Shown here: in pieces, positions 1 to 64,000 of the stretch | Position numbering within the stretch: position 1 is the stretch's first letter | Layout: every line of letters begins with the position of its first letter | Assembly (NCBI RefSeq): GCF_016802865.1 | Contig: NZ_JAEVHM010000002.1 | Span: forward strand, 62,001 to 126,000 | Reading direction: 5' to 3' | DNA length: 64,000 bases | DNA from: Micromonospora parastrephiae | GTDB taxonomy: Bacteria; Actinomycetota; Actinomycetes; Mycobacteriales; Micromonosporaceae | Position numbers and translations under genes: made by a program | Notes under the pieces: model-generated | Told to the model about the DNA's origin: nothing | Database searches by the model: none | Seen by the model: only the letters and a program-made list of their open reading frames with translations

Positions 1-2759
1 GCGTTCGCGTAGAGCTTGTCGAGGGAGAAGGGGTATGCCGCGGTCGTGTAGTTCGGCGCGTCGACAGTCATGGTGTAGTCGCCGACCGGAAGCTGGCGAT
101 GCACGATGCCGGTTCCGTTGGTCGTGACGGCCTCGACGAGTCCAACCTTGTTGGTGAAGGAGACCTTGGCTCCGGCCACCGGCAGCCCGTCGTTCTTGTC
201 CAGGACTGTCGCGTCGAGGTACCCGAAGTCAGGCATGTCGTAGGTGACGATCATCCCGCCCCGCAGCACCGTGGCGCTGTCGGAGAACCGGATGCCGTCG
301 ACACCGGCCCAGCCCTGTATGCCGGTGATGCCGTGCGCGCCGGCGGTCACCGGGTCGTCGGTCCCGATGCCGTCGCCGTACCCGAAGATCACGGTGCCGG
401 AGCGGGTGAGGGTGGCCGAATAGCTAACCGGCTCCGTGTACTCCGACCGGTCCGGATAGGCCCAGAGTTTGGCGTTGCGGAACTCGACGACGAACGCGTC
501 CTCGCCGTTGACCTTGGTGGCGGCCGTGAAGACTCCCCCGCCGGGGCCGAACTCGACGGGGGTCTGGACGTAGAACGGGAAGACGCCCGCACCGCCGCTG
601 CCGGGTCCGGTGGTGGTGTCCGGGGAGATCACGCCGCGCAGGCTGATGCCGAGGGTGTCGTGGCTGCCGTTGTAGAGCGCGATCGGGAACGGCAGCTGCA
701 CCGTCGCCCACACGCCACTGGTGAACGTGACCGGGTCGGTGCCGCGCAGGTACTCGCCGTCGGAGACGGCGCAGCTGTAGCCGCCCTTGTCGACGACGAG
801 CCCGACCGGGATCTCGACCGACTCGTTCTGCGCGCCGACGGTCAGCGGGACCGTCGTCGGCGAGAAGCAGGCGTTGGGCTTGACGTTCAGCGTGTACCCG
901 CCCTCGGGGACAGCGCTGATCGTGAACGCGCCGTTGGCGTCCGTGCGTACCGGCTTCAGCGGGGTGTCCTTGACGGAGACGTCGGCGTTCGGGACGGGCC
1001 GCTTCTTGTCGTCGACCACCCTGCCGCTCATGTCGTGCTTCGCGGCGGCCGTGAGCGGCAGCTTGACGGAGGTGTCCTGGCCGAGGGAGATCGTGACGTT
1101 GGCGGCCGCGGCCAGGTAGCCGAAGACCTTGGTGCTGAGCTGGTAGTCGCCGACCGGGAGGTTCGTGGTGAACCGGCCGTCCTTGTCGGTTCCGATCGAA
1201 CGGCTGAACGGCCCGCTGATCGTCACCTCGGCGGCGGGGACCGGGGCGCCGTTGGCGGTGACGACACCGGTGAGGGTGCCACCCTTGCGGGGCGCGAGCT
1301 CGAGGAGGCGGACGAGGTCGAGCCGGCCCTCGCCGTACTTGTTGTTGATCTCGGCGGTGCCGCCGCACTCGGTGTCGTCGACGTCGACGGCCGACTCGCC
1401 GAGCAGGCGGCGGGTCTCCTCGACCTGCCCGACGAGGGTCGGGTCGTAGCTCCACAGCGCCGCGACGGCGCCGGCGACGTGGGGTGCCGCCATCGATGTG
1501 CCGGACATCTCGGTGTAGCTGTTGTTCGGGTAGGACGAACGGACGGCGTCGCCCGGAGCGGAGATCTCGGGCTTGATCCGGCCGCCTTCACCCTCGCCCT
1601 TGCGGGAGAACGACGCGAGCGTGCCATCCGATGAGTAGGCGCCGACGGAGTAGGCGCTCTCGGCGGAACCAGGCGAGGAGACGGTGTCGCAGGCCGCGTA
1701 CGGCGTGGTGTTGCCCGATGACCAGACGCTGAAGATGCCCGCGGCGCTCCAGGCCTCGTCGATGGCTCGGAAGAAGTCGTCGAAGCTGTGCTCGACGGTC
1801 TGGCCCCACGAGTTGTTGATGACGTGGGGGCGCTTGGAGGGGTCGGGGTTGTTCCCCTGGACGTCGGTCGGGGCGAGCAGCCACCAGCCGGACCGCAGCA
1901 GTGACTCGACGCCGGTGCTGTCGCAGCAACCGTTCGTCGCGATCCACTGCGCGTCCGGGGCGACGCCGACGTGGTTGGTGCCGTCGTCGCCGACCATGGT
2001 GCCCATGGTGTGCGTGCCGTGTCCGTTGTCGTCGCACGGTGTGCCCGTGCACGTGCCCCGGGTGGCCATCCAGTTGTAGTTGTGGTCGATGGTGCCGTCG
2101 GGCTTCGCGCCGCGGTACTGGTGCATCAGGGCGGGGTGGTCGAATTGGACGCCCGAGTCGAGGTTGGACACGGTGATGCCCGCGCCGGTGGCGCCCATGG
2201 CCCACGCCTGCGGGGCGTGGATGGCGTCCAGACCCCACGAGACGGTGCCTGCCTCGCCGGTGGCCTTCGGGGCGGTGGGGCGTGCGGCCTGGTCAGTGGG
2301 GACTTTCTGGTCCACCGGCTCGATCAGCGCGACCTGCGGCGTCGCGTGGATCTCGGCGACCTGCACCCTCGAGGCCACGTCGAGGGCAAGCTTCTCGGTG
2401 CCCCCCTTGACGAGCACGGCGTTGGCGATCGGGTAGGAGGTGTATTTGACACCTGCCCGGTCGAGTTCGGTGGAGACGGATGCCAGGGAGTCCTTCGCCG
2501 CTGCGGTCAGCGCGCCGTAGACGAACTGACCACGAGCGGCCCAATCGGCGATCTTCTTCGCTGGCCCGAGGTCGGCTTCGGTCTCGAACGTGATCCAGAA
2601 GTCGGAAGCCGGAGACGTACGGAAGCGTTCCTTCAGGCTCGACGCGATCTTCTTGGCGGCCGTGCCGGGATCCGGCTCAGCGGCGGACGCCGGCGATGGC
2701 TGGATCATGCTGAGGCCGACCACAGCGGCCAGCGAAGCCGCGAGGGTTTTGAGTCTCAT
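1..2759 (-). CDS. Secreted S8 (subtilisin-like) serine peptidase with C-terminal carboxypeptidase-regulatory-like repeats, partial
   Basis: The reading frame is open from an ATG at 2759 (RBS AAGGA upstream) to the left edge, so at least 919 residues are present and the C-terminus is missing. A Sec signal peptide ends near residue 26 (ASA/ADP), followed by an inhibitor I9-like propeptide (about 45-135). The catalytic triad is visible: Asp201 in NLDSGV, His247 in NGHGTHT and Ser422 in GTSMAAPH, with the oxyanion Asn in INNSWG. After the protease domain come at least two carboxypeptidase-regulatory-like beta modules (about 485-640), then a beta-rich region and the start of another such module at the edge. 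It is probably an extracellular nutrient-acquiring protease. The LuxR/AAA gene upstream on the same strand could control it, but that is inference. Confidence 0.92.
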   Translation of the reverse strand, partial: MRLKTLAASLAAVVGLSMIQPSPASAAEPDPGTAAKKIASSLKERFRTSPASDFWITFETEADLGPAKKIADWAARGQFVYGALTAAAKDSLASVSTELDRAGVKYTSYPIANAVLVKGGTEKLALDVASRVQVAEIHATPQVALIEPVDQKVPTDQAARPTAPKATGEAGTVSWGLDAIHAPQAWAMGATGAGITVSNLDSGVQFDHPALMHQYRGAKPDGTIDHNYNWMATRGTCTGTPCDDNGHGTHTMGTMVGDDGTNHVGVAPDAQWIATNGCCDSTGVESLLRSGWWLLAPTDVQGNNPDPSKRPHVINNSWGQTVEHSFDDFFRAIDEAWSAAGIFSVWSSGNTTPYAACDTVSSPGSAESAYSVGAYSSDGTLASFSRKGEGEGGRIKPEISAPGDAVRSSYPNNSYTEMSGTSMAAPHVAGAVAALWSYDPTLVGQVEETRRLLGESAVDVDDTECGGTAEINNKYGEGRLDLVRLLELAPRKGGTLTGVVTANGAPVPAAEVTISGPFSRSIGTDKDGRFTTNLPVGDYQLSTKVFGYLAAAANVTISLGQDTSVKLPLTAAAKHDMSGRVVDDKKRPVPNADVSVKDTPLKPVRTDANGAFTISAVPEGGYTLNVKPNACFSPTTVPLTVGAQNESVEIPVGLVVDKGGYSCAVSDGEYLRGTDPVTFTSGVWATVQLPFPIALYNGSHDTLGISLRGVISPDTTTGPGSGGAGVFPFYVQTPVEFGPGGGVFTAATKVNGEDAFVVEFRNAKLWAYPDRSEYTEPVSYSATLTRSGTVIFGYGDGIGTDDPVTAGAHGITGIQGWAGVDGIRFSDSATVLRGGMIVTYDMPDFGYLDATVLDKNDGLPVAGAKVSFTNKVGLVEAVTTNGTGIVHRQLPVGDYTMTVDAPNYTTAAYPFSLDKLYAN

Positions 2760-3001
2760 ATGGGTCCTTTGGCCTACAGGGGCTGATAGGGGTCGTGGTT
2801 CGTCTGGTTGTCGGCACCGTCGGGGGCGTCGGGGGCGCTGACGCGCGGCTCGCGGGACAGCTCGGGTGGTGGCTCGTGCTCGATGGCGGAATCGTCACGC
2901 GCGACAGGTCGCTCAGGCATGCATCGCCCTACGGCTATGGATCATGCAGTCATGCTCGGGGGGACGAGTGACCTTCGCTATCCAGCGGATACGTCAATTT
3001 T

Positions 3002-5956
3002 TCACGACGCGTCGTCGAGGGAGTCCTCTTCTGCGAACACTCCGGCCTCCACTGCCTTGACCGCGAGCGCGGTCCGGGAGCTCACCTTCAGCTTGCGCAT
3101 CGCCGCACGCAGCTGTTGATCCACCGTGGCCGGAGACTTCGCCAGGATCCGGCTGATCTCCCGGTTCGTCTTGCCGGCGACAACCAGTTGGACCACGTCG
3201 AGCTCGCGAGGCGAGAGCTGGTCGCCGTACCCGCGTCGGCCGCCGCGCCACAGTCGCGGGACCTCGGCGCCGTGTTCGCGAAGCCGCTGCGCGACACGGT
3301 CCGCGTCGCCGCGGGCTCCGAGCCGGAACAGTTTCTCGTACTGTGCCGCCAACAGCTCTCGGCCGTGTTCGAGCTGGCCTTGCGCGATGAGCGCCTCGGC
3401 TTGACGCTCGCGGGCGAGCATGGCGTCGTAGGGGCGCGGCAACGCGCTCCAGGCGCGCGCCGCCCGATCGTATGCCGTCGTCGCGCGGGCGTGGTCTCCG
3501 GCTGCGGCGAGCAGCAGGGCACGGCATACCGTGAGCGCGGCGCGAGGCGCAGGCGCCGTACGGCCACGCAGTCCTCTGGCGAACTGGTCGCCCAGGCGTG
3601 TCGCGGCCTTCAGGTCGCCCGCGGCGAGGTGCGCCTCGATCCGGGCGGGGACGAGATCCGTCGCCCAGACCCAGATGCCTTTTCTCCGGACGGTGTCCAT
3701 CGGCTCGTTCGTGATCTGCAGCGCCCGGCCGCTGTTTCCGTCCGTCAGCCAGAGTCTGGCCAGCGCAGCGGCGGCCTCCATCGTGTCGTCGGCTGCGCCG
3801 AGACGGGCGGACTCCTCGAGGACCAGGCGGAACTGCTCCTCCGCGGCGCGCCGCCGTCCGGCTGCGGCTGCCAGCCGGGCCGCGAGCCGGATGCTGCCGA
3901 GGTAGTGCGCCGGCCGGTCCCGGTCGGCGTCGGCGAGTGCCGCGCTCTGTTCCGGGAGGCCCTCCCACCGGCCGGTGAGCCACGCCAGGTTGGCCTGTTC
4001 GAGTCGGACGTTGTGGTGCAACCGGGACGCCTGCTCGGTCTCGGCGAGGCGCATGGCCACAGCGAGGTGTTCCTCCGCGTCGGCGTACCGACCCCAGATC
4101 AGTGCGCCGGTCCCGACATTCGCGTGGATGCGGGCCACGTCGAGACGCTCCGCCGAGGTCGCGCCGTCGACGGGCAGCTCGGCGACGACGTCCCAGGCCT
4201 CCTCTTCGCCGAGCATGAGCAACGCTGCGGCTCGGTTGCCGGCCAGGTTCAGCCGCTCTGCGGAAGAGTAGAATTCGGCGGTGAGTTCGGCGGCGCGATC
4301 CAGCCAACGCCGATGGGTCGACGCCGGCCACGGCCCCGCGTAGGCCCAGCCAAGATAGGTCATCGCCCGAGCCGCCTCGACCGGGTCATGGTCGAGGTTG
4401 GCCACCGCCTGCTCCAGCTCGCTGAGTGCGGCCTGCGCCTCACCCCCGGTGATCAGGAGCCGGCCCAGGGGGTTGCGAATCTCGGCCTGCTGGCGGGCGG
4501 AGAGACCGGGGGTCTCCAGCACCGAGCGCAGGGTACGGATCACCCGGTGGTGGACCTCGTCGACCGGTTCACGACGGCCCAGTGCGGCAACTCCGGCGAT
4601 GCGCGCGACCCGTGCCCGATCCACCGGCGGCAGCACGGCCCACGACAACAGATCGACCAGCAGGTCGACCGCCTTGGTGTGGTCACCCGAGGCCATGGCC
4701 AGATCGGCACTCTGCTCGGCGTACCGCGCCCAGGACTGCGTCTCGCCCGCCTCACGGAAGTGGTGGGCAAGGCGTGCGACAGGCGGCGGGTGGATGTTCT
4801 CCAAGGCACGGCCGGCCAGCAGGTGGAAGTGTCTACGGTCGGTCAGTGGGATGGCTTCATGGACAGCCGTGGCGGCCAGCACATGCCGGAATCGCCACTG
4901 GCCGCGGTCGTCTGCGTCCAGGACGCCGGCGTCCGCCGCTTCCGCGATGGCGCCTCGACACGCAGCGGGTGACAGGCCGGCGGTCACCGCGATCGTGGCC
5001 ACCGACGACCGCTCAGCCAACGTGGCCGCGGCTCGCAACACCTGCTGCGCCGGCGGCGACAGACGGCCCACCCGCTCCCGGGTGGAGTCGCGCACCGTCG
5101 GCGGCACCCGTAGCTCGCGCAGCTTCAGCCGGACCCACTGCCCGTCGCGGAAGACGAGGTCGGCGCGGTCGCACATGAGGCGAACCGACTCCTCCAGCGC
5201 CAGAGGAACGCCACCGGTCCGCTCGTGCATGAACGTCGCGAACTCCTGCGATATCGGGTTGCCGTCCAGCATCGAGGACACCAGCGCTGCCGTGTCGTCG
5301 GGTCGCATAGGCGCCAGGGCGATCCTCAGCTGGGTCACACCGGCGGGCAACCGGGACGTCAGCCGCAGCAACAGCGACCCGTCGTCCACCTCCTCCGGCC
5401 GATAGGAGATCACGAGGCTCGGCCCGTCCGTTTGCTGACGGGCGGTGACGAACAGTAGGAACTCCAAGGTCATCTCGTCGGCCCAGTGGGCGTCCTCGAG
5501 CACGAGAACGTCGACACGCAGAGCCCGCAGCAGCTCGTCCAGGGCGCGGAACAGGCGATGCCGGGCCACCTTCGCATCGTCCAAGGGCTGCAGTGCGGGC
5601 GGCAGGTCCGAGGACCATTCAGGGAACAGGGGCCGTAACGCACCCGCGAGCGCGGTGAGCGGCAATCGCGACACCGGGCGGTCGATCCCACGGAACGCGT
5701 CGACGATCGGCCCCAAGGTCAGCGACTCGCGAAGCGGTGGGCACACCGAGACCAGGGCGCTGCGCTGGTCCGGCGCCGCCAACCACTCTCGCAGCAGTCG
5801 GCTCTTCCCGATTCCCGCCTCGCCCTCCACCAGCACGATCGCCGGTGGCCGGGCCAAGGCGCCCCGTAGCGCCGCCATCTCCCGGTCACGACCGACGAAA
5901 TCCGGCGTAGATACCGTCGGTGAAGTCCCGTCGTCCTCGGGCGAGGGGTCGAGCAT
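3002..5956 (-). CDS. LuxR-family transcriptional regulator with N-terminal AAA ATPase domain (LAL type)
   Basis: 984 aa. Walker A is GEAGIGKS (Lys51) and a Walker B-like LVLEDAHWAD follows near residue 160. The central half is helical, TPR-like and Ala/Leu/Arg rich. The C-terminus (about 915-975) is a LuxR/GerE helix-turn-helix beginning LSPRELDVVQLVVAG. This order is that of large ATP-binding LuxR regulators (MalT/LAL), which are often activators. It is divergent from the hydrolase at 6151 across 194 bp and lies 242 bp upstream of the subtilase on the same strand. The inducer is unknown. Confidence 0.93.
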   Translation of the reverse strand: MLDPSPEDDGTSPTVSTPDFVGRDREMAALRGALARPPAIVLVEGEAGIGKSRLLREWLAAPDQRSALVSVCPPLRESLTLGPIVDAFRGIDRPVSRLPLTALAGALRPLFPEWSSDLPPALQPLDDAKVARHRLFRALDELLRALRVDVLVLEDAHWADEMTLEFLLFVTARQQTDGPSLVISYRPEEVDDGSLLLRLTSRLPAGVTQLRIALAPMRPDDTAALVSSMLDGNPISQEFATFMHERTGGVPLALEESVRLMCDRADLVFRDGQWVRLKLRELRVPPTVRDSTRERVGRLSPPAQQVLRAAATLAERSSVATIAVTAGLSPAACRGAIAEAADAGVLDADDRGQWRFRHVLAATAVHEAIPLTDRRHFHLLAGRALENIHPPPVARLAHHFREAGETQSWARYAEQSADLAMASGDHTKAVDLLVDLLSWAVLPPVDRARVARIAGVAALGRREPVDEVHHRVIRTLRSVLETPGLSARQQAEIRNPLGRLLITGGEAQAALSELEQAVANLDHDPVEAARAMTYLGWAYAGPWPASTHRRWLDRAAELTAEFYSSAERLNLAGNRAAALLMLGEEEAWDVVAELPVDGATSAERLDVARIHANVGTGALIWGRYADAEEHLAVAMRLAETEQASRLHHNVRLEQANLAWLTGRWEGLPEQSAALADADRDRPAHYLGSIRLAARLAAAAGRRRAAEEQFRLVLEESARLGAADDTMEAAAALARLWLTDGNSGRALQITNEPMDTVRRKGIWVWATDLVPARIEAHLAAGDLKAATRLGDQFARGLRGRTAPAPRAALTVCRALLLAAAGDHARATTAYDRAARAWSALPRPYDAMLARERQAEALIAQGQLEHGRELLAAQYEKLFRLGARGDADRVAQRLREHGAEVPRLWRGGRRGYGDQLSPRELDVVQLVVAGKTNREISRILAKSPATVDQQLRAAMRKLKVSSRTALAVKAVEAGVFAEEDSLDDAS

Positions 5957-6150
5957 GCGTGATGATCTCCCTTTTCGCTGCTCGGGCGCAAGTACACGGC
6001 GGCTGCGATCAGGCAGGGCGTCCTTCCGGTAGCTCCGACGACCTCGGGCGCCCTGATCACCCGTGGCGGCACCGGTTGCCAGCGGATCTCTGCGGCACTA
6101 GGTTGAAGTTGTATCGATGAACGTCTACATGACAAGGTACGGGGGCCCGC

Positions 6151-7416
6151 ATGTCCACGTCTGTCACTCGCCGCACCGTCCTGGCCGGCGGCGCCGGTGC
6201 CGCCATCGGCCTGGCGCTGCCCGGCCCCGCCGCCCAGGCCGGTGACCACCACCCCACCAGCGTGAGCTTCACCCTGGACGCGAGGACGCTCGACGGCGGT
6301 GAGCAGGTCACCTCGGTCACCCTCGACACCAGCCGGCTCGGGCCGATCGACACCGCCGGGCTCACCCCCGGCACGTTCAGCGTGCATGCCAAGGCCACCA
6401 GCCCGATCCCGATCGCCCCCGGCGACCTGATCTTCAGCGAGTACGACCTGGACCGCACGGTGACGGCGGCCCGGCTCGACCGGCACGGAAACATCGTGCT
6501 GGAGCTGAGCTACGCCGAAGGTCAACTCGGCGGTGGCACCCTCGGCTACATCGTGAGCAGGGGCCGCAACGTTCGGCTGGACCTCGTCTACACCATCAAG
6601 CAGAACACCCCGCTCCTCCGGCGCCACGGCCCGCCGGTCACCATCACGCGCTTCGTGCAGGGGCGGCTGTCGAACCCCGAGGTGGACGCCTTCAGCCACC
6701 ACGTCTCGGGCTCGGGCCTGAAGTACCGGTTGTACTCCCCGGAGCGTTCGCACCGCCACGGTCGGCGGCCGTTGATCCTCTGGCTGCACGGCGGCGGCGA
6801 GGGTGCCTCACTGCCCGACGACTACTACGACAACGAGACCACGCTGCGCGCCAACCGCGGCGCGCTCGGCTTCGCCACCCCGGAGGCTCAGCGGATCTTC
6901 TCCGGCGCGTACGTCGTCGCTCCGCAGAGCACCTCCTACTGGATGGAGGACGGCCCCCGGTTCGCCCCGCTGATCCGCGAGATCGTCCAGGACCTCGTAC
7001 GCCGCAAGGGTGTCGACCCCGACCGGATCTACGTGGCCGGTTGCAGCAACGGCGGCTACATGTCCCTGGAGATGACCGTTGCCTATCCCGACCTGTTCGC
7101 CGCGTCGGTACCGATCTGCGGCGTCGTCGAGCCGCTCGGCGGGGAGGGCCCGCCGCTGATCACCGACGCGGAACTGGCGGGGATCCACACCCCGACCTGG
7201 CTGGTCACCTCGCGCGACGACGACACCGTGCCACCCGAGACCAACACGATCCACGCCCACGACCTCATCCCGGGATCACTGATCACCCTGTACGACCATG
7301 TCGTCTGGAACGGCTACCAGTTCCCCGGTCACTGGTCCTGGATCTACGTGGCCCGCAACGACCCGAGCCGCAACGGCACCCACATCTGGCAGTGGATGGC
7401 CCGCCGTCATCGGTGA
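6151..7416 (+). CDS. Tat-exported alpha/beta hydrolase (esterase / prolyl-oligopeptidase-like)
   Basis: 421 aa. The N-terminus carries a Tat signal (SVTRRTVLAGG, then a hydrophobic stretch and AQA). Residues about 35-190 form an Ig-like beta domain. The rest is an alpha/beta hydrolase with LWLHGGGEG as oxyanion strand, nucleophile Ser299 in AGCSNGG, likely acid near Asp356-358 and His394. The fold resembles secreted esterases and PHB-depolymerase-like peptidases with an N-terminal Ig domain. The substrate cannot be read from the sequence. Chosen start: ATG at 6151 immediately before the Tat motif. Confidence 0.88.
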   Translation: MSTSVTRRTVLAGGAGAAIGLALPGPAAQAGDHHPTSVSFTLDARTLDGGEQVTSVTLDTSRLGPIDTAGLTPGTFSVHAKATSPIPIAPGDLIFSEYDLDRTVTAARLDRHGNIVLELSYAEGQLGGGTLGYIVSRGRNVRLDLVYTIKQNTPLLRRHGPPVTITRFVQGRLSNPEVDAFSHHVSGSGLKYRLYSPERSHRHGRRPLILWLHGGGEGASLPDDYYDNETTLRANRGALGFATPEAQRIFSGAYVVAPQSTSYWMEDGPRFAPLIREIVQDLVRRKGVDPDRIYVAGCSNGGYMSLEMTVAYPDLFAASVPICGVVEPLGGEGPPLITDAELAGIHTPTWLVTSRDDDTVPPETNTIHAHDLIPGSLITLYDHVVWNGYQFPGHWSWIYVARNDPSRNGTHIWQWMARRHR

Positions 7417-7470
7417 TCCGCCGTGCGAGGTCAAGGTTGCTTGATCCGGGCGAGATGCGAGGCTGAGCAG

Positions 7471-7995
7471 GTGACTAACCAACTCGCGCGCCGCGTCTAC
7501 GAGACCTGCCATCTCACCGGTCGGTTCCTTCTGCGATCCGGGCAGGTCAGCGAGGAGTACTTCGACAAGTACCTGTTCGAAGGACAACCGGATCTATTGC
7601 GCGAGGTCGCCGAAGCGATGGTGGCCTTGCTGCCGGGGTGCGATGTGCTGGCCGGGATGGAGATGGGCGGCATCCCCCTCGCCACGGTGATGTCACAGCT
7701 GACAGGGCTGCCCACAGTCTTCGTGCGGAAGCACGCCAAGGAGTACGGCACCAACAAGGCCGCCGAGGGCGGTCCCGTGACGGGCCGGCGTGTCGTATTG
7801 ATAGAAGACGTCGTGACCACCGGAGGAGCACTACTGGCATCGTGCCGACAGCTACGCTCCATCGGCGCCCAGGTGGAGACGGTGGTCTGCGCCATCGACC
7901 GCGAGCAGGGTGGTCGTGAGAATCTGGCAGCCGAGGCGCTACAACTCCGCTCCGCTCTCACCCGCCGCGACCTGGAAGCTTCCCTGATGTCGTGA
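7471..7995 (+). CDS. pyrE: Orotate phosphoribosyltransferase-like protein
   Basis: 174 aa from GTG at 7471 (MTNQLARRVYETC); a longer frame from 7423 has no better ribosome site. The PRPP-binding signature is VVLIEDVVTTGG near residues 109-120, and KHAKEYGTNK matches the flexible catalytic loop of orotate phosphoribosyltransferases. Such enzymes join orotate and PRPP to OMP in pyrimidine synthesis. No other pyr genes are nearby, so it may be a stand-alone paralogue with another base as substrate. Its last 57 bases overlap the convergent DUF418 gene. Confidence 0.85.
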   Translation: MTNQLARRVYETCHLTGRFLLRSGQVSEEYFDKYLFEGQPDLLREVAEAMVALLPGCDVLAGMEMGGIPLATVMSQLTGLPTVFVRKHAKEYGTNKAAEGGPVTGRRVVLIEDVVTTGGALLASCRQLRSIGAQVETVVCAIDREQGGRENLAAEALQLRSALTRRDLEASLMS

Positions 7996-9204
7996 CAGCT
8001 TGGGACCTCTAGGGCCAAGCAACCGGGGCCACCGCTGCTCGGTCCAGGTCCGCAACAGCCACTCCATCGGTCCGTACCGGAACCGGGCCATCCACGCTGC
8101 GCTGGCGGCGAGCTGCACCGCGTAGATCGCGACCGCGATGAGTACGACGAGCAGGGGTGCCACGGTACCGGCGAGACCCAGCCCGACGCCGGTGAAGACC
8201 AGCACGCAAAGCAGCGACTGACCCAGGTAGTTCGACAGGGACATGCGGCCGGCCGGCGCGAGTACGGCGGCGACCCGCCGTCCACGGTGGGTTTGGAAGA
8301 ACTGGAGCAGGGTGGCGGCGTACGCCGCCGCGAGCAGCGGCGCGGTGAGCACGCCCGCGGTCAGCCCGGTCAGGTTGGCCGTGCCCCCGCCCGATGCGAA
8401 GACCACCGCACCGGCCAGGCCGACCGGATAGCCCACCTGCTGCACCCGGCGCAGGAGCTGCCGGTTCCCGACGACGTCGGTGAGCAGCCGGCGCCGCCCG
8501 GCCGCGTAACCGAGGAGGAAGGCCGAGAGGGCGAGTGGCCCCTGCACCAGGAGCGCGCCGAACATCGCCGGCAACTGGCGTACGTGCTCGGTGACGACCG
8601 AGGCGAGCCCGCCCCGTAGCGCCTCGGTGGACCGCTCCCCCGCCACGAGTGCCGTGGCCGGATCGGTGACCAACTGGGCCCCGCCCGTGGCGGCGAGCGC
8701 GAGGACGAAGCCGATCCCGCCGGTCACCAGAACGGCGGTACGCAGCGCCGTTCCAACGGCGACTCCTCGCATGGCGAGCAGGACCAGACCGAGCAATGCG
8801 TACGTGGCCAGGATGTCGCCCTGAAACAGCAGCACCGCGTGCAGAATACCGAGCACGAAGAGCCCGACCAGCCGTCGCCGGAACCGTGGGGCGAAGTCGA
8901 CGCCGCGTCGCGCGGCGGAATCGAGCTGAAGCGTGAAGCTGTAGCCGAACAGAAAGGAGAAGAGCAGGTACGCCTTCATCGTGAAGAGCAGCTCGACCAG
9001 CCACCGGACCGCCTGGTCGTCCCACGAGTTGTGCGCGGGATCCGTAACCAGATGGAAGGAATAGCCGGAGGCGAAGAAGGCGATGTTGACGACCAGGATG
9101 AGGAGCAGCGCCACGCCACGCAAGGCGTCAACGTCGACGATCCGGGAGAGCGTCCCGGACGACACCCGATTCTCGACGGGCGGGTCTTCGAGGTAAGGAT
9201 TCAT
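7939..9204 (-). CDS. DUF418 family multipass membrane protein (YeiB-like)
   Basis: 421 aa from ATG 9204, with GGAGG seven bases upstream; the longer frame to 9342 lacks a ribosome site. About ten hydrophobic segments. The N-terminal signature is RIVDVDALRGVALLLILVVN, and the C-terminal DUF418 part contains LSNYLGQS and the FRYGPMEWLLRTWT motif typical of the family. Members are poorly characterised membrane proteins, sometimes linked to transport. The 3' end overlaps the convergent pyrE-like gene by 57 bp. Confidence 0.92.
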   Translation of the reverse strand: MNPYLEDPPVENRVSSGTLSRIVDVDALRGVALLLILVVNIAFFASGYSFHLVTDPAHNSWDDQAVRWLVELLFTMKAYLLFSFLFGYSFTLQLDSAARRGVDFAPRFRRRLVGLFVLGILHAVLLFQGDILATYALLGLVLLAMRGVAVGTALRTAVLVTGGIGFVLALAATGGAQLVTDPATALVAGERSTEALRGGLASVVTEHVRQLPAMFGALLVQGPLALSAFLLGYAAGRRRLLTDVVGNRQLLRRVQQVGYPVGLAGAVVFASGGGTANLTGLTAGVLTAPLLAAAYAATLLQFFQTHRGRRVAAVLAPAGRMSLSNYLGQSLLCVLVFTGVGLGLAGTVAPLLVVLIAVAIYAVQLAASAAWMARFRYGPMEWLLRTWTEQRWPRLLGPRGPKLSRHQGSFQVAAGESGAEL

Positions 9205-9507
9205 GGCCACCTCCGGGCGGACAGGCGCCGTGCTCGATGCCTTTCCTGCGACGCTAGAAGGCGGTCGATCCAGATCACAGCCAGTGAGCGGGAAGGTCGC
9301 CGGTGGGGCAGGCCCTACCAGGGCACTCGTAAAAACGGCCACATCCCCGTTCCAGCGTGCTTCCCGGGGAGTTGCGGCGACCGATGTGTTCGGCCCTTGT
9401 TGCTGCGTAGGACGCCACGCTCGCCGCCGCCGGCGACGAGCCGACCACCGTGCGACGCGCGTTTCCGCGCAGCGCCAACTACGGTTGCGCCCGCCCGCGG
9501 GAGGGAG

Positions 9508-9777
9508 TTATCCCTCGGCAGTGGGTCGGCTGTGCACCACCAGCTCGTCGATCTCCAACCGGCCGACGCGCAGCTCCCGCACGACCGCCCGGCGGATCGC
9601 CAGCCGCCCGATGGCCAGCGCCCCGACGGCCACTGCCCCGACGGCCAGCGCACCCACGGCGAGGGCGCCGAGCGACGCCGCCCCCGCAGCCCGCGCGCCT
9701 GTAGCCGCCGCCCCCGTCGCCACCGCGCCGTTGGCGCGCGTCCCGGTCAACCGCATCAGGCGTACCTCTCGCTTCAT
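9508..9777 (-). CDS. Small repeat-rich Ala/Gly/Val protein
   Basis: 89 aa; ATG 9777 preceded by GGGG. The middle is a near-perfect five-residue periodic run (GALAVGALAVGAVAVGALAI) followed by RLAI, RRAVV, RVGRLEID and DELVV. This Ala/Leu-every-five pattern resembles pentapeptide-repeat or right-handed beta-helix sequences, capped by a charged end (RRAVVRELRVGRLEIDELVV). No function recognised. It stands alone between the DUF418 and ferredoxin genes. Confidence 0.65.
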   Translation of the reverse strand: MKREVRLMRLTGTRANGAVATGAAATGARAAGAASLGALAVGALAVGAVAVGALAIGRLAIRRAVVRELRVGRLEIDELVVHSRPTAEG

Positions 9778-9987
9778 CCCCCCATTGTCCGCGTACCGCC
9801 GGCCGCCCGCTCCCGACAGGTCCGGATGTCACCGCACCGCACGTACCGCCGGTACCGCCCGCTCCGGTCACCGCCCTGCGGGCCACTGACCCTGTGCCGC
9901 GCGGGCTCCGTGGCCGCGTGGCCCGACCGGCTGCCGGCCCACCCCGCCGTCAAACGGCCTGTCGTCCTGTCGGCCCTCGCTGTCGGG

Positions 9988-10215
9988 TCACTCCTCCGGC
10001 GCGATCAGCCGGTCGTCGGTGGCGTCGCGGACCGTGATCGCCTCCACCGGGCACGAGTCGGCGGCGTCGAGGATGACCTCGGCCGGGGCGACGACCTCGG
10101 CCAGCGGCGTGGACAGGCCGTCGACCAGGCGGAAGTGCTCGGGCGCGGTACCGGCGCAGATGCTCGTGCCGATGCAGCGGTGCGAGTCCACCCCGATCCG
10201 CCATGCGGTACTCAC
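9988..10215 (-). CDS. Ferredoxin, 3Fe-4S type (P450 partner)
   Basis: 75 aa from GTG at 10215, which overlaps the P450 stop (GTGA), so the two are translationally coupled. It keeps the Cys-x5-Cys pair (CIGTSIC) and a later SCPVEAI, the pattern of short single-cluster ferredoxins encoded beside actinobacterial P450s. Its expected role is to pass electrons from a ferredoxin reductase (not in this window) to the adjacent P450. Confidence 0.92.
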   Translation of the reverse strand: MSTAWRIGVDSHRCIGTSICAGTAPEHFRLVDGLSTPLAEVVAPAEVILDAADSCPVEAITVRDATDDRLIAPEE

Positions 10216-11441
10216 CAGGCCACCGGCATGCCGAGCAGGCCGCGCACCAACATGCCCCGCTTCCACTCGAGTTCGGCTTCCGGTACGGCGAGCCGCAATC
10301 CGGGCAGGCGAGTCACGAGGGTGGCGACGGCGACCTGCAACTCCATGCGGGCCAGCTGCGCGCCGACGCAGTGGTGTACGCCGTGCCCGAAGCCCAGGTG
10401 CGGGTTCTGCTCGCGGTCGAGATCCAGCCGGTCCGGGTCGGCGAAGACGGTACCGTCCCGATTCGCCGACGACAGCGAGCCGAGAACCGGCTCACCTGCC
10501 CGAACCAGCACCCCGGCGACCTCGACGTCCTCCTTGGCGTACCTGGCGAAGGAGGAGCCGACGCCGAGCGGCACGTACCGCAACAGTTCCTCGACCGCGG
10601 CCGGCACCAGCGACGGGTCGGCCCGCAGCCGAGCGACCTGGTCCGGATTGTGCAGCAGGACGTAGACGAAGTTGGGGATCTGGGTCACCGTGGTCTCGTG
10701 GCCGGCCGCGAGCAGCCCTGCGGCCAGCTCCACCAGCTCGGTCTCGCTGAGCCGATCCTGATTCTCGTCGCGGGCCCGCACCAACGCGCCGAGCAGGTCG
10801 TCGATCCCCGGCTCGCGGCGGCGCTCGGCGACCAAATCACCGATGTAGCCCCAGAGATTGTTCAGGTACTCCTGGATCGTTTCCAAGGGCAGGGAGGTGG
10901 TCGAGACGATCGCCTCGGACCAGGTGTGGAAGCGGTCGCGGTCGGCATACGGGACCCCGAGCAGCTCGCAGATCACCTGGATCGGCAGCGGCGTGGCGAC
11001 GTGCTCCACCAGGTCGGCGGGAGGACCGAGCCGGAGCATGTTGTCGACCAGTTCGTCGGCGATCTCCTGGGTTCGGGGTCGCAGCGCCTCTACCCGACGT
11101 GCCGTGAACGCCTTCGCCACCAGCCGGCGCAGCCGAGTGTGATCGGGCGGGTCCATGGTCAGCATGCCGCTGTACTGCTGGCGCGGGGTGAGCCTGGGCT
11201 CGTCGCGCTGGACGGCCGGGGCGCGGCCGAACCGCACGTCGCCGAGGACCGTGCGGACGTCCTCGTACCGGGTGGCGAGCCACGCCTCCTCGCCGTAGGG
11301 GAGCTTTACCCGGGTCATCGGCTCGTTCTCGCGCAGCTCGCCATAGGTCGGATCGACGACGAGGCGGTCGGGCACACTGAACGGGTACGGCCGCGCGGGC
11401 GGAACGGTTCGACTCTCGGTGGTCTGCGCGCTCTCCCTCAT
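10212..11441 (-). CDS. Cytochrome P450
   Basis: 409 aa from ATG 11441 (MRESAQTTESR; AAGGGAA upstream). I-helix oxygen-activation motif AAGHETT, K-helix ExxR (EELLR) and heme loop FGHGVHHC with proximal Cys358 are all intact. It resembles bacterial class I P450s of the CYP105/107 type, soluble monooxygenases often used in secondary metabolism or xenobiotic hydroxylation. It forms a two-gene operon with the overlapping ferredoxin. Substrate unknown; no biosynthetic cluster surrounds it. Confidence 0.95.
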   Translation of the reverse strand: MRESAQTTESRTVPPARPYPFSVPDRLVVDPTYGELRENEPMTRVKLPYGEEAWLATRYEDVRTVLGDVRFGRAPAVQRDEPRLTPRQQYSGMLTMDPPDHTRLRRLVAKAFTARRVEALRPRTQEIADELVDNMLRLGPPADLVEHVATPLPIQVICELLGVPYADRDRFHTWSEAIVSTTSLPLETIQEYLNNLWGYIGDLVAERRREPGIDDLLGALVRARDENQDRLSETELVELAAGLLAAGHETTVTQIPNFVYVLLHNPDQVARLRADPSLVPAAVEELLRYVPLGVGSSFARYAKEDVEVAGVLVRAGEPVLGSLSSANRDGTVFADPDRLDLDREQNPHLGFGHGVHHCVGAQLARMELQVAVATLVTRLPGLRLAVPEAELEWKRGMLVRGLLGMPVAW

Positions 11442-11545
11442 CCGGATTCCCTTCGTCGAGACGGCGTGATCCTCAGGCCGGCACCACGTTCGTAGCGGCG
11501 CCGGATTTGCCAGCGTCGAGGGCTCACGGACAGCACGCATCGACG

Positions 11546-11867
11546 TTCAGTAATCTGTCGATTTCGGATCGTAGCGGGAGATGTCGAAGATCGCCATGGC
11601 GGCCGATCCGCGTCCGTACGCGACAGCGTTCTCGTGGCGAACCGCTTGCGGGGCCTCGTCCTCGACGACCAGCCATTCCCCGCGTCGGTCGTCGCCGCCC
11701 GGCCGGCACCACCGTCATACCGATCTTCGGCTTCAAGGTTCGCAAGCCGGAGCCCTCGCAGACCCGCAGCGGGCTTCAGCCCCTGGCTGAGCCACGGCAT
11801 CAACTCCGCTGCGCCGGATCAACTTCCTTGACCCGGGACATCAACGCGGCCCGGAGGCGACGGGCGC
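11546..11867 (-). other. Gap with a possible gene remnant
   Basis: On the minus strand one frame reads GEWLVVEDEAPQAVRH and ends MAIFDISRYDPKSTDY with a stop at 11546-11548. That looks like the C-terminus of a real protein. No start or N-terminal half is visible in frame; a neighbouring frame (to 11803) could hold upstream sequence after a frameshift. The remaining bases up to the oxidoreductase stop at 11868 show nothing else. Confidence 0.3.
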
Positions 11868-12785
11868 TCAAGGGCGCACGCGGATGACGGTCTTGCCCTT
11901 GCGCCGCTCGGTCGGGTTGAGCGCGAGGATGGCGTCGTCGAGAGTCGCGACTGTTCCGATGTGCGTGCGAAGGCGCCCGTCTCGCACCCGGTCGACGATC
12001 TCCACCAGCTGACTCGGAACGGACTCGACGACGAAGTCGACCGCCAAGCCGTCGACAGGACGGGCCTCGACGGGTCCGACCACCGACACCAGCGTCCCGC
12101 CAGGCCGGATGATGCTCGCCGAGCGCCTTTGGATTTCACCGCCGATGACATCGAAGACCAGGTCGACCCCGCCGATGTCTTCGAGATCATCGTGGTCGAG
12201 GTCGAGGAACTCGTTCGCGCCGAAGTCGAGCGCCGCCTGGCGGTCCGCCGCCCGACCGGTACCGATGACGTGGGCGCCGAACTCCCGGGCGAGCTGCGTC
12301 ACCACTGACCCGACGGCGCCGGCGGCGCCGTGTGCGAGGACGCTCTGCCCCGCCTGAAGACGACCGTGCCGGAACAGGCCCTGCCACGCGGTCAGACCGG
12401 AGATCGGCAGGCTCGCACCCACCGTGAAGTCGACGTTCCCCGGCAGCGGCGCAAGGTTGCGTGCCTCCACGGCCGCGTACTCAGCCAGCGTTCCATCCCG
12501 GTGCCAGTCCGTGATCCCGAACACCCGCTGCCCCAGCGATAGTCCCGTCGTGCCGTAGCCGAGGGAGGAGACCACGCCGGCGAACTCGTGGCCGATGATC
12601 GCCTGGGCGCGATCGTGACCGGAGCGATCGACCCATGTCGAAGGCCATTCCCACTCCGCGGGGACGAAGCCCGACGCGTGGACCTCAACGACGACATCAT
12701 TGATCGCCGGCGTCGGCTCAGGCCGCTCCGCGAGTGTGATCCCGGCTGCTTCCGCGGCTTGATCCATCGCGACGATTGCCCTCAT
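11868..12785 (-). CDS. NADP-dependent zinc-free alcohol dehydrogenase / quinone oxidoreductase
   Basis: 305 aa MDR-superfamily protein. GroES-like N-terminal half (IIGHEFAGVV, LGQRVFGITDWHRDG) and a Rossmann half with the nucleotide-binding loop HGAAGAVGSVVTQLAR. No zinc-binding Cys cluster is seen, so it is zinc-independent like quinone oxidoreductases. It is divergent from the TetR gene at 12912, and two matched inverted repeats in between make it the probable TetR target. Likely substrate: an enone or quinone. Confidence 0.92.
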   Translation of the reverse strand: MRAIVAMDQAAEAAGITLAERPEPTPAINDVVVEVHASGFVPAEWEWPSTWVDRSGHDRAQAIIGHEFAGVVSSLGYGTTGLSLGQRVFGITDWHRDGTLAEYAAVEARNLAPLPGNVDFTVGASLPISGLTAWQGLFRHGRLQAGQSVLAHGAAGAVGSVVTQLAREFGAHVIGTGRAADRQAALDFGANEFLDLDHDDLEDIGGVDLVFDVIGGEIQRRSASIIRPGGTLVSVVGPVEARPVDGLAVDFVVESVPSQLVEIVDRVRDGRLRTHIGTVATLDDAILALNPTERRKGKTVIRVRP

Positions 12786-12832
12786 GGGTGCCTCCTTGTA
12801 TTTCGTGCTCGCCGGCTCTGCACGCCGCTTTC

Positions 12833-12848
12833 TGGGCCTGTCAGCCCA
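12833..12848. promoter_or_regulatory. Probable TetR operator O1
   Basis: Inverted repeat TGGGC-N6-GCCCA in the 126-bp divergent gap between the oxidoreductase and TetR genes. It matches the second copy 42 bp away (centre to centre, four helical turns). Confidence 0.7.
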
Positions 12849-12874
12849 GTAATGGCAGTCAACACGGCGCGAAG

Positions 12875-12890
12875 TGGGCTGTCAAGCCCA
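12875..12890. promoter_or_regulatory. Probable TetR operator O2
   Basis: Second TGGGC-N6-GCCCA inverted repeat (TGGGCTGTCAAGCCCA), placed just upstream of the TetR start at 12912 and so well placed for autoregulation. Confidence 0.7.
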
Positions 12891-12911
12891 GTCTGCGTTA
12901 TCGTGCGTGTC

Positions 12912-13742
12912 ATGGAAGCCACAACGGCAGCTCGGGTACCGCAGAAGCTCACGGGCAAGGGGCAGGCGACCCGAGCCCGCATCCTCGAGCACGCCGCGGA
13001 GCTCATCTACACCAAGGGCGTCCACGCGACGAACAACGAGCAACTCCGTCGCGCGGCAGGCATCAGCGGGTCACAGCTCAACCACTACTTCCCGACCAAG
13101 GAGAGCCTTGTCCTCGCGGTCATCGAGTGGCAGGCCGAGCGCGTCCTCGCGTTCCATCGCAGTGAGCGTTTCACCCACTTTGAAACCCTTGACTCCCTTC
13201 GGGAATGGGCGGGCTTCTACATCGCCTACGAGCGCTCCTACCGGGAAGGTTGCAGCCTCGGCTCGCTCGCCAGCGAGATCATCAAGACCGACCTTGACGT
13301 TCGCACGGAACTCGCGAACGCGTTCGAGCAGTGGAGAGACATCTTCCGAGATGGACTCGAACGTATGCAGAGGCTCGGCCGGATCAGCGTCGAGGCGGAT
13401 CCCACCCGACTGGCCTATCTCCTGCTCTCCGCCTTTCAGGGCGGCATGCTCCTCGCCCAGGTCGCCCGCGACGTCGCCCCACTGAAAGACACCCTGCGGG
13501 CAGCCATCGACTACGTGCAGACATTCGCGATGCCCCCTGCTGGCGCACTCGAAGATCACACTGAGGCCCAGCGCAAGCAGCCCGGCCGGCCCCGCAAGCT
13601 CGACCCCAACCAGTTCGCCACGGCCCGGGCCGCTCTCGCCGCCGGCCAACCGGTCGAGCAAGTCGCTGCGGCCTTCGGCGTCAGCCACGCCACCCTCTAC
13701 CGCCACCTCGCCGAACACGACAACGAACACACTTCGCCCTGA
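12912..13742 (+). CDS. TetR-family regulator with an extra C-terminal helix-turn-helix
   Basis: 276 aa from ATG 12912; the longer frame from 12588 runs through the divergent gene. The TetR helix-turn-helix covers residues about 18-65 (RILEHAAELIYTKGVHATNN, then ISGSQLNHYFPTKESL). After the ligand domain there is a linker (KQPGRPRKL) and a resolvase-like HTH (QVAAAFGVSHATLYRHL) at the C-terminus. That tail, resembling the DNA-binding end of Hin/resolvase proteins, is found on a subset of TetR regulators. Probably represses itself and the divergent oxidoreductase. Confidence 0.92.
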   Translation: MEATTAARVPQKLTGKGQATRARILEHAAELIYTKGVHATNNEQLRRAAGISGSQLNHYFPTKESLVLAVIEWQAERVLAFHRSERFTHFETLDSLREWAGFYIAYERSYREGCSLGSLASEIIKTDLDVRTELANAFEQWRDIFRDGLERMQRLGRISVEADPTRLAYLLLSAFQGGMLLAQVARDVAPLKDTLRAAIDYVQTFAMPPAGALEDHTEAQRKQPGRPRKLDPNQFATARAALAAGQPVEQVAAAFGVSHATLYRHLAEHDNEHTSP

Positions 13743-13794
13743 GCAGCAGCGACCAGGGCTGGCCGTGCTCGTTCTGCGGCTGGTTACACGATCC

Positions 13795-14400
13795 TTACCG
13801 GCACTCCACCGATGGCTGCGCAACGGCGGCGGTTTCCGAACCCTCGGCGAAGTCTGCTAGGTCCATCGCGTAAACGCGGACCTGGCGGCCGGTGTCCGGC
13901 TGCACCGTCTCGCGCTCCAGCGACATGCCCAGCTTGACCATCACCCGCGCGGACGCCTCGTTGCCGACGATGTGGATGCTGACCAGCCGCCGCAGGGCGA
14001 GCCGGGCACGAGTGTGGGCGACAACGGCCTGGGCCGCCTCGGTGGCCAGCCCCCGACCCCAGTACGCGCGGCCGAGCCGCCAGCCGATCTCCACGGCCGG
14101 CATGACCTCGGGCAGGAAGGTCGGCACCGCCAGTCCGGTGAAACCGGCCAGCTCGCCGGTCTCCTTGATCTCCACCGCGTACAGCCCGAAGCCGTGCTCG
14201 TCCCAGTGCCGCTGATAGGTGGCCAGACGCTCCGCGGTCGCGGCCCGGTCCAGGGTGCGGCCGTCATGGATGTAGCGCATCACCTCGGGCTGCGCGTTGA
14301 CCGCGGCGAACCCGTCCAGATCATCGCTTCGCCAGCGGCGCAACAGTAGCCGCGGAGTCTCCAGGGACGTGGCATCAAGGGAGCTTGTCGGGTCAGGCAC
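13795..14400 (-). CDS. GNAT family N-acetyltransferase (RimJ/RimL-like)
   Basis: 201 aa from GTG 14400 (GAAGGGG just upstream). Begins LETPRLLLRRWRSDDLDGFA, the usual opening of RimJ/RimL-type acetyltransferases. The acetyl-CoA loop is present as GRAYWGRGLATEAA, followed by VGNEASARVMVKLGM. Target unknown; the family acetylates ribosomal protein N-termini, small amines or antibiotics. Convergent with the TetR gene across 52 bp. Confidence 0.9.
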   Translation of the reverse strand: MPDPTSSLDATSLETPRLLLRRWRSDDLDGFAAVNAQPEVMRYIHDGRTLDRAATAERLATYQRHWDEHGFGLYAVEIKETGELAGFTGLAVPTFLPEVMPAVEIGWRLGRAYWGRGLATEAAQAVVAHTRARLALRRLVSIHIVGNEASARVMVKLGMSLERETVQPDTGRQVRVYAMDLADFAEGSETAAVAQPSVECR

Positions 14401-14669
14401 GTCCCCTTCGTAGCATTTCGGCGCCCAGGGGGCGATGGATAATCCGGTTGGGAAGCTGCCGGTGAACCGGCCAGGAAGGTGCGATTCGGTCGGGCCAGGT
14501 GCGGACGTCGCCAGCGGTTGCCGAGACGTGCAGGTGCGCGTCCGGCAGGACCCTGGCCAGCCCGGCGACGCCGCTGCCGGGGTGCGGTAGCGAAGCCGCA
14601 CCCCGGCAGGGACGCCGATCGGGACTGACATCATGACGACAGGTGTCGAGAGCCTCCCAGGGCTCCAGG
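14401..14669. other. Gap without a recognised gene
   Basis: 269 bp between the acetyltransferase start and the Cip1-like stop. Only shadow frames are visible. Confidence 0.5.
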
Positions 14670-15443
14670 TCAGCAGCCGAGCCGCTTACTCGACAGGGCG
14701 ATGTCGTCGATCCAGAGGTCGAACTCGTCCGGTGTCGTGCCGCCCTGGTAAAGCTGCCAGCCGATCTTCACCGTGTCGACCGTCGGCAGGACGAAGGGAA
14801 CATCGTTGCCACCGTGGTCGCTCGTGGAGGCGGTCAACTCCGGGTTCGCCACGCCGTCGATCCAAACCGCGACGCGGTTGTCCGCCGCGTCGATCTTCCA
14901 CTCGAAGCACTGCCAGGTGTCCTCGGCGACCGGGGCGGACTCCCGCCAGTTGGTCCAGTCGCCGGTCGGACCGCCGTCGGCGCCGACCCCCCAGAAGGTT
15001 CCGGGGACCGTGGGCGCGTACTGGCCGCCGACCGGACGGACGACCTCCGCGCTGCCGGTGCCGGTCGCCTCCACCAGCGTGAAGTGGGCCCAGTCCGGGG
15101 CCGTGGGGAAGGCATCGACGCGCAGACGCATCCGGCCGTAGAAGCGGTTGCCCGGCGCGGCGAAGTCGTCGACGCGCAGGAAGGCACGTCCGTTGTCAAC
15201 CGTGTGGATGTGCAGCACCTGGTTGCCACGACGGGCACGTTCGACGGTGAGCGTGCCGTGGCGGGTGTCGACGCCCCACTTCAACGTGCTGGGTCCCCCG
15301 GGAGGCAGTCGCTCGAAGTCCTCACAGAAGAGCAGGCCACGGGGGCACGAGGGCGGGGAGGCCCCCGCCGCGCCGGCAGGAATGCTGCCGACTGCGGCGC
15401 CGAGGATCAGGGCGGCGCTGAACACCGCGAGAGATTTGCGCAT
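14670..15443 (-). CDS. Secreted Cip1-like beta-jelly-roll protein (polysaccharide-lyase-like)
   Basis: 257 aa from ATG 15443, six bases after GGAGG; an ATG six bases upstream touches the RBS. The signal peptide is MRKSLAVFSAALILGAAVGS. The mature part starts LLFCEDFERLPPG and is rich in beta strands with paired Cys and Trp residues (FYGRMRLRVDAFP, CFEWKIDAADNRVAVWIDG). This pattern recalls Cip1-type jelly-roll proteins, related to family 20 polysaccharide lyases. Probably acts on plant or algal polysaccharides. The family call is by eye. Confidence 0.65.
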   Translation of the reverse strand: MRKSLAVFSAALILGAAVGSIPAGAAGASPPSCPRGLLFCEDFERLPPGGPSTLKWGVDTRHGTLTVERARRGNQVLHIHTVDNGRAFLRVDDFAAPGNRFYGRMRLRVDAFPTAPDWAHFTLVEATGTGSAEVVRPVGGQYAPTVPGTFWGVGADGGPTGDWTNWRESAPVAEDTWQCFEWKIDAADNRVAVWIDGVANPELTASTSDHGGNDVPFVLPTVDTVKIGWQLYQGGTTPDEFDLWIDDIALSSKRLGC

Positions 15444-16094
15444 CGTCATCCTCCAAGACGGCTGGTCTCCACCCAGGGGTCGGGCCAGCAGGAACTTTCC
15501 GGCCATCCGACGCTGCGGTGCTCCCGCTCGCACCGCTGCGGCGCGGTTGCCTCCGCCTGCGGCGATCCGAGCTATTCCGGCACGACCGCATCAGCTCCGG
15601 TTGCATTGATACACGTGACTATATGCGAAGGCGTCTGCATGGGTCCGTCCCGCTCCGGCCACGGATTACGCTGCCGGCCACGAGCGGCGCTCAGGACCGC
15701 CAGCGCCCACCGCCTTGCCGACGCCGCCCTCAGCGGACAACCCCTGGCCTGGCTCACCCGTTACCTCTTTGATCGTCCCAGCCGGGGACCCTCGGTCGCT
15801 CGGCCCGGTATGACTTCCTGCCCCTGTCGTTCGGATGATCCGGAGGGTGTTGTCGCCGGGTCGGGTGGCGTCGGCGGACCGCTGATAGTGACACGCCACC
15901 CCTGTTGGGATAGGTCTCTTCGTAACGTGGCTGCCGGCAGTCCGACGCCCGGACCAGCGGGCGACGGTCCCCGCTGGGTGGCTCTGTCCGCGTCGGATGC
16001 TGTCATCGTTGCTGTCGACAGCTCAGGCACCGACTTCAACCACCCGCCGTGCGTGGGCCTGCCGCTCGCGCGTTTGTCGGATAGCTTGTCCGGT
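15444..16094. other. Non-coding stretch with a dispersed repeat copy
   Basis: No convincing gene in about 650 bp. Positions about 15975-16026 carry the GCTGTC-N5-TTGCTGTCGACAGC element that also occurs at 39130-39173 and 45600-45636. In two of the three places it lies just before a small membrane-protein gene. Confidence 0.5.
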
Positions 16095-16517
16095 ATGGAC
16101 ATCGGCAATCATCACCGTCGAGCTGCTACTGGCAGCTCTCCGGACGAGAGTGCTTGGGTCTCGTCCCGGCCACCCCTGCCGGTGCTCATCGCCGCACTGC
16201 TCGTTACCGCTGGCGCACTGGTGCCACTCGGGTTACTCGTCCTGGTGCTGACCGAGTTCGAGGCCCGGAATCTGGTGCCAGTGCTACTGCTCGCCTTGGT
16301 CGGCGTGGGTGTCTGCGCGTCAATCGGGTACGGGCTGTGGCGCGGCTGGCGTGGGTCTCGGATCGTGGCCGTGGTGCTCGGCGTGCTGGTTCTGCTATCG
16401 GGGCTGAATTCGCTCGGGTCCAGCAACTCCGGATTTCTGCCGATAGCGTACGGCGCATTGGTGGCGCTGCTCGTGCTGGTTCCCGCCTCCGCCCGCGCCT
16501 GGTTCCGTCATTCCTGA
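16095..16517 (+). CDS. Small four-helix membrane protein
   Basis: 140 aa from ATG 16095. A polar N-terminus (MDIGNHHRRAATGSS) precedes about four hydrophobic helices with short basic loops (GLWRGWRGSR), ending SARAWFRHS. Codon use is normal for the genome. No family recognised. Confidence 0.75.
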   Translation: MDIGNHHRRAATGSSPDESAWVSSRPPLPVLIAALLVTAGALVPLGLLVLVLTEFEARNLVPVLLLALVGVGVCASIGYGLWRGWRGSRIVAVVLGVLVLLSGLNSLGSSNSGFLPIAYGALVALLVLVPASARAWFRHS

Positions 16518-16654
16518 CGCGCCCTTCAACATGGGATAGGCCCGCACCTGCCAGTGCTGCGCGCAGGGCAAGGGCGCCGCACGGCCCAAGGAGAAAGGCC
16601 CCTGCCGCGCCCTCGGCCGCTGCTGTCAGGCCGTCCCGTCGACGCGCACGGTGA

Positions 16655-16674
16655 GGCGATGCTGGTATCGAACC
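16655..16674 (-). repeat. 20-bp scrap of the tRNA-Val 3' region (att remnant)
   Basis: Exact 20-base match to the T-arm/acceptor part of tRNA-Val(CAC), the core repeated at 36371, 41729 and 52177. GCTCCCAA-type repeats follow at about 16799-16815, as they do near the other copies. Possibly a relic of an excised element or a partial integration event. Confidence 0.5.
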
Positions 16675-16939
16675 GTGCGGAACAGGACGCCGCACCCGCT
16701 CTGACCTGGTAAACGTGGAGCCGCAGGCAGGGGTGGGCGCAGTTGAGAAACGTTCGATGCCGTTGGGCACAGGTCAAGGCCGTTCAGGGCACCCCGTTGC
16801 TCCCAACCTGCTCCCCCAAAACCGGGCTCGCGGTAGCCGGCGGCGTATGCGGATCCGGTGGGCGGCGCCCCGACGTCTTGAGCGCCGTCGGCGCCGGCAT
16901 CGGCGGTTGGGCTGGTGTCGCGCTCGATAGCGGACGGAT

Positions 16940-17113
16940 CTATGCCGGCTCGCGCACGCCGCCGGCGTTGCCACCGTCGTCTGGCGTCGGTTCGGCCGGG
17001 GCTTCGGGCAGTTCATCCTGCGCGCCAGGCAGAAGGACGCCCGCGTCGTCGGGCACCGGTTCACGCGGGTCGATGGGCGGATACTGTTCGGGATCGAGAT
17101 CCGGTCCAGTCAT
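16940..17113 (-). CDS. Small acidic proline-rich protein
   Basis: 57 aa from ATG 17113 to TAG. Composition is strongly acidic and proline rich (MTGPDLDPEQYPPIDPREPV, then DDGGNAGGVREPA), with coding-like third positions. Unlikely to be chance, but no family is recognised and the ribosome site is weak. It abuts the broken sulfatase. Confidence 0.45.
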   Translation of the reverse strand: MTGPDLDPEQYPPIDPREPVPDDAGVLLPGAQDELPEAPAEPTPDDGGNAGGVREPA

Positions 17114-17179
17114 CAGGCGAGTATCCCTCGTCTTCCGGACTGCCGCTCGTCGGGCCCGCGAGCCGGGCGGCCTTCCCCT

Positions 17180-18168
17180 CGCCTTCGGAGTACAACTACG
17201 ACCTCAACGAGAACCACACCGTCGTCCACTACGGCAACCAACCGGCCGACTACCTGACCAACGTGCTGTCGCGCAAGGGCAAGGACTTCATCCAGCGTTC
17301 GGCGGCCGCCAACACGCCCTTCCTGCTGGAGGTCTCGACCTTCGCCCCGCACAGCCCGTTCACCCCGGCCGATCAAGACCTCGCCGACTTCCCCGGCCTC
17401 ACCGCCCCGCGCACCGCAGCGTACGACCGACTGCCCACCAACCCGCCGTCGTGGCTGGCCGGCAACGGGCCGCTGAGCGCGCAGGAAAAGAGCACCCTGG
17501 ACACGAACTTCCGCAAGCGTGCCCAATCCGTACAGGCGGTCGATCGACTGATCGGCAACTTGCGCGCCCAACTCACCACCAGCGGCATCGCTGACAACAC
17601 CTACGTGGTGTTCAGCTCCGACAACGGCTTTCACATGGGCGAGTACCGGCTGACCGGAGGCAAGCAAACCGCCTTCGACACCGACGTGCGGGTCCCGCTC
17701 GTCGTCGCCGGGCCGGGCGTCGTCCCCGGATCGCAGCGTGCCGAGATCGTGCAGAACATCGACCTGGCACCAACCTTCCAACGCATCGGCGCCGCCGACG
17801 TCGGCGCGCACGTCGACGGGCGCAACCTGCTCCCCCTCGCACAGGGCGACCCTGCGCCGAACTGGCGTACCGGGGCGTTGATCGAGCACCACGGGCCCAA
17901 CCAGGCGGCTGATGACCCCGACGCCCAGGACCTGCGCAACGGCAGCCCAGTCACCTACGAGGCCCTACGAACTGCGACCTACACCTACGTCGAGTACTCA
18001 AACGGCGAACGGGAGTACTACAACCGGACCGTCGACCCCCACCAGCTCGACAACATCGCCGCCGGGCTCTCGGCCACGCGACTGGCGGCGCTGCACGATG
18101 CGCTTGCGGCGTACGTCGCCTGCCACAGCCACTCGGCGTGCTGGACGGCAGGTCACGTGCCGGCCTGA
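17180..18168 (+). pseudogene. Sulfatase, N-terminally truncated
   Basis: The frame matches the middle and C-terminal parts of type I sulfatases: NYDLNENHTVVHYGN, APHSPFTPADQD, VFSSDNGFHMGEYRL and the C-terminal DPHQLDNIA. The first third, which would hold the metal-binding Asp pair and the CxPSR formylglycine motif, is absent. Sequence upstream of about 17180 is unrelated, and no start codon or ribosome site fits. The enzyme cannot be active as encoded. A strong stem-loop follows at 18186-18225. Confidence 0.8.
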
Positions 18169-18185
18169 CGGCGCGCCAACGCAAC

Positions 18186-18225
18186 GGCCCTGACCTGCGG
18201 CCTCGCGCTGTCGCAGGTCAGGGCC
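18186..18225. terminator. Strong stem-loop after the sulfatase remnant
   Basis: Perfect 14-bp stem GGCCCTGACCTGCG / CGCAGGTCAGGGCC with a 12-base loop, 17 bp after the sulfatase stop. Confidence 0.75.
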
Positions 18226-18391
18226 GGCAACGACGAGTTGGCCACCAAGGCGCGAGACGCATCAATCCTGCGGACTCACGTTCTTCCCCGCTGGACCGAC
18301 GTGCCGGATCGACTTTTGCTGAGTCGGGACCGTAGCTGCTTGGCAAGGCGAAGAAATGAGGACCAGCACGCGGGCCATAAGATCTACTTCT

Positions 18392-19381
18392 ATGGTCCGC
18401 ACCACGCCTCCGCGTCCCCTGGACATCACCGCGCTCTTCCCCGAACTGCGGGAACATTCCATCACCGCTACCCGCCTGCATCCCCGACCCGGCGCTCCGA
18501 CCGTTACGGACAGCTCGGTCGGCGGACCGCTGCTGTGGCCGGCGGACGAGGTATGGCCGGTCTGCGACGACGCCGGGGCGCACGAGCCATGGAACCTGAC
18601 CACCCCGGCCGCCCTGCGCCGCGGGCGGGAGATCCTCGCGACCGCAGAAGCCCGGGAGCCGCTGCCGGGCGGGGACTTCTTGACTGCGCAGGAGCGGGCC
18701 GAGCTCGATGCTGCCGACGCTCTGGACTTGGACGACCTGATCGAGGACCCCATCCCGTTGGTCCCGGTCGCGCAGCTGTACCGCCGAGATGTCCCGGACT
18801 ACGCCGGTCCGGACGGCACCGACCTGCTCCAGGTGCTGTGGTGCCCGGTGGACCACTCGGACCGGCACTACAGCCCTCGCGTCTTCCTCTACTGGCGCGA
18901 CAGTTCCGCCGTCGGCCCGCTGCTCGAAGCGCCTCCCGAGCCGCCGGTGATCAGCGACATGTACCTGCCGGTTCCGTGCGTGGTGCACCCCGAGCAGGTC
19001 CGCGAGTACCAGTACGTCGATCTGCTCCCCGATGACCTACGCGAGCGGCTCGACGAGTGGGATGACGACGAGGACGAGAGCCGTCCCCACTATCGGAGCG
19101 ACTTGTCGCTGGCGCCGGGATGGAAGGTCGGCGGGTACGCGAACTGGTCACTGAGCGATCCGTACCCGATGGATTGTGCTGTCTGCGGGACCACGATGAC
19201 CTTGATTCTCACCGTGGATTCGGGCGACTGGAACGGCATGCGTTGCAGCTGGCGCCCGTCCGAGGAAAACCCGACCGCGTCCCCAGACACCGTCGGCGTG
19301 CAGATCGGGCGCGGCTACTCGCTGTACACCTTCCGCTGCCCCGAATCCTTCGATCACCCCCCGGCCACCGCAATGCAGTGA
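18392..19381 (+). CDS. Hypothetical protein resembling DUF1963 (YwqG-like)
   Basis: 329 aa from ATG 18392. Acidic, soluble, with a LLWPADEVWPVC opening, paired prolines and a CAVCGTTMTL motif that could bind a metal. The layout (GGxPxWP-like N-terminus, conserved Trp/Asp segments, beta-rich end) resembles DUF1963 proteins; the match is by eye. There is no ribosome site, and TAAGAT about ten bases before the ATG could be a -10 box of a leaderless transcript. Confidence 0.6.
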   Translation: MVRTTPPRPLDITALFPELREHSITATRLHPRPGAPTVTDSSVGGPLLWPADEVWPVCDDAGAHEPWNLTTPAALRRGREILATAEAREPLPGGDFLTAQERAELDAADALDLDDLIEDPIPLVPVAQLYRRDVPDYAGPDGTDLLQVLWCPVDHSDRHYSPRVFLYWRDSSAVGPLLEAPPEPPVISDMYLPVPCVVHPEQVREYQYVDLLPDDLRERLDEWDDDEDESRPHYRSDLSLAPGWKVGGYANWSLSDPYPMDCAVCGTTMTLILTVDSGDWNGMRCSWRPSEENPTASPDTVGVQIGRGYSLYTFRCPESFDHPPATAMQ

Positions 19382-19461
19382 CGCGGCCACCACCCGCGGT
19401 CGCCGCCGGCTCCCCGGCGGCGACCGCTCGGTGCCACCGGCGTCCGACGTGGCGGACAGGG

Positions 19462-20074
19462 TCACGGCGTGGGCGTCGTCCGCCTGAGCCAGCCGAGTTC
19501 GGTGACCCGGGTCTGCCGCATCCGCTCCGCGAGCCGCCGGGTCTCCGGATCGGCCCCGTTGGTTTGTTCGGCGTCCGCGAGCCGCTCGCCCTGCTCCACG
19601 TGCTCACGCAGGGTCTCCCGCACGGCGCGGTCGAACGCCGCGTCGCGCAGTGAGCGCAGCACGACGAGGTCGGCCGGGATCACCATGCCGGGCAGATCGT
19701 GCCCCTCGTGCTGGTTGACCGCCGGGAGCCCCGCGCTGCCCCGCAGCCGCCTCAGGTCGTCGAGCTCCGCGCGCCGGCCCGCCGCGATCCGCCCGGCCAG
19801 GTCCCGGATCCGCTCGTCCGTGGTCTGCCCGGGTACGAGGTCAAGCGCCTTGAGCACCTGTTCGTTCATCGGGATCATCAACTGGATCCAGGCCGCGTCG
19901 GTGCCGCCGAGCGTCGCCGTGGCCGGGGTCGACACGACGGGGGCCGGCGCGGCCCTTTCCGTGGCCGGCCCGGTGGCGCAGCCGGCCGCCGGCACGAGGG
20001 CGAGCAGCAGCCCGGCAAGCAGGGCGGACAGCCTCGCGCCCGGTGCCGGGCCGGCGAGGAGGTACGACCGTCAC
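19462..20074 (-). CDS. DUF305 domain lipoprotein; start unclear, possible frameshift near the N-terminus
   Basis: The solid frame runs to about 20070 and encodes DUF305 features (WIQLMIPMNEQVLKALDLV, RRAELDDLRRLRG, NQHEGHDLPGM). In this frame residues before GTG 19995 still look real: RLSALLAGLLLALVPAAGC is a lipoprotein signal with a Cys lipobox. No ATG, GTG or TTG opens that part. A GTG at 20074 overlaps the upstream stop (GTGA) and begins a suitable basic n-region, but in another frame. So either a small indel lies near 20055 or a rare start is used. DUF305 proteins often bind copper or act in redox. Confidence 0.7.
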
Positions 20075-20480
20075 GGCGTCCCGCTGACGCCGCACTTGAT
20101 GATCGGGCGGATGCAGTCCCGTACCCGGCGCTCCATCTCCGCCACCGGCCAGGCGTTGAAGAAGTCGCCGTGCATCGTGTAGCCGGCACCGGACGCGAGC
20201 CGGAAGCGGGCAGGGTCACCGTTCGCCGGGTACCGGATCACCTGGCGCAGCTTCGGCACGGGCACCGGGTGGCTGGCCGGGCAGTCGTTGTTCACCGGGT
20301 ACGCCATGTGGCTCTGGTGGTTGGCCGAGTCCAGGTTCACCCCGTCCCAGCACTGCGGGAAGTCCAGGTACGACTCGATCATGCTGCCGGCCGGACAGCT
20401 GACGAAGTTCTTCGACGGGGGTACCTCGCCATGGTGCAGGCAGGACCATCGGGCGATGCTCTGCTCCGGCGCGGTCGCTT
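20071..20480 (-). pseudogene. DUF1996 protein, C-terminal fragment
   Basis: About 135 codons match the C-terminal half of DUF1996: WSCLHHGEVPPS, FPQCWDGVNLDS, SHMAYPVNNDCPASHPVPVP and the terminal GDFFNAWP. The N-terminal half, with the conserved His/Asp segment seen in the intact neighbour at 22602, is missing. It sits 102 bp downstream of the GH16 stop on the same strand. Its TGA overlaps GTG 20074. Confidence 0.75.
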
Positions 20481-20582
20481 GGCGTTCCCGGCGACGATGC
20501 GCAGACCCAACGGCAGCGGCTGGCGCCCGCGAGCCGGTGTCGGAGATGTTGGCAGGGACATAAGGACTTCTTCCGGGCCGGG

Positions 20583-22339
20583 CTACTGGTAGACGCGGAC
20601 GTAGTCGACGAGCATCCGCGACGGGAACGGCGTGGTGCCGTCCACCGGTCCCGGGAAGTCGCCGCCGACGGCCAGGTTGAGGATGAGGTAGAACGGGTGG
20701 TCGAAGACCCACGGCCCACGGGTCGACTCGACCGTGGCCTTGCTGGCGACGAAGACCGTCTGCCCGTCGATCTTGAAGGTGATGCCGCGACTGTCCCACT
20801 CGGCGGACCAGACGTGGAAGCCGCCGGAGAGGTCCACCCCGCCCGGTGACGGGTACTTCTGTCCGTACCCGTTGCCGCCGTTGTAGGCCGGCGCGTGCAG
20901 GGTCGAGTAGGCCTCCAGCGTGTTGCGGCCGAGGACCTCCATGATGTCGATCTCCCCGTTGTACGGCCACGGCCGCCCGGTGAGGAAGTCGGCGCCCATC
21001 ATCCAGAACGCCGGCCAGAGCCCGTTGCCCTTCGGCACCCGGATGCGGGCCTCGATCCGGCCGTACTGCACGTGGAACTTGTTGCCGGTGTTCATCCGGT
21101 GCGAGGTGTACGAGCGGCCGTTGACGGTTTCCCGGCGGGCCTCGATGACGAGTGAGCCGGCGCCGTCCAGGCTGGCGTTGTCGTTGTTCGTGTAGTACTG
21201 GACTTCGTTGTTCTGGCCGGTGCCCGGATCGATCGTCCACTTGGCAGGGTCGGGCTTGCCGCCGACGGCGCCGTTGAACTCGTCGGCGAACACGAGCCGG
21301 GTGGCCGGGAACGTCGGGTCGGGAGGCATCGTCGGCGGCGGGGTGGGGTTGCCGCCGGTGCCGTACACCTTGAACTCCCACAGCGAGTACCCGTACTGGC
21401 TGCTGCGGGCGGTGCCGTACATCCGCACGTACCGACCGGTGCCGGTCACGTCGATGGTCTCCTTGAAGCCCTTCCCGGTGGTGGTCGAGTAGACGGTGGT
21501 CCAGGTGGACGCGTTCGGCGAGACCTGAATCTGGTACGACCTGGCATACGCGGGATCCCACTGCAGCACGACCTGGGTCACGGTGGCGGTGCGCCGAGGT
21601 CGACGTAGATCCAACCCGGGTCGACCCAGCCGTTGGTGGGACTCGTCGCCCAGCGGCTCGCCGGGTCGTGGTCGAACGCCTTGTCTGGCGTGCAGCCGAA
21701 GCACGCGCCGTCGTTCTGGCTGGTCGACGCGACCGCCGGCTTGGCGTACGACAGCAGCGTCGCGCCGCCGGGCGGCGGGGTCGTGGGCGGCGGGGTCGTG
21801 GGCGGCGGGCCGGTGCTGCCGTAGACCTCGAACTCCCACAGCGACACGCCGTACTGGGTGGCGCGCTGGGTGGTGTTGACCCGGACGAAACGGCCGGTGC
21901 CGGTGACCGCGAGGTCTTGGACGCCGCCCGTGCCGGCCGTGGTGGTGTGGATCGTCGTCCAGGTGTCGGTGCCGGTGGGCGATGTCTCGATGGTGAACGC
22001 GCGGGCGTAGGCGGCCTCCCAGCGCAGCACCACCCGGCTGACGGTGGCGGAGACACCCAGGTCGACCCGTAGCCACTGCGGGTCGCTGAACGCGCTGGAC
22101 CAGCGGGTGCCGGCATTGCCGTCGACGGCCGCCGAGGCGGGGAACGCCACGGACTCGGTCGACGAGGCGGTGACCGGCCGCCCCTGCGACAGCAGCGCGT
22201 CGGCGGCGTCGGCGGGCGGCGCCAGGATCGCCAGGTACGCGCCGAGCAGCAGGAGCAGTGCGCTGCCGAGGGCCGCGAGGCGGCTGCCGCGCCCGGCTCG
22301 AGACAACGGGGTGAGGGACGGGGGGAGAGTCCGATTCAT
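20583..22339 (-). pseudogene. Secreted F5/8C-F5/8C-GH16 laminarinase (endo-beta-1,3-glucanase), one apparent frameshift
   Basis: Starts at ATG 22339 (AAGGAG upstream). Signal peptide, then two discoidin/CBM32-like F5/8 type C domains joined by Thr/Pro linkers, then a GH16 domain with catalytic motif GEIDIME at about 20950 and VWSAEWDSRGITFKIDG. Near 21590 the frame changes by one base inside the second F5/8C domain (VDLGA joins TVTQVVLQWDPAY), and total length is one short of a multiple of three. Both sides are otherwise perfect, so sequence error or very recent mutation is likely. Expected product: a beta-1,3-glucan binding and cutting enzyme. Confidence 0.88.
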
Positions 22340-22402
22340 CGGTACTCCTTCGGGGTGGCGGCGGCGGGACCGACAGCTCACTGCTTCGGGCCCAACTCGC
22401 AA

Positions 22403-22414
22403 GAGAGCGCTCTC
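22403..22414. promoter_or_regulatory. CebR/CelR-like palindrome upstream of GH16
   Basis: Perfect 12-bp palindrome GAGAGCGCTCTC, 64 bp before the GH16 start. It resembles the GGGAGCGCTCCC operators of actinobacterial LacI-type cellulose/glucan regulators (CebR, CelR, BglR). It differs from the TTGCCA boxes of the neighbouring units. Confidence 0.6.
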
Positions 22415-22601
22415 CGACGTAAGTCACTCTCAACCCTGCCGACCACGGATGTCAATGGCGTTTGATTGATCAGCATGAATACGGTGACGGGCGGCGGATG
22501 GTCGGGGCGCCGGGGCCGGCCCGCTACCGGACGCGGCCGATCGTGGCCGGGCGACCCCCGCTCGACACCGGGCACCGGCCACGATCGACGCCATCTGACC
22601 G

Positions 22602-23501
22602 CTACGGCTTCTTGGGGTCCTCACCGTAACCGTTGCACTGCCGACCCCCATTGATGCAGTAGGCCACGACATAGGCCTGGCGGGCGGCATTCCACCCGTT
22701 CATGAAGTCGTAGTGGAATGAGTAGCTGGCCCCCGAGGAATATGCCAGGCCGGCGGTGCTGGTGCCCGCCAGCTTGTACGGGAGCTTGATCTCCAGCATC
22801 GGCAGCGGGACGGGGTGGTCGGCCGGGCAGATCCCGCTCACCGGCCAGGCCATGTGCGACTTGTGGTCGGGCACGTCCAGGTGCACGCCGTCCCAGCAAC
22901 TCGGCGCCTTGAGGCGCACGACCAGGGACGACCCGGAGGGGCAGGAGGCCGGCCAGTCGTTGCCCTTGTAGCCGGTGCACGACCAGCTGCCCCCGAAGTG
23001 CGCCGCGTCCGGCGTCTTCACGTCCCCCACGAGCAGCTTGAACCCGGCCGGGAACGGCTTGACCGTGCGGTAGTCCTTCACCCCGGCCTTGTAGTACACG
23101 GTGACGATGCTGTTCGGCACCGGCGCGCCGTTCTGCGACAGCGTCGGGAACCAGTAACCGGACGCGTCGAGGGTGTCCTGACAGGACGTGGCACCACCGA
23201 CCAGGGACTGCGGGGTGGAGTTGGCGTTGGTGGTGGGGTTGCCGATAAACGTGTGGTTGTGCGACGCACCGGGCAGACCGGGGAAGACGATCGGGTCGTC
23301 GCTGAGCCGGTGATTGACGTCGCAGTTGGCGTGCGCCTCCTGGTACTGCGCGAAGGGCGGGTCGTCCGCCGCGAACGCCGTTCCGTTTCCACCGACCGCG
23401 GCGATTACCACGACACTCAGGAAAACCGCGGTGAGTGGCCTGGCCACAACTCTCCGACGCCCTCCCGAAACGGCTCTGAACAAGAGCAACCTGAGGCTCA
23501 T
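22602..23501 (-). CDS. Secreted DUF1996 domain protein
   Basis: 299 aa from ATG 23501 (AAAGGAG upstream). A signal peptide ends near AFAADD. The DUF1996 domain is complete: ANCDVNHRLSDDPIVFPG, SHNHTFIGN, CWDGVHLDVPDHKSHMAWP and FHYDFMNGW. The fold is known from fungal and actinobacterial secreted proteins of unknown activity, often near glycoside hydrolases. Several Cys could form disulfides. A TTGCCA double box lies 75-91 bp upstream. Confidence 0.9.
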   Translation of the reverse strand: MSLRLLLFRAVSGGRRRVVARPLTAVFLSVVVIAAVGGNGTAFAADDPPFAQYQEAHANCDVNHRLSDDPIVFPGLPGASHNHTFIGNPTTNANSTPQSLVGGATSCQDTLDASGYWFPTLSQNGAPVPNSIVTVYYKAGVKDYRTVKPFPAGFKLLVGDVKTPDAAHFGGSWSCTGYKGNDWPASCPSGSSLVVRLKAPSCWDGVHLDVPDHKSHMAWPVSGICPADHPVPLPMLEIKLPYKLAGTSTAGLAYSSGASYSFHYDFMNGWNAARQAYVVAYCINGGRQCNGYGEDPKKP

Positions 23502-23565
23502 CTGATCTCCTTTGGACGTAGGAACGAGCATCTATTTCCAAGAAGCTAACAATGGCCCGAGATTG

Positions 23566-23592
23566 AAACAATTGGTTGCCATCAGTTTGCCA
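23566..23592. promoter_or_regulatory. LacI-type box upstream of DUF1996 gene
   Basis: CAA-N4-TTGCCA-N5-TTGCCA, related to the boxes at 26051 and 32272. The left arm is degenerate (AAACAA in place of TGGCAA). Confidence 0.55.
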
Positions 23593-23670
23593 AAAGGGCT
23601 GGCCGACGGTGCCGCGTAATAACCCGCACAGAATGTCCGGCCGACCCGGGTCGGCCGGACATTCGATGAT

Positions 23671-25899
23671 TCACGGGTAGCTGATCACGTTGTGCGGAGT
23701 CACGGAGGACGGCAGGGCCGCGTCACCGGTGTCGTTGATGACGTGGGTGATCGAACCCTTGCCCAGGGACACCGTCAGCACGTCGTGGAACCTGACGTTG
23801 GGATTGACCGGAACCTCGAAGGAGTGATAGGCGGCGATGGACGGGTCGGCGGTGAACACGCAGTAGCTGCCGAGCCCCCAGGCCTCGTGGCTGGTCACCG
23901 AGTTGGCCACCTTGTAGGCGGCGTAGCCGGTGATGCCGTCGTGCGACCAGGCTGCCGCGCTCGGAGGGTCGTAGGGCAGTTCGTTCTGGAAGAAGATGGT
24001 CCGGCCGCCGTTGCCGTTCCAGATCACGTTGTACTTCTGGAAGTGCTCGACGAACAGGCCGAGCGCGGTGACGTCGGCGCCGTTGACGACCAGGCCGGTG
24101 TCGGACGGGTTCGTGGTCCACCCGGCCCCGGCGCCGTGGTCGGCGCGCCAGGCCCAGATGTGGTCGATGATCGTGTTGTTGCTGTTTACCACCAGGGCGT
24201 TGGTGACGGCGGCCGGGCCGGTGCCGCCGACGCGCAGGAACACGTCCTGGAGCGAGATCGGACTGGCGGCGTGATCCGCGTTCGCGCCGCTCTGGCCGAC
24301 CTGGAGCAGCGACGGCGACCGGGTGGTGCCGGCGTCGAAGAGCAGCCCGGCCACCTTGACCCCGTTGACGTCGGCCACGTTCATCGCGGTGACCCCGTTG
24401 TCGGCGACGAGGGTGGCGAAACCCAGGCCGAGGACGACGGTGTCCGGCCGGGTCACGTTGATGGTCTGGCCGACGTGGTAGACCCCCGGGGTGAAGAGCA
24501 GGTTCAGGCCCTGCGCGAGCGCGCTGTTGATGGTGGCCGCCGAGTCGCCCGGGTGCGCGACGTAGAACTGGGTCAGCGGCAGCGACGTGCCGGCGGTGTT
24601 GCCGGCCGCCCAGGTGACGCCGGAGCTGTTGGTACGCAGGGACGGGACGAACACCCGGTAGGCGCCCGACGAGTCCGTGTACAGGTAGGGCTTCTCGCGG
24701 CTGACCGGGGTCTTCGGCACGACGGTGTAGGGCGGCGTTGGGAACGTGTTGGCGGGCGCCCCGGCCACACCGGAGAAGACGACGTTCCAGACGCCGCCGT
24801 TCCAGCCGCCGACCTGACTGTCCCGGGTGTACCACTGCTGCTGCGAGCACGGGCTGACCGTGCCGCTGATCCGACTGTCGGCGATGTACCCGCCGCTGGC
24901 CCACCCGCAGTTGGGCGAGGCGAGGGTCATTCCGCCGTGCACGTCCATCCGCCGGAACGGCGCCGCCTGGGCCACCGCCCACCGGTCACGGCCCGACACC
25001 GGAGTGATCGACATGTTCTCCGCCGAGCGCCAGAAGTTCTGCGTCGCGTTGCCGGCCATCCAGCCCGCGTCGACGGTGACGTCACCGTTGATCCGAACGT
25101 CGGCCGGGTTCTGCCCGAGGCCGGCGATCGAGGTGTAGAAGCCCAACTGGGCGTTGAGGCCGGTGTACGAGCCGGGCTTGAACAGCAGCGCGTACCGCTG
25201 CGTGCCGAACTGGTTTGTCTCCTGCGTGGCGAACACCTGGTCCAGCTTCGACTGGATGCTGGACGACGACATCGACGGGTCGAACACGATGACGTTGGAG
25301 CCGAGGTCGCCCCCACCGGGAATGGGCGGGCCGGTCGTGGGCGGTGGGGTCGTGGGCGTCGACACGCTGTGCACCACCAGCTCGAAGATCGAGTATCCGT
25401 AGCCGGTAGCCCGGGTGGTGCCGTACACCCGCAGGAAGCGGCCGGTGCCGCTGACCGGGATGGTCTGCGTGCCGCCGCTGCCGGCGGCGGTGGCGTAGAG
25501 CGACGACCAGTTGCCGACCCCGTCGGGTGAGACCTGGATCTGGAACGCCTTCGCGTACGACGTCTGCCAGGTGAGGACGACCTCGCAGACATCGGTGCTG
25601 GCACCGAGGTCCACCTGCAGCCACTGCGGGTCGCTGAACGCGCTGGACCAGCGGGTCGTGGCACTGCCGTCCACGGCGTTGGCCGCCGACAGCCGGCTGT
25701 TCTCCACCGACGACGCGGTGGCCGGCCGGTTCAGCGCGACGTTGGCGGTGCCGCAGCCGGCTGCGGCGGCGGTGGCGGTGGCGGACGGGGTGGTCACGGC
25801 GAGGGCGTAGGTGACGGTCACGGCCAGCCCGGACACGGCCGCGGCGAGCGCGGACCGGCGTCTGCCGGTCCGGCTCGCCCTGCTGACGGAGCATTGCAT
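23671..25899 (-). CDS. Secreted F5/8C plus beta-helix protein (GH55-like; family often misnamed adenylyl cyclase)
   Basis: 742 aa. Signal peptide (residues about 1-45), F5/8 type C carbohydrate-binding domain (about 50-185), a Thr/Pro linker, then a long right-handed beta-helix with two similar halves: FKPGSYTGLNAQLGFYTSIA and FTPGVYHVGQTINVTRP. Conserved segments SREKPYLY and FQNELPYDPP belong to actinobacterial proteins resembling GH55 exo-beta-1,3-glucanases. In the locus with GH16 it probably trims beta-glucan. Start ATG 25899 follows GGGAG. Confidence 0.85.
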   Translation of the reverse strand: MQCSVSRASRTGRRRSALAAAVSGLAVTVTYALAVTTPSATATAAAAGCGTANVALNRPATASSVENSRLSAANAVDGSATTRWSSAFSDPQWLQVDLGASTDVCEVVLTWQTSYAKAFQIQVSPDGVGNWSSLYATAAGSGGTQTIPVSGTGRFLRVYGTTRATGYGYSIFELVVHSVSTPTTPPPTTGPPIPGGGDLGSNVIVFDPSMSSSSIQSKLDQVFATQETNQFGTQRYALLFKPGSYTGLNAQLGFYTSIAGLGQNPADVRINGDVTVDAGWMAGNATQNFWRSAENMSITPVSGRDRWAVAQAAPFRRMDVHGGMTLASPNCGWASGGYIADSRISGTVSPCSQQQWYTRDSQVGGWNGGVWNVVFSGVAGAPANTFPTPPYTVVPKTPVSREKPYLYTDSSGAYRVFVPSLRTNSSGVTWAAGNTAGTSLPLTQFYVAHPGDSAATINSALAQGLNLLFTPGVYHVGQTINVTRPDTVVLGLGFATLVADNGVTAMNVADVNGVKVAGLLFDAGTTRSPSLLQVGQSGANADHAASPISLQDVFLRVGGTGPAAVTNALVVNSNNTIIDHIWAWRADHGAGAGWTTNPSDTGLVVNGADVTALGLFVEHFQKYNVIWNGNGGRTIFFQNELPYDPPSAAAWSHDGITGYAAYKVANSVTSHEAWGLGSYCVFTADPSIAAYHSFEVPVNPNVRFHDVLTVSLGKGSITHVINDTGDAALPSSVTPHNVISYP

Positions 25900-26050
25900 G
25901 ACATCTCCCTGATGGGGTCAGGATGGAAGCCACCGCCGACGGCCAGGCGGCGGTGGCTCCGTGGGGACGGGTACCGAGGGGCCCTGGACGATGGCCCACG
26001 GATCGCGCACCAGTGGCGGTTGTCTGGACACTATGGGCGCCACCACGGCC

Positions 26051-26076
26051 CGACAATCGGTTGCCAACATTTGCCA
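26051..26076. promoter_or_regulatory. LacI-type box upstream of F5/8C beta-helix gene
   Basis: CGACAATCGGTTGCCA (two mismatches to TGGCAA-N4-TTGCCA), then ACAT and a second TTGCCA. Same double architecture as at 32272. Confidence 0.6.
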
Positions 26077-26128
26077 GACTCGATCGATACCGGAACCACA
26101 GAGCATGAATTCCCGTCAATTCACGGAA

Positions 26129-26995
26129 TCAGCGTCCCGCCTTCTCCGCGCGTACCCGAAGGTCCAACTCCCGAAGGTAGGCCAGGTTGTCCCGGGTCCG
26201 CTGAGCCAGCGGCACGGCGGTGGAGAAGTCCTCGACCGTCACCCACCCGTCGTAGCCGACCCGGCGCAGCGCGCCGAGATAGGCCGCCAGGTCGGCCTGC
26301 CCCTCCCGCAACGGCGCCCACTCGGCCGACCAGCGCGGTCCCCCGTCGTCCCGGGTGCCGCTCACCCGCCACGCGACGTTCTTCACGTGCACGTGCGCCA
26401 GGTACGGGCCGAGCAGCTGGAAACCGGCCAGCGGATCCTCGAACCCCTCGATGGTCAGGTTGCCGATGTCGTGGATGACCCCGGCATGCTCCGGCGGCAG
26501 GCCGTCGAGCAGGCGCATCGCCGCCGACGCCGAGGCGACGATGGTGCCGTGGTGCAGCTCGACCAGCGCGGTCACCCCGTGCTCCGCCGCCCTCCCGGCG
26601 ATCCACGCCAGGTCCCGGCGGGTACCGGCCATCAGCTCCCGATAGTCGCCGCTGCCCAGTTGCGGCATGGTCACCCGGACCCGCTCGGCGCCCAGCGCGG
26701 CGGCTGCGGCCAACACCCGCTCGACGTTGCCGTGGTCGGCCGCCGGCACGTACGCCCCGAGCCCGGACAGCGCCAGCCCGGCCTCGCGGGTGATCGTGGC
26801 GATCCGGGTCAGCTCACCCTCCAGCCCGGTCAACGGGACGGTCGCCCGGTTGCCGGCCCAGAACCCGGGCGGTCGGGCCGGTTCCTGGTCGGTGACCCGC
26901 CACTCGACACCGTCCCAGCCCTGCGCGGCCAACTGCCCGACCGTCTCCTCCGGCGTCCAGTCCGGCGTGGACGCCGTGAACACCGACCACCTCAT
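26129..26995 (-). CDS. Sugar phosphate isomerase/epimerase (xylose isomerase-like TIM barrel)
   Basis: 288 aa from ATG 26995, which overlaps the oxidoreductase stop (ATGA). Typical AP-endonuclease-2 TIM barrel: GWDGVEWRV early, VELHHGTI with a metal-ligand Glu, GVIHDIGNL, HVHVKNV and VTVEDFST with the last ligand Glu. Members interconvert keto sugars or inositol-type intermediates. As part of the ABC importer operon it should process the imported sugar. Confidence 0.9.
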   Translation of the reverse strand: MRWSVFTASTPDWTPEETVGQLAAQGWDGVEWRVTDQEPARPPGFWAGNRATVPLTGLEGELTRIATITREAGLALSGLGAYVPAADHGNVERVLAAAAALGAERVRVTMPQLGSGDYRELMAGTRRDLAWIAGRAAEHGVTALVELHHGTIVASASAAMRLLDGLPPEHAGVIHDIGNLTIEGFEDPLAGFQLLGPYLAHVHVKNVAWRVSGTRDDGGPRWSAEWAPLREGQADLAAYLGALRRVGYDGWVTVEDFSTAVPLAQRTRDNLAYLRELDLRVRAEKAGR

Positions 26996-28169
26996 CGCGC
27001 CACCCCCGCCCCCAGGACGGACGACACCGTGGCCGCGGAGCCCTCGACGGCGGCGAGCACGTCGTCGAAGTCGCCGGCCAGCACCGCCGGCACCGACACC
27101 GGCCGACGCAGGTGCGCCGAGAGGTAGACCGCCTTGACCACGGCGACGTCGAGCAGCGCCTCGACCGCCGTGACCCCCGGTCGCCGGCCGCCGAGGATCG
27201 CCTCGACCGTGTCGTGGTACTGCCGCAGGTGCCCGGTCACGAAGGCGTCGTCGGGCTTGGTCGCCCCCCGCAGCTGCGACGGTGGCACGGCGTCGCCGGA
27301 CCGGTCGGGCCCGTCGGCGTACGCGGACGGGTCCGGGCCGTCGGCGGTGTGCAGGTATTCCAGCTGGTCGTCGTGGATCACCGCGGACCCCTGCGAGCCG
27401 TGCACCTGCAACCGCACCCCGAGGCCCGGGTACGCCGCGGTGGTGGCGTGCAGCACGGCGAGCGCCCCGTCGGCGAACCGGATCGCCGCCACGGCGACGT
27501 CCTCCACCTCGACCCGCTCGTGGGCGAGGACGCCGGTGTAGGCGAACACCTCCTCGGGCCGGCCGAACAGCCACAGCAGCAGGTCCACGGTGTGCACGCC
27601 CTGGTTTATGGTGGCGCCGCCGCCGTCCTGCTCCCAGGTGCCGCGCCAGCCCGCCGAGTCGTAGTACCGCTGGCCCCGCCACCACGGCACGCTGGCCACC
27701 GCCGAGGTGAGCCGCCCCAGGTCGCCGGCGCGCACCCGGGCGCGACCGCGACGCTCGCCGGGTCGAACCGGTGCTGGCAGACCACCGCGCAGACCTGACC
27801 GGCCGCCTCGGCGTCCGTGGCGACCCGGGCGATGCGGCGGGCCGCCGGCAGGGAGGCATCGAGGGGCTTCTCGACGAGCACGTGCACGCCGGCCGCGAGG
27901 GCCTCCTCGGCGAGGTCGGCGTGCGTACCGCTGGGCGTGCAGACCACTACCAGGTCCGCCGCCTCGGCCGCGAGGGCCTCGCCCAGCGAGGCGTACCGGG
28001 CCGGCGGCGGGGCGCCCTGCTCGCCGATCCACCCGGCGAGCCGGTCGTTGGCCTGCGGGTCCGGGTCGGCGAGCGCGGTGAGGCGCAGTCCGGGGTGCCG
28101 CAGGATCGCCCCGGCGTGGGTGCGGGCGATGACCCCGCTGCCCGTGATCACGACGTTGAGGACGGTCAT
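26992..28169 (-). pseudogene. Gfo/Idh/MocA family sugar oxidoreductase, one apparent frameshift
   Basis: N-terminal part from ATG 28169 has a Rossmann NAD site (VVITGSGVIARTHAGAIL) and the EKPLD motif, which carries the catalytic-pocket Lys. The C-terminal part (WWRGQRYYDSAGWRGTW, GGGATINQGVHTVDLLLWL) lies in the next frame. The switch is near 27735-27748, after HRFDPASVAV, where one base seems to be missing; total length is one short of a multiple of three. All family motifs are kept, so this is probably a sequence error. It would oxidise or epimerise a sugar between the two TIM-barrel enzymes. Confidence 0.85.
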
Positions 28170-28999
28170 CGAAGATGCACTCCTATCGAGGCGGTGAGGT
28201 TCACGAACGCGCGCGCCGCCCGGCCGAACTCGGCGGGGCCGGAGAATCCGCCGAGTTCGTGCTGGCTGGCGAGGTGCGGTTCGAGGGAGGCGAAGCCGGC
28301 ATAGCCGTCGTCGCGCAGCGCGGTGAGCGTCCGCAGCAGCTGGCCGTCGCCGTGGCCGGCGGGCACGACCTCGGCGCTGGCCGCGATCGCGTCCTTGACC
28401 TGCAGGTACTCCAGGTGCGGGCGCAGCAGCGCGTACCCGTCGTCGTAGGGCCGCACCCCGACCTGCACGAAGTTCGCGTTGTCCCAGGCGACGCGCAGCG
28501 CGGGCGAGTCGACCGACTCGACGAGGTCGGCGACCCGCCGCGGCACATCGCCGTAGATGTCCTTCTCGTTCTCGTGCAGCAGCACGACGCCGGAGTCCTC
28601 GGCGAGGGCCGCGAAGGCCCGCATCCGCGCCAGCACCGCCGCGCGGATCTCGGCCGGGGCGACCCCGGCCGGGCGGTAGAACGAGAAGATCCTGACGTAC
28701 CGGCTGCCCAGCCGGTGCGCGGCCGCCACGGCGGCACGCAGCCGGTCGAGCTCACCGCCGTCCTCGGTGGTCACGTCGACCTTCCCGACGGGCGACGCGA
28801 CCGCCGAAACCGCCATGCCGCGCGCGTCGACCGCCTCCGCCAGGGCGTCCAGTTGAGCGTCGCCGAGCTCCACCACGTTGGTGCCCCACGCGCTGCGCAC
28901 CTCGATGTGCCGGGCACCGAGGGCACTGAGCACCGCGAGCTGCACCGCCGGGTCGGGATCGATCTCGTCGCCGAAGCCGGACAGCGTCCACGCCGTCAC
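28166..28999 (-). CDS. Sugar phosphate isomerase/epimerase (second TIM barrel)
   Basis: 277 aa from GTG 28999, overlapping the upstream permease stop by GTGA. Motifs HIEVRSAWG, LLHENEKDIYG, VAWDNANFVQ, LQVKDA and GFASLEPHL follow the metal-binding positions of this barrel family. It and the first epimerase flank the Gfo/Idh gene, a set seen in operons that use oxidised or inositol-like sugars. Confidence 0.9.
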   Translation of the reverse strand: MTAWTLSGFGDEIDPDPAVQLAVLSALGARHIEVRSAWGTNVVELGDAQLDALAEAVDARGMAVSAVASPVGKVDVTTEDGGELDRLRAAVAAAHRLGSRYVRIFSFYRPAGVAPAEIRAAVLARMRAFAALAEDSGVVLLHENEKDIYGDVPRRVADLVESVDSPALRVAWDNANFVQVGVRPYDDGYALLRPHLEYLQVKDAIAASAEVVPAGHGDGQLLRTLTALRDDGYAGFASLEPHLASQHELGGFSGPAEFGRAARAFVNLTASIGVHLR

Positions 29000-29850
29000 T
29001 TCACACCTCCCGCGGTCAGCCCACTGACGATGTACCGCTGGAAGGCGAGGTAGAGGGCGACCACCGGGGCCGCGCAGACGAGGGCGGCGGCCATCATCTG
29101 CCCGTACGGCGGGATCGCCCCGCCCTCCTGCGCCGCGCCGAAGACCTGCAGCACGACCGCCGCGGTGCGGGTGTCCACGTCGGTCATGACCGAGGCGAAC
29201 AGCACGTCGTTCCAGCCGAGCAGGAACGCGAAGATCGCCGCGACGACCAGGCCCGGCCAGCTCAGCGGGATGACGACACGCAGCAGGATCTGCCAGCTCC
29301 CGGCACCGTCCACGCGGGCGGCCTCGATCAGCTCGCCGGGCAGCTCACGCAGGTAGGTCACCATGATCCAGGTGGAGAACGGCAGCCCGAACGTGAGGTA
29401 GGTGACGACCAGCGACCACCGGGTGCCGATCGTCGGCACGCCGAGGCTGCTGCCGATCGTCGCGAAGAGCACGAAGACCGGCAGGAGCAGCAGCGTGCCG
29501 GGGATCGACTGCATGCCCAGCAGCGCGCGCAGCACGGTGCGCCGGCCCCGGAACCGGTGCCGGACCAGGACGTACGCCGAGAAGACCGCGACCGCCGCGC
29601 AGGTCACCGCCACCGTGCCGGCGACGAGCAGGCTGTTCGCGAGCCCCCGACCGAGCGGAACCGTCGACCAGATCCGGACGTAGTTGCCGACGCTGACCCG
29701 CTCCGGCCAGAACTCACCGGCGGCCACGGCCAGGTCGGTGTTGACCGAGGCGAGGAAGACGTAGCCGACCGGCGCGCCGACGATGGTCAGCAGGAACACC
29801 GTCAGGCCGATCTGTAGTGGTCGCGGCAGCAGGCGAAGCACGGAGTTCAT
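28996..29850 (-). CDS. Carbohydrate ABC transporter permease (MalG type)
   Basis: 284 aa from ATG 29850, overlapping the preceding permease by ATGA. Six hydrophobic segments and the cytoplasmic EAA loop (EAARVDGAGSWQILLRVVIP). Partner of the MalF-type permease. No ATPase gene is nearby, so it probably shares the MsiK-type ATPase encoded elsewhere, as is usual in actinobacteria. Confidence 0.95.
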   Translation of the reverse strand: MNSVLRLLPRPLQIGLTVFLLTIVGAPVGYVFLASVNTDLAVAAGEFWPERVSVGNYVRIWSTVPLGRGLANSLLVAGTVAVTCAAVAVFSAYVLVRHRFRGRRTVLRALLGMQSIPGTLLLLPVFVLFATIGSSLGVPTIGTRWSLVVTYLTFGLPFSTWIMVTYLRELPGELIEAARVDGAGSWQILLRVVIPLSWPGLVVAAIFAFLLGWNDVLFASVMTDVDTRTAAVVLQVFGAAQEGGAIPPYGQMMAAALVCAAPVVALYLAFQRYIVSGLTAGGVK

Positions 29851-30779
29851 GCGGTGGCCTCCGGCTCGTCGAGTCTGACGGTGCGCAGATAGACCAGCAG
29901 CGGGACCAGGATCAGTACCAGCGAGATCACGGCCATCGCCGCGCTCAGCCCGAACCGCAGGTTCTGGAAGCTCTCCACGTACGTCAGCACCGGCAGCACC
30001 TCCACGTCGTGCGGGCTCGGGACGCCGAACAGCACGAACGGCAGGGTGAAGCTGTTCACCATGTGCAGCAGCGAGATGATCGCGGCGAGCGCGACCGGGG
30101 GGCGCAGCAGCGGGAGGATGACGTGGCGCAGCTTCGCCCGCCACTGCGCGCCGTCGAGCGCGGCGGCCTCGTGCAGGCTGTCGTCGATTCCCTGCAGGCC
30201 GGCCAGGGCGAGCAGGTAGACCAGCGGCCAGCCCGACCAGGCCTGCACGACGATCAGGGCGAGGTAGCTCTTCGGCCCGTTCAGCCACAGGCCGCCGGCG
30301 ATGCCCAGGGTCGCCAGGCCCTGGTTGGCGACCCCGTCGGGTTGCAGGATGATCCGCCAGATGGTGCCGACGACGAAGGCGGGCAGCACGTACGGGATGA
30401 GGTAGAGGGACCGGACCAGCGACCGCCCGCGGAACGGCAGGTGGGTGGTCAGCGCGGCGGCGACCCCCAGCGGCAACGCGAGCAGCGTCGCGATCACCGC
30501 CGCGGACCCGCTGACCCAGATGGCGTGCGGCAGGCTGGTGCGGCCCACCGCCTCGACGTAGTTGCCGGCGCCGACGAACGGCGCCGACAGCCACTGCCGG
30601 AAGGTGTACTGGTCGAGGTCGAGCAGCGACATCACCAGCGCGACGACGAACGGCACGACGATGACGGTCAGGGTGAGCAGGCCGCCGGGCGCGAGCAGCC
30701 ACACCGCGGCACCGCCGGCGGTCGCGCCGCGACGGCGGCGCGGCGGGGGACGGGCGAGCCACCCCGGCCCGGCGCGCAT
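29847..30779 (-). CDS. Carbohydrate ABC transporter permease (MalF type)
   Basis: 310 aa from ATG 30779. A basic N-terminus precedes six membrane segments; the EAA-like loop is EAAALDGAQWRAKLRHVILP. The start lies 46 bp after the substrate-binding protein stop. Operon order binding protein-MalF-MalG is standard for CUT1 importers. Confidence 0.95.
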   Translation of the reverse strand: MRAGPGWLARPPPRRRRGATAGGAAVWLLAPGGLLTLTVIVVPFVVALVMSLLDLDQYTFRQWLSAPFVGAGNYVEAVGRTSLPHAIWVSGSAAVIATLLALPLGVAAALTTHLPFRGRSLVRSLYLIPYVLPAFVVGTIWRIILQPDGVANQGLATLGIAGGLWLNGPKSYLALIVVQAWSGWPLVYLLALAGLQGIDDSLHEAAALDGAQWRAKLRHVILPLLRPPVALAAIISLLHMVNSFTLPFVLFGVPSPHDVEVLPVLTYVESFQNLRFGLSAAMAVISLVLILVPLLVYLRTVRLDEPEATA

Positions 30780-30825
30780 CGCCGGTGCCCGGAGCGTCCG
30801 CGGTCGCTGGGTCGTTGACCGTCAT

Positions 30826-32148
30826 CTACTTCGCCTTGTCCAGCGCGGCCTGCGCCTCGGACTGGCCCTGGGCGAGCAGGGCGTTGAGGGACGTGTCGTC
30901 GACCTTGCCGGCGGCGAGGTTCGGCACCGACTGGACGACCACGTTGACCAGCGCGAGCTGCACCTTGCTCCACCCGCCGTGGAACGGGGTGCCGTGCGCC
31001 TTCGAGGCGGAGTCCACGATGGCCGCGAGCGCCGGGTCGGCGACCAGCCGGTTCGCCAGCTCCGCGTTCGTCGGCAACTCGCCGAAGGTCCGGTAGTAGG
31101 CCTCCTGCGACTCGGCGGTGGTCAGCATGTTCACCAGGCGCAGCGCCAGGTCCTGGTTCTTGCTGTACTTGGCGATCACCAGGTTGTCACCGGAGAGGAT
31201 GCTGGTGGCGCCGACGCCGCCCGACGGCAGGCTGGTGGCGCCCGGCGGGACGGTCGGCATGACGGCGTAGCCGTACTTGCCGGCGACCGCGGACTTGTCC
31301 AGCGTGACCTTCGAGGTCGCCGAGACCATCGGCAGGAAGGCGGCCTTGCCGGCGCCGAACGCGGCGATGGCCTGGGCGTTCTTCCAGCCGGTCGCCGCCG
31401 GGTCGACGACCTTGTCGGTGGCGAGCCAGCCGAGGTACGTCTGGTAGGCCTTGACCGTGACCGGATCGGTCAGCCGCGCCTTGCCGTCGGAGACCAGCGG
31501 GTTGCCAGCCTGGATGCTCATCGCCCAGATGAACTTCCACGGGTCGAAGCCGTCGCCGTAGGCCACGGCCAGGCCGTACCTGCCGGCACCGGTCAGCTGT
31601 CTGGCCTGCTGCCGCAGGCCGTCCCAGGTGCTCGCCGGCTTGTCGATGCCCGCCGCGGCCAGCAGTTCCTTGTTGTACGCCATGACGAACGGGCGGCTGG
31701 TGAAGGGGATGCCGACCTCGTGCGTGGCGTCCGGGCCGGAGATGCCGAGGGTGGCCGGCAGGAACCGGTCCCGGCCGCCGATCTTCGTCCACTGGTCGGC
31801 GGTGAGGTCGACGAAGGCGCCGGTGGAGTATGCCGTCGGGGTGAAGGTGGTGCCGAGGGCATAGATGTCCGGCCCCTGCCCGGAGAGCATCGATGTCTGG
31901 ATCTTGGTGAGTTCGTCGGTGGGGCTGGCGAAGGTCTCGAACGTGACCTTCGCCCCGGCCTGCTGCTGGAACTTCGCCGAGACGTCGGCGAACCACTGCT
32001 TCTGCTCCGTGGGATAGATCGAGTTCGCCCCGATGAGCACGTTGAGCGTCCTGCCGTCCTCGGCGGAGCTACCGGGGTCGCAGGCGGTGACGGGTATGGC
32101 GACCGTGGCGGCCAGGGCCGCCGCGAGAAGTCCACGGCTGGCGTTCAT
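30826..32148 (-). CDS. Extracellular sugar-binding lipoprotein (ABC importer)
   Basis: 440 aa from ATG 32148, preceded by AAGGAG at good spacing; the longer frame to 32475 runs into the LacI gene. Lipoprotein signal ends PVTAC. The family-1 binding fold shows FETFASPTDELTKIQTSMLS and the C-terminal FHGGWSKVQLALVN. First gene of the operon down to 26129, with the LacI box in its promoter. Probable ligand: a beta-glucan oligosaccharide, from context. Confidence 0.93.
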   Translation of the reverse strand: MNASRGLLAAALAATVAIPVTACDPGSSAEDGRTLNVLIGANSIYPTEQKQWFADVSAKFQQQAGAKVTFETFASPTDELTKIQTSMLSGQGPDIYALGTTFTPTAYSTGAFVDLTADQWTKIGGRDRFLPATLGISGPDATHEVGIPFTSRPFVMAYNKELLAAAGIDKPASTWDGLRQQARQLTGAGRYGLAVAYGDGFDPWKFIWAMSIQAGNPLVSDGKARLTDPVTVKAYQTYLGWLATDKVVDPAATGWKNAQAIAAFGAGKAAFLPMVSATSKVTLDKSAVAGKYGYAVMPTVPPGATSLPSGGVGATSILSGDNLVIAKYSKNQDLALRLVNMLTTAESQEAYYRTFGELPTNAELANRLVADPALAAIVDSASKAHGTPFHGGWSKVQLALVNVVVQSVPNLAAGKVDDTSLNALLAQGQSEAQAALDKAK

Positions 32149-32271
32149 CTCTGCTCCTTGGGTGGTGGCTGTCCGGAGAGGAATGGTGTGGAGAGGCACA
32201 TAGCCAGACGCCAGGGAATTCCCCCGGTTCGATGAAGCGTGCGAGGGAACGTAACAACCATGGAAACCGGG

Positions 32272-32297
32272 TGGCAACCGATTGCCATTAATTGCCA
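32272..32297. promoter_or_regulatory. LacI operator in the divergent promoter
   Basis: Perfect inverted repeat TGGCAACCGATTGCCA (32272-32287), then TTAA and another TTGCCA (32292-32297). It lies between the binding-protein gene and lacI-type gene, so it could control both. Confidence 0.75.
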
Positions 32298-32311
32298 TCG
32301 ATGCTCTGCTG

Positions 32312-33358
32312 ATGTGCATGAACCCCGAAGGCGTGCCCTCTCCCCGTGCGGCGGTACGCCGGGAGGGCCGCGTGACCATCAACGACATCGCTGCCCTCAC
32401 CGGCGTTGCCGCCTCCACCGTGTCCCGGGCGCTGAGCCGGCCCGACCGGGTCAACCGGGTCACCCGGGAACGCATCCAGGCCGCCGCCCGCGAGCTGAAC
32501 TACGTACCCAACACCCAGGCGCGGGCGCTGTCGTCGGGGCGTACCGAAACGGTCGCCCTGCTCGTCTCGGACGCGACGAATCCGTTCTACTTCGGACTGA
32601 TCCGCGGCGCGCAGCAACAACTGCGCGCCGCCGGCCACGCCCTGCTGCTGATCGACACCGAGGACTCGGCCGAGCTGGAGAACCATCTGCTGCACAAGGT
32701 GCGCCGGTCGGTCGACGGGGTGATCCTCGCAGCCTCCCGCCTTCCCGAGCAGACCCTCTCCGTCATCGCCGCCGAACTGCCGGTCGTCACCGTCAACCGC
32801 AACGTCGCCCGGGTGCGCAGCGTCGTCATCGACAGCCCGGACGGGGTGATGCAGGCCGTCGAGCACCTGGTCTCGCTGGGCCACCGGGCGATCGCGTACG
32901 TGGCCGGACCGCCGTCCTCCTGGGCCAACGAGGCCCGGTGGCGGGCGATGCGGACCGCGATGGCCCGACACGGCCTCACCGCGGCCCGCGTCGGCCCGTT
33001 CGGCGTGTCCCGCAGCTCCGGATCGGTCGCCGCGGACGCGCTGCTGAACACCGGCGCCACCGCCGGCGTCACCTTCAACGACCTGCTGGCGATCGGCATC
33101 CTGCGGCGGCTGGCCGAACGCGGCGTCGACGTCCCCGGCGAGATCAGCGTGGTGGGCTGCGACGACATCTTCGGCGCCGACTTCTGCAGCCCCCCGCTGA
33201 CCACCCTCACCGCGCCGATCGAACAGGCCGGCCGGGTGGCGGTGTCAATGCTGCTGGACCACCTTGAGCACCTGGGGGAAACGGCGTCCCGTCAGACCGT
33301 GCTGCTGCCCACGCACCTGACCATCCGGCAGTCCAGCGGGCCGGCCCCGCGCCGGTGA
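32312..33358 (+). CDS. LacI-family transcriptional regulator
   Basis: 348 aa if started at ATG 32312 (32318 also possible). HTH INDIAALTGVAASTVSRALS, hinge-type LNYVPNTQARALSSGRT, then a periplasmic-binding-like effector domain and the SxVGCDD segment. It is divergent from the ABC operon with an operator between, so it is the probable repressor of glucan uptake and of the secreted genes sharing the box. Confidence 0.93.
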   Translation: MCMNPEGVPSPRAAVRREGRVTINDIAALTGVAASTVSRALSRPDRVNRVTRERIQAAARELNYVPNTQARALSSGRTETVALLVSDATNPFYFGLIRGAQQQLRAAGHALLLIDTEDSAELENHLLHKVRRSVDGVILAASRLPEQTLSVIAAELPVVTVNRNVARVRSVVIDSPDGVMQAVEHLVSLGHRAIAYVAGPPSSWANEARWRAMRTAMARHGLTAARVGPFGVSRSSGSVAADALLNTGATAGVTFNDLLAIGILRRLAERGVDVPGEISVVGCDDIFGADFCSPPLTTLTAPIEQAGRVAVSMLLDHLEHLGETASRQTVLLPTHLTIRQSSGPAPRR

Positions 33359-33593
33359 CCACTCGCCGGGCCGCCTCTCCCGGACGACCAGCAATAGCCC
33401 GTATCAGAAGGCACGGGTCCACGTCGCGGTGGTACGTGTCCCGGTGCCCCTCGCGCGTCAGGGCACGGGCGCCGAACGCCGACAGAGGCCACCCGGGTGT
33501 CCACCACGAGGCTTGACGCCAGCCTCCGAAGACGACGCCCGGCGTCCGGACACGTGTGACGTGCCTTGACAGGATCAGCTCCACCTGACATGG
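33359..33593. other. Gap without a recognised gene
   Basis: 235 bp between the LacI gene stop and the ArsR operator. Only shadow frames are visible. Confidence 0.5.
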
Positions 33594-33630
33594 TCAACCA
33601 TATCGTTGATAAAGCAGCAGGTTGATAAAG
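33594..33630. promoter_or_regulatory. Probable ArsR operator
   Basis: TCAAC-N6-GTTGA inverted repeat and a tandem TTGATAAAG repeat directly before the ArsR start. Confidence 0.5.
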
Positions 33631-33978
33631 ATGCCGATTGACAAGAGGGACGATGGACAGCTCGACCGAGCGTTCGCCGCTTTGGGCGATCCGGTGCGGC
33701 GGGCCATGGTCGCGCGGCTGTCGCGCGGCGAGGCGACGGTCAACGAGCTTGCCGAGCCGTTCCCGATCACCAAACAGGCCGTGTCGCGGCACATCCAGGT
33801 GCTCGAGGCGGCCGGATTGATCACCAGGAGCCGGGACGGCCAGCGGCGGCCGTGTCGCCTGGACCCGGCGGCGCTCGAGGCGCTGACGAGCTGGATCGAC
33901 ACCTACCGACTGGCTACCGAGGCGCAGTACCGGCGCCTCGACGACGTCCTCGACACGTTGAAGGAGCAGCGGAGATGA
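33631..33978 (+). CDS. ArsR-family winged-helix regulator
   Basis: 115 aa from ATG 33631. DRAFAALGDPVRRAMVARLS, NELAEPFPITKQAVSRHIQV and ITRSRDGQRRPCRLD are classic ArsR winged helix. No metal-binding Cys set. Its stop overlaps the SRPBCC start (ATGA). This ArsR-SRPBCC pair is very common in actinobacteria. Confidence 0.93.
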   Translation: MPIDKRDDGQLDRAFAALGDPVRRAMVARLSRGEATVNELAEPFPITKQAVSRHIQVLEAAGLITRSRDGQRRPCRLDPAALEALTSWIDTYRLATEAQYRRLDDVLDTLKEQRR

Positions 33979-34472
33979 ACTCGACGACGATTACCGCCCA
34001 GCCCGGCACCCCCTACGTCGACGTCGTGCGCGAGTTCGACGCGCCGCCGGAGCTGGTGTTCCGCGCACACACCGACCCGGAGCTGGTGGCGCGCTGGCTT
34101 GGCCCACGCGGCATGCGGATGGAGGTGGTCGAGCACGACGCGCGGGCTGGCGGCGGCTACCGCTACGTGCATCGCGGCAGAGAGGGCGAATTCCGGTTCC
34201 GCGGCGTGTTCCACACGGTCGTGCCGGACAAGCTGATCGTGCAGACCTTCGAGTACGAGGGCACGCCGGAACACGTCAGCCTGGAGACGACGCGGTTCGA
34301 GGACATCGACGGTCGGACCCGGCTGACCAGACGCAGCGTGTTCGGCTCGGTCGAGGAACGCGATGCGATGGTCGCGTCCGGCATGGAGAACGGCGTGCGC
34401 GACTCGATGGAACGACTAGCCGAGCTGCTGCGACCGGGACGGGTGATCGTGGACAGCTCGAATCCGAGATGA
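33975..34472 (+). CDS. SRPBCC / AHSA1 domain protein
   Basis: 165 aa from ATG 33975. Starts with VVREFDAPPELVFRAHTDPE and WLGPRGMRMEVVEHDARAGG, the usual Aha1/START-like opening. A ligand-binding helix-grip fold of unknown ligand, translationally coupled to the ArsR gene. Confidence 0.92.
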   Translation: MNSTTITAQPGTPYVDVVREFDAPPELVFRAHTDPELVARWLGPRGMRMEVVEHDARAGGGYRYVHRGREGEFRFRGVFHTVVPDKLIVQTFEYEGTPEHVSLETTRFEDIDGRTRLTRRSVFGSVEERDAMVASGMENGVRDSMERLAELLRPGRVIVDSSNPR

Positions 34473-34626
34473 CGGCGTACGCGCAGCACCTCACCTACCG
34501 CGTCCTAGCCGACAACTGACGCCGACACCGCCATCCACCGAACATCTTGTAGCCCAACCGCGGACACCATCCCGACTTCGATCCGGGATGCGACAAAACC
34601 AACACGAGCAACGAGAGGCAGCATTC

Positions 34627-35181
34627 ATGCGAGACGTCATTCTGTACATGTCGATGTCGCTGGACGGGTTCGTCGGCAGCGACCGTGAGCATCCGGGGAT
34701 CGCGGTCCCCGGAGGCGATGAACTGAAGCAGTGGAAGCTCGACCGCATCAGTCGGGCCGGTGCTCACCTGATGGGTCGCATCACGTACCAGGAGATGTCG
34801 TCGTACTGGCCGCGGTCCGACGACCCGTACGCGGCGCCGATGAACGACATCCCCAAGGTGGTGTTCTCGAAGACGCTTAGCGACGCCGAGGCCAGCTGGC
34901 CCGAAACCCGGGTCGCGCGGGGCGAGCTCACCACCGAGATCGCCGCCATCAAGGCCGAGCCCGGCCCGGACGTGATCGTCTGGGGTGGTGGCCGGTTGGC
35001 CGGCGCGCTCGCCGCGGCCGACCTGATCGACGAGTACCGCCTACTGGTCCAGCCGCTGGCCCTGGGCCGCGGACAGGCCCTGTTCGGCCAACTACCGCAA
35101 TCGCGGCGCCTGGACCTCGTCGAGACCACGCCGTTCCCCAGCGGCGTCGTCGTCCACATCTACCGACCCCAGCACTCCTGA
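34627..35181 (+). CDS. Dihydrofolate reductase family protein (RibD-C like), first copy
   Basis: 184 aa from ATG 34627 (GAGAGG upstream). MSLDGFVG, MGRITYQEM, VWGGGRLAGALAAADLIDEY and PLALGRGQALF match the RibD C-terminal/DHFR-like family. Usually NADPH-dependent reductases of unknown substrate; plausibly co-expressed with the ArsR-SRPBCC pair. Confidence 0.92.
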   Translation: MRDVILYMSMSLDGFVGSDREHPGIAVPGGDELKQWKLDRISRAGAHLMGRITYQEMSSYWPRSDDPYAAPMNDIPKVVFSKTLSDAEASWPETRVARGELTTEIAAIKAEPGPDVIVWGGGRLAGALAAADLIDEYRLLVQPLALGRGQALFGQLPQSRRLDLVETTPFPSGVVVHIYRPQHS

Positions 35182-35194
35182 GAAGGGACACTCC

Positions 35195-35797
35195 ATGGGC
35201 AAAGTGCAGGCGCAGGCGAACATGTCTCTGGACGGGTACGTCGCCAAGCAGGACAACACCATCGGCCGGTTGTTCGACTGGCTGCAGAACGGCGAGGTCG
35301 CGATGCCGACTTCGGCTGGGGACTTCACCCTCCACCTCACCCCGCAGAGTTCGGAGCACATGCGGCGGTGGGTGTCCTCGCTGGGCGCGCTCGTCTGTGG
35401 CCGGACGCTGTTCGACGTGGCGGGCGGCTGGCAGGGCCGGCACACCCTGGACGTCCCTGTTGTCGTGGTGACGCACCGAATCCCGCAGGACTGGGTTGAC
35501 GCGCACCCCGACGCGCCGTTCTCGTTCGTGACCGACGGGGTGGAGGCCGCGATCGCCCGGGCCCAGGAACTCGCCGGCGACGCGGTCGTCGCCGTCACCG
35601 GGGGAACCATCGCCCGGCAGTGCCTGGAGCTGGGACTGCTGGACGAGGTGGCCATCGACTTGGTGCCGGTGGTGATGGGCGCGGGAAACCGGCCCTTCTT
35701 CGGCGAACTCTCCTCCGACGATGTCCTGCTCGGCAACCCGACGGTCTGCGTCCAAGGCGACCGGGTCACCCATCTCGTGTTCCCGGTGCTGCGGTGA
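35195..35797 (+). CDS. Dihydrofolate reductase family protein, second copy
   Basis: 200 aa from ATG 35195 with AGAAGGGA upstream, 13 bp after the first copy. ANMSLDGYVAKQDN, CGRTLFDVAGGW, AVTGGTIARQCLELGLLDE and GAGNRPFFGEL are the family motifs. Only distantly similar to its neighbour, so an old duplication. Confidence 0.92.
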   Translation: MGKVQAQANMSLDGYVAKQDNTIGRLFDWLQNGEVAMPTSAGDFTLHLTPQSSEHMRRWVSSLGALVCGRTLFDVAGGWQGRHTLDVPVVVVTHRIPQDWVDAHPDAPFSFVTDGVEAAIARAQELAGDAVVAVTGGTIARQCLELGLLDEVAIDLVPVVMGAGNRPFFGELSSDDVLLGNPTVCVQGDRVTHLVFPVLR

Positions 35798-35844
35798 CCC
35801 TTCTTACCGGGTTCTCCTCCTGGTCATCGTCGTGAAACTTGATC

Positions 35845-35973
35845 GTGACGCCACTCGGCCTACGGATCGTCGACTGGGCGTGGGCGACCAAGGCCGCCGC
35901 ATGGGTCGAACTCGCGTTGCTCGTCCCATGGCTGATCGGCAGCGGCCACAGCGCCGAACAGGCAGAAGAGTAG
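35845..35973 (+). CDS. Possible small membrane peptide
   Basis: 42 codons from GTG 35845: TPLGLRIVDWAWATKAAAWV, then a hydrophobic stretch and HSAEQAEE. Coding-like composition, but no ribosome site. Could be a remnant at the left border of the mobile island. Confidence 0.3.
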   Translation: MTPLGLRIVDWAWATKAAAWVELALLVPWLIGSGHSAEQAEE

Positions 35974-36335
35974 CTATCCCAGCTTCCCGCATGGACTAGG
36001 ACGGACCGTCAGGTTCTGGACAACTTCGCGTCACAGAACGCAACAAAGTGGGCCGCAAGTCCCGACAGAGCACCGAGCTCTGGGTACACGACCTCGCAGT
36101 GTGGACCGGCGAATGGGCCAACCATCGGACCCCCGGCCACCAGTCAACCCATGAGCCATAACCCGGAGGCACCCTCTCGCCACGCGGCACCGGCAGCGGT
36201 CGGCCCAACTACCAGCCAGCAAGCCCGCTCGGAACCGCAATCAGGTCACTCAGCCGGGCGGTCCATGACGGTCCCGAACCCGGAACAAGCCGCACTGTTT
36301 CCCCGTCTGCTCCCAATGTAAGCGGCACTTAGGGC
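35974..36335. other. Degenerate region left of the island
   Basis: Short frames only. One runs from ATG 36151 (56 codons) and ends at 36321 inside a TGCTCCCAATGTAAG segment that is shared with 52107-52121, next to the intact tRNA. It looks like the worn end of an older element. No intact gene. Confidence 0.4.
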
Positions 36336-36370
36336 GAAGCCCGTTACCGACCACTCCGGTAACGGGCTTC
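36336..36370. terminator. Copy of the tRNA-Val terminator (left)
   Basis: 14-bp perfect stem GAAGCCCGTTACCG / CGGTAACGGGCTTC with a 7-base loop. Nearly the same hairpin follows the intact tRNA at 52143-52175. Confidence 0.75.
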
Positions 36371-36433
36371 TGACCTGCATGAACTGAGAGTGGGCGATGC
36401 TGGTATCGAACCAGCGACCTCTTCGGTGTGAAC
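36371..36433 (-). repeat. att repeat A: decapitated tRNA-Val(CAC) 3' part
   Basis: 63 bp matching the intact tRNA copy at 52177-52239 except for two bases outside the tRNA. It contains the T-arm, acceptor 3' strand and anticodon 3' side but no 5' half, so it is not a tRNA. Probably the outer left junction of the integrated elements. Confidence 0.85.
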
Positions 36434-36516
36434 TCTCGGCAAGCAGATCGGATCGGCCTTGATGCGAGGTCATGTGGCCCGCTGAGGCGCCTCTCGGCTC
36501 GGTCCGGCTGGCACGG

Positions 36517-36542
36517 TTGCTGTACTTCGCTGCTGTACTTCT
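36517..36542. repeat. Arm-type direct repeats beside att A
   Basis: GCTGTACTTC at 36519 and again at 36532, a 13-bp period. Matching pairs flank att B on both sides. Expected for integrase arm-binding sites. Confidence 0.55.
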
Positions 36543-36564
36543 GACGCCCTGGGGGCATCCGCAC

Positions 36565-37675
36565 TCAAACCAGGCCGAGGCCAATGGCGAAATCGGTGAT
36601 CGTCGTAGGCGCGTCTGCCCGTTGGGCAACCTCGGTGACGACACGCCGCGCCGCCGGCCGGTGCCGTATCTCCGATGGTGCGATGTTGTCGACCAGCAGC
36701 AGGCTTCGAGCCGCCGTGATCACGTCGCCGAGCTGAAGGTACGCGCGAGCGACGTCGACGAGGTGCGCAGCACGATGCTCAAGCGGCAACCATCGCCATC
36801 CCTCTCGTTCGACGACCTTCTCGTGCTGCGTAACCGCGCGCTTTCCGTCGCCCAGCTCGATTGCTGCGGCAACTCGGGCCAGATCAACGGCCACAGGCCC
36901 GAAGGCGGTGTGATGGTGATCGTGTCCATCGCCCACCCGCACAGCCATCTCCGTCGCCTCGTTCAGCAGGCCAACAGCGTCGCGGTCGTTGCCCGCTCTG
37001 GCCGCTGTTAGGGCAGCCTGCACGAGCAGCGATCCACACAGGGACAGCTCCTGCGGTGTGCCGTCGTTCGGATCCGCTGGAGCAATGCGGTACGCAGCGC
37101 TCAGCATTACCGACTTCGCCCGAGCCGACGCGCGCAACACCTGGCCGAGCTGCACCGCCGCACAGGCCAGTAGCACCGGATCACCGATGGCAGCGGACAT
37201 TGCCCGATCGGCAGCCAGCCAGGCGAGGCTTGCCTCGTCCAGCTTCACCAGCAGCGCCGCCGTCACCCGATACGCCTCCACCACGGCCGTACGGTCAGCG
37301 CCCGACTCCTGTGCTTGAAGCCGTTGAACACCTGTCAACAACGCTGGCAGCTGCTCAATCAGCTGCGGATACCGTGCGTGCTGGTAGGTAGTCCACGCGT
37401 GCCCGATCGCCCGGCCCAACTGATCAGGTGACGCATCCCGGCAAGCAATCGGGTGGCTGCTCGCCATCCCGTACGTGGACAGGGCCGCCCGAATGAAGAA
37501 CCGCGGCGACCTCCCGGATCGTCGAAACCCGCTCCAGTGACCGCACCCCGCGCTCGACCTTGTCCACCCAACTCTTGGACTTCCCCAGTCGATCCGCGAA
37601 CGACTGCTGCGACAGCTTGCGCCGTGCTCGCAGGTAAGCTATGCGCCGACCGATCGGAACCGAATCACCGGTCAC
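36565..37675 (-). pseudogene. XRE-TPR regulator, broken copy of the gene at 41920
   Basis: The N-terminal frame from GTG 37675 has the XRE HTH (LSQQSFADRLGKSKSWVDKV, as in the intact paralogue). After REVAAVL about 26-28 codons are deleted and the frame shifts. The remainder continues in another frame as AALSTYGMASSHPI, QHARYPQLIEQLPALLTG and the TPR-like end EHRAAHLVDVARAYLQLGD. The first frame dies at 37424. Both halves align well with 41920-43119, so this is a decayed duplicate. Confidence 0.85.
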
Positions 37676-37826
37676 GACGCCACCGCCGATCCGGCACCGC
37701 ACGCGTCGTTTCCTCCACCGGAATGCGCTCCGCCTCGGCCTGCTCCAGAATTCGCTTCCTGGCTGCTTCCTGCTCCGCAGCCTGCACCCGCTCGCCTGTC
37801 CTGTCGCCTGCGGCGTTGTCACTCAT
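37665..37826 (-). CDS. Small basic helical protein paired with XRE-TPR (copy 1)
   Basis: 53 aa from ATG 37826 with GGAGG at good spacing. Sequence features: ERVQAAEQEAARKRILEQAE, RIPVEET and a terminal RRWRRDR. Its stop overlaps the GTG start of the XRE gene by 11 bp. A homologue with the same overlap is at 43106-43276, so the pair is conserved. Likely a coiled-coil partner or antagonist of the XRE protein; function unknown. Confidence 0.7.
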   Translation of the reverse strand: MSDNAAGDRTGERVQAAEQEAARKRILEQAEAERIPVEETTRAVPDRRWRRDR

Positions 37827-37937
37827 CCCTGCCTCCGCAGTGCTTCCGCTCCTGCCTCATGTGGGATCTACTCTGGTGACCGCGCGGCTACGCTCGGAAG
37901 CACCTCGATGCTTTCAGGACCTTTCACAGGGGATCCG

Positions 37938-39017
37938 ATGGATGACCTCGGTGCGCAATTGAGGCAGGCTCGGCTTGAGGCCGGCGTGACACTGGCCTCC
38001 ATCGCGGCCCGTACCTGCTACTCGGCCTCGCATCTCAGCAACGTCGAAGCGGGACGCCGGACCGCGACGCCGGACATTGTGCTCGCGTATGCGCGAGCGT
38101 TGGGAGAAGCCGACGTGAGACGCAGAGACCTCCTCGCCGCAGCCACCATCGGCCCGATCGCCGCCAACGACTTGATCCGTAACGGCTTCACCGCCGCCCT
38201 CGCCGGGCACCGCGACGACGTCGATCGTTGGCGTGACCGCGTCGACCAGTACGGCCGCGAATACATGGAGATCGGCGCGGACTCCCTTCAAATCAGGCTC
38301 GCCAACGACCTCGTCGTCATGCAACAGCAGCTCGACAGCCCGATCATGTGGGCCACAGCAGCCCGCGCCCTGACCACCTACGGAAAGACGACGAAGGATC
38401 CCACCGAGGCCATCGGCTGGTACGACACCGCCCGCGTCACCGCCGACCGCTCCAACGACCTCGCTGTCCGCGTCTGGGTACGCGGTCGAGCCGCCATCGC
38501 CCTGGCCTACGAGGGCGCCGCACTCCCCGTCGCACAGCGCTACGCGGACGAAGCCATTGGCCTGTCTGACCGTCCGTCACTCGGCCAACTCCAAGCGCTG
38601 ATGGCCCGCGCCCACATCGCCGCCGGACGAGGCGACACCGCCGCAGCGATCGCCGCCGACGAAGACGCCCAACGGATCTTCGACCACACCGCCTCACCCG
38701 ACGACGAGACCTCCGACGCCGCCGTGCCCGCCTGGCGCATGGCGACCTTCCGATCCATGCTCTACGCCCGCCTCGGGCTCATCCATCGCGGCGAGCAGGC
38801 CCAGATCGACGCCGACCGTCTCCGGCCCGCCTCGCTGACCCGCTTCGCCACCCATGTCGAACTTCATCGCGCCCTCATGATGGCCAAAGCCGGCGACGGA
38901 CCCGGCGGACTGGCACACGCCCGACGGGCATGGGCTGCACTACCGACTAACCGCCGCTCGCAAACCCTCGGCCTCGTCCTCCTTGAAGTCGAGAGAGCCG
39001 CGGGGCAGCGACGCTGA
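37938..39017 (+). CDS. XRE-family regulator with C-terminal TPR-like domain
   Basis: 359 aa from ATG 37938 (AGGGGA upstream). HTH residues about 4-60: GAQLRQARLEAGVTLASIAA and CYSASHLSNVEAGRR. The rest is helical repeats (ADEAIGLSDRP, ALMARAHIAAGRGDTAAAIA) as in actinobacterial XRE-TPR proteins. Divergent from copy 1 of the small protein/XRE pair. Confidence 0.88.
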   Translation: MDDLGAQLRQARLEAGVTLASIAARTCYSASHLSNVEAGRRTATPDIVLAYARALGEADVRRRDLLAAATIGPIAANDLIRNGFTAALAGHRDDVDRWRDRVDQYGREYMEIGADSLQIRLANDLVVMQQQLDSPIMWATAARALTTYGKTTKDPTEAIGWYDTARVTADRSNDLAVRVWVRGRAAIALAYEGAALPVAQRYADEAIGLSDRPSLGQLQALMARAHIAAGRGDTAAAIAADEDAQRIFDHTASPDDETSDAAVPAWRMATFRSMLYARLGLIHRGEQAQIDADRLRPASLTRFATHVELHRALMMAKAGDGPGGLAHARRAWAALPTNRRSQTLGLVLLEVERAAGQRR

Positions 39018-39026
39018 ACCAGCGAA

Positions 39027-39173
39027 CGACCCCTCGTTTGTAAGCTCTGTGCACCTCGTCCGCGCTCGTTCGGGACCGGCTGCACGCTCGAAGCTTCGTC
39101 AATGCCCGCACTCGTCAGCGCGCTCGCGTCCGGCGCGGTTGCTGTCAGCAATGTTGTCGACAGCCATCTCGCA
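39027..39173. repeat. Dispersed non-coding repeat, copy 1
   Basis: Begins CCCTCGTTTGTAAGCTCTGTGC and ends with tandem TTGCTGTCAGCAATGTTGTC then GACAGC. A diverged copy with the same start and end motifs is at 45509-45636; the end motif alone is at about 15975-16026. No coding potential is obvious. Confidence 0.55.
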
Positions 39174-39507
39174 GGCGACGCCGGACGACCCCCGCCGGGG
39201 GGGGATGCGGTGTCAAGCTGTCGGCCGCCGCCAGCCGGTGGCAAGCCGCGTCGGCGAGCAGGTAGCGAGCGCCGTCGGTTCACGTTCGGGGTCAACCCGC
39301 ACCGGTGCTCGTGCTGCCTTCTTGCTGCCTCGCTGCCTGACGCCAGCTCTTAAGATTGGTAAAGATGACCGAAGCGCCCGGAGGATCCCGGGCGCTTCGT
39401 CCGTTAGCGGGCCTGCGGGGGGCCTGACCAATACCCGCTTGGTTAGGCCGGTTCGCCACCCAACAGTTCGACTGGCCGTTCGTCTACAGTCCTCCCCGGT
39501 CCGGCGC
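39174..39507. other. Gap with a stem-loop
   Basis: No gene seen in 334 bp. Contains the stem-loop at 39370-39399. Confidence 0.5.
39370..39399. terminator. Stem-loop between the XRE-TPR and FG-GAP genes
   Basis: Perfect 12-bp stem CGAAGCGCCCGG / CCGGGCGCTTCG, 6-base loop. Could end the FG-GAP transcript from the right. Confidence 0.65.
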
Positions 39508-40635
39508 TCAGATGGTCGGGAAGAACCAGAGGATATCGTTCAGGCCGTTGGCGTTCGACACGACGATGTCGTCCCGCCCGTCCCCGGTGAAGTCATCCAC
39601 CACGGGCGCGCCGGGAATACCGGGCGTGGCCAGGGTGATCGGGGCCTGGAAGGTGCCGTCGCCGTTGCCGAGCAGCACCAGCACGCCGTAGTAGCCGCCG
39701 CCGAACGCGAGATCCGCGCGACCGTCGCCATCGAAGTCACCGGCGGCGGCGGTCCGCTCACCTTGCCCGAAAGCGAGCGTGCGCTCCTCGGTGAAGGTGC
39801 CGTCGCCGTTGCCCGCCAGATAAAGGGCGTCGCCCCACTCGGATCCCGGTACGAGCGCGTCGACCCGACCGTCGGTGTTGAAGTCGGCGAGCATGGCCGG
39901 GCTGCGGGGAGTCGGTAGTTCGTGCCACACCCCGGGCGCGAAGGTGCCGTCGCCCGCGTTCAACCAGGTCACCACCCGGCCATAGCCGCCGCCGGTCGCC
40001 ACCAGGTCGGTGTGGCCGTCCCCGTTGAGGTCTGTCCCGGCCAGCCCGTCATTGGCAGTCGGCTCGGCCGCTAGAGTCGCCCCCGGTGTGAACCGGCCCC
40101 GTCCGTCATTGCGCAGCACCTGGACCTGCTCTCGCCCCGCGAGGGTCAGCGCCAGGTCGACGTCTCGGTCACCGTCGAGGTCGGCCGGCACCAGGTTTCG
40201 GGGGATGCTGTTCGGGGCCAAGTCGATCACCCGGGGCGCCCTGAACCGGCCGTCGCCTCGGCCGAGAGCGACCACCACCTGATCGAAATCGATGTCGACG
40301 ACCGTGGCGACCAGGTCCCGCCGGCCGTCACCGTCAACGTCGGCGATGGCCACCGACCGCGGCGCGCCGCCGAGGGCCACCACGGTCCCGGCCCGGAAGC
40401 CGGTCGCCCCCTGGCTGAGCAGGATCGAGACCCTGTCCGCGTCCGTCTGCGCAACCGCCAGGTCGGGCCGCGCGTCGCCGTCGAGGTCGCCGGTGGCCAT
40501 GGCGCCCGGCACGGCGCCCGTCGCCACGTCGACCGGCGGGCCGAAGTTGGCGGTCCCGGCGGTGGCGGCGGCCGGGGTGACGGCCGTCAGCAGGGCGACG
40601 GCCAGACAGGGCACCCCGAGGGTACGAAATCGCAT
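39508..40635 (-). CDS. Secreted FG-GAP/VCBS repeat protein
   Basis: 375 aa from ATG 40635 (GGGAGGA upstream). Signal peptide ends ATAGTA. About seven beta-propeller repeats with calcium-binding DxDGDGxxD-type loops (DLDGDARPDLAV, DVDGDGRRDLVA, DFDGDGRADLAF, DDFTGDGRDDIV). A full integrin-alpha-like propeller, probably surface or secreted, with unknown ligand. It is cargo inside module 1 of the island. Confidence 0.9.
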   Translation of the reverse strand: MRFRTLGVPCLAVALLTAVTPAAATAGTANFGPPVDVATGAVPGAMATGDLDGDARPDLAVAQTDADRVSILLSQGATGFRAGTVVALGGAPRSVAIADVDGDGRRDLVATVVDIDFDQVVVALGRGDGRFRAPRVIDLAPNSIPRNLVPADLDGDRDVDLALTLAGREQVQVLRNDGRGRFTPGATLAAEPTANDGLAGTDLNGDGHTDLVATGGGYGRVVTWLNAGDGTFAPGVWHELPTPRSPAMLADFNTDGRVDALVPGSEWGDALYLAGNGDGTFTEERTLAFGQGERTAAAGDFDGDGRADLAFGGGYYGVLVLLGNGDGTFQAPITLATPGIPGAPVVDDFTGDGRDDIVVSNANGLNDILWFFPTI

Positions 40636-40719
40636 ACGTGATCCTCCCGTGTAGACCCGGACCGGTCCGTTCCCGGCCTGGGCAGGGACCAGCCTCGCGC
40701 GCGGTGGGATAAGGCCGGG

Positions 40720-41550
40720 TTAAGCCTGAGCTAACGCCCACAACGAGGGCCTGGCTCGGACGGAGTCCGCCCAGGACCGCTCGTGTGAAGCGGCTGACGG
40801 GAATCGAACCCGCACTCTCAGCTTGGGAATCCGGTTTGAGTGGCGGCCCACGGGCGTCGTGCCAATGGTCACGGGAGCATGGACGCGGCGGCTAAGCGCT
40901 GCGGCGGGCCTCCGCTCGCCGTTGTCGACCGCTGCATCGGGCACGGATCGGGCACGGTTCCCAGTCAGGCTGAGGCTGGAACCCTGAACCCCTCTCGCCT
41001 GGCATCGGCCATATCCAATTGGACGGATCGGTCGGCTGACGTGGGCGAAGTCTTCCGTTGACTTACAGCGGTTGACGGCACTTGTTGGTATCAGTTGCGC
41101 CCGACGATCTTCGCGGCCGTCGTCCGTTGCCTCTGCCCGCGCGGCAGGCCGGCACCTACTTGAAACACCAATGATCCCGGTGACCGTGCCGACGAGGCCA
41201 CTGACGGTCGCCAGCTTCGCAGAGGCCCCGGTCCAGATGCCCTTGGACTTCTCGCGCCAGCCGAGAGACCACCAGTCATGCCCGAACTTCTGCCACTTGT
41301 GCTGCCGAAGGTGACAGCCCATGACCAGGCCGGTCGAGTTGTTGCGGCAGAACTCCACAGCGCCGCCGCGCTTCCGGTTGATCGCTCCGCAGTACACCGG
41401 AGCCTGGAACAGCACGAAGAGGATCAAGAGGCCGATGAGAACCGCGTAGATGCCGGGACCAAACGCGTTGCTACCAAGGGACAGGGGGAGTACAGCCAGG
41501 ACGCCGTACCCCCAGTACCGCCAGAGGCTCGGCTTGCTGCGAGATGCCAT
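40720..41550 (-). CDS. Membrane protein, C-terminal part chimeric with att debris
   Basis: ATG 41550 opens a convincing N-terminal part with two membrane helices (VLAVLPLSLGSNAFG, AVLIGLLILFVLFQAPVY), then VYCGAINRKRGGAV and a soluble segment to about residue 130. Beyond that the frame is low quality and reads through a tRNA-Gly fragment (40790-40829), giving VRVRFPSAA. The original C-terminus was probably lost by recombination. Confidence 0.5.
   Translation of the reverse strand: MASRSKPSLWRYWGYGVLAVLPLSLGSNAFGPGIYAVLIGLLILFVLFQAPVYCGAINRKRGGAVEFCRNNSTGLVMGCHLRQHKWQKFGHDWWSLGWREKSKGIWTGASAKLATVSGLVGTVTGIIGVSSRCRPAARAEATDDGREDRRAQLIPTSAVNRCKSTEDFAHVSRPIRPIGYGRCQARGVQGSSLSLTGNRARSVPDAAVDNGERRPAAALSRRVHAPVTIGTTPVGRHSNRIPKLRVRVRFPSAASHERSWADSVRARPSLWALAQA
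40790..40829 (-). repeat. 3' half of tRNA-Gly(CCC), att-like remnant
   Basis: Forty bases on the minus strand read TTCCCAAGCTGAGAGTGCGG then TTCGATTCCCG and CAGCCGCT: anticodon loop CCC, variable loop, T-arm and acceptor strand. The 5' half is missing. This is what an element inserted in tRNA-Gly would carry. Confidence 0.7.
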
Positions 41551-41728
41551 GACTGCGAAGGGTACCTATTTGATCGCGGTAGGTGAAGATCCTTGCATCG
41601 GCAGCTTGGGAGCCCGTGCATGCGACGTGATGCCTGGTGGGAAACCAATGAGTACTTCCGGCCGGGATCTGTACTTTGCTGCTGTACAGGCAGCAAGAAG
41701 GCCACCCCCAATGAATGGCAATGACCTT
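41551..41728. other. Non-coding left arm of att B
   Basis: No gene. TCTGTACTTT at 41668 and GCTGTACAGG at 41681 repeat the 13-bp period of the arm sites at 36519 and 41877. Confidence 0.5.
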
Positions 41729-41791
41729 TGACCTGCACAAACTGAGAGTGGGCGATGCTGGTATCGAACCAGCGACCTCTTCGGTGTGAAC
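41729..41791 (-). repeat. att repeat B: decapitated tRNA-Val(CAC) 3' part
   Basis: 63 of 63 bases match the intact tRNA copy at 52177-52239. There is no 5' half. Homology with copy A continues rightwards for more than 100 bp, through the arm sites. Confidence 0.88.
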
Positions 41792-41876
41792 TGTCGGCGA
41801 GCCGGTTAAATCGGGCTCGACACGAGGTCAGACGGCCTGCTGACGCGCTTCTCGGCCTGGTTCGGCTGGCACGGTT

Positions 41877-41899
41877 GCTGTACTTCGCTGCTGCACTTC
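41877..41899. repeat. Arm-type direct repeats right of att B
   Basis: GCTGTACTTC at 41877 and GCTGCACTTC at 41890, 13-bp period. Confidence 0.55.
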
Positions 41900-41919
41900 T
41901 CTGCCGCATGGAATACCGC

Positions 41920-43119
41920 TCAGCCCACCCCGAGCGTGGCGGCGAGCTGGGCGATCGTGGCCGGGGCGCGGGGGTGACGGGCAACCTCGGCGACGACGTC
42001 CCGGGCGGCGGGCCGGCACCTGATCTCGGCCGGTGCGGTGCGCTCGGCCTCGGTCAGCACGCGGGCGGCGCTGCCTGTATCCCCGGCCTGCAGGTAGGCA
42101 CGCGCGACGTCGAGCAGGTGCGCGGCGCGGTGTTCGGCGGGTAGCCACCGCCAGCCGCCCCGCGCGGTGGCTTTCTCGTGCCAGGCGATCGCCTCCTGGG
42201 TGTCGCCGATTTCGACGGCTGCGGTGGCGCGGGCCAGGTCGACAGCGGTGGGACCGAACCCGGTGCGGTGGTGGTCGTACCCGTCGCCGACCCGCTCCGC
42301 CATACCGGCGGCCTCGTCGAGCAGCTCGCCGGCGGCGGCCTCGTTCCCGTCCTGCGCCGCCGCCAGGCCGGCTTGGATGACCAAGGCTCCGCACAGGGAC
42401 AACTCCGCAGGCGTGCCGTACTCGATCACAGGCGGAGCGATCCGATACGCGGCACCGAGCGTCACCGACTTCGCCTCCCGCGCCCGGCCGAGCGCGCGCA
42501 ACACCTGCCCAAGCTGCACGCCCGCGGCGGCCACCAACTCCCGGTCACCGGTGGCGGCGAGCATCGCCCGATCCACGGCCAACCAGGCCAGCTCGGCGTC
42601 GCCGAGCTTGACCAACAGAGAAGCGATTATTCGGTACGCCTCGACGAGCGGCACCCGACCCGCCACCGACACCTCAGCATGGGCGCGCAGCGCACCGGTG
42701 AGCAGGTCCGGCGCCAGGTCGACCACCTGCGGATAGCGGGCGTACTGGAACGTCGACCACGCTAACCCCACATCCCGCAGCATCCGGTCCACCGGCAATA
42801 TCGGGCTGCCTGCCGGCCTGCCCAACGGGATCTCGTAGCGGGACAACGCTGCTCTGATCCGCTCGACGCCGTCGACGCGACTTGTTGACTGGACCGGCGC
42901 AGCGTCCTGGCCGACAAGCGCGGCGGTGTCGATGCGGAGTACCCGCGCTATTTCCTGAAGTGTCGACAGCTTGTCCAGCCGCCGAACGCCGCGTTCGACC
43001 TTGTCGACCCAACTTTTCGACTTGCCGAGCCGGTCGGCGAACACCTGCTGCGACAGCTTCCGCCGACCCCGCCAGTACGCCACCCGCCGCCCGACCGGCA
43101 ACAGCTCAACGCTCGCCAC
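41920..43119 (-). CDS. XRE-family regulator with C-terminal TPR-like domain (intact copy)
   Basis: 399 aa from GTG 43119. XRE HTH (LSQQVFADRLGKSKSWVDKV, ERGVRRLDKLSTLQEIARVL), a linker with RIRAALSRYEIPLGRP, then TPR-like helices (WSTFQYARYPQVVDLAPDLL, AEHRAAHLLDVARAYLQAGD). It lies right after att B, as the broken paralogue lies after att A. Probably controls the element or the divergent gene at 43448. Confidence 0.9.
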   Translation of the reverse strand: MASVELLPVGRRVAYWRGRRKLSQQVFADRLGKSKSWVDKVERGVRRLDKLSTLQEIARVLRIDTAALVGQDAAPVQSTSRVDGVERIRAALSRYEIPLGRPAGSPILPVDRMLRDVGLAWSTFQYARYPQVVDLAPDLLTGALRAHAEVSVAGRVPLVEAYRIIASLLVKLGDAELAWLAVDRAMLAATGDRELVAAAGVQLGQVLRALGRAREAKSVTLGAAYRIAPPVIEYGTPAELSLCGALVIQAGLAAAQDGNEAAAGELLDEAAGMAERVGDGYDHHRTGFGPTAVDLARATAAVEIGDTQEAIAWHEKATARGGWRWLPAEHRAAHLLDVARAYLQAGDTGSAARVLTEAERTAPAEIRCRPAARDVVAEVARHPRAPATIAQLAATLGVG

Positions 43120-43276
43120 GACGCCACCGCCAATCCGGTTTGGCTCGCGTGATTTCCTCGACCGGAATCCGATCCGCCTCCGCCTCGGCCAGAAGCCGAC
43201 GCTTCGCCGTCTCCCGCTCCGCCGCCTGGATCTGTTCGCCCCGGCTGATCGCCGGCTCATCGCCCTTACTCGACAC
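43106..43276 (-). CDS. Small basic helical protein paired with XRE-TPR (copy 2)
   Basis: 56 aa from GTG 43276. Contains GEQIQAAERETAKRRLLAEA, RIPVEEITRAKPDW and a terminal RWRRGER; clearly homologous to 37665-37826. Its stop overlaps the XRE GTG start by 14 bp. Conservation of peptide and overlap in both modules supports a real gene. Confidence 0.7.
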   Translation of the reverse strand: MSSKGDEPAISRGEQIQAAERETAKRRLLAEAEADRIPVEEITRAKPDWRWRRGER

Positions 43277-43447
43277 GTCACACCCCCACCACCTCAGGTG
43301 ACGGAGAAGCTACGGAAAGCTATAGACAGGCCCCATGGCCAGCGGTCATGTCACGGTGACATGGGACGGCTCGACCGGCGCGGATAGTCGCCCTACGCTC
43401 ATCACTCGAACACCATTAGTAGTCGGAATGTGACGCTGGGAGCCGCC

Positions 43448-44869
43448 GTGCTGCTCGATCCACTGCGAATACCGGAGACCGTGTGGTCGCACAGCGAGGT
43501 ACTCACCGCTCTGGCCACCCGGGACATCGGCGGGCTGTTCCATTGGATCAGCCGCCTCACCGGTGCGAGTCAGAGCCGGATCGGGGCCGCCGTCGGCTTG
43601 GAACAGGGCTACGTCAGCCGGGTCATGGCCGGACGCAAGGTCACCTCGATCGACCTCCTGGAGCGCATCGCCGACGGATGCCGGATGCCCGATCAGGCAC
43701 GAACCACGATGGGCCTGGCATCCCGACAGGCCGCGCCGCCGGCCGATCCCGGCCGGCTCACCCCCGATCGGCCCAGCGAATCGCCGGTCAACCGGACCTG
43801 GAAGGACGACGTACGCAGTGCCGCAGAGCTTTGGCGAGGTGACGTGAACCGTCGAGACGTACTCCGGCAGGTGGCCTTCAGCTCCGCCGGCTCCACCCTT
43901 CCGGCGTTGCGCTGGTTCACGGCCCCCGATCCGGCCCCGGTGACCCAGCCCGGCCGTGATGCCGTCGGTCAACCGCAGATTGACACCATCCGCGCGATGA
44001 CCGCGACCTACCGCGGGCTGGACAACCAGTACGGCGGCGGGCACGCCCGCGACACTGTGGCCCGCTACCTCCATCAGGAGGTGACTCCGCTGCTCACCGA
44101 CGGCCGGTACGACCACCCGATCGGTCAGCGGCTGCTCAGTGCCGCTGCCGAACTTGCCCAACTCGCCGGCTGGCAGGCGTACGACACCGCCGAACACGGC
44201 ATTGCCCAGCGTTACCTCACCCTCGCCTTGGACTTCGCCCACGCCGCAGGAGACAACGGCCTCGGCGCGGAGATCCTCGCGGCGATGAGCCACCAAGCCA
44301 CCTACCTCGGCCACACCACCACCGGCCTCGACCTCGCCCGCGCCGCCGGCCGGACCGCCCGCCGCGCCGGAATTGCGGTCCTGATCGCCGAAGCCCATGT
44401 CATGGAAGCCCACGCCCTGGCCCAAGCCCGTGACGAACGGGCTTGCGCCGTCGCCCTGCACCGGGCAGAACAAGCCCTCGACCGGGCCGACCGCAGCGCC
44501 GACCCGCAATGGCTCAGCTATTTCGACGAGGCGTACCTGGCGGCCAAGTTCGGCCACTGCTTCCTCGCCCTCGGCCGCAACACCCACGCCGAACGCTTCG
44601 CCGCCCGATCCCTCCGCATGGACAACCGATACGTACGGGGCAGAGCCTTCAACCTGGCCCTGCTCGGCAGCGTCCACGCCCAACAGGGCGAACCCGACCG
44701 AGCCTGCGCCATCGGCGCGGAAGCCTTGACCCTGACCACCCAGCTCCGCTCCGCCAGAGCCGTCCGCTACCTCCGCGACCTGCAAGGCCAGCTCGCCCCA
44801 CACCGGCGACTACCCGCCGTCCGGCACTTCACCAGCCGCGTCGACGCCACCCTCGGCCCTCGACGCTGA
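43448..44869 (+). CDS. XRE-type HTH regulator with long TPR-like C-terminus
   Basis: 473 aa from GTG 43448 (GGGAG five bases upstream; GTG 43430 is the alternative). HTH about residues 35-80: RLTGASQSRIGAAVGLEQGY. Then WRGDVNRRDVLRQVAFSSAG and TPR-like helices (HGIAQRYLTLALDFAHAAGD, GHCFLALGRNTHAERFA). This architecture is common in Streptomyces and relatives, often next to Nudix or kinase genes. Divergent from the small protein/XRE pair. Confidence 0.88.
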   Translation: MLLDPLRIPETVWSHSEVLTALATRDIGGLFHWISRLTGASQSRIGAAVGLEQGYVSRVMAGRKVTSIDLLERIADGCRMPDQARTTMGLASRQAAPPADPGRLTPDRPSESPVNRTWKDDVRSAAELWRGDVNRRDVLRQVAFSSAGSTLPALRWFTAPDPAPVTQPGRDAVGQPQIDTIRAMTATYRGLDNQYGGGHARDTVARYLHQEVTPLLTDGRYDHPIGQRLLSAAAELAQLAGWQAYDTAEHGIAQRYLTLALDFAHAAGDNGLGAEILAAMSHQATYLGHTTTGLDLARAAGRTARRAGIAVLIAEAHVMEAHALAQARDERACAVALHRAEQALDRADRSADPQWLSYFDEAYLAAKFGHCFLALGRNTHAERFAARSLRMDNRYVRGRAFNLALLGSVHAQQGEPDRACAIGAEALTLTTQLRSARAVRYLRDLQGQLAPHRRLPAVRHFTSRVDATLGPRR

Positions 44870-44872
44870 CCC

Positions 44873-45439
44873 TCACAGCTCTCCCTTAGCCTTACGCGCG
44901 ACCAACTCCAGCACCGCGATTACGGTGCCGGCACCGACGATCTCGCCCCGAGCCACAAGCTGGTACGCCTCGTCGAGCGGAACCCAGGCAATCTGCTCAG
45001 CTTCGTTCACGTCCACGGGCGCGCCGATGCGCTCGGCCTGCCGGGCGAGGAAGAGCAGATTCTCTGCGTCGGCAGTGCCGACCCACGGTTGGAAGGACAG
45101 CAGCGGCTCAACCCCCCGAGGGCGCCAACCGGTCTCCTCCTCGACCTCCCGCATCGCACAGACCGCCGGCTGCTCACCCTCATCGACGTAACCGCCGGGC
45201 AGCTCCCACACCCAACGGTCGAAGACGAACCGGTGCCGCCGCATCAAGAGCAGGTGCTCCTGGTCGTCGACCACCGCCACCATGGCCGACCGGGGAGCAC
45301 GGATCACGTACTGCTCGAACCGAACCCCGTCGGGCAGCTCGACCTCCGCGATACTCAGCCGTGCCCGGCGTGTGTCGTCCACGACCCGCTCGCCGTGGAT
45401 GGTCCATCTGGTCAACTCCGTCGCCTGCTTCTCCACCAC
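44873..45439 (-). CDS. Nudix hydrolase
   Basis: 188 aa from GTG 45439. The Nudix box is complete: GGYVDEGEQPAVCAMREVEE then ETGW (GX5EX7REUXEEXGU). The N-terminal part resembles ADP-ribose pyrophosphatases. Convergent with the XRE regulator, 3 bp between stops. The pSAM2 immunity factor Pif also carries a Nudix motif, so a role in element biology is possible, but a housekeeping ADP-sugar hydrolase is just as likely. Confidence 0.92.
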   Translation of the reverse strand: MVEKQATELTRWTIHGERVVDDTRRARLSIAEVELPDGVRFEQYVIRAPRSAMVAVVDDQEHLLLMRRHRFVFDRWVWELPGGYVDEGEQPAVCAMREVEEETGWRPRGVEPLLSFQPWVGTADAENLLFLARQAERIGAPVDVNEAEQIAWVPLDEAYQLVARGEIVGAGTVIAVLELVARKAKGEL

Positions 45440-45508
45440 CCCGCCAGTATCCGCACCGACTCCCTCACCATGCTCGACAGGCAGCACCTGCTGGCCGACC
45501 ACCCGATC

Positions 45509-45636
45509 CCTCGCTTGTAAGTTCTGGGCGCTGTGTCCGGCAGGGTTCGTCCGCGTCCTCGGGCAACTGGCCGCGCCCGGCCACCGCTGGCCGCTCTCGT
45601 CCCGGCCGGTTGTTGTCGCCGTTGCTGTTGACAGCT
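45509..45636. repeat. Dispersed non-coding repeat, copy 2
   Basis: Begins CCTCGCTTGTAAGTTCTGGG, shares TTCGTCCGCG and CTCGGG in the middle, and ends TTGTTGTCGCCGTTGCTGTT then GACAGC. Lies after the Nudix gene and 32 bp before a membrane-protein gene. See copy 1 at 39027. Confidence 0.55.
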
Positions 45637-45667
45637 ACCCGCTGGCAAGCGCCTGCACGATGGACCG

Positions 45668-46054
45668 GTGACGACTGCCTCTGCCGTCCTGGCCCTCGTG
45701 GGGCTTGCCATCGAGATTTGCGGCCTCCTCTGGATCATCGCCGTCGCCATAGCGACGAGCCGGCGGCTGCGGGAGGACATCAGACTCATCGAGTGGACGA
45801 CGTATGAGAGCGTCAAGCGCCAGAGGGCCGGCGAGGACTCAAAGGTGGTAGACGCCTGGCGAGCCGCCGAACTGGCCAAGCGCGGCATCACACCGGACAC
45901 CATGAACGGCCACGAGCCATACACCCTCCGTCGTGTCCTCGCTGCCATGGCATCAGGCGAGGCAGGGTCATTCGTCGGAGGCGGTGCCCTCATCCTTGTA
46001 GGCACGCTTGTCCAGGGCGCTGGGCGCATAGCCCAGCTGGTCGCTGCCCTGTAG
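45668..46054 (+). CDS. Small membrane protein with two hydrophobic ends
   Basis: 128 aa from GTG 45668. N-terminal helix VLALVGLAIEICGLLWIIAV, a charged middle (RRLREDIRLIEWTTYESVKR) and a C-terminal Gly-rich helix (GSFVGGGALILVGTLVQGAG). Typical of cargo in actinobacterial elements; no function recognised. Confidence 0.75.
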   Translation: MTTASAVLALVGLAIEICGLLWIIAVAIATSRRLREDIRLIEWTTYESVKRQRAGEDSKVVDAWRAAELAKRGITPDTMNGHEPYTLRRVLAAMASGEAGSFVGGGALILVGTLVQGAGRIAQLVAAL

Positions 46055-46103
46055 AGGTCGCCAACCACTTAGTTGAGTCGAAGCGGAATTTAGGCGCTGA
46101 AAC

Positions 46104-46577
46104 TCAGGTAGGCGCGAGCCATCGGGTCACTGTGTCGGTGAAGACCACCTGATATGGAAGACCTCGTAGATCTTCTGCGGTCACATCCAGGCCGCGAGCC
46201 CGAGCCAACTCGGCCAGCCACGACCAAGGATGTTCCTCTGCGGACTCTTCGGCGTCGTCGGGGAGCACGGCGTTCAGAACGTTCGGGGTGATGCTTTCCC
46301 GAGTCTCGACGAGCGGAGCGACACCACCCGGAACGCCGGTTGATCTAGCAGTGAGAGTGAACCCACGATCCGCGTGCAGGAGCACGCGCCGACCGTCATC
46401 CAGAATCGCGAGCTCACTGACGATGAAGTTCCGGGTACTCGCATTCTCGGGGTGCTCCCCTCGGAGATCGCAGCTGGCAACTAGGCCAACGATGCGACCG
46501 GGCTCGACCGGGGGAAGATTTTCGGGAGCACGGTAGGCGCCCGGGTACGGGCGCCAACCGGCTTGACTGCTGCTCAC
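46104..46577 (-). CDS. Hypothetical protein
   Basis: 157 aa from GTG 46577 (GGGAG upstream). Soluble and acidic. Features: GRIVGLVASCDLRGEHP, VSELAILDDGRRVLLHADRG, SWLAELARARGLDVTAEDL. Lower third-position GC than the chromosome, in keeping with transferred DNA. Family not recognised. Confidence 0.7.
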   Translation of the reverse strand: MSSSQAGWRPYPGAYRAPENLPPVEPGRIVGLVASCDLRGEHPENASTRNFIVSELAILDDGRRVLLHADRGFTLTARSTGVPGGVAPLVETRESITPNVLNAVLPDDAEESAEEHPWSWLAELARARGLDVTAEDLRGLPYQVVFTDTVTRWLAPT

Positions 46578-46910
46578 TATCTGACTCCCGAGAATCCCGT
46601 GATCGTTCCGGCTGTATCTAACTAAACCGTGTCACCTGATCACCGGTTACGGTCGTCGCCCGGACGGCGGCAGCTTGCGATCAGGGGCTACACGCGCGGT
46701 TCACGGCACCCCCGAAGTACCATCCAGAAGGGTCGGCGACACCGATCAGATCGACATCAGTAGCACCCTCCAGCCGACGGTCGTGCTGTTTGAGCAGTTG
46801 GTCCTCGCGTTAGATCTGCGGCCGGATCCGCCTCCTGCGAGGTAGTCGCCCGAGCCCGAGGCAACCGTCAACCACCGGCAACCGAGAGAATCGCACCAGT
46901 ACGCCTGCAG
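46578..46910. other. Gap with a possible coding tail
   Basis: No intact gene. One plus frame ends STLQPTVVLFEQLVLALDLR and a stop at 46843-46845, which could be a gene tail. Confidence 0.3.
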
Positions 46911-47482
46911 TTGCGTAGGACACTGATTGTGGTGACGGCCGTGATCCTCGGGCTGGTGTCGGCGAGCGGGCCGGCGGCGGCGCAGCAGCGGCCACGAGGG
47001 ATCCCTGACCGAGCCATGTTGCAGCCGGACGATCTCGGCGGGGCGCGCCGGGGCCGGTGGAGGACGGGCTGGTGTGGTCGCTCCTACCCCAGCCGTGCGC
47101 GGACACGCCGGTGCCGCAGCCTGTCGTGAGCCGCACTGAGGCAGGCGATCTCGGTACCCGATTTCGGATCTACGAGAACGCCGCCTGGTACCGCGGCGAT
47201 GGGGCACACGCGTACATCACCGAGCTGAAGGCGCAGCTCGCCCGGTGCGGGGCGGGCGGCGACGAGGAGGGCTTCGACCCGCTCGCCGAGGACCACCTCG
47301 GGCCGGACACGGTGCTGTTCCTCGGCACCTACGACGAGGGCGACCGCTACGTCGGCTATGTCGCCGCCGCGGTCGGCCACTACGTGGTGGTGGTCATGAT
47401 GTCGGACTCGTACCTGGGGGCGGCCGATTTGACCACGTTGAACGGGCTGGCCAGTGCCGCGATGAGCCGAGCGGCGGCGTGA
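46911..47482 (+). pseudogene. Secreted sensor-like protein, one apparent frameshift
   Basis: TTG at 46911 opens a signal peptide (RRTLIVVTAVILGLVSASGP) and the start of a sensor-like domain (MLQPDDLGG). Near 47040-47050, in GGCGGGGCGCGCC, the frame moves by one and continues VEDGLVWSLLPQPCADT, YENAAWYRGDGAHAYITELK and the C-terminal helix. Joined, it is one exported protein of about 190 aa, similar in layout to PknH-type extracellular sensor domains. Another case of a single missing base. Confidence 0.7.
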
Positions 47483-47499
47483 CGCGGGGAGGCCGGCCA

Positions 47500-47664
47500 T
47501 CTTGAGAGGGCCGACCTCTGGCCATCCGAGTCCGGCGTTTCGAGGGGAAGTGACGCGACGTTGCCGTAGAAGCGGTGGGGGCCGCTGATCACGCGCTCAA
47601 AGGTGTGAAGGTCGAGGGGTTCGGTTAAGTAGGCGTTAGCGTAGGCGGCGTAGCTGCTCAACAC
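47500..47664 (-). pseudogene. Response-regulator receiver domain, C-terminal fragment
   Basis: YANAYLTEPLDLHTFERVIS then HRFYGNVASLP matches the last strand and helix of CheY/Rcp1-like receivers (normally NxYLxKPxD). The conserved Lys is Glu here and the phosphoacceptor part is absent. Confidence 0.5.
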
Positions 47665-48159
47665 ATCCGCGTCAAAAGTGGAGGGCCCGGAACGACGGCC
47701 GGCTTACGGTCCAGGTGCTGGGACTGAGACTCAGTCCGTTGACGTGGAGACCTGAACTCCTGACGGTCTGCATCATCGACGCCGAAGTTTTCGATGCGGT
47801 CCTCAAGAACATGGTGCGAAAAGGACTGAAAGGAACTCTCGTCGTCGGTCGCGAGGGACAGGGCCTGCCGTTCGACCAAAAGACTGGTGCTTGACCCAGT
47901 GTGATCCCAGCCGCCTCGACGTGCAGCGAGCCGCCCGTGTCGACACCTCCAGGTTGGCCAAAGGGGTCACCACAGAGGACGCGCTGTTCACGGCGTCGCG
48001 AGTGGGATCGGTTTCTCAGATGACGGAACTGCGGCGGACTTCAGCAAGCTCACCCGCAACGCTCCACATCGATTTACAGCACCTGCAGACGCAGCGTTAG
48101 GCAACCCGAGACGCCCGCCGGCACCAGCCACCCTGGGAACAACGCCGCCCGACCACTTC
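47665..48159. other. Degenerate stretch, no gene recognised
   Basis: AT-richer than its surroundings. Short frames on both strands only. Confidence 0.45.
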
Positions 48160-48369
48160 GCCCCTCACTGGGAGGTCACACCGTGCCCCTTGACCGCATC
48201 ACCACAGGTCGTCAACGGACTGACCGACAGCCCGATCCCGTACGTCCCCCCGCTCGGTTGGGTGGCGGTGCTCGGCGGCACGACACTGCTGGCGCTGGCA
48301 ACCACGGTGTGGCCCGTCCGACGGCTGCTCAGCGCACCTCCGATCCACAACATCGGTGTAAAGGAATAA
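48160..48369 (+). pseudogene. FtsX-like ABC permease, C-terminal fragment
   Basis: One frame reads LTDSPIPYVPPLGWVAVLGG, a hydrophobic helix, then VWPVRRLLSAPPIHNIGVKE and a stop at 48367. This matches the last membrane helix and tail of MacB/FtsX-type permeases. The rest of the gene is absent. Confidence 0.4.
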
Positions 48370-48383
48370 GTCGAACACCGGCA

Positions 48384-48422
48384 ACCGTGCCGCCTTCGTG
48401 GGCGTCGCGGAGGCGGCACGGT
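48384..48422. terminator. Bidirectional stem-loop
   Basis: 12-bp perfect stem ACCGTGCCGCCT / AGGCGGCACGGT, 15-base loop, placed at the 3' ends of the permease fragment and the LPVTG gene. Confidence 0.7.
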
Positions 48423-48433
48423 CGCCTGGCGTC

Positions 48434-49651
48434 TCAGCTACGGGTGGACCCGACGTCCTCGGGCGGCACCAGGATCATCCGGCGACGCCAGGCAGCGAGG
48501 ATCAACACGCCTCCGGCCGCCAACGCCGTCATGCCGATCCCGCCGACCAACCCGGCCCGCGGTCCGGTGACCGGCAACCCGCCGTCACCGCCACCGCCGC
48601 CGCCACCCTTCGCGGCCAGCACCACGGCGAACCCGTCACGATTGTCACCGGGGTCCACGTCGGCCACCCGTACGGCGACGGCGTTCGCGGGCAGGTCGGT
48701 TCGCGTAGGCGTGGAGCGGTTGGTCGTCGACTGCTCGGCGAGGCCCTCCACCCGCACGATGCCGCCCTGCAACGTCGCCGGCGCGCTGGCGGATGACGCA
48801 GTCGTCACCAGGTTGTACAGCTCGACCGCCGAGTAGATCGTGTCGTTCGGGTCGGTGTCCTCGGCGGCCGGAACGAGTGTGAGGCGCTGGTAGGTGCAGA
48901 CGGCCGATCGCCCGGCGTCGGCGAGCACACACTGTTCCGGCTGCCTGGTGAAGGTCACACCCTTGGGCAGACGCAGCGTGACCCGCACTCCGCTGACCGT
49001 TCTCCGGCCCTGGTTGGCGACGGTGTGCCACACGGCGCCCGTCTCACCCGGGTACAGCGTCCCGGTGGGCGTCGGCATGCCGTCGGCACCCATCCGCACG
49101 GACTGCTGCACGTCTCGAGCGACCAACGAGAGGTCCGCCTTGGGCTCGTCGACCAGCGTCAGCGGAAACGATCTGGTGTTGTCGGCCGGATTCGCGTCCT
49201 CGTCCGGCCGGATGCGAACTGACGCTTCGAACCTGCCTTCGTAGGGCGTCGTCCCGTAGACGAGCGCGTCTATGGGGACGTCGATGGTTTCGCCCGGCCC
49301 CGGAATCAACTCCGGCGACAGTCGGCAGTAGAACCCGCCGAAATCACCGTCGCACTCCCCCACACCACCCCCGGAATGCCACAGCAGAGAGACCGGTATG
49401 GGGTCAGGGCCCTGCGGTGGCTGACGGACATGGACGACGACGTCGCTCGGGGTCTCGTCCCCCAGGTTGCTGATCTTCAGATAGACAACCTTCCTCTCGA
49501 CCCCCAGCGCGATCCGTGTCCCGGACGCGTCGACCGCGAGGTCTGGACCTTCCTTCGCCGCCTCGGCGGGGGCGGCGAGGACAGCCAACCCGACGAGGAG
49601 GAACAGCGCGGCGGCAACAGTTCGCAACAGCCGCCGACGACCAGAGCTCAT
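48434..49651 (-). CDS. LPVTG cell-wall-anchored surface protein
   Basis: 405 aa from ATG 49651. Signal peptide (LLRTVAAALFLLVGLAVLAA), two or three DUF11/CARDB-like beta domains (DLAVDASGTRIALGVERKVV, NQGRRTVSGVRVTLRLPKGV), a Gly-rich spacer, then LPVTG, a hydrophobic helix and an RRRM basic tail: a textbook sortase signal. No sortase gene is in the window. Cargo of module 2. Confidence 0.9.
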   Translation of the reverse strand: MSSGRRRLLRTVAAALFLLVGLAVLAAPAEAAKEGPDLAVDASGTRIALGVERKVVYLKISNLGDETPSDVVVHVRQPPQGPDPIPVSLLWHSGGGVGECDGDFGGFYCRLSPELIPGPGETIDVPIDALVYGTTPYEGRFEASVRIRPDEDANPADNTRSFPLTLVDEPKADLSLVARDVQQSVRMGADGMPTPTGTLYPGETGAVWHTVANQGRRTVSGVRVTLRLPKGVTFTRQPEQCVLADAGRSAVCTYQRLTLVPAAEDTDPNDTIYSAVELYNLVTTASSASAPATLQGGIVRVEGLAEQSTTNRSTPTRTDLPANAVAVRVADVDPGDNRDGFAVVLAAKGGGGGGGDGGLPVTGPRAGLVGGIGMTALAAGGVLILAAWRRRMILVPPEDVGSTRS

Positions 49652-49911
49652 GGCAGCACCCTTTCAGCAAGCGCGGACAGTGTGGTTGGGAACACTATCG
49701 GCGATCGACCCTGACCACTTCGACCTCTACTGGGAGGTCGAGGCGAAGACGGCGAGCTGCTCAACCGGTCCCGACGCGTCGAGCACGACTACCCGCCGTG
49801 AACCGGTCGTCCCGTGGGAGCTTGACCTCAAGCGCGCTTGAGGTTGCAGGCTAGGCCTGACGGTCCCCGGCCTGGTGGGCCGGCGCTGGAGTGCCACGCG
49901 AGAGGGGATCC
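49652..49911. other. Gap with a short partial match to 48148-48179
   Basis: A frame here (PDHFDLYWEVEA, about 49711-49742) shares a short segment with 48148-48179 on the other side of the LPVTG gene. No intact gene. Confidence 0.35.
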
Positions 49912-50826
49912 ATGAGGGCAGCGGCGTTCCATACCTTCGGTGGTCCAGAGGTGCTGGAGGTTATCGAGGTAGCCACGCCCGTGGCTGCTCCGGGAGAGGT
50001 TCGCGTCCGAGTCGAGGCCGCAGGCGTGCAGGCGTACGACTCCGCGGTACGGTCCGGCTGGACACCGCCGGGTCAGACTGTACGGTTCCCGCAGATCGTC
50101 GGCAACGACTTCGCCGGTGTCGTCGACCAGACCGGCGCCGGCGTCACCGACTTTCGAACAGGCGACGAAGTGCTCGGCTGGGCCGTGCTCGCCAGCTGCG
50201 CCGAGTACGTCGTCGTCCCCGCCGGGCAGATCGTGGCCAAGCCGGCCGGGATGCCCTGGCCGCAGGCGGGCACCCTGTCGGCGTCGGCGCAGACCGCGCA
50301 CACCGCGCTGGAAGAGCTGAAGGTCAGCGCTGGCGATACCCTGCTGATCCATGGTGCCTCCGGCGGCGTTGGAACCGTCGCGGTGCAGCTGGCCCTGGCC
50401 GCGGGTGCGCAAGTGATCGGCACGGCCAGCCCGGAGAACCACGACTACCTGCGCTCACTGGGCGCCACACCGACCAGCTACGGCGACGGACTGACCGACC
50501 GCGTGCGAGCCCTGGCACCGGGCGGTGTCGACGTCGCCCTCGACGCCGCGGGCGGCGCGGCCCTGGACGCCTCCCTCAAGCTGGTCACCGACCGGGACCG
50601 GATCGGCACGCTCGTGGACCTCGCCCGGGCGGACAAGCTCGGCGTACGCCCCCTGCGCAGCCAGCGCTCAGCCCAGCGGCTACAGGCGATCACCGACCTG
50701 TACCGCACAGGCCGGCTGATACTGACCGTGTCGGAAACCTTCCCCCTGGACCGGATCGCCGACGCGCACCGCCGGATCGACACCGGCCACGCCCGCGGCA
50801 AGACCGCCGTCCTGCTCCGGGGGTAA
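49912..50826 (+). CDS. NADP-dependent quinone oxidoreductase (zinc-free MDR)
   Basis: 304 aa from ATG 49912 (GAGAGGGGA upstream). VRVRVEAAGVQAYDSAVRSG, NDFAGVVDQTG and the nucleotide loop HGASGGVGTVAVQLAL. No zinc ligands. Followed six bases later by the DsbA-like gene, so a two-gene redox operon. Confidence 0.92.
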   Translation: MRAAAFHTFGGPEVLEVIEVATPVAAPGEVRVRVEAAGVQAYDSAVRSGWTPPGQTVRFPQIVGNDFAGVVDQTGAGVTDFRTGDEVLGWAVLASCAEYVVVPAGQIVAKPAGMPWPQAGTLSASAQTAHTALEELKVSAGDTLLIHGASGGVGTVAVQLALAAGAQVIGTASPENHDYLRSLGATPTSYGDGLTDRVRALAPGGVDVALDAAGGAALDASLKLVTDRDRIGTLVDLARADKLGVRPLRSQRSAQRLQAITDLYRTGRLILTVSETFPLDRIADAHRRIDTGHARGKTAVLLRG

Positions 50827-50831
50827 GCGGC

Positions 50832-51512
50832 GTGCTGATCGAAGTCTTCTACGACGTGCTCTGCCCATGGTGCTACATCGGCAAACATCGGCTGCAACGG
50901 GTCCTTGCGGATTTCCCCGGCCGAAACGAGGTTCAGCTGCGGTGGCGCAGCTACCAGCTAGCACCGGACGAGGGGCGAAGCCCTGGCCCGACCGCCGCCG
51001 AGGCGATGGCCTCCTGGACCCCACCAAACCAACTACCCGGGCGGCTGGCCCTGATCGCGCGGCTCGGCGCGGACCTGGGCCTGGCTATTGACCTCGACAA
51101 GGCCCGTCCCGTCAACACCTTCGACGCGCATCGCCTGACCCACTTCGCGGCCGACCACGACCGGTCCCGAACGCTGGTCGAGGCGCTGCTGCGGGCCTAC
51201 CAGACGGACGGGCGAAACGTCGCCGACCACCTCGTCCTGCTGGAGTTGGCGCAGGAGGTGGGCCTGCCCGAGGATGAGGCAGGCACGGTGCTGGCCGGTC
51301 ACAGATATGCCGACGCCGTCACCGCGGATCAGCGCCGCGCTGCCGAGTTGCGGGTGAGTGGCGTACCGACACTCGTCATCGACGGCGGCCGACCGTTCTC
51401 GGGCATGCAGCCGCCGGAGGTGATACGCGGCGGGTTGGACCGGGCCGCCCACACATTGGCCGACGCTGCGTCCGGCATCGCCAACCTCCACAACATCATC
51501 CTCACCGGCTGA
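50832..51512 (+). CDS. DsbA-family thiol oxidoreductase (FrnE-like)
   Basis: 226 aa from GTG 50832. Thioredoxin-fold active site VLCPWCYIGKHRL with CPWC; the cis-Pro loop is VSGVPTLVID and the end holds GMQPPEVI. No signal peptide, so cytoplasmic like FrnE. Typically a polyketide-related or stress disulfide isomerase. Confidence 0.92.
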   Translation: MLIEVFYDVLCPWCYIGKHRLQRVLADFPGRNEVQLRWRSYQLAPDEGRSPGPTAAEAMASWTPPNQLPGRLALIARLGADLGLAIDLDKARPVNTFDAHRLTHFAADHDRSRTLVEALLRAYQTDGRNVADHLVLLELAQEVGLPEDEAGTVLAGHRYADAVTADQRRAAELRVSGVPTLVIDGGRPFSGMQPPEVIRGGLDRAAHTLADAASGIANLHNIILTG

Positions 51513-52142
51513 CCAACGGCCCCGCACCAGGCAACGCCTTCACCCAGTTACGAGACGTCCCTTTAGCCTGAGCGCTGGACGATCATCATTCGCGAGCACG
51601 GGCCGACCAATCAGGGTGCACGCACTACCCGCTCCGGCCGCGGACCCACGATGGCGAACACGGCCGACAGGATCTACGCCCGCGCCTGGACCGCAACTGC
51701 CGTCTAATGGCCGCACCTGGTGCTCACCTCTGTTCTAGACACCATGGACGGTTCACGCTGCGGCGCTCCCACTCCGCGCCCTCATCCTCGAACGCGCAGC
51801 ACATCGAGGAGGAGATGACCACGATGCACAATGCGAATCAGCGGGTGTCCCCGATCAGCCAGAGCGGGCCACCCCTGGTTCGTTATACCTTGCGCCGAGC
51901 CCGTCTCGGACCTTTGACCGGCCGATTCAGGTGCCACCGCGCGGCCAGGGCACCGCAGATCACCTGGCTGCAGGGCAGCCACGAGGCTCTGTTGTCGCAG
52001 CCCTCATGATGCTGCCGGAGCTTGCATTTGAACGGAGGCGGTCGAACGATCGAGGCATCGGACTGCCTGTCGCCGCCCGCAGGACTATCCAACCAGAGCC
52101 GCTGCTCCCAATCTGCTCCCAATGTAAGCCGCACATGCAGCA
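51513..52142. other. Gene-poor right end of the island
   Basis: No intact gene in 630 bp. At 52095-52121 are tandem GCTGCTCCCAATCTGCTCCC repeats and TGTAAG, partly shared with 36306-36321. This looks like the end of an element next to the tRNA. Confidence 0.5.
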
Positions 52143-52175
52143 AAGCCCGTTACCGGCTACTCCGGTAACGGGCTT
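52143..52175. terminator. tRNA-Val terminator
   Basis: 14-bp stem AAGCCCGTTACCGG / CCGGTAACGGGCTT, 5-base loop, 22 bp after the tRNA 3' end. Confidence 0.75.
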
Positions 52176-52176
52176 C

Positions 52177-52239
52177 TGACCTGCACAAACTGAGAGTGGG
52201 CGATGCTGGTATCGAACCAGCGACCTCTTCGGTGTGAAC
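52177..52239 (-). repeat. att repeat C, overlapping the intact tRNA-Val
   Basis: Same 63 bp as at 41729-41791, with two differences from 36371-36433. The repeat stops at the 3' edge of the anticodon loop side, leaving the tRNA whole. Confidence 0.85.
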
Positions 52240-52268
52240 GAAGCGCTCTCCCACTGAGCTAATCGCCC
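52197..52268 (-). tRNA. tRNA-Val (anticodon CAC)
   Basis: 72 nt cloverleaf: acceptor GGGCGAT/ATCGCCC, D-arm GCTC..GAGC, anticodon stem CTTCG/CGAAG around TTCACAC (anticodon CAC), T-arm GCTGG-TTCGATA-CCAGC, discriminator A, no encoded CCA. It is the integration site of the island. Confidence 0.96.
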
Positions 52269-52318
52269 TCAGCGCCGCTGACTCTACCCGATCGTGGAGC
52301 CGGACCGGAAATCCGGGG

Positions 52319-52897
52319 TCAGTGCGTCGCGAGGTAGTGCATCACCTCGGCCACCACGTCGATGCCGAGGCTGTATTTGAGTGACAGCCAGACGACGGTG
52401 GCCACGAAGACCAGGCCGACGGCGCCGAGCACCAGTCGTACGGGCAGCGACTGCCGGGTCACCCATTGTGTCCAGCCGTGGACGTGTCGGCGGGTGAAGC
52501 CGAGCAGGCGGCGGGCCCAGTGGAATTCGACGGCCCAGATGCCGAGTCCGGCGATGACCAGCAGCCAGCCCGGCCCGGGTAGCGGGATGAGGGCGATGCC
52601 GATGGTCACGACGAGCGCCCCGGCGATCGCGATGAAGATCTTGAGGGCGATGCGGCCGGTGGGGTTGGCCCGGATGAGGTCGAGGGTCGTCGAGATCCGT
52701 TGCCGTGCGTGAGGGCGCCGTGGCGGGTCCCCGACGACGGTGACGCCACCGGAACGGCCGGCGTCAAGCGTTGGCCGTCCGGGTCGCTCGGGCTGCTCCT
52801 TCGACACTGCGTACCCCCGCTTTTCGGCTGCTCGGACCGCGACGTTCGGCGGGCCGGACGCTGCGGGCTGTTCCATTGAGGATCGTTTCGTGACCAT
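52319..52897 (-). CDS. TIGR02611 / PGPGW-motif membrane protein
   Basis: 192 aa from ATG 52897 (GGGGGG upstream; ATG eight codons in is possible). A disordered basic N-terminus, then three hydrophobic segments with the signature ALIPLPGPGWLLVIAGLGIW. Widespread actinobacterial membrane protein of unknown role. Confidence 0.9.
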   Translation of the reverse strand: MVTKRSSMEQPAASGPPNVAVRAAEKRGYAVSKEQPERPGRPTLDAGRSGGVTVVGDPPRRPHARQRISTTLDLIRANPTGRIALKIFIAIAGALVVTIGIALIPLPGPGWLLVIAGLGIWAVEFHWARRLLGFTRRHVHGWTQWVTRQSLPVRLVLGAVGLVFVATVVWLSLKYSLGIDVVAEVMHYLATH

Positions 52898-53170
52898 TTC
52901 ACCCCCCAGTGTCGCCCGGGCCCGTCACTGCAACGGCCGACTGGACGTTACCGGAGTAAGTCGACGACTGAGCCACCCGATGCCGGGCGGGATCACGCAC
53001 TGGGCAGAACCGGAAATCCTACATGAATCCTCACATTCACGCGGCCTTTCCGTCCCCCTTCCCACCACTGGGTGAAGTCAGCGTATGGCGGAGCGTAGCC
53101 AGGAGTAGCACCTGAGTATGGGAAAAGCGGGACACGCGCGTTCCGCAGCGGTGCCGGGGGGAGAACGTCC
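52898..53170. other. Gap before the SsgA-like gene
   Basis: 273 bp between the divergent PGPGW and SsgA-like genes; it should hold both promoters. No clear -10/-35 was assigned. Confidence 0.5.
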
Positions 53171-53602
53171 ATGAGTGTCATTCGACCGACGACCGTAGAG
53201 GTCGAGACGTCGCTAAGGCTCGTCGCACCTGACGCCACCGCCTTGCCGGTGCGTGCCAGTCTGCGCTACGACCCTGCTGACCCGTATGCGGTCCATGTCC
53301 TGTTCCATGCCGAATCGGCAGGGGGCGAGGCGGTGAGTTGGTCGTTCGCTCGCGAACTGCTGGTCACCGGCCTGGACGAGCCGGCCGGTATCGGAGATGT
53401 GCGGGTCTGGCCCTGGGCCACCCCGCGCGGCGACTTCGTCGCGCTGGCCCTGTCGTCACCGGACGGCAACGCCCTCTTCGAGGTGCCGCGCAGCGTCCTG
53501 GTGCGTTTCCTTCGACGGACGTACGTCGTCGTCCCGCGCGGCCGCGAGGCCGAGCACCTGGACGTCGACACGGCGGTGAACCGGCTGCTCGCCGGTCGCT
53601 GA
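53171..53602 (+). CDS. SsgA-like sporulation/cell-division regulator (SALP)
   Basis: 143 aa. LRLVAPDATALPVRASLRYD, PADPYAVHVLFHAES, WSFARELLVTGLDEPAGIGD and VRVWPWAT are the conserved blocks of SsgA/SsgB proteins, which position FtsZ during sporulation septation. Closest in length and start to SsgB, but assignment among paralogues is uncertain. Confidence 0.9.
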   Translation: MSVIRPTTVEVETSLRLVAPDATALPVRASLRYDPADPYAVHVLFHAESAGGEAVSWSFARELLVTGLDEPAGIGDVRVWPWATPRGDFVALALSSPDGNALFEVPRSVLVRFLRRTYVVVPRGREAEHLDVDTAVNRLLAGR

Positions 53603-53716
53603 TCACCGCCCGAAAGGGCAACACCGGCCAACCGGGGTCGCGCGGATCTGCCGAGTCCGCGCGGCCCCGGCACACCCGGGGGGTACGCGGACAGCCCGCC
53701 CCCGGTCGGCCGGCGC

Positions 53717-54493
53717 TCAGCCGCGCGTGGTGATGCCGCCGTCGACGGGGATGACCGCGCCGGTGAGGTATGCGCCGGCGCGCGACGAGAGGTAGATGGC
53801 CGTGCCGGCCATGTCCTCGGGGCGGCCGATGCGGCCCAGCGGCACCTGCTGCTCGATGCTGGCGCGGCTCGCCGGGTCGTTCAGTGCGAACGCCATCATC
53901 TTGCTCTCGAACGGGCCGGGCGCGATGGCGTTGACGGTGATCTGTTCCCCGGCCAGTTGATGGGCGAGGCCGCGGGTGAGCATGTGCACGGCCGCCTTGG
54001 TGGCCGAGTACGCGTACACCTCCATCCACGGCACCCGGATGCCGTCGATCGACCCGATGTTGATCACTCGGGCCGGGTCGTCGGCGCTGGCGGCGGCGCG
54101 CAGCGCCGGCAGCAGCGCCGTGGTCAGCCGGAAGACGGCCTTGACGTTGACCGCCCAGAGCTTGTCGAACGCGGACTCCGGGTACTCCTCCAGCGGCGCA
54201 CCCCAGGTGGCGCCGGCGTTGTTGACCAACACGTCGAGGCGGCCGAAGCGGTCCCGCACGGCGGCGGCCAGCGCCTCGGCGCCGGCGTCGTCGCTCAGGT
54301 CGGCGGGGATGGCCTCGCAGCGGCCCTCGGCGGACAGTTCCTTGGCGACCGCCTCGCAGACGTCCGCCTTGCGGGACGAGATGATCACGTGAGCTCCGGC
54401 CCGGACGAAGCCCTGGGCGATCATCAGACCGATCCCCCGCGAGCCGCCGGTGACCAGAACCGTCTTACCTTCGACCGAGAACAGCTGCGTCAT
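53717..54493 (-). CDS. SDR family oxidoreductase
   Basis: 258 aa from ATG 54493 (54499 is an alternative). TGGSRGIG cofactor loop, NNAG, catalytic Ser in NIGSIDG and YSATK (Tyr/Lys). Ends with DGGITTRG. Classical NAD(P)H-dependent reductase like FabG2-type or gluconate/acetoin dehydrogenases. Substrate unknown. Confidence 0.92.
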   Translation of the reverse strand: MTQLFSVEGKTVLVTGGSRGIGLMIAQGFVRAGAHVIISSRKADVCEAVAKELSAEGRCEAIPADLSDDAGAEALAAAVRDRFGRLDVLVNNAGATWGAPLEEYPESAFDKLWAVNVKAVFRLTTALLPALRAAASADDPARVINIGSIDGIRVPWMEVYAYSATKAAVHMLTRGLAHQLAGEQITVNAIAPGPFESKMMAFALNDPASRASIEQQVPLGRIGRPEDMAGTAIYLSSRAGAYLTGAVIPVDGGITTRG

Positions 54494-54692
54494 GCCCATC
54501 CCATCGCGAGTCGGCGGGGTGTCCGCCGGTCGGGCGGCCGGCGGGGCCGGCGGACCGCGGACCGAACGGCGCTACCGCCGGGTAACGTAGCCCGGTCGCC
54601 GGGATCGGGACAAGCCCGCGGTGCCGCATCCGGGCGACGCCGCACGCCGGCCGGGATGCGGTGACCTGCGGTTCGGGCTACCGTCGCAGGCG

Positions 54693-55685
54693 ATGGTCTC
54701 CACCGATTCCTCCCCCGCGCCATCCATCGGAACGGCGTCACCCGTACCCGACGAAATCGCCACGTTCGCGTTGGCCGACCTGGCCCGTGACCGGGGCTGG
54801 CGGCGGCCGGTGCTCGTCGAACGGGAGTTGCTGATCCTCACCACCCGGGGGCACGGCGACGCCGAGCTGGATTTCCACCTGCTGCCGTGCCGACCCGGCA
54901 CGCTGCTGCGGGTCCGCGCCGGTCAGGTGCTGCGCTGCCCCGGGCCGCAGTTCGACGGCACCGTGGTCGGCTGGGACTCCGAGGCGCTGCGCGGGTTCGA
55001 CGTCGACCCGGACGCCCCGGCGGCCTGGCGGCAGTTGGCCGGCGAGGACGAGGACGCGGTGATCACCGAGGTCAGCCAGTTGGCGGTGGACTGTCAGCGG
55101 CACGCCGACAGCCCGGCCGGCCGCGCCCTGCTCCGCCACCAGCTCGCCGTGCTGCTGCTGCGGCTCACCCTGCCCGACGCCGACCACGCACCGCCCCGGC
55201 CCGAGGTGGAGACGTTCCACCGGTTCCGCCGCGAGGTGGAGCACGTCTACCAGCTCACCCGGCGGGTGGAGGACTACGCCGCCGCGCTCGGCTGCTCGGT
55301 GCGGACCCTGACCCGGGCCTGCCTGGCCGTCACCGGCAACAGTGCCAAGCAGGTCATCGACGAGCGGGTCGCGTTGCAGGCCGCCCGCCTGCTCGCCGCG
55401 ACGGACCAGCCGATCGCCCAGATCGGCCGGCACCTGGGGTTCTCCGAGCCCACCAACTTCGGCCGCTTCTTCACCCGGGAGGTCGGGACCAGCCCCGGCT
55501 CGTTCCGCGCCGCGCGGGAGCAGCCGCCCACCGGCCGGGTGGTGCGCCCCCGGCCACCGGCCGAGGGCGCCGGCGTCAACGGGGGCCGGTTCCGCGTCGG
55601 CGGCACCGGCGAACCGGCCAACGGCGGCCACGGCACCCGTACCGGGTCGCCCACCGGCCCGACCGGCGGCACTGGCCGGGCATGA
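54693..55685 (+). CDS. AraC-family transcriptional regulator
   Basis: 330 aa from ATG 54693. N-terminal cupin-like domain (LLILTTRGHGDAELDFHLLP) and C-terminal AraC HTH pair (YAAALGCSVRTLTRACLAVT, PIAQIGRHLGFSEPTNFGRF, FTREVGTSPGSFR). A long Gly/Pro/Thr tail follows the HTH. Divergent from the SDR gene. Confidence 0.92.
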   Translation: MVSTDSSPAPSIGTASPVPDEIATFALADLARDRGWRRPVLVERELLILTTRGHGDAELDFHLLPCRPGTLLRVRAGQVLRCPGPQFDGTVVGWDSEALRGFDVDPDAPAAWRQLAGEDEDAVITEVSQLAVDCQRHADSPAGRALLRHQLAVLLLRLTLPDADHAPPRPEVETFHRFRREVEHVYQLTRRVEDYAAALGCSVRTLTRACLAVTGNSAKQVIDERVALQAARLLAATDQPIAQIGRHLGFSEPTNFGRFFTREVGTSPGSFRAAREQPPTGRVVRPRPPAEGAGVNGGRFRVGGTGEPANGGHGTRTGSPTGPTGGTGRA

Positions 55686-55692
55686 TGGCAAG

Positions 55693-56148
55693 GTGCAGAT
55701 CTCCGCGCGCGGCGACTACGCGGTACGGGCGGCGCTGAGCCTCGCCACCGCGTACCCCTCGCTGCTGTCCACCCAGGCCATCGCCGCCGAGCAGGACATG
55801 CCCCGCAAGTTCCTGGAGGCCGTCCTGGCGGATCTGCGTCGCGCCGGCATCGTCCGCGCCCAGCGCGGCGCCGAGGGCGGCTACACCCTGGCACGTCCGC
55901 CGCGCGAGGTCACCGTCGGCGCGGTGCTGCGCGCCGTGGAGGGCCCCCTGGCGGGGGTACGCGGACTGCGCCCGGAGGAGACCCGGTACGAGGGGTCGGC
56001 GGAGAACCTGCCCGGCCTGTGGGTGGCGGTACGCGCCGCGGTGCGGCGGGTGGTCGACGAGGTGAGCCTCGCCGAGATCGTCAGCGGCCGGCTGCCCGCC
56101 CACGTCCGCAAGCTCACCGCCCTGCCCGACGCGTGGGAGCCCCGCTGA
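55693..56148 (+). CDS. Rrf2-family transcriptional regulator
   Basis: 151 aa from GTG 55693. ISARGDYAVRAALSLA, IAAEQDMPRKFLEAVLADLR and RGAEGGYTLARPP match Rrf2 regulators such as IscR, NsrR and CymR. No Cys triad is present, so no Fe-S cluster; this favours a CymR-like sensor. It lies next to a cysteine-attenuated operon read from the other strand. Confidence 0.9.
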   Translation: MQISARGDYAVRAALSLATAYPSLLSTQAIAAEQDMPRKFLEAVLADLRRAGIVRAQRGAEGGYTLARPPREVTVGAVLRAVEGPLAGVRGLRPEETRYEGSAENLPGLWVAVRAAVRRVVDEVSLAEIVSGRLPAHVRKLTALPDAWEPR

Positions 56149-56160
56149 CCGGGTCGCGCG

Positions 56161-56771
56161 TCACAGGGTCCACACCACCTCCTCGGTGTTGAGCCGGGGC
56201 AGCCGCTCCCGCCAGGCGTCCGGGCCGGGGTGGCCCACGTTCATCAGCAGCAGCGCCTCGTGCCGCCCGTCCGGGAAGAACTCGCGTGTCACCCCGGCGG
56301 CGTCGAACCCGGCCATCGGGCCGGCGGCCAGCCCGGCCGCGCGTACGCCCACCAGCAGGTAGCCGATCTGCAGGGTCGCGCTGAACCGGGCCTGCTCGGC
56401 GCGTGCCACCCGGTCGGTCAGCCAGTCCCGGGCCCGCGGGCGGTGCGGGTACAGCTCGGGCAGCCGCTCGTGGAAGTCGACGTCGGCGGCGAGCACGGCC
56501 ACCAGCGGCGCGGCGGCGGTCTTCGCCCGGTTGCTCGACGAGAGGTACGGCAGCAGCCGGGTCCGGGCCGCCGCCGAGCGGAGCAGCAGCACCCGCAGTG
56601 GCTGGCCGTTGTACGCCGTCGGCCCGTGCCGGATCAGGTCGTGGATCGCCGCGACCTGCGCGTCGGTGACCGGCTCGTCGGTGAACGTGTCGGCCGTACG
56701 GGCGCCCGGAACAGCAGGTCCTGGGCGGCCCGGTCCAGCGCGAGCAGGTCGGGCGTGGCGGGTGCGCTCAC
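56161..56771 (-). pseudogene. Nitroreductase-family protein (malonic semialdehyde reductase-like), one apparent frameshift
   Basis: GTG 56771 (overlapping the flavin reductase stop, GTGA) begins SAPATPDLLALDRAAQDLLF. Near 56706 one base is missing and the frame continues ARTADTFTDEPVTDAQVAAI, HGPTAYNGQPLRVLLL and ERLPRLNTEEVVWTL. Joined, it is about 204 aa and matches RutE/HadB-type FMN nitroreductases. Length is one short of a multiple of three. Confidence 0.85.
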
Positions 56772-57337
56772 GCCGACACCGGCGGGACGGCGGTCGTGTA
56801 GCCGCCCCGGTGGTGCACCAGCGGCGCGCCGTCACCGCCGTCGCCGAGCGCCAACGGCTCGGCGATCACGAGTGTGTGGTCGCCGGCCGGGACCCGGTGC
56901 ACCACCCGGCAGAGCAGCCGGGCCAGCACCCCGCTCAGCAACGGCACCCCGAACGGCCCCGGTGTCCAGTCGGGGTAGGCGGCAAAGCGGTCGATGCCGC
57001 TGGTGGCGAAGATTGTTGCCGCGTCCCGCTGCCCCTCGGCCAGCAGATGCACCGCGACGTGCTCGGCGCGGGCCAGCACCGGCCAGCTCGACGACGCCGT
57101 GCCGAGGCAGAACGAGACCAGCGGCGGGTCCAGCGACACCGAGGTGAACGACGTGGCGGTGAACCCGGCCCGGATCGGTACGCCGATCCCGCCCAGGCAG
57201 GCCGGGTCGCTGGCCCGGGCCACGGCGGTGACCACGGTGACGCTGGTGGCCTGCCGGCGCAGCAGCGCGCGGAACAGGTCCCGTTCCACCGGCCGCAGCT
57301 CGACGGCGTCCGTCGTCGGACGCTCCACGGTGGTCAC
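56768..57337 (-). CDS. Flavin reductase domain protein
   Basis: 189 aa from GTG 57337 (overlaps upstream stop, GTGA). FRALLRRQATSVTVVTAVAR, GFTATSFTSVSLDPPLVSFC and HVAVHLLAEGQRD are typical of HpaC/SsuE-like flavin reductases. Supplies reduced FMN to a monooxygenase; coupled to the nitroreductase. Confidence 0.93.
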   Translation of the reverse strand: MTTVERPTTDAVELRPVERDLFRALLRRQATSVTVVTAVARASDPACLGGIGVPIRAGFTATSFTSVSLDPPLVSFCLGTASSSWPVLARAEHVAVHLLAEGQRDAATIFATSGIDRFAAYPDWTPGPFGVPLLSGVLARLLCRVVHRVPAGDHTLVIAEPLALGDGGDGAPLVHHRGGYTTAVPPVSA

Positions 57338-57501
57338 GCCGGCACCAGGGTCGACGCGGCGTACGCGCTGGCCGGTCGGGGCAGGCCGTGGTGCTCGCGC
57401 AGCGGCGCGTTGGCGGCGGCGAGTTTGACGATCGCGCCGTTGAACGCGCCACCGACGTCACTCTGCCCGGTGGCGGTGGCCTGGATGTCCTGCGGGCTCA
57501 A
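57334..57501 (-). CDS. Small protein downstream of the Cys leader peptide
   Basis: 55 aa from TTG 57501, overlapping the leader stop (TTGA). Reads SPQDIQATATGQSDVGGAFN and ends AYAASTLVPA. Possibly the tail of a larger sulfur-related enzyme whose body has been lost; family not recognised. Its stop overlaps the flavin reductase start. Confidence 0.4.
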   Translation of the reverse strand: MSPQDIQATATGQSDVGGAFNGAIVKLAAANAPLREHHGLPRPASAYAASTLVPA

Positions 57502-57575
57502 CAGAGCGCGCTCGCGTGCCGGACCAGGTCGACGTGCACGCAAGCGGTGAGGAGGAGCTCGTCCCGCTGCGACAT
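57498..57575 (-). CDS. Cysteine-responsive leader peptide
   Basis: 25 aa, MSQRDELLLTACVHVDLVRH then ASALC, ending at TGA. It fits the actinobacterial putative leader peptide pattern (xRxHVDLxRxxSAxC with terminal Cys) found upstream of sulfur-assimilation genes, where ribosome stalling at Cys codons controls the operon. Here it precedes the flavin reductase/nitroreductase operon. Confidence 0.7.
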   Translation of the reverse strand: MSQRDELLLTACVHVDLVRHASALC

Positions 57576-57825
57576 GACCTCATGCTGCCGGCGGTGGGAT
57601 CGACCGGTCAACGGTCTTCCAGAAGGTGAGACTTGTATCGCTGCCGATGTTACGAAGCACCCTCAGCAGCGTTTACCGCCGCGCAACACCTATCAGTTGG
57701 ATAGAGATTGCGGCACCGCACGGGGTGACCGTCCAACCGGGACGGCGAGGGGGTTTCGGAATTCTCCGGTTCGGGCATGTTCGATCTCGACACGGCAGGG
57801 AACTGGTGACGAGGGGAGTCCTCCG

Positions 57826-58005
57826 ATGGGCCTCATGTTTCGCAAGCGCAAGAAGATCGGTCCGATCATCCTGAACTTCACCGAGAACGGCTTCTCCTCG
57901 TGGAGCATCAAGATCGGGCGCTGGTCCTGGAACTCGAAGGCCAGGGCGCACCGGGTCGACCTGCCGGGTCCGCTGTCCTGGAAGCAGGACAAGTCCCGGT
58001 CGTAG
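57826..58005 (+). CDS. DUF4236-like small protein
   Basis: 59 aa from ATG 57826 (GGGGAG upstream). MGLMFRKRKKIGPIILNFTE, GFSSWSIKIGRWSWNSKARA then DLPGPLSWKQ: the RKRKK..GP start and GxxSxSxKxGxxSxN core resemble DUF4236. Function unknown. Confidence 0.7.
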   Translation: MGLMFRKRKKIGPIILNFTENGFSSWSIKIGRWSWNSKARAHRVDLPGPLSWKQDKSRS

Positions 58006-58072
58006 CGTCCCGGGGGTCGAGCGGGGTGCCGGTGATTCACCGGCACCCCGCTCGGCGTCTGTCGTGGGATGC

Positions 58073-58957
58073 TCAGCGCGCCAGCGTGATGATCTCGTCG
58101 CCGGCCAGCCTGCCGGCCTCGCGGTCGCGCCGCACCTCACCCGCGTCGAGCAGGTCGGCGAGCGCCCGGTTGGCGTCGGCGGCACGGTAGACGGTCGCGG
58201 TGAGGGTGTGCCGGCGCAGCTCGGTGACCGGCCGCGACCCGCCCTCTCGCAGCTCGGCCAGCAGCTCGCGGATCAGTGGTTCGAGGTCGGGATCGCCGGC
58301 CACGTCGACAGTCGCGCCCATCGGGTCGGCCGGGTCGCGGTAGTGCACGTCGAGATCCGCGCCGATTACCCAGAGCGCGTCGCGGACCGCCTCCAGGCTC
58401 CGGTCCGAGCGGCTGCCGAACGCGATCACACCGGCAGCCTCGCCGTCCGGCAACACCGGCGCCACCTCGGCGACCAGGGGGAAGCCGGCGGAGACGAGCG
58501 CGTCGCGGGCGCTGCCGCCGGTGTGCAGCAGCAGCTCTCCGGTGCGGCCGTTGGTCGCGGCGGTGAGCAGCTTCGGGGTCACCGCGCCGGGCAGGTCCAC
58601 GAAGGAGAACAGTGGGGCGCCGGCCGCCCCGGCGGCCTTCACCGCGACCGGAAGCCGGTAAGGGTCACCGGGCAGCAGGTGCACGGTGACCTCGGCGGGC
58701 AGCTCCGCCTCGATCGAGCCGAGTCGGGCCGGCAGGTCGGCGGCGTTGTCGTCCAGCACCAGCACCGTCACCTGCCGGCCGCGCAGCTGGTCGGCGTGCG
58801 CGGCAACCAGCCGCAGCGCGGCCTCCGCGCTGCCCGCGCCCGTACCCGCGAGTGCGACGGTGGCTCGCCGGGAGCGGTGCAGGGCCGCGGGCAGCCAGGT
58901 CGTCAACTGGCGGACCAGCAGCTCGCGGAGGAAATCGGTGGTCCGGTCGGTCGGCAT
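58073..58957 (-). CDS. Hypothetical soluble protein
   Basis: 294 aa from ATG 58957. VALAGTGAGSAEAALRLVAA and VTVLVLDDNAADLP look like a Rossmann-type half; the C-terminal RPVTELRRHTLTATVYR and ANRALADLLDAGEVRRDREA resemble a winged helix. No family assigned. Confidence 0.8.
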   Translation of the reverse strand: MPTDRTTDFLRELLVRQLTTWLPAALHRSRRATVALAGTGAGSAEAALRLVAAHADQLRGRQVTVLVLDDNAADLPARLGSIEAELPAEVTVHLLPGDPYRLPVAVKAAGAAGAPLFSFVDLPGAVTPKLLTAATNGRTGELLLHTGGSARDALVSAGFPLVAEVAPVLPDGEAAGVIAFGSRSDRSLEAVRDALWVIGADLDVHYRDPADPMGATVDVAGDPDLEPLIRELLAELREGGSRPVTELRRHTLTATVYRAADANRALADLLDAGEVRRDREAGRLAGDEIITLAR

Positions 58958-58981
58958 CGGTCCGTTCTACCGCATGCCCGC

Positions 58982-59503
58982 TCAGGCCGGGACGGAGATC
59001 CCCACCCCGCCGCGCGTCTGCCCGCCGTAGCGCCGCCGCTCGGCGTCCAGGTCGAGCCGGCCGATCTGCTTACGGGCGGCCAGCGCGGCGTCGTCGAGCA
59101 GGTCGGCCGGGATCAGCCAGACCACCTCGAACTCCAGGCCGTCCGGATCCTGCCCGTAGAGGCTCTTGGTGGTGCCGTGGTCGGAGGTGCCCACCAGCGC
59201 GCCCGCCGCGACGAGCCGCTCGGCGGTGGCGGCCAACTCGTCGAGGGTGTCGACCTCCCAGGCCAGGTGGTACAGGCCGACGGTGGCCCGTCCGGCGGTC
59301 GACCGCCCGGCGTTGGCACCGACCTCGAACAGGCCGAGGTCGTGGTCGTTGGTGGAGTCGGGGGCCTGGAGGAAGGTGGCGCCCCGGAAGCCGTCCGGGG
59401 TCATCGCCACCGGGCGGAAGCCCAGCACGTCCCGGTAGAAGGCGACGCTGCGGGCCAGGTCGCTGACGTAGAGGACCGCGTGGTTGAGCCGGTGGATACC
59501 CAT
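58982..59503 (-). CDS. VOC family protein (catechol 2,3-dioxygenase-like)
   Basis: 173 aa from ATG 59503. LNHAVLYVSDLARSVAFYRD (His metal ligand), LYHLAWEVDTLDEL (second His) and DPDGLEFEVVW (Glu) form the usual VOC metal set. Divergent from MarR with 58 bp between, so a likely target. Confidence 0.92.
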   Translation of the reverse strand: MGIHRLNHAVLYVSDLARSVAFYRDVLGFRPVAMTPDGFRGATFLQAPDSTNDHDLGLFEVGANAGRSTAGRATVGLYHLAWEVDTLDELAATAERLVAAGALVGTSDHGTTKSLYGQDPDGLEFEVVWLIPADLLDDAALAARKQIGRLDLDAERRRYGGQTRGGVGISVPA

Positions 59504-59526
59504 GGCCCCAGGGTAACGCCGTTTAG

Positions 59527-59538
59527 TTGAGCCTTCAA
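59527..59538. promoter_or_regulatory. Probable MarR operator
   Basis: TTGA-GCCT-TCAA inside TAGTTGAGCCTTCAATC, in the divergent VOC/MarR gap. Confidence 0.5.
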
Positions 59539-59561
59539 TCATCGCGGGTATGATGGTCGTC

Positions 59562-60014
59562 ATGACCCGCTGGTTGAACCCCGACGAGCAGCGCACCTGG
59601 CGGGCGTTCCTCACCGCCTCCCGGGCGCTGATGGACACGCTCGACCGTGAGCTGCAACGCGACGCCGGCATGCCGCACGCCTACTACGAGATCCTCGTCC
59701 GGCTCTCCGAAGCCCCCGGACGTCAACTACGGATGAGCGACCTGGCCGAGGCGGCGGGCTCGTCGCGCAGCCGGCTCTCGCACGCGGTCGCCCGGCTCGA
59801 GACCGCCGGCTGGGTGCGTCGTGAGGAGTGCCCCACCGACCGGCGTGGGCAGGTCGCGGTGCTCACCGACGACGGTTTCGCCACCCTCGCCGCCGCGGCA
59901 CCCGGCCACGTCGAGGGGGTACGCCGGCACCTGTTCGACGCGTTGAGCCCGGCTCAGATCGACCAACTGCGGGGGATCAGCGAGACGTTGGCCGAGCACC
60001 TGACCGGATCCTGA
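59562..60014 (+). CDS. MarR-family transcriptional regulator
   Basis: 150 aa from ATG 59562. Winged helix SDLAEAAGSSRSRLSHAVAR, LETAGWVRREECPTDRRGQV. Probably represses itself and the VOC gene. Confidence 0.93.
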   Translation: MTRWLNPDEQRTWRAFLTASRALMDTLDRELQRDAGMPHAYYEILVRLSEAPGRQLRMSDLAEAAGSSRSRLSHAVARLETAGWVRREECPTDRRGQVAVLTDDGFATLAAAAPGHVEGVRRHLFDALSPAQIDQLRGISETLAEHLTGS

Positions 60015-60071
60015 CCGTTCGACACCGCCGTGGGTCTTGTACTTACCGTCGTCGGATGAGCACGATGGGGC

Positions 60072-61641
60072 GTGCCCTCCGGCTTCGGCGAACTGACTGA
60101 TCAGGCGCACCACCTCGTGTCCTCCGGTGATCTGGCGGGCGCGCAGCGGCTGCTCTCCGACGCGCTCACCGACGCCGACCCCCGCCCGGCCAACGCCACC
60201 CCCGAGTTGGCCGAGGCCGCCAGCCTCCAGGCGCGGGTCCTGGTCGCCCTCGGTGAACCACACTCCGCGCGTGGCTGGGCCGCCTTCGCGTACGCGGCCA
60301 CCACCCGGTTGCACGGTCGCTCCGACCCGCGCACGGTGGCCGCCGCGGCGACCCTGGCCGCGGTGCTGCACCGGGTCGGCAGCCACTCCCGAGCCGCCCG
60401 GCTCTACCAGGAAGTCATCATCGAGCTGACCGCACAGGACGGCCCCGAGTCGCTGCGGGTGCTCGCCGCGCACGCCGATCTGGCGACCGTCGAGTACGCC
60501 CGCGGCCAGTGCACGGTGGCCCGCGACCGCCTTCAGGACGCCTGGGAGCTGCACCGCGAGGTGTACGGCGACGGGCATCCCAGCGGCATCAAGATGCTGG
60601 CCCGGCTCGGCGCGATGCAGCGCGACTGTGGGCAGTTCGCCGAGGCCCACGACAATCTGGCCCTGGCCCGCGAGCTGTGCCGACAGCACCTGGCGGCCGA
60701 CGACCCGTTGGCGGTGCAGGTCGCGGCGCTGGCGCGGGCGGCGGCGAGCCCCGATCACGTCTGCACCGACGAGCCGCCGACGCCCGGGACACCCCGACGG
60801 TGCCGGCCGCCCGCGTCCCACCCCTCGACGACGGGCCGGTCGAGTCCGGCTACCACCCGCCACCGCCACCGCCGTACCAGGCCGGATCGACGACGGCCGG
60901 CGGGGCCGTGCCGAACCCCCGGGCACCGGCCGACGGACCCGGTGGGGGTGCCACCTGGCCACCCGATCCGGCCGAGGAGCCCACTCCCCACTCCACCGAG
61001 ACCCCGGTCCCCCCGTCGGTTGTCGGGCTGACCGGCGCGACGGAGGAGCGGTCCGGGGTGTACCGCCTGCACCGACCTGCCGGAGACCCGTACGCGCCAC
61101 TTGAGCCGTACACGCCGTCGCGGCTGCTGCCGGTGCCCGTGCATCGGGCCCCACCGTCGCCGCGCAACCGTCTGGTGCCGGTGCTGGTCGCCGGTGTGGT
61201 GGTGGTGCTGCTCGGCGCCGCCGCGGTGATCGCCGGGGTGGCGCGCGTCGACGGCGACGACGAGCCGGCCCCACCACCGGCCAGCGGCTCCCCCACCGCC
61301 GGCCCACCGGTGACCACCGCCCCGGGCGCCGCACCCACCTCGGCCGGGGCCGCGCCCGCCGCGGCCCCACCCGGCAGCCCACCCGCCGCGGTGACCCTGC
61401 GCGACACCCGGGACAGCATCACGCTGCGCTGGACCTACCCGCCGGCGGCGAGGGTCCGGTGGTCATCGCCGGCGGCCGGACCGGCCAGGAGCGCAACGTC
61501 TTCGCGACCCTTCCCGCCGGCACCACCAGCTACGTCATCTACGCGCTCAACCGCACCAACGACTACTGCTTCACGGTGGCCGTCGTCTGGTCCACCGACA
61601 CCGTGGCCAGCTCCGAGCAGGTCTGCACCCGCCGTCGCTGA
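60072..61641 (+). pseudogene. TPR-Pro-rich-TM-FN3 membrane protein, two apparent frameshifts
   Basis: GTG 60072 opens TPR repeats (GDLAGAQRLLSDALTDADPR, ARLYQEVIIELTAQDGPESL). Near 60780 the frame moves by one to a Pro-rich cytoplasmic linker and a membrane helix (VLVAGVVVVLLGAAAVIAGV). Near 61445 it moves again by one into a fibronectin type III end (VVIAGGRTGQERNVFATLPA, CFTVAVVWSTD). Both shifts equal single missing bases; the joined protein of about 520 aa is coherent. Role unknown, perhaps envelope sensing. Confidence 0.8.
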
Positions 61642-61651
61642 ACACCGATGG

Positions 61652-63121
61652 TCACGTGCCGGCGGCAGCAGACCCGTCGCCGTCCTCGACCGGCAACGCC
61701 GGCAGCAGAAGGCACACCCGCAGCCCCGCCCGCTGCCCGTCCGCGCCGGTCAGGGTGACGCTGCCGCCGGCGCGTCGCACCAACTCGCGCACGATGGCCA
61801 GGCCGAGACCCGCGCCGCCGTCGTCACGGGCCCGGCCGTCGTCGAGCCGCGTGAACCGGTCGAAGACCCGCTCCCGGTCGACCACCGGAATGCCCGGGCC
61901 GTCGTCGGTCACCGTCACCAGGTGGTACGCCCCGACGGGGGCAGCCACCCCGCCCGCGCGCCCCGCCGCCGTGACCGGCGGCGTCGCCTCGGCCGCGAGC
62001 AGGACGCTGCCGTGCGCGTGCCGGACCGCGTTGTCGACCAGGTTCGCCAGCACGCGGCGCAGCTCGTCGGCGTTCCCGAGCGTCCACAGCGGGCCGGTCG
62101 GCGGCGCCACGCGCACGGGCGGCGACGGATAGCGGGCGGCGACCTCGGTCAGCAGCCCGCCCAGCTCCACCGGGCCGCTGCCGCGCGCCTGCGGCGCCTC
62201 GTCCAGCCGGGCCAGCAGCAGCAGGTCGTCGACCAGGCGGCTCAGCCGTTCGGTGTCGGTGAGCAGGTTCGCGGTCACCGCCGTCCAGTCGGTCCGGTCG
62301 GCGAGCCGTTGGGCCACCTCCAGCTCGGTCCGGATGTTCGTCAGCGGGCTGCGCAACTCGTGCGCCGCGTCGGAGACGAACGCCCGCTGCCGGACCCGGG
62401 CGGACTCCAACCGGTCCAGCATGCCGTTGAGGGTGACCGCCAGCCGGTGGATCTCGTCGGCCGAGGCGGGCACCGGCAGTCGACCTGTTCCGGCGCGTCC
62501 GGTGATTTCCTCGGCGCCCCGGCGCAGCGCCTCCACGGGCCGCAGCGTCGCGCCCACCACCCGCCACGCAACCCCGGCAAGCACCGCCACCAGCAGCGGA
62601 AACGCCACCAGGAGGATGACCCGGACCACGTGTGTGCTGTGCCGCACGTCGGCCATCGAGCGGGCGACCAGCACGGTCAGCGGATCCGCGGTCGTACCGG
62701 CGGGCACCGTGACCACCCGGACCGGGCCGGCGAGCCCGACGCGCTCCGCCGGCACCTCCAGCCGCTGCCGACGGCCGGGGTCCAGTCGCTGCGGCCGGAC
62801 CATCGGCACCAGCCGGTCCGCGTCGATGGAGGCGGCCCGGATCCGCCCCTGCGCGTCGACGACCTGGACGCGGACCTGCCCGCCGGCCACCGGCAGCGGA
62901 TCGGGCAGCGCGTCCTCGGCGGCGAGCAGGGCGACCGCGTCGGCGGTCCGGAACGCCTCGGTGTCCACGGTGCGTTGCAGCACGAAGCCGAGCGCGCCGA
63001 GCAGCACCACCCCGCCGAGCGCCAACCCGACCGTGAGCCCGAACACCCCGATCGCCATGAGCCGCCCCCGCAGCCCCAGCACCGGCAGCCGGCCCTGCCA
63101 CGGCCGGCCGGCGCCGGTCAC
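61652..63121 (-). CDS. Two-component sensor histidine kinase
   Basis: 489 aa from GTG 63121, overlapping the response regulator stop (GTGA). Two membrane helices flank an extracellular domain (about 40-165). HAMP, then H-box SDAAHELRSPLTNIRTELEV, N-box LANLVDNAVRHAH, G1 DDGPGIP and G2 GAGLGLAIV. OmpR-paired class. Confidence 0.95.
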   Translation of the reverse strand: MTGAGRPWQGRLPVLGLRGRLMAIGVFGLTVGLALGGVVLLGALGFVLQRTVDTEAFRTADAVALLAAEDALPDPLPVAGGQVRVQVVDAQGRIRAASIDADRLVPMVRPQRLDPGRRQRLEVPAERVGLAGPVRVVTVPAGTTADPLTVLVARSMADVRHSTHVVRVILLVAFPLLVAVLAGVAWRVVGATLRPVEALRRGAEEITGRAGTGRLPVPASADEIHRLAVTLNGMLDRLESARVRQRAFVSDAAHELRSPLTNIRTELEVAQRLADRTDWTAVTANLLTDTERLSRLVDDLLLLARLDEAPQARGSGPVELGGLLTEVAARYPSPPVRVAPPTGPLWTLGNADELRRVLANLVDNAVRHAHGSVLLAAEATPPVTAAGRAGGVAAPVGAYHLVTVTDDGPGIPVVDRERVFDRFTRLDDGRARDDGGAGLGLAIVRELVRRAGGSVTLTGADGQRAGLRVCLLLPALPVEDGDGSAAAGT

Positions 63122-63774
63122 GTGGCCAGCCGGTAGCCGGCGCCCCGCACGGTCTCCAGCCGGTCCCGGCCGAGCTTGCGGCGCAGGTAGCCGACGTAGA
63201 CCTCGACGGCGTTCGGCGCGGTCTCCACGCTGGCGTCCCAGACGTGGTCCAACAGCTCGATCTTGGAGACCACCTGGCCGGGTCGGCGCATCAGGTAGTT
63301 CAGCAACGCGTACTCCCGCGCGGTCAGCGTCACCTCGGCGTCGGCCCGGGTCACCCGCCGGCGGGCCGGGTCCAGCCGCAGGTCGCCGACCGCGAGCACC
63401 GCCGGGCGTTCCGGCGCGCCCCGACGCAGCAACGCCCGCAGGCGGGCCAGCAGGACGACATACGAGAAGGGCTTGGTGAGATAGTCGTCCGCGCCACAGT
63501 CCAGGCCGTCGGCCTGGTCGTACTCGCCGTCCTTGGCGGAGAGCATCAGCACCGGCAGCCAGTGCTGCTCCGCGCGCAGCCGCCGGACCAGCTCGTAGCC
63601 GGACAGGCCGGGCAGCATCACGTCGAGGATCATCGCGTCGTACCCGCCGTGCCGGGCCGCGTCCAGGCCGGCCGGGCCGGTCGCCGCCACGTCCACCGCG
63701 AACCCCTCCGCCTGGAGACCGCGTTGCAGGGCGGCCGCCAACCGGGCTTCGTCCTCCACCACCAGCACGCGCAC
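63118..63774 (-). CDS. OmpR-family response regulator
   Basis: 218 aa. Receiver with phosphoacceptor Asp51 (ILDVMLPG) and Lys in YLTKPF; winged-helix DNA-binding end (TAREYALLNYLMRRPGQVVS, EVYVGYLRRKLG). Forms an operon with the overlapping kinase and is divergent from the LolA-like gene, a possible target. Confidence 0.95.
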   Translation of the reverse strand: MRVLVVEDEARLAAALQRGLQAEGFAVDVAATGPAGLDAARHGGYDAMILDVMLPGLSGYELVRRLRAEQHWLPVLMLSAKDGEYDQADGLDCGADDYLTKPFSYVVLLARLRALLRRGAPERPAVLAVGDLRLDPARRRVTRADAEVTLTAREYALLNYLMRRPGQVVSKIELLDHVWDASVETAPNAVEVYVGYLRRKLGRDRLETVRGAGYRLAT

Positions 63775-63872
63775 AGGTCAAGGGTGCCACCCGGGTCAAT
63801 GAGGGCGGATCGGCGTCCTCAGCGCGTTCACAGCCCCGACGGGGCAGGATGGTGCGCAGGAGGTGCCCAACC

Positions 63873-64000
63873 ATGTCCGTCCTGAGAAGCCGTCCCGTCC
63901 TTCGCTGGCTGGTCCCCGCGACCGCCGCCGTCGCCGTCATCGGCGGTGGTGCCGCCATCGGTACGTTCGCCGCCGAGGCCGAACCGAGCCTGCCGCCACG
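63873..64000 (+). CDS. LolA-like / DUF2092 exported protein, 5' end only
   Basis: ATG 63873 after GGAGG. 42 codons present: SVLRSRPVLRWLVPATAAVA, a hydrophobic stretch and AAEAEPSLPP. Matches the N-terminus of actinobacterial LolA/RseB-like lipoprotein-carrier proteins. Cut by the right edge. Confidence 0.6.
   Translation, partial: MSVLRSRPVLRWLVPATAAVAVIGGGAAIGTFAAEAEPSLPP

Follow-up and report, generated by a model that had tools for sequence, protein, structure and literature searches.

Repeat pairs with a 13-bp period as probable arm-type sites of a tyrosine integrase subfamily at tRNA-Val(CAC) in Micromonospora parastrephiae

We found that the pairs of short repeats with a 13-bp period beside the tRNA-Val(CAC) att cores of Micromonospora parastrephiae are very probably arm-type sites (P and P') belonging to a single subfamily of tyrosine integrases, which AICEs and their stripped relatives carry. 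The first-pass annotation of the window (the whole stretch of 64,000 nucleotides analysed) had proposed such arm sites, and sequence comparison supports this reading best: the pairs occur on both sides, their spacing is nearly fixed, they often lie right after the integrase gene, and their presence tracks integrase similarity. The reading accounts for the layout of the window from 36 to 52 kb.

The paired decamers had been reported at 36519/36532, 41668/41681, and 41877/41890, and all three positions as well as the 13-bp spacing were confirmed. The pairs and the adjoining region are as follows.

36519..36541, + strand: arm pair of P' type on the right side of att A, GCTGTACTTCGCTGCTGTACTTC; the tRNA copy has its T-arm at exactly -118
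41668..41690, + strand: weaker arm pair of P type on the left side of att B, TCTGTACTTTGCTGCTGTACAGG; T-arm at +91, followed by terminator-like sequence
41877..41899, + strand: P'-type arm pair right of att B, with one change in the second repeat; T-arm at exactly -118
36461..36543, + strand: end of the P' region including the arm pair; the C101 (tRNA-Lys) element has a P' region that matches it at 87% identity across 83 bp

Right of att A, both decamers are exact copies of GCTGTACTTC. Right of att B, the decamer at 41877 is again GCTGTACTTC and that at 41890 is GCTGCACTTC (1 mismatch). The pair left of att B consists of TCTGTACTTT (41668, 2 mismatches) and GCTGTACAGG (41681, 3 mismatches), the likeness being mainly in CTGTAC; as in relatives, a terminator-like sequence follows this P pair. 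We ascribe its T-arm distance of +91, instead of the commonest +79 to +82, to surplus tRNA flank retained at att B. With up to 1 mismatch, GCTGTACTTC occurs 9 times in the window against 1.46 expected from shuffles, and none of 100 shuffles reached 9.

Genome-wide, we counted 6 copies of the 21-nt pair at up to 3 mismatches and 0 of its reversed control; the single decamer is present 39 times exactly, against 18 for its reversed control. The decamer by itself was rejected as the feature, being too common. Since the pair is rare and the decamer fairly common, the feature is the pair, not the decamer. A decamer common throughout the genome had been named beforehand as refuting arm sites; this applies to the single decamer and not to the pair. 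A genome search for further pairs with an adjoining integrase had also been suggested, and it was productive: apart from the three pairs in the window, two delimit an element at tRNA-Lys that carries a tyrosine integrase, and one lies about 800 bp from an integrase relic. tRNA cores are present at 5 of the 6. When up to 2 mismatches are allowed, the pair is present in 131 of 160 genomes of the genus, our own included; the control gave 0 matches in all 160.

The att cores are 52-nt copies, of which a third, at 52188-52239, lies within the intact tRNA-Val gene. The following features define the array.

36382..36433, + strand: att A core, made up of the tRNA-Val(CAC) 3' half with flank; its end is at the anticodon loop
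41740..41791, + strand: att B core, likewise the tRNA-Val(CAC) 3' half with flank
52196..52268, - strand: intact tRNA-Val(CAC), the target gene
36382..41791, no strand: segment A, distance of the att cores 5358 bp, both ends with GCTGTAC-type arms
41740..52268, no strand: segment B, distance of the att cores 10448 bp, left end with a GCTGTAC-type arm and tRNA end with the CTGCTCCCAAT type
36336..36369, no strand: terminator-like inverted repeat left of att A; a similar one lies behind the intact tRNA (52143-52176)
41920..43281, - strand: XRE-type regulator beside the P' end of segment B
43430..44869, + strand: NsdA-family regulator of segment B (382 bits, cut-off 75)
44873..45502, - strand: Nudix hydrolase of segment B

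Because att A and att B both have a pair of the P' end type on their right, the segments lie in tandem and in a single orientation; these tandem segments at tRNA-Val(CAC) take up 36.4-41.8 kb and 41.8-52.2 kb. That two element ends meet at att B, as had been claimed, is borne out by a P-type pair on the left (T-arm at +91, with the terminator-like stretch between) and a P'-type pair on the right (T-arm at -118). The stretch 41779-45639 of segment B has 87% identity to a stretch located 10-14 kb from tRNA-Val in another genome (G143; L238:5448-9322). In segment A, the relative of the XRE-type regulator (36565-37822) is divided over two frames.

A Pfam scan of the 20 ORFs of segments A and B gave no match to integrase, RepSA, or FtsK, further similarity searches gave no significant integrase or RepSA match to either segment, and the PF00589 search of the whole genome listed no integrase on the window's contig (C112). 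Segment A has att sites at both ends and, as far as searched, no integrase, and the AICE gene set (integrase, replication, and transfer) was not found in segments A and B. The left border of the array was not found; a far-left gene of the window is, as judged by eye, distant from tRNA-Val in the four relatives compared (G046, G053, G056, and G151). Further to the left, the window contains two small remnants.

16543..16653, + strand: relic of the pair-linked integrase family (37 residues, 57% identity, E of 1.5e-5 against three sequences)
16655..16674, + strand: 20-nt exact piece of the tRNA-Val 3' part (T-arm)

We read the T-arm piece as a putative decayed fourth att site.

A second type of arm-like repeat is found at the tRNA end of segment B.

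52102..52123, + strand: second arm-like pair, CTGCTCCCAAT twice with an 11-bp period
36307..36317, + strand: single CTGCTCCCAAT left of att A, corresponding in position to the second copy of the tRNA-end pair

In 21 of 30 loci, our own included, the T-arm is located exactly +106 from the CTGCTCCCAAT pair, and the regions 36300-36433 and 52106-52239 have 91% identity. As the CTGCTCCCAAT repeat occurs both at the tRNA-Val end and left of att A, more than one element type seems to be stacked here. Among loci L179-L208, which have this arm type and of which about 1.5 kb upstream was covered, the C101-family profile detected 0 integrases beside the repeat, and the integrases of our genome matched only in L186, on the opposite side of the tRNA. 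The idea that the CTGCTCCCAAT repeat is an integrase gene end was not borne out.

To place the pair relative to the core, we used 157 sites from 149 loci (160 before 3 duplicates were taken out). The T-arm lies exactly -118 nt from the pair at 33 of the 157 sites (the distal, P' end) and at +79 to +82 at 48 (the tRNA, or P, end); the corresponding means for random positions are 0.02 and 0.08 (2000 draws, maximum 2), in a control that does not cover the kinship of sites related by descent. One of the 33 sites (L099) has a P-side T-arm as well, and the tRNA-Lys sites have the T-arm at -111 and +85. The position relative to the core is thus nearly fixed, and the fixed distances of the pair recur at other tRNAs and in other genera. 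The target tRNAs are those for Arg, Ala, Thr, Val, Lys, and Pro, with nine anticodons, and the tRNA is intact at 45 of 55 P sites versus 0 of 37 P' sites. No T-arm was found at either place at 64 of the 157 sites; 21 of these retain a piece of the anticodon arm at the P' place and 43 are left unassigned. Of 24 loci outside the window, chosen for having at least two pairs, 18 show the order integrase, P pair, and tRNA core. In 14 of the 18, the T-arm is present at both ends of the integrated element, so that sites occur on both sides of the core.

The pair was also observed to be linked to, and to co-vary with, a particular integrase. The integrase frame ends at most 40 bp before the pair at 35 of 55 P sites. 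When only sites with sufficient upstream sequence are counted, a same-strand integrase ends within 2.5 kb upstream at 24 of 29 P sites, 3 of 17 P' sites, 5 of 32 unassigned sites, and 0 of 1 double site. Of 52 P sites with at least 250 bp upstream, 10 have no integrase frame ending between -900 and +60; at one of them (L093), the integrase frame runs through the pair. Among loci picked by integrase similarity, all 5 with at least 56% identity carried the pair (the query's own locus and a broken copy are counted among them), as against 0 of 25 with 50% or less. The borderline case is an integrase of 54.9% identity, with just a poor pair match about 600 bp away.

Most loci of more distant integrases had no such pair after the stop codon, in a test that is weak, as the true pairs of L250, L251, L252, and L270 are themselves reached by 5.5-12.5% of random windows. 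Four tRNA-adjacent loci with distant integrases (L257, L258, L266, and L278) do have a post-stop pair, its period being 11-13 bp; 2.5-5% of random windows do as well. The integrase of a circular 14.3-kb Streptomyces plasmid is 42.6% identical to that of L067, and this plasmid has a different pair, GTTGATGTCA, also with a 13-bp period, which flanks the tRNA core, one copy lying after the integrase gene. The plasmid shows the both-sides arrangement directly, with another sequence.

All 4 integrases scanned exceed the cut-off for PF14659 and PF00589 (the core-binding and catalytic domains). In the model of the L067 integrase, these domains are preceded by three strands and a helix, a predicted N-terminal part that is conserved. 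The best structural match of the model is the Tn1549 integrase (Z 19.2, 6.1 A over 287 residues, model residues 65-391); lambda integrase also matches (Z of 16.1 and 9.1 A over 302 residues, model residues 8-391), aligning from residue 8 or 2. When the N-terminal domain was searched by itself for fold similarity, nothing significant was matched. Among 137 ORFs from 18 elements, chosen by a crude procedure, RepSA and PF00589 gave 13 matches each among the 25 of 78 families listed. RepSA is named in five elements (L211, L213, L216, L220, and L224), one of which (L216) also has an FtsK-type transfer protein; the C101 element ORFs scanned gave no RepSA match. Complete relatives thus combine the integrase with the RepSA/Prim-Pol replication gene of AICEs, though not every element does. 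As RepSA elements occur among the carriers, we file the pair under the arm-type sites of an AICE integrase subfamily.

From these observations we infer protein binding, recombination, and the order of insertion. The N-terminal domain of the integrase would hold the pair on each arm, and the core-binding and catalytic domains would exchange strands in the 3' half of the tRNA. As reconstructed from integrated elements, the attP would begin with the end of the integrase frame, followed, usually after 3-30 bp, by the P pair and the terminator. Between the start of the P pair and the T-arm of the core there would be about 80 bp (85 in tRNA-Lys elements), with the identity ending at the anticodon loop, and the P' pair would start 118 bp from the T-arm (111 in tRNA-Lys elements). 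Successive insertions at tRNA-Val(CAC) probably left two tandem segments, and the surviving arms would reveal which ends meet.

An excisionase (RDF) or a host bending protein might bind the pair in place of the integrase N-terminal domain. Any part of the attP complex would show fixed spacing and co-variation with the element, and RDF genes usually adjoin the integrase gene, so that co-variation with the integrase cannot separate the two proteins. RDF sites, however, are usually confined to one arm, whereas the same pair is found in direct orientation on both arms, with one copy right after the integrase gene. In addition, the 21-nt repeats of pACPL resemble the arm-type sites of pSAM2, which the integrase was shown to bind (PMC3364876). 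We therefore regard binding by an RDF or host protein as unlikely. That the repeats are an operator of the adjacent XRE regulators, or that they are scattered over the genome and have nothing to do with recombination, is extremely improbable: an XRE-type gene does lie beside each P' pair in the window, but the pairs are behind the 3' ends of these genes and not at their starts, a position that rules out the operator, the neighbour of a P site is usually an integrase, and the genome holds only 6 pairs, 5 of them at tRNA cores. A phage origin of the arms was also considered and is weak. Viral contigs gave one exact match (L279, an integrase end beside a tRNA-Val core), and phage records matched the arm pair only partially (E of 3 or more); all 1062 phage integrase records have less than 60% identity, and the 10 of them listed have at most 33%.

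More plausible, if still rather doubtful, is that the copies in the window no longer function as sites and persist today only as passive leftovers of element ends. Integrase was not found in segments A and B, and one of the pairs is degenerate. The two P' regions, that of att A and that of att B, match at 87% across 172 bp, which would be expected of duplicates of one end. On the other hand, the left pair at att B has nothing but the pair in common with the P' copies, and the pair is retained at its distances across tRNAs and genera. Passivity could hold for today's copies in the window and would leave the arm-site reading of the family untouched. With no integrase found in segments A and B, the role of the window's own pairs would follow from their relationship to those of other elements.

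Under the arm-site reading, a common class of actinobacterial mobile elements, decayed ones included, has in the pair a short DNA signature, tested against controls, for both of its ends, and the near-constant spacing of the pair over different tRNAs and genera suggests a rigid recombination complex. We tentatively propose that the conserved pair, at nearly fixed distances of -118 and +80, may serve integrases of at least nine tRNA anticodons in many genera, making the attP modular, with invariant arms and an exchangeable core. If this is true, the arm pair would be a DNA-level address: by it, an incoming element of the subfamily could find and delimit integrase-less segments such as those in the window, and perhaps mobilize them.

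For AICEs, both arm sites and accretion are already known. In the abstracts and text passages searched, we found no earlier description of the arm sequence of this pair. CIMEs of ICE families are att-bounded, carry no integrase, lie beside related ends, and are mobilized by a related element. The window segments are likewise att-bounded and adjoin related ends, with integrase not found; they may, however, be plain remnants (defective AICEs). In reports on AICE accretion, for example at tRNA-Arg in Streptomyces and tRNA-Lys in Frankia (PMC9513070, PMC3218068), tandem elements and remnants lie between direct repeats from the tRNA 3' end, as in our array. The present case differs in its target, tRNA-Val(CAC), in its host, Micromonospora, and in that two arm-site types are still readable on segments in which integrase was not found. 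Tn916/Tn1549-type integrases have an arm-binding domain, and the Tn1549 enzyme is the closest to the L067 model; their target sites differ. A pSAM2 cluster has been placed in the Tn916 subgroup (PMC8138268). The arm-type sites of pSAM2 and pACPL are also close. The 21-nt repeats of pACPL flank the attP identity segment, so that repeats lie on both sides of a tRNA attP core, and the repeat is given as GTCACCCAGTTAGT(T/C)AC(C/T)CAG (PMC3364876). By our own reading, it is also a pair, with a 12-bp period. Our elements differ from these in the sequence, GTTGCTGTACTTCGCTGCTGTAC, in the 13-bp period, and in residing at tRNAs for six amino acids.

Re-reading of the window confirmed the three pairs of direct decamer repeats with a 13-bp spacing that had been proposed around att A and att B. 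Each att core is a 52-nt copy covering the 3' half of tRNA-Val(CAC) and its flank. The relevant sites are as follows.

16543-16674: tRNA-Val piece next to an integrase relic
36307-36317: single CTGCTCCCAAT repeat, left of att A
36519/36532: pair, exact
41668/41681: pair, weaker, with mainly CTGTAC retained in both repeats
41877/41890: pair, one change
52102-52123: CTGCTCCCAAT pair with an 11-bp period, a second arm-like repeat
52196-52268, minus strand: intact tRNA-Val(CAC) gene

In order from the left, the window contains the tRNA-Val piece and integrase relic, att A, segment A (36382-41791), att B, segment B (41740-52268), the CTGCTCCCAAT pair, a terminator, and tRNA-Val. We designate the copy at the tRNA end of an element as the P pair and that at the distal end as the P' pair. 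Relative to the pair, the T-arm is located at -118 for 36520 and 41878, and at +91 for 41669. At att B, a P pair is on the left and a P' pair on the right, which bears out the proposal that two element ends meet there. att A is preceded by the CTGCTCCCAAT repeat and a terminator and followed by a P' pair, and the piece at 16543-16674 may represent a fourth att site that has decayed. Farther left of att A (20071-32475) are DUF1996, xylose-isomerase-like, ABC transporter permease, and solute-binding genes, which may be either cargo or part of the chromosome.

The decamer GCTGTACTTC, with up to one mismatch, occurred 9 times in the window versus 1.46 expected. The first-pass annotation had held that a decamer common throughout the genome would refute the arm-site reading; this is true of the single decamer (39 exact matches versus 18 for the reversed-sequence control) and not of the 21-nt pair, which with up to 3 mismatches matched 6 times in the whole genome (3 in the window, 2 on contig C101, and 1 on contig C57) versus 0 in the control. 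With up to 2 mismatches, the pair was present in 131 of 160 Micromonospora genomes (own included; control 0 in all 160), and record titles among the matches listed covered many actinobacterial genera.

To describe the geometry, we used 160 pair sites from loci L029-L178 and the window, minus 3 duplicates (157 sites in 149 loci). In a single orientation, the T-arm was at exactly -118 in 33 sites and between +79 and +82 in 48; in the opposite orientation, 8 scattered matches were seen within 500 bp. Random positions in the same loci, a control that ignores common descent, gave means of 0.02 and 0.08, respectively, with a maximum of 2 over 2000 draws. An intact tRNA was found at 45 of 55 P sites versus 0 of 37 P' sites. 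In 21 of the 64 sites without a T-arm at either place, an anticodon-arm piece was located at the P' place; five shifted control positions gave 0 or 1 such pieces.

On C101, two pairs 9.8 kb apart delimit a tRNA-Lys(TTT) element carrying a tyrosine integrase; one pair is between the integrase and the tRNA, and the other, past the distal tRNA copy, lies in a region 87% alike to the P' region of the window over 83 bp. At L029:10216-13922, this element also encodes an N6-methylase/HSDR_N protein together with a specificity subunit resembling MAD5 (the latter far below the cut-off), perhaps a methylation-associated defence system. The C57 pair is about 800 bp behind an integrase relic, and ARAGORN detected no tRNA in the 16 kb examined there.

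Among pair sites with at least 2.5 kb of upstream sequence, a same-strand integrase ended within 2.5 kb upstream at 24 of 29 P sites and 3 of 17 P' sites, at 5 of the 32 unassigned sites, and not at the one double site; the integrase frame ended at most 40 bp before the pair at 35 of 55 P sites. In the reverse test, similarity to the C101 integrase was used to pick 30 loci from 60 genomes of the class. The pair was found in 5 of 5 loci with at least 56% identity (one being C101 itself and one a broken copy) and in 0 of 25 with at most 50%; in L262 and L274, the locus did not include the gene end or flank. A Nonomuraea integrase 54.9% identical to the integrase of locus L067 had only a poor pair match about 600 bp off. 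A circular Streptomyces longwoodensis plasmid encodes an integrase 42.6% identical to that of L067, and GTTGATGTCA pairs with a 13-bp period flank its tRNA core on both sides (T-arm at +74 and -137); these arms share the plan of the pair elements, and their letters differ. This circular record (NZ_CP108973.1, 14.3 kb; L315 and L316), in which attP is intact and has an arm pair of its own, looks like an excised actinomycete integrative and conjugative element (AICE).

The order integrase, P pair, tRNA core was found in 18 of the 24 non-window loci fetched for at least 2 pairs, where neighbouring pairs were 2.5 to 17.4 kb apart. The distance was very short (2.5-3 kb) in L144 (pairs at 1261 and 3954, reverse strand; integrase between them) and L217, suggesting either minimal elements or composite arrays. 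Because RepSA and integrase each matched 13 of 137 ORFs from 18 elements, we filed the pair elements with AICEs, some of them stripped; no RepSA was found among the ORFs scanned in the C101 element. Core-binding and catalytic domains are present in the integrase, and its predicted structure places three strands and one helix at the N-terminus, a layout like that of arm-binding domains. A fold search with this N-terminal domain alone gave no significant match. Arm-binding domains are treated in passages of PMC8138268.

Among 20 ORFs scanned in segments A and B, none matched integrase, RepSA, or FtsK, and further searches gave no significant integrase or RepSA match inside either segment. Over its left part, which holds XRE, NsdA-type, and Nudix genes, segment B shares 87% identity with sequence close to tRNA-Val in a related genome (G143); passages of PMC3218068 describe nudix genes as frequent in AICEs and an xre-containing cluster in some. 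An XRE-type regulator gene at 36565-37822 is split over two frames, and its relative at 41920-43281 is in a single frame. Segment A also contains part of a tRNA-Gly(CCC)-like gene, namely its 3' half (40796-40843). Elsewhere in the genome, on contig C361, the 3' part of an intact tRNA-Gly(CCC) recurs about 2.5 kb from the gene, which may mark another small integrated element.

The CTGCTCCCAAT pair was present in 39 of 101 Micromonospora genomes (own included; control 0), and 21 of 30 loci, counting the own one, had the T-arm at exactly +106; thus, the two arm types seem to use tRNA-Val in common. No integrase of the C101 family was found beside this pair in related loci.

For the 13-bp-period pair, its sequence, spacing, distribution, and linkage to the integrase were observed directly. 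Each pair would be held by the N-terminal domain of the integrase, and recombination would take place near the anticodon loop while the arms are held. Segments A and B may be the leftovers of successive insertions and deletions. An incoming tRNA-Val integrase of the subfamily could, in principle, excise segment A, whose arms match; segment B, with mismatched arms, is probably a fusion after deletion.

The arm-pair sequence had no match in the literature texts searched, and its spread and spacing were not found in topic listings either. Arm-type sites of AICEs (PMC3364876) and accretion at tRNA genes (PMC9513070 and PMC3218068) are already described in passages of these papers.
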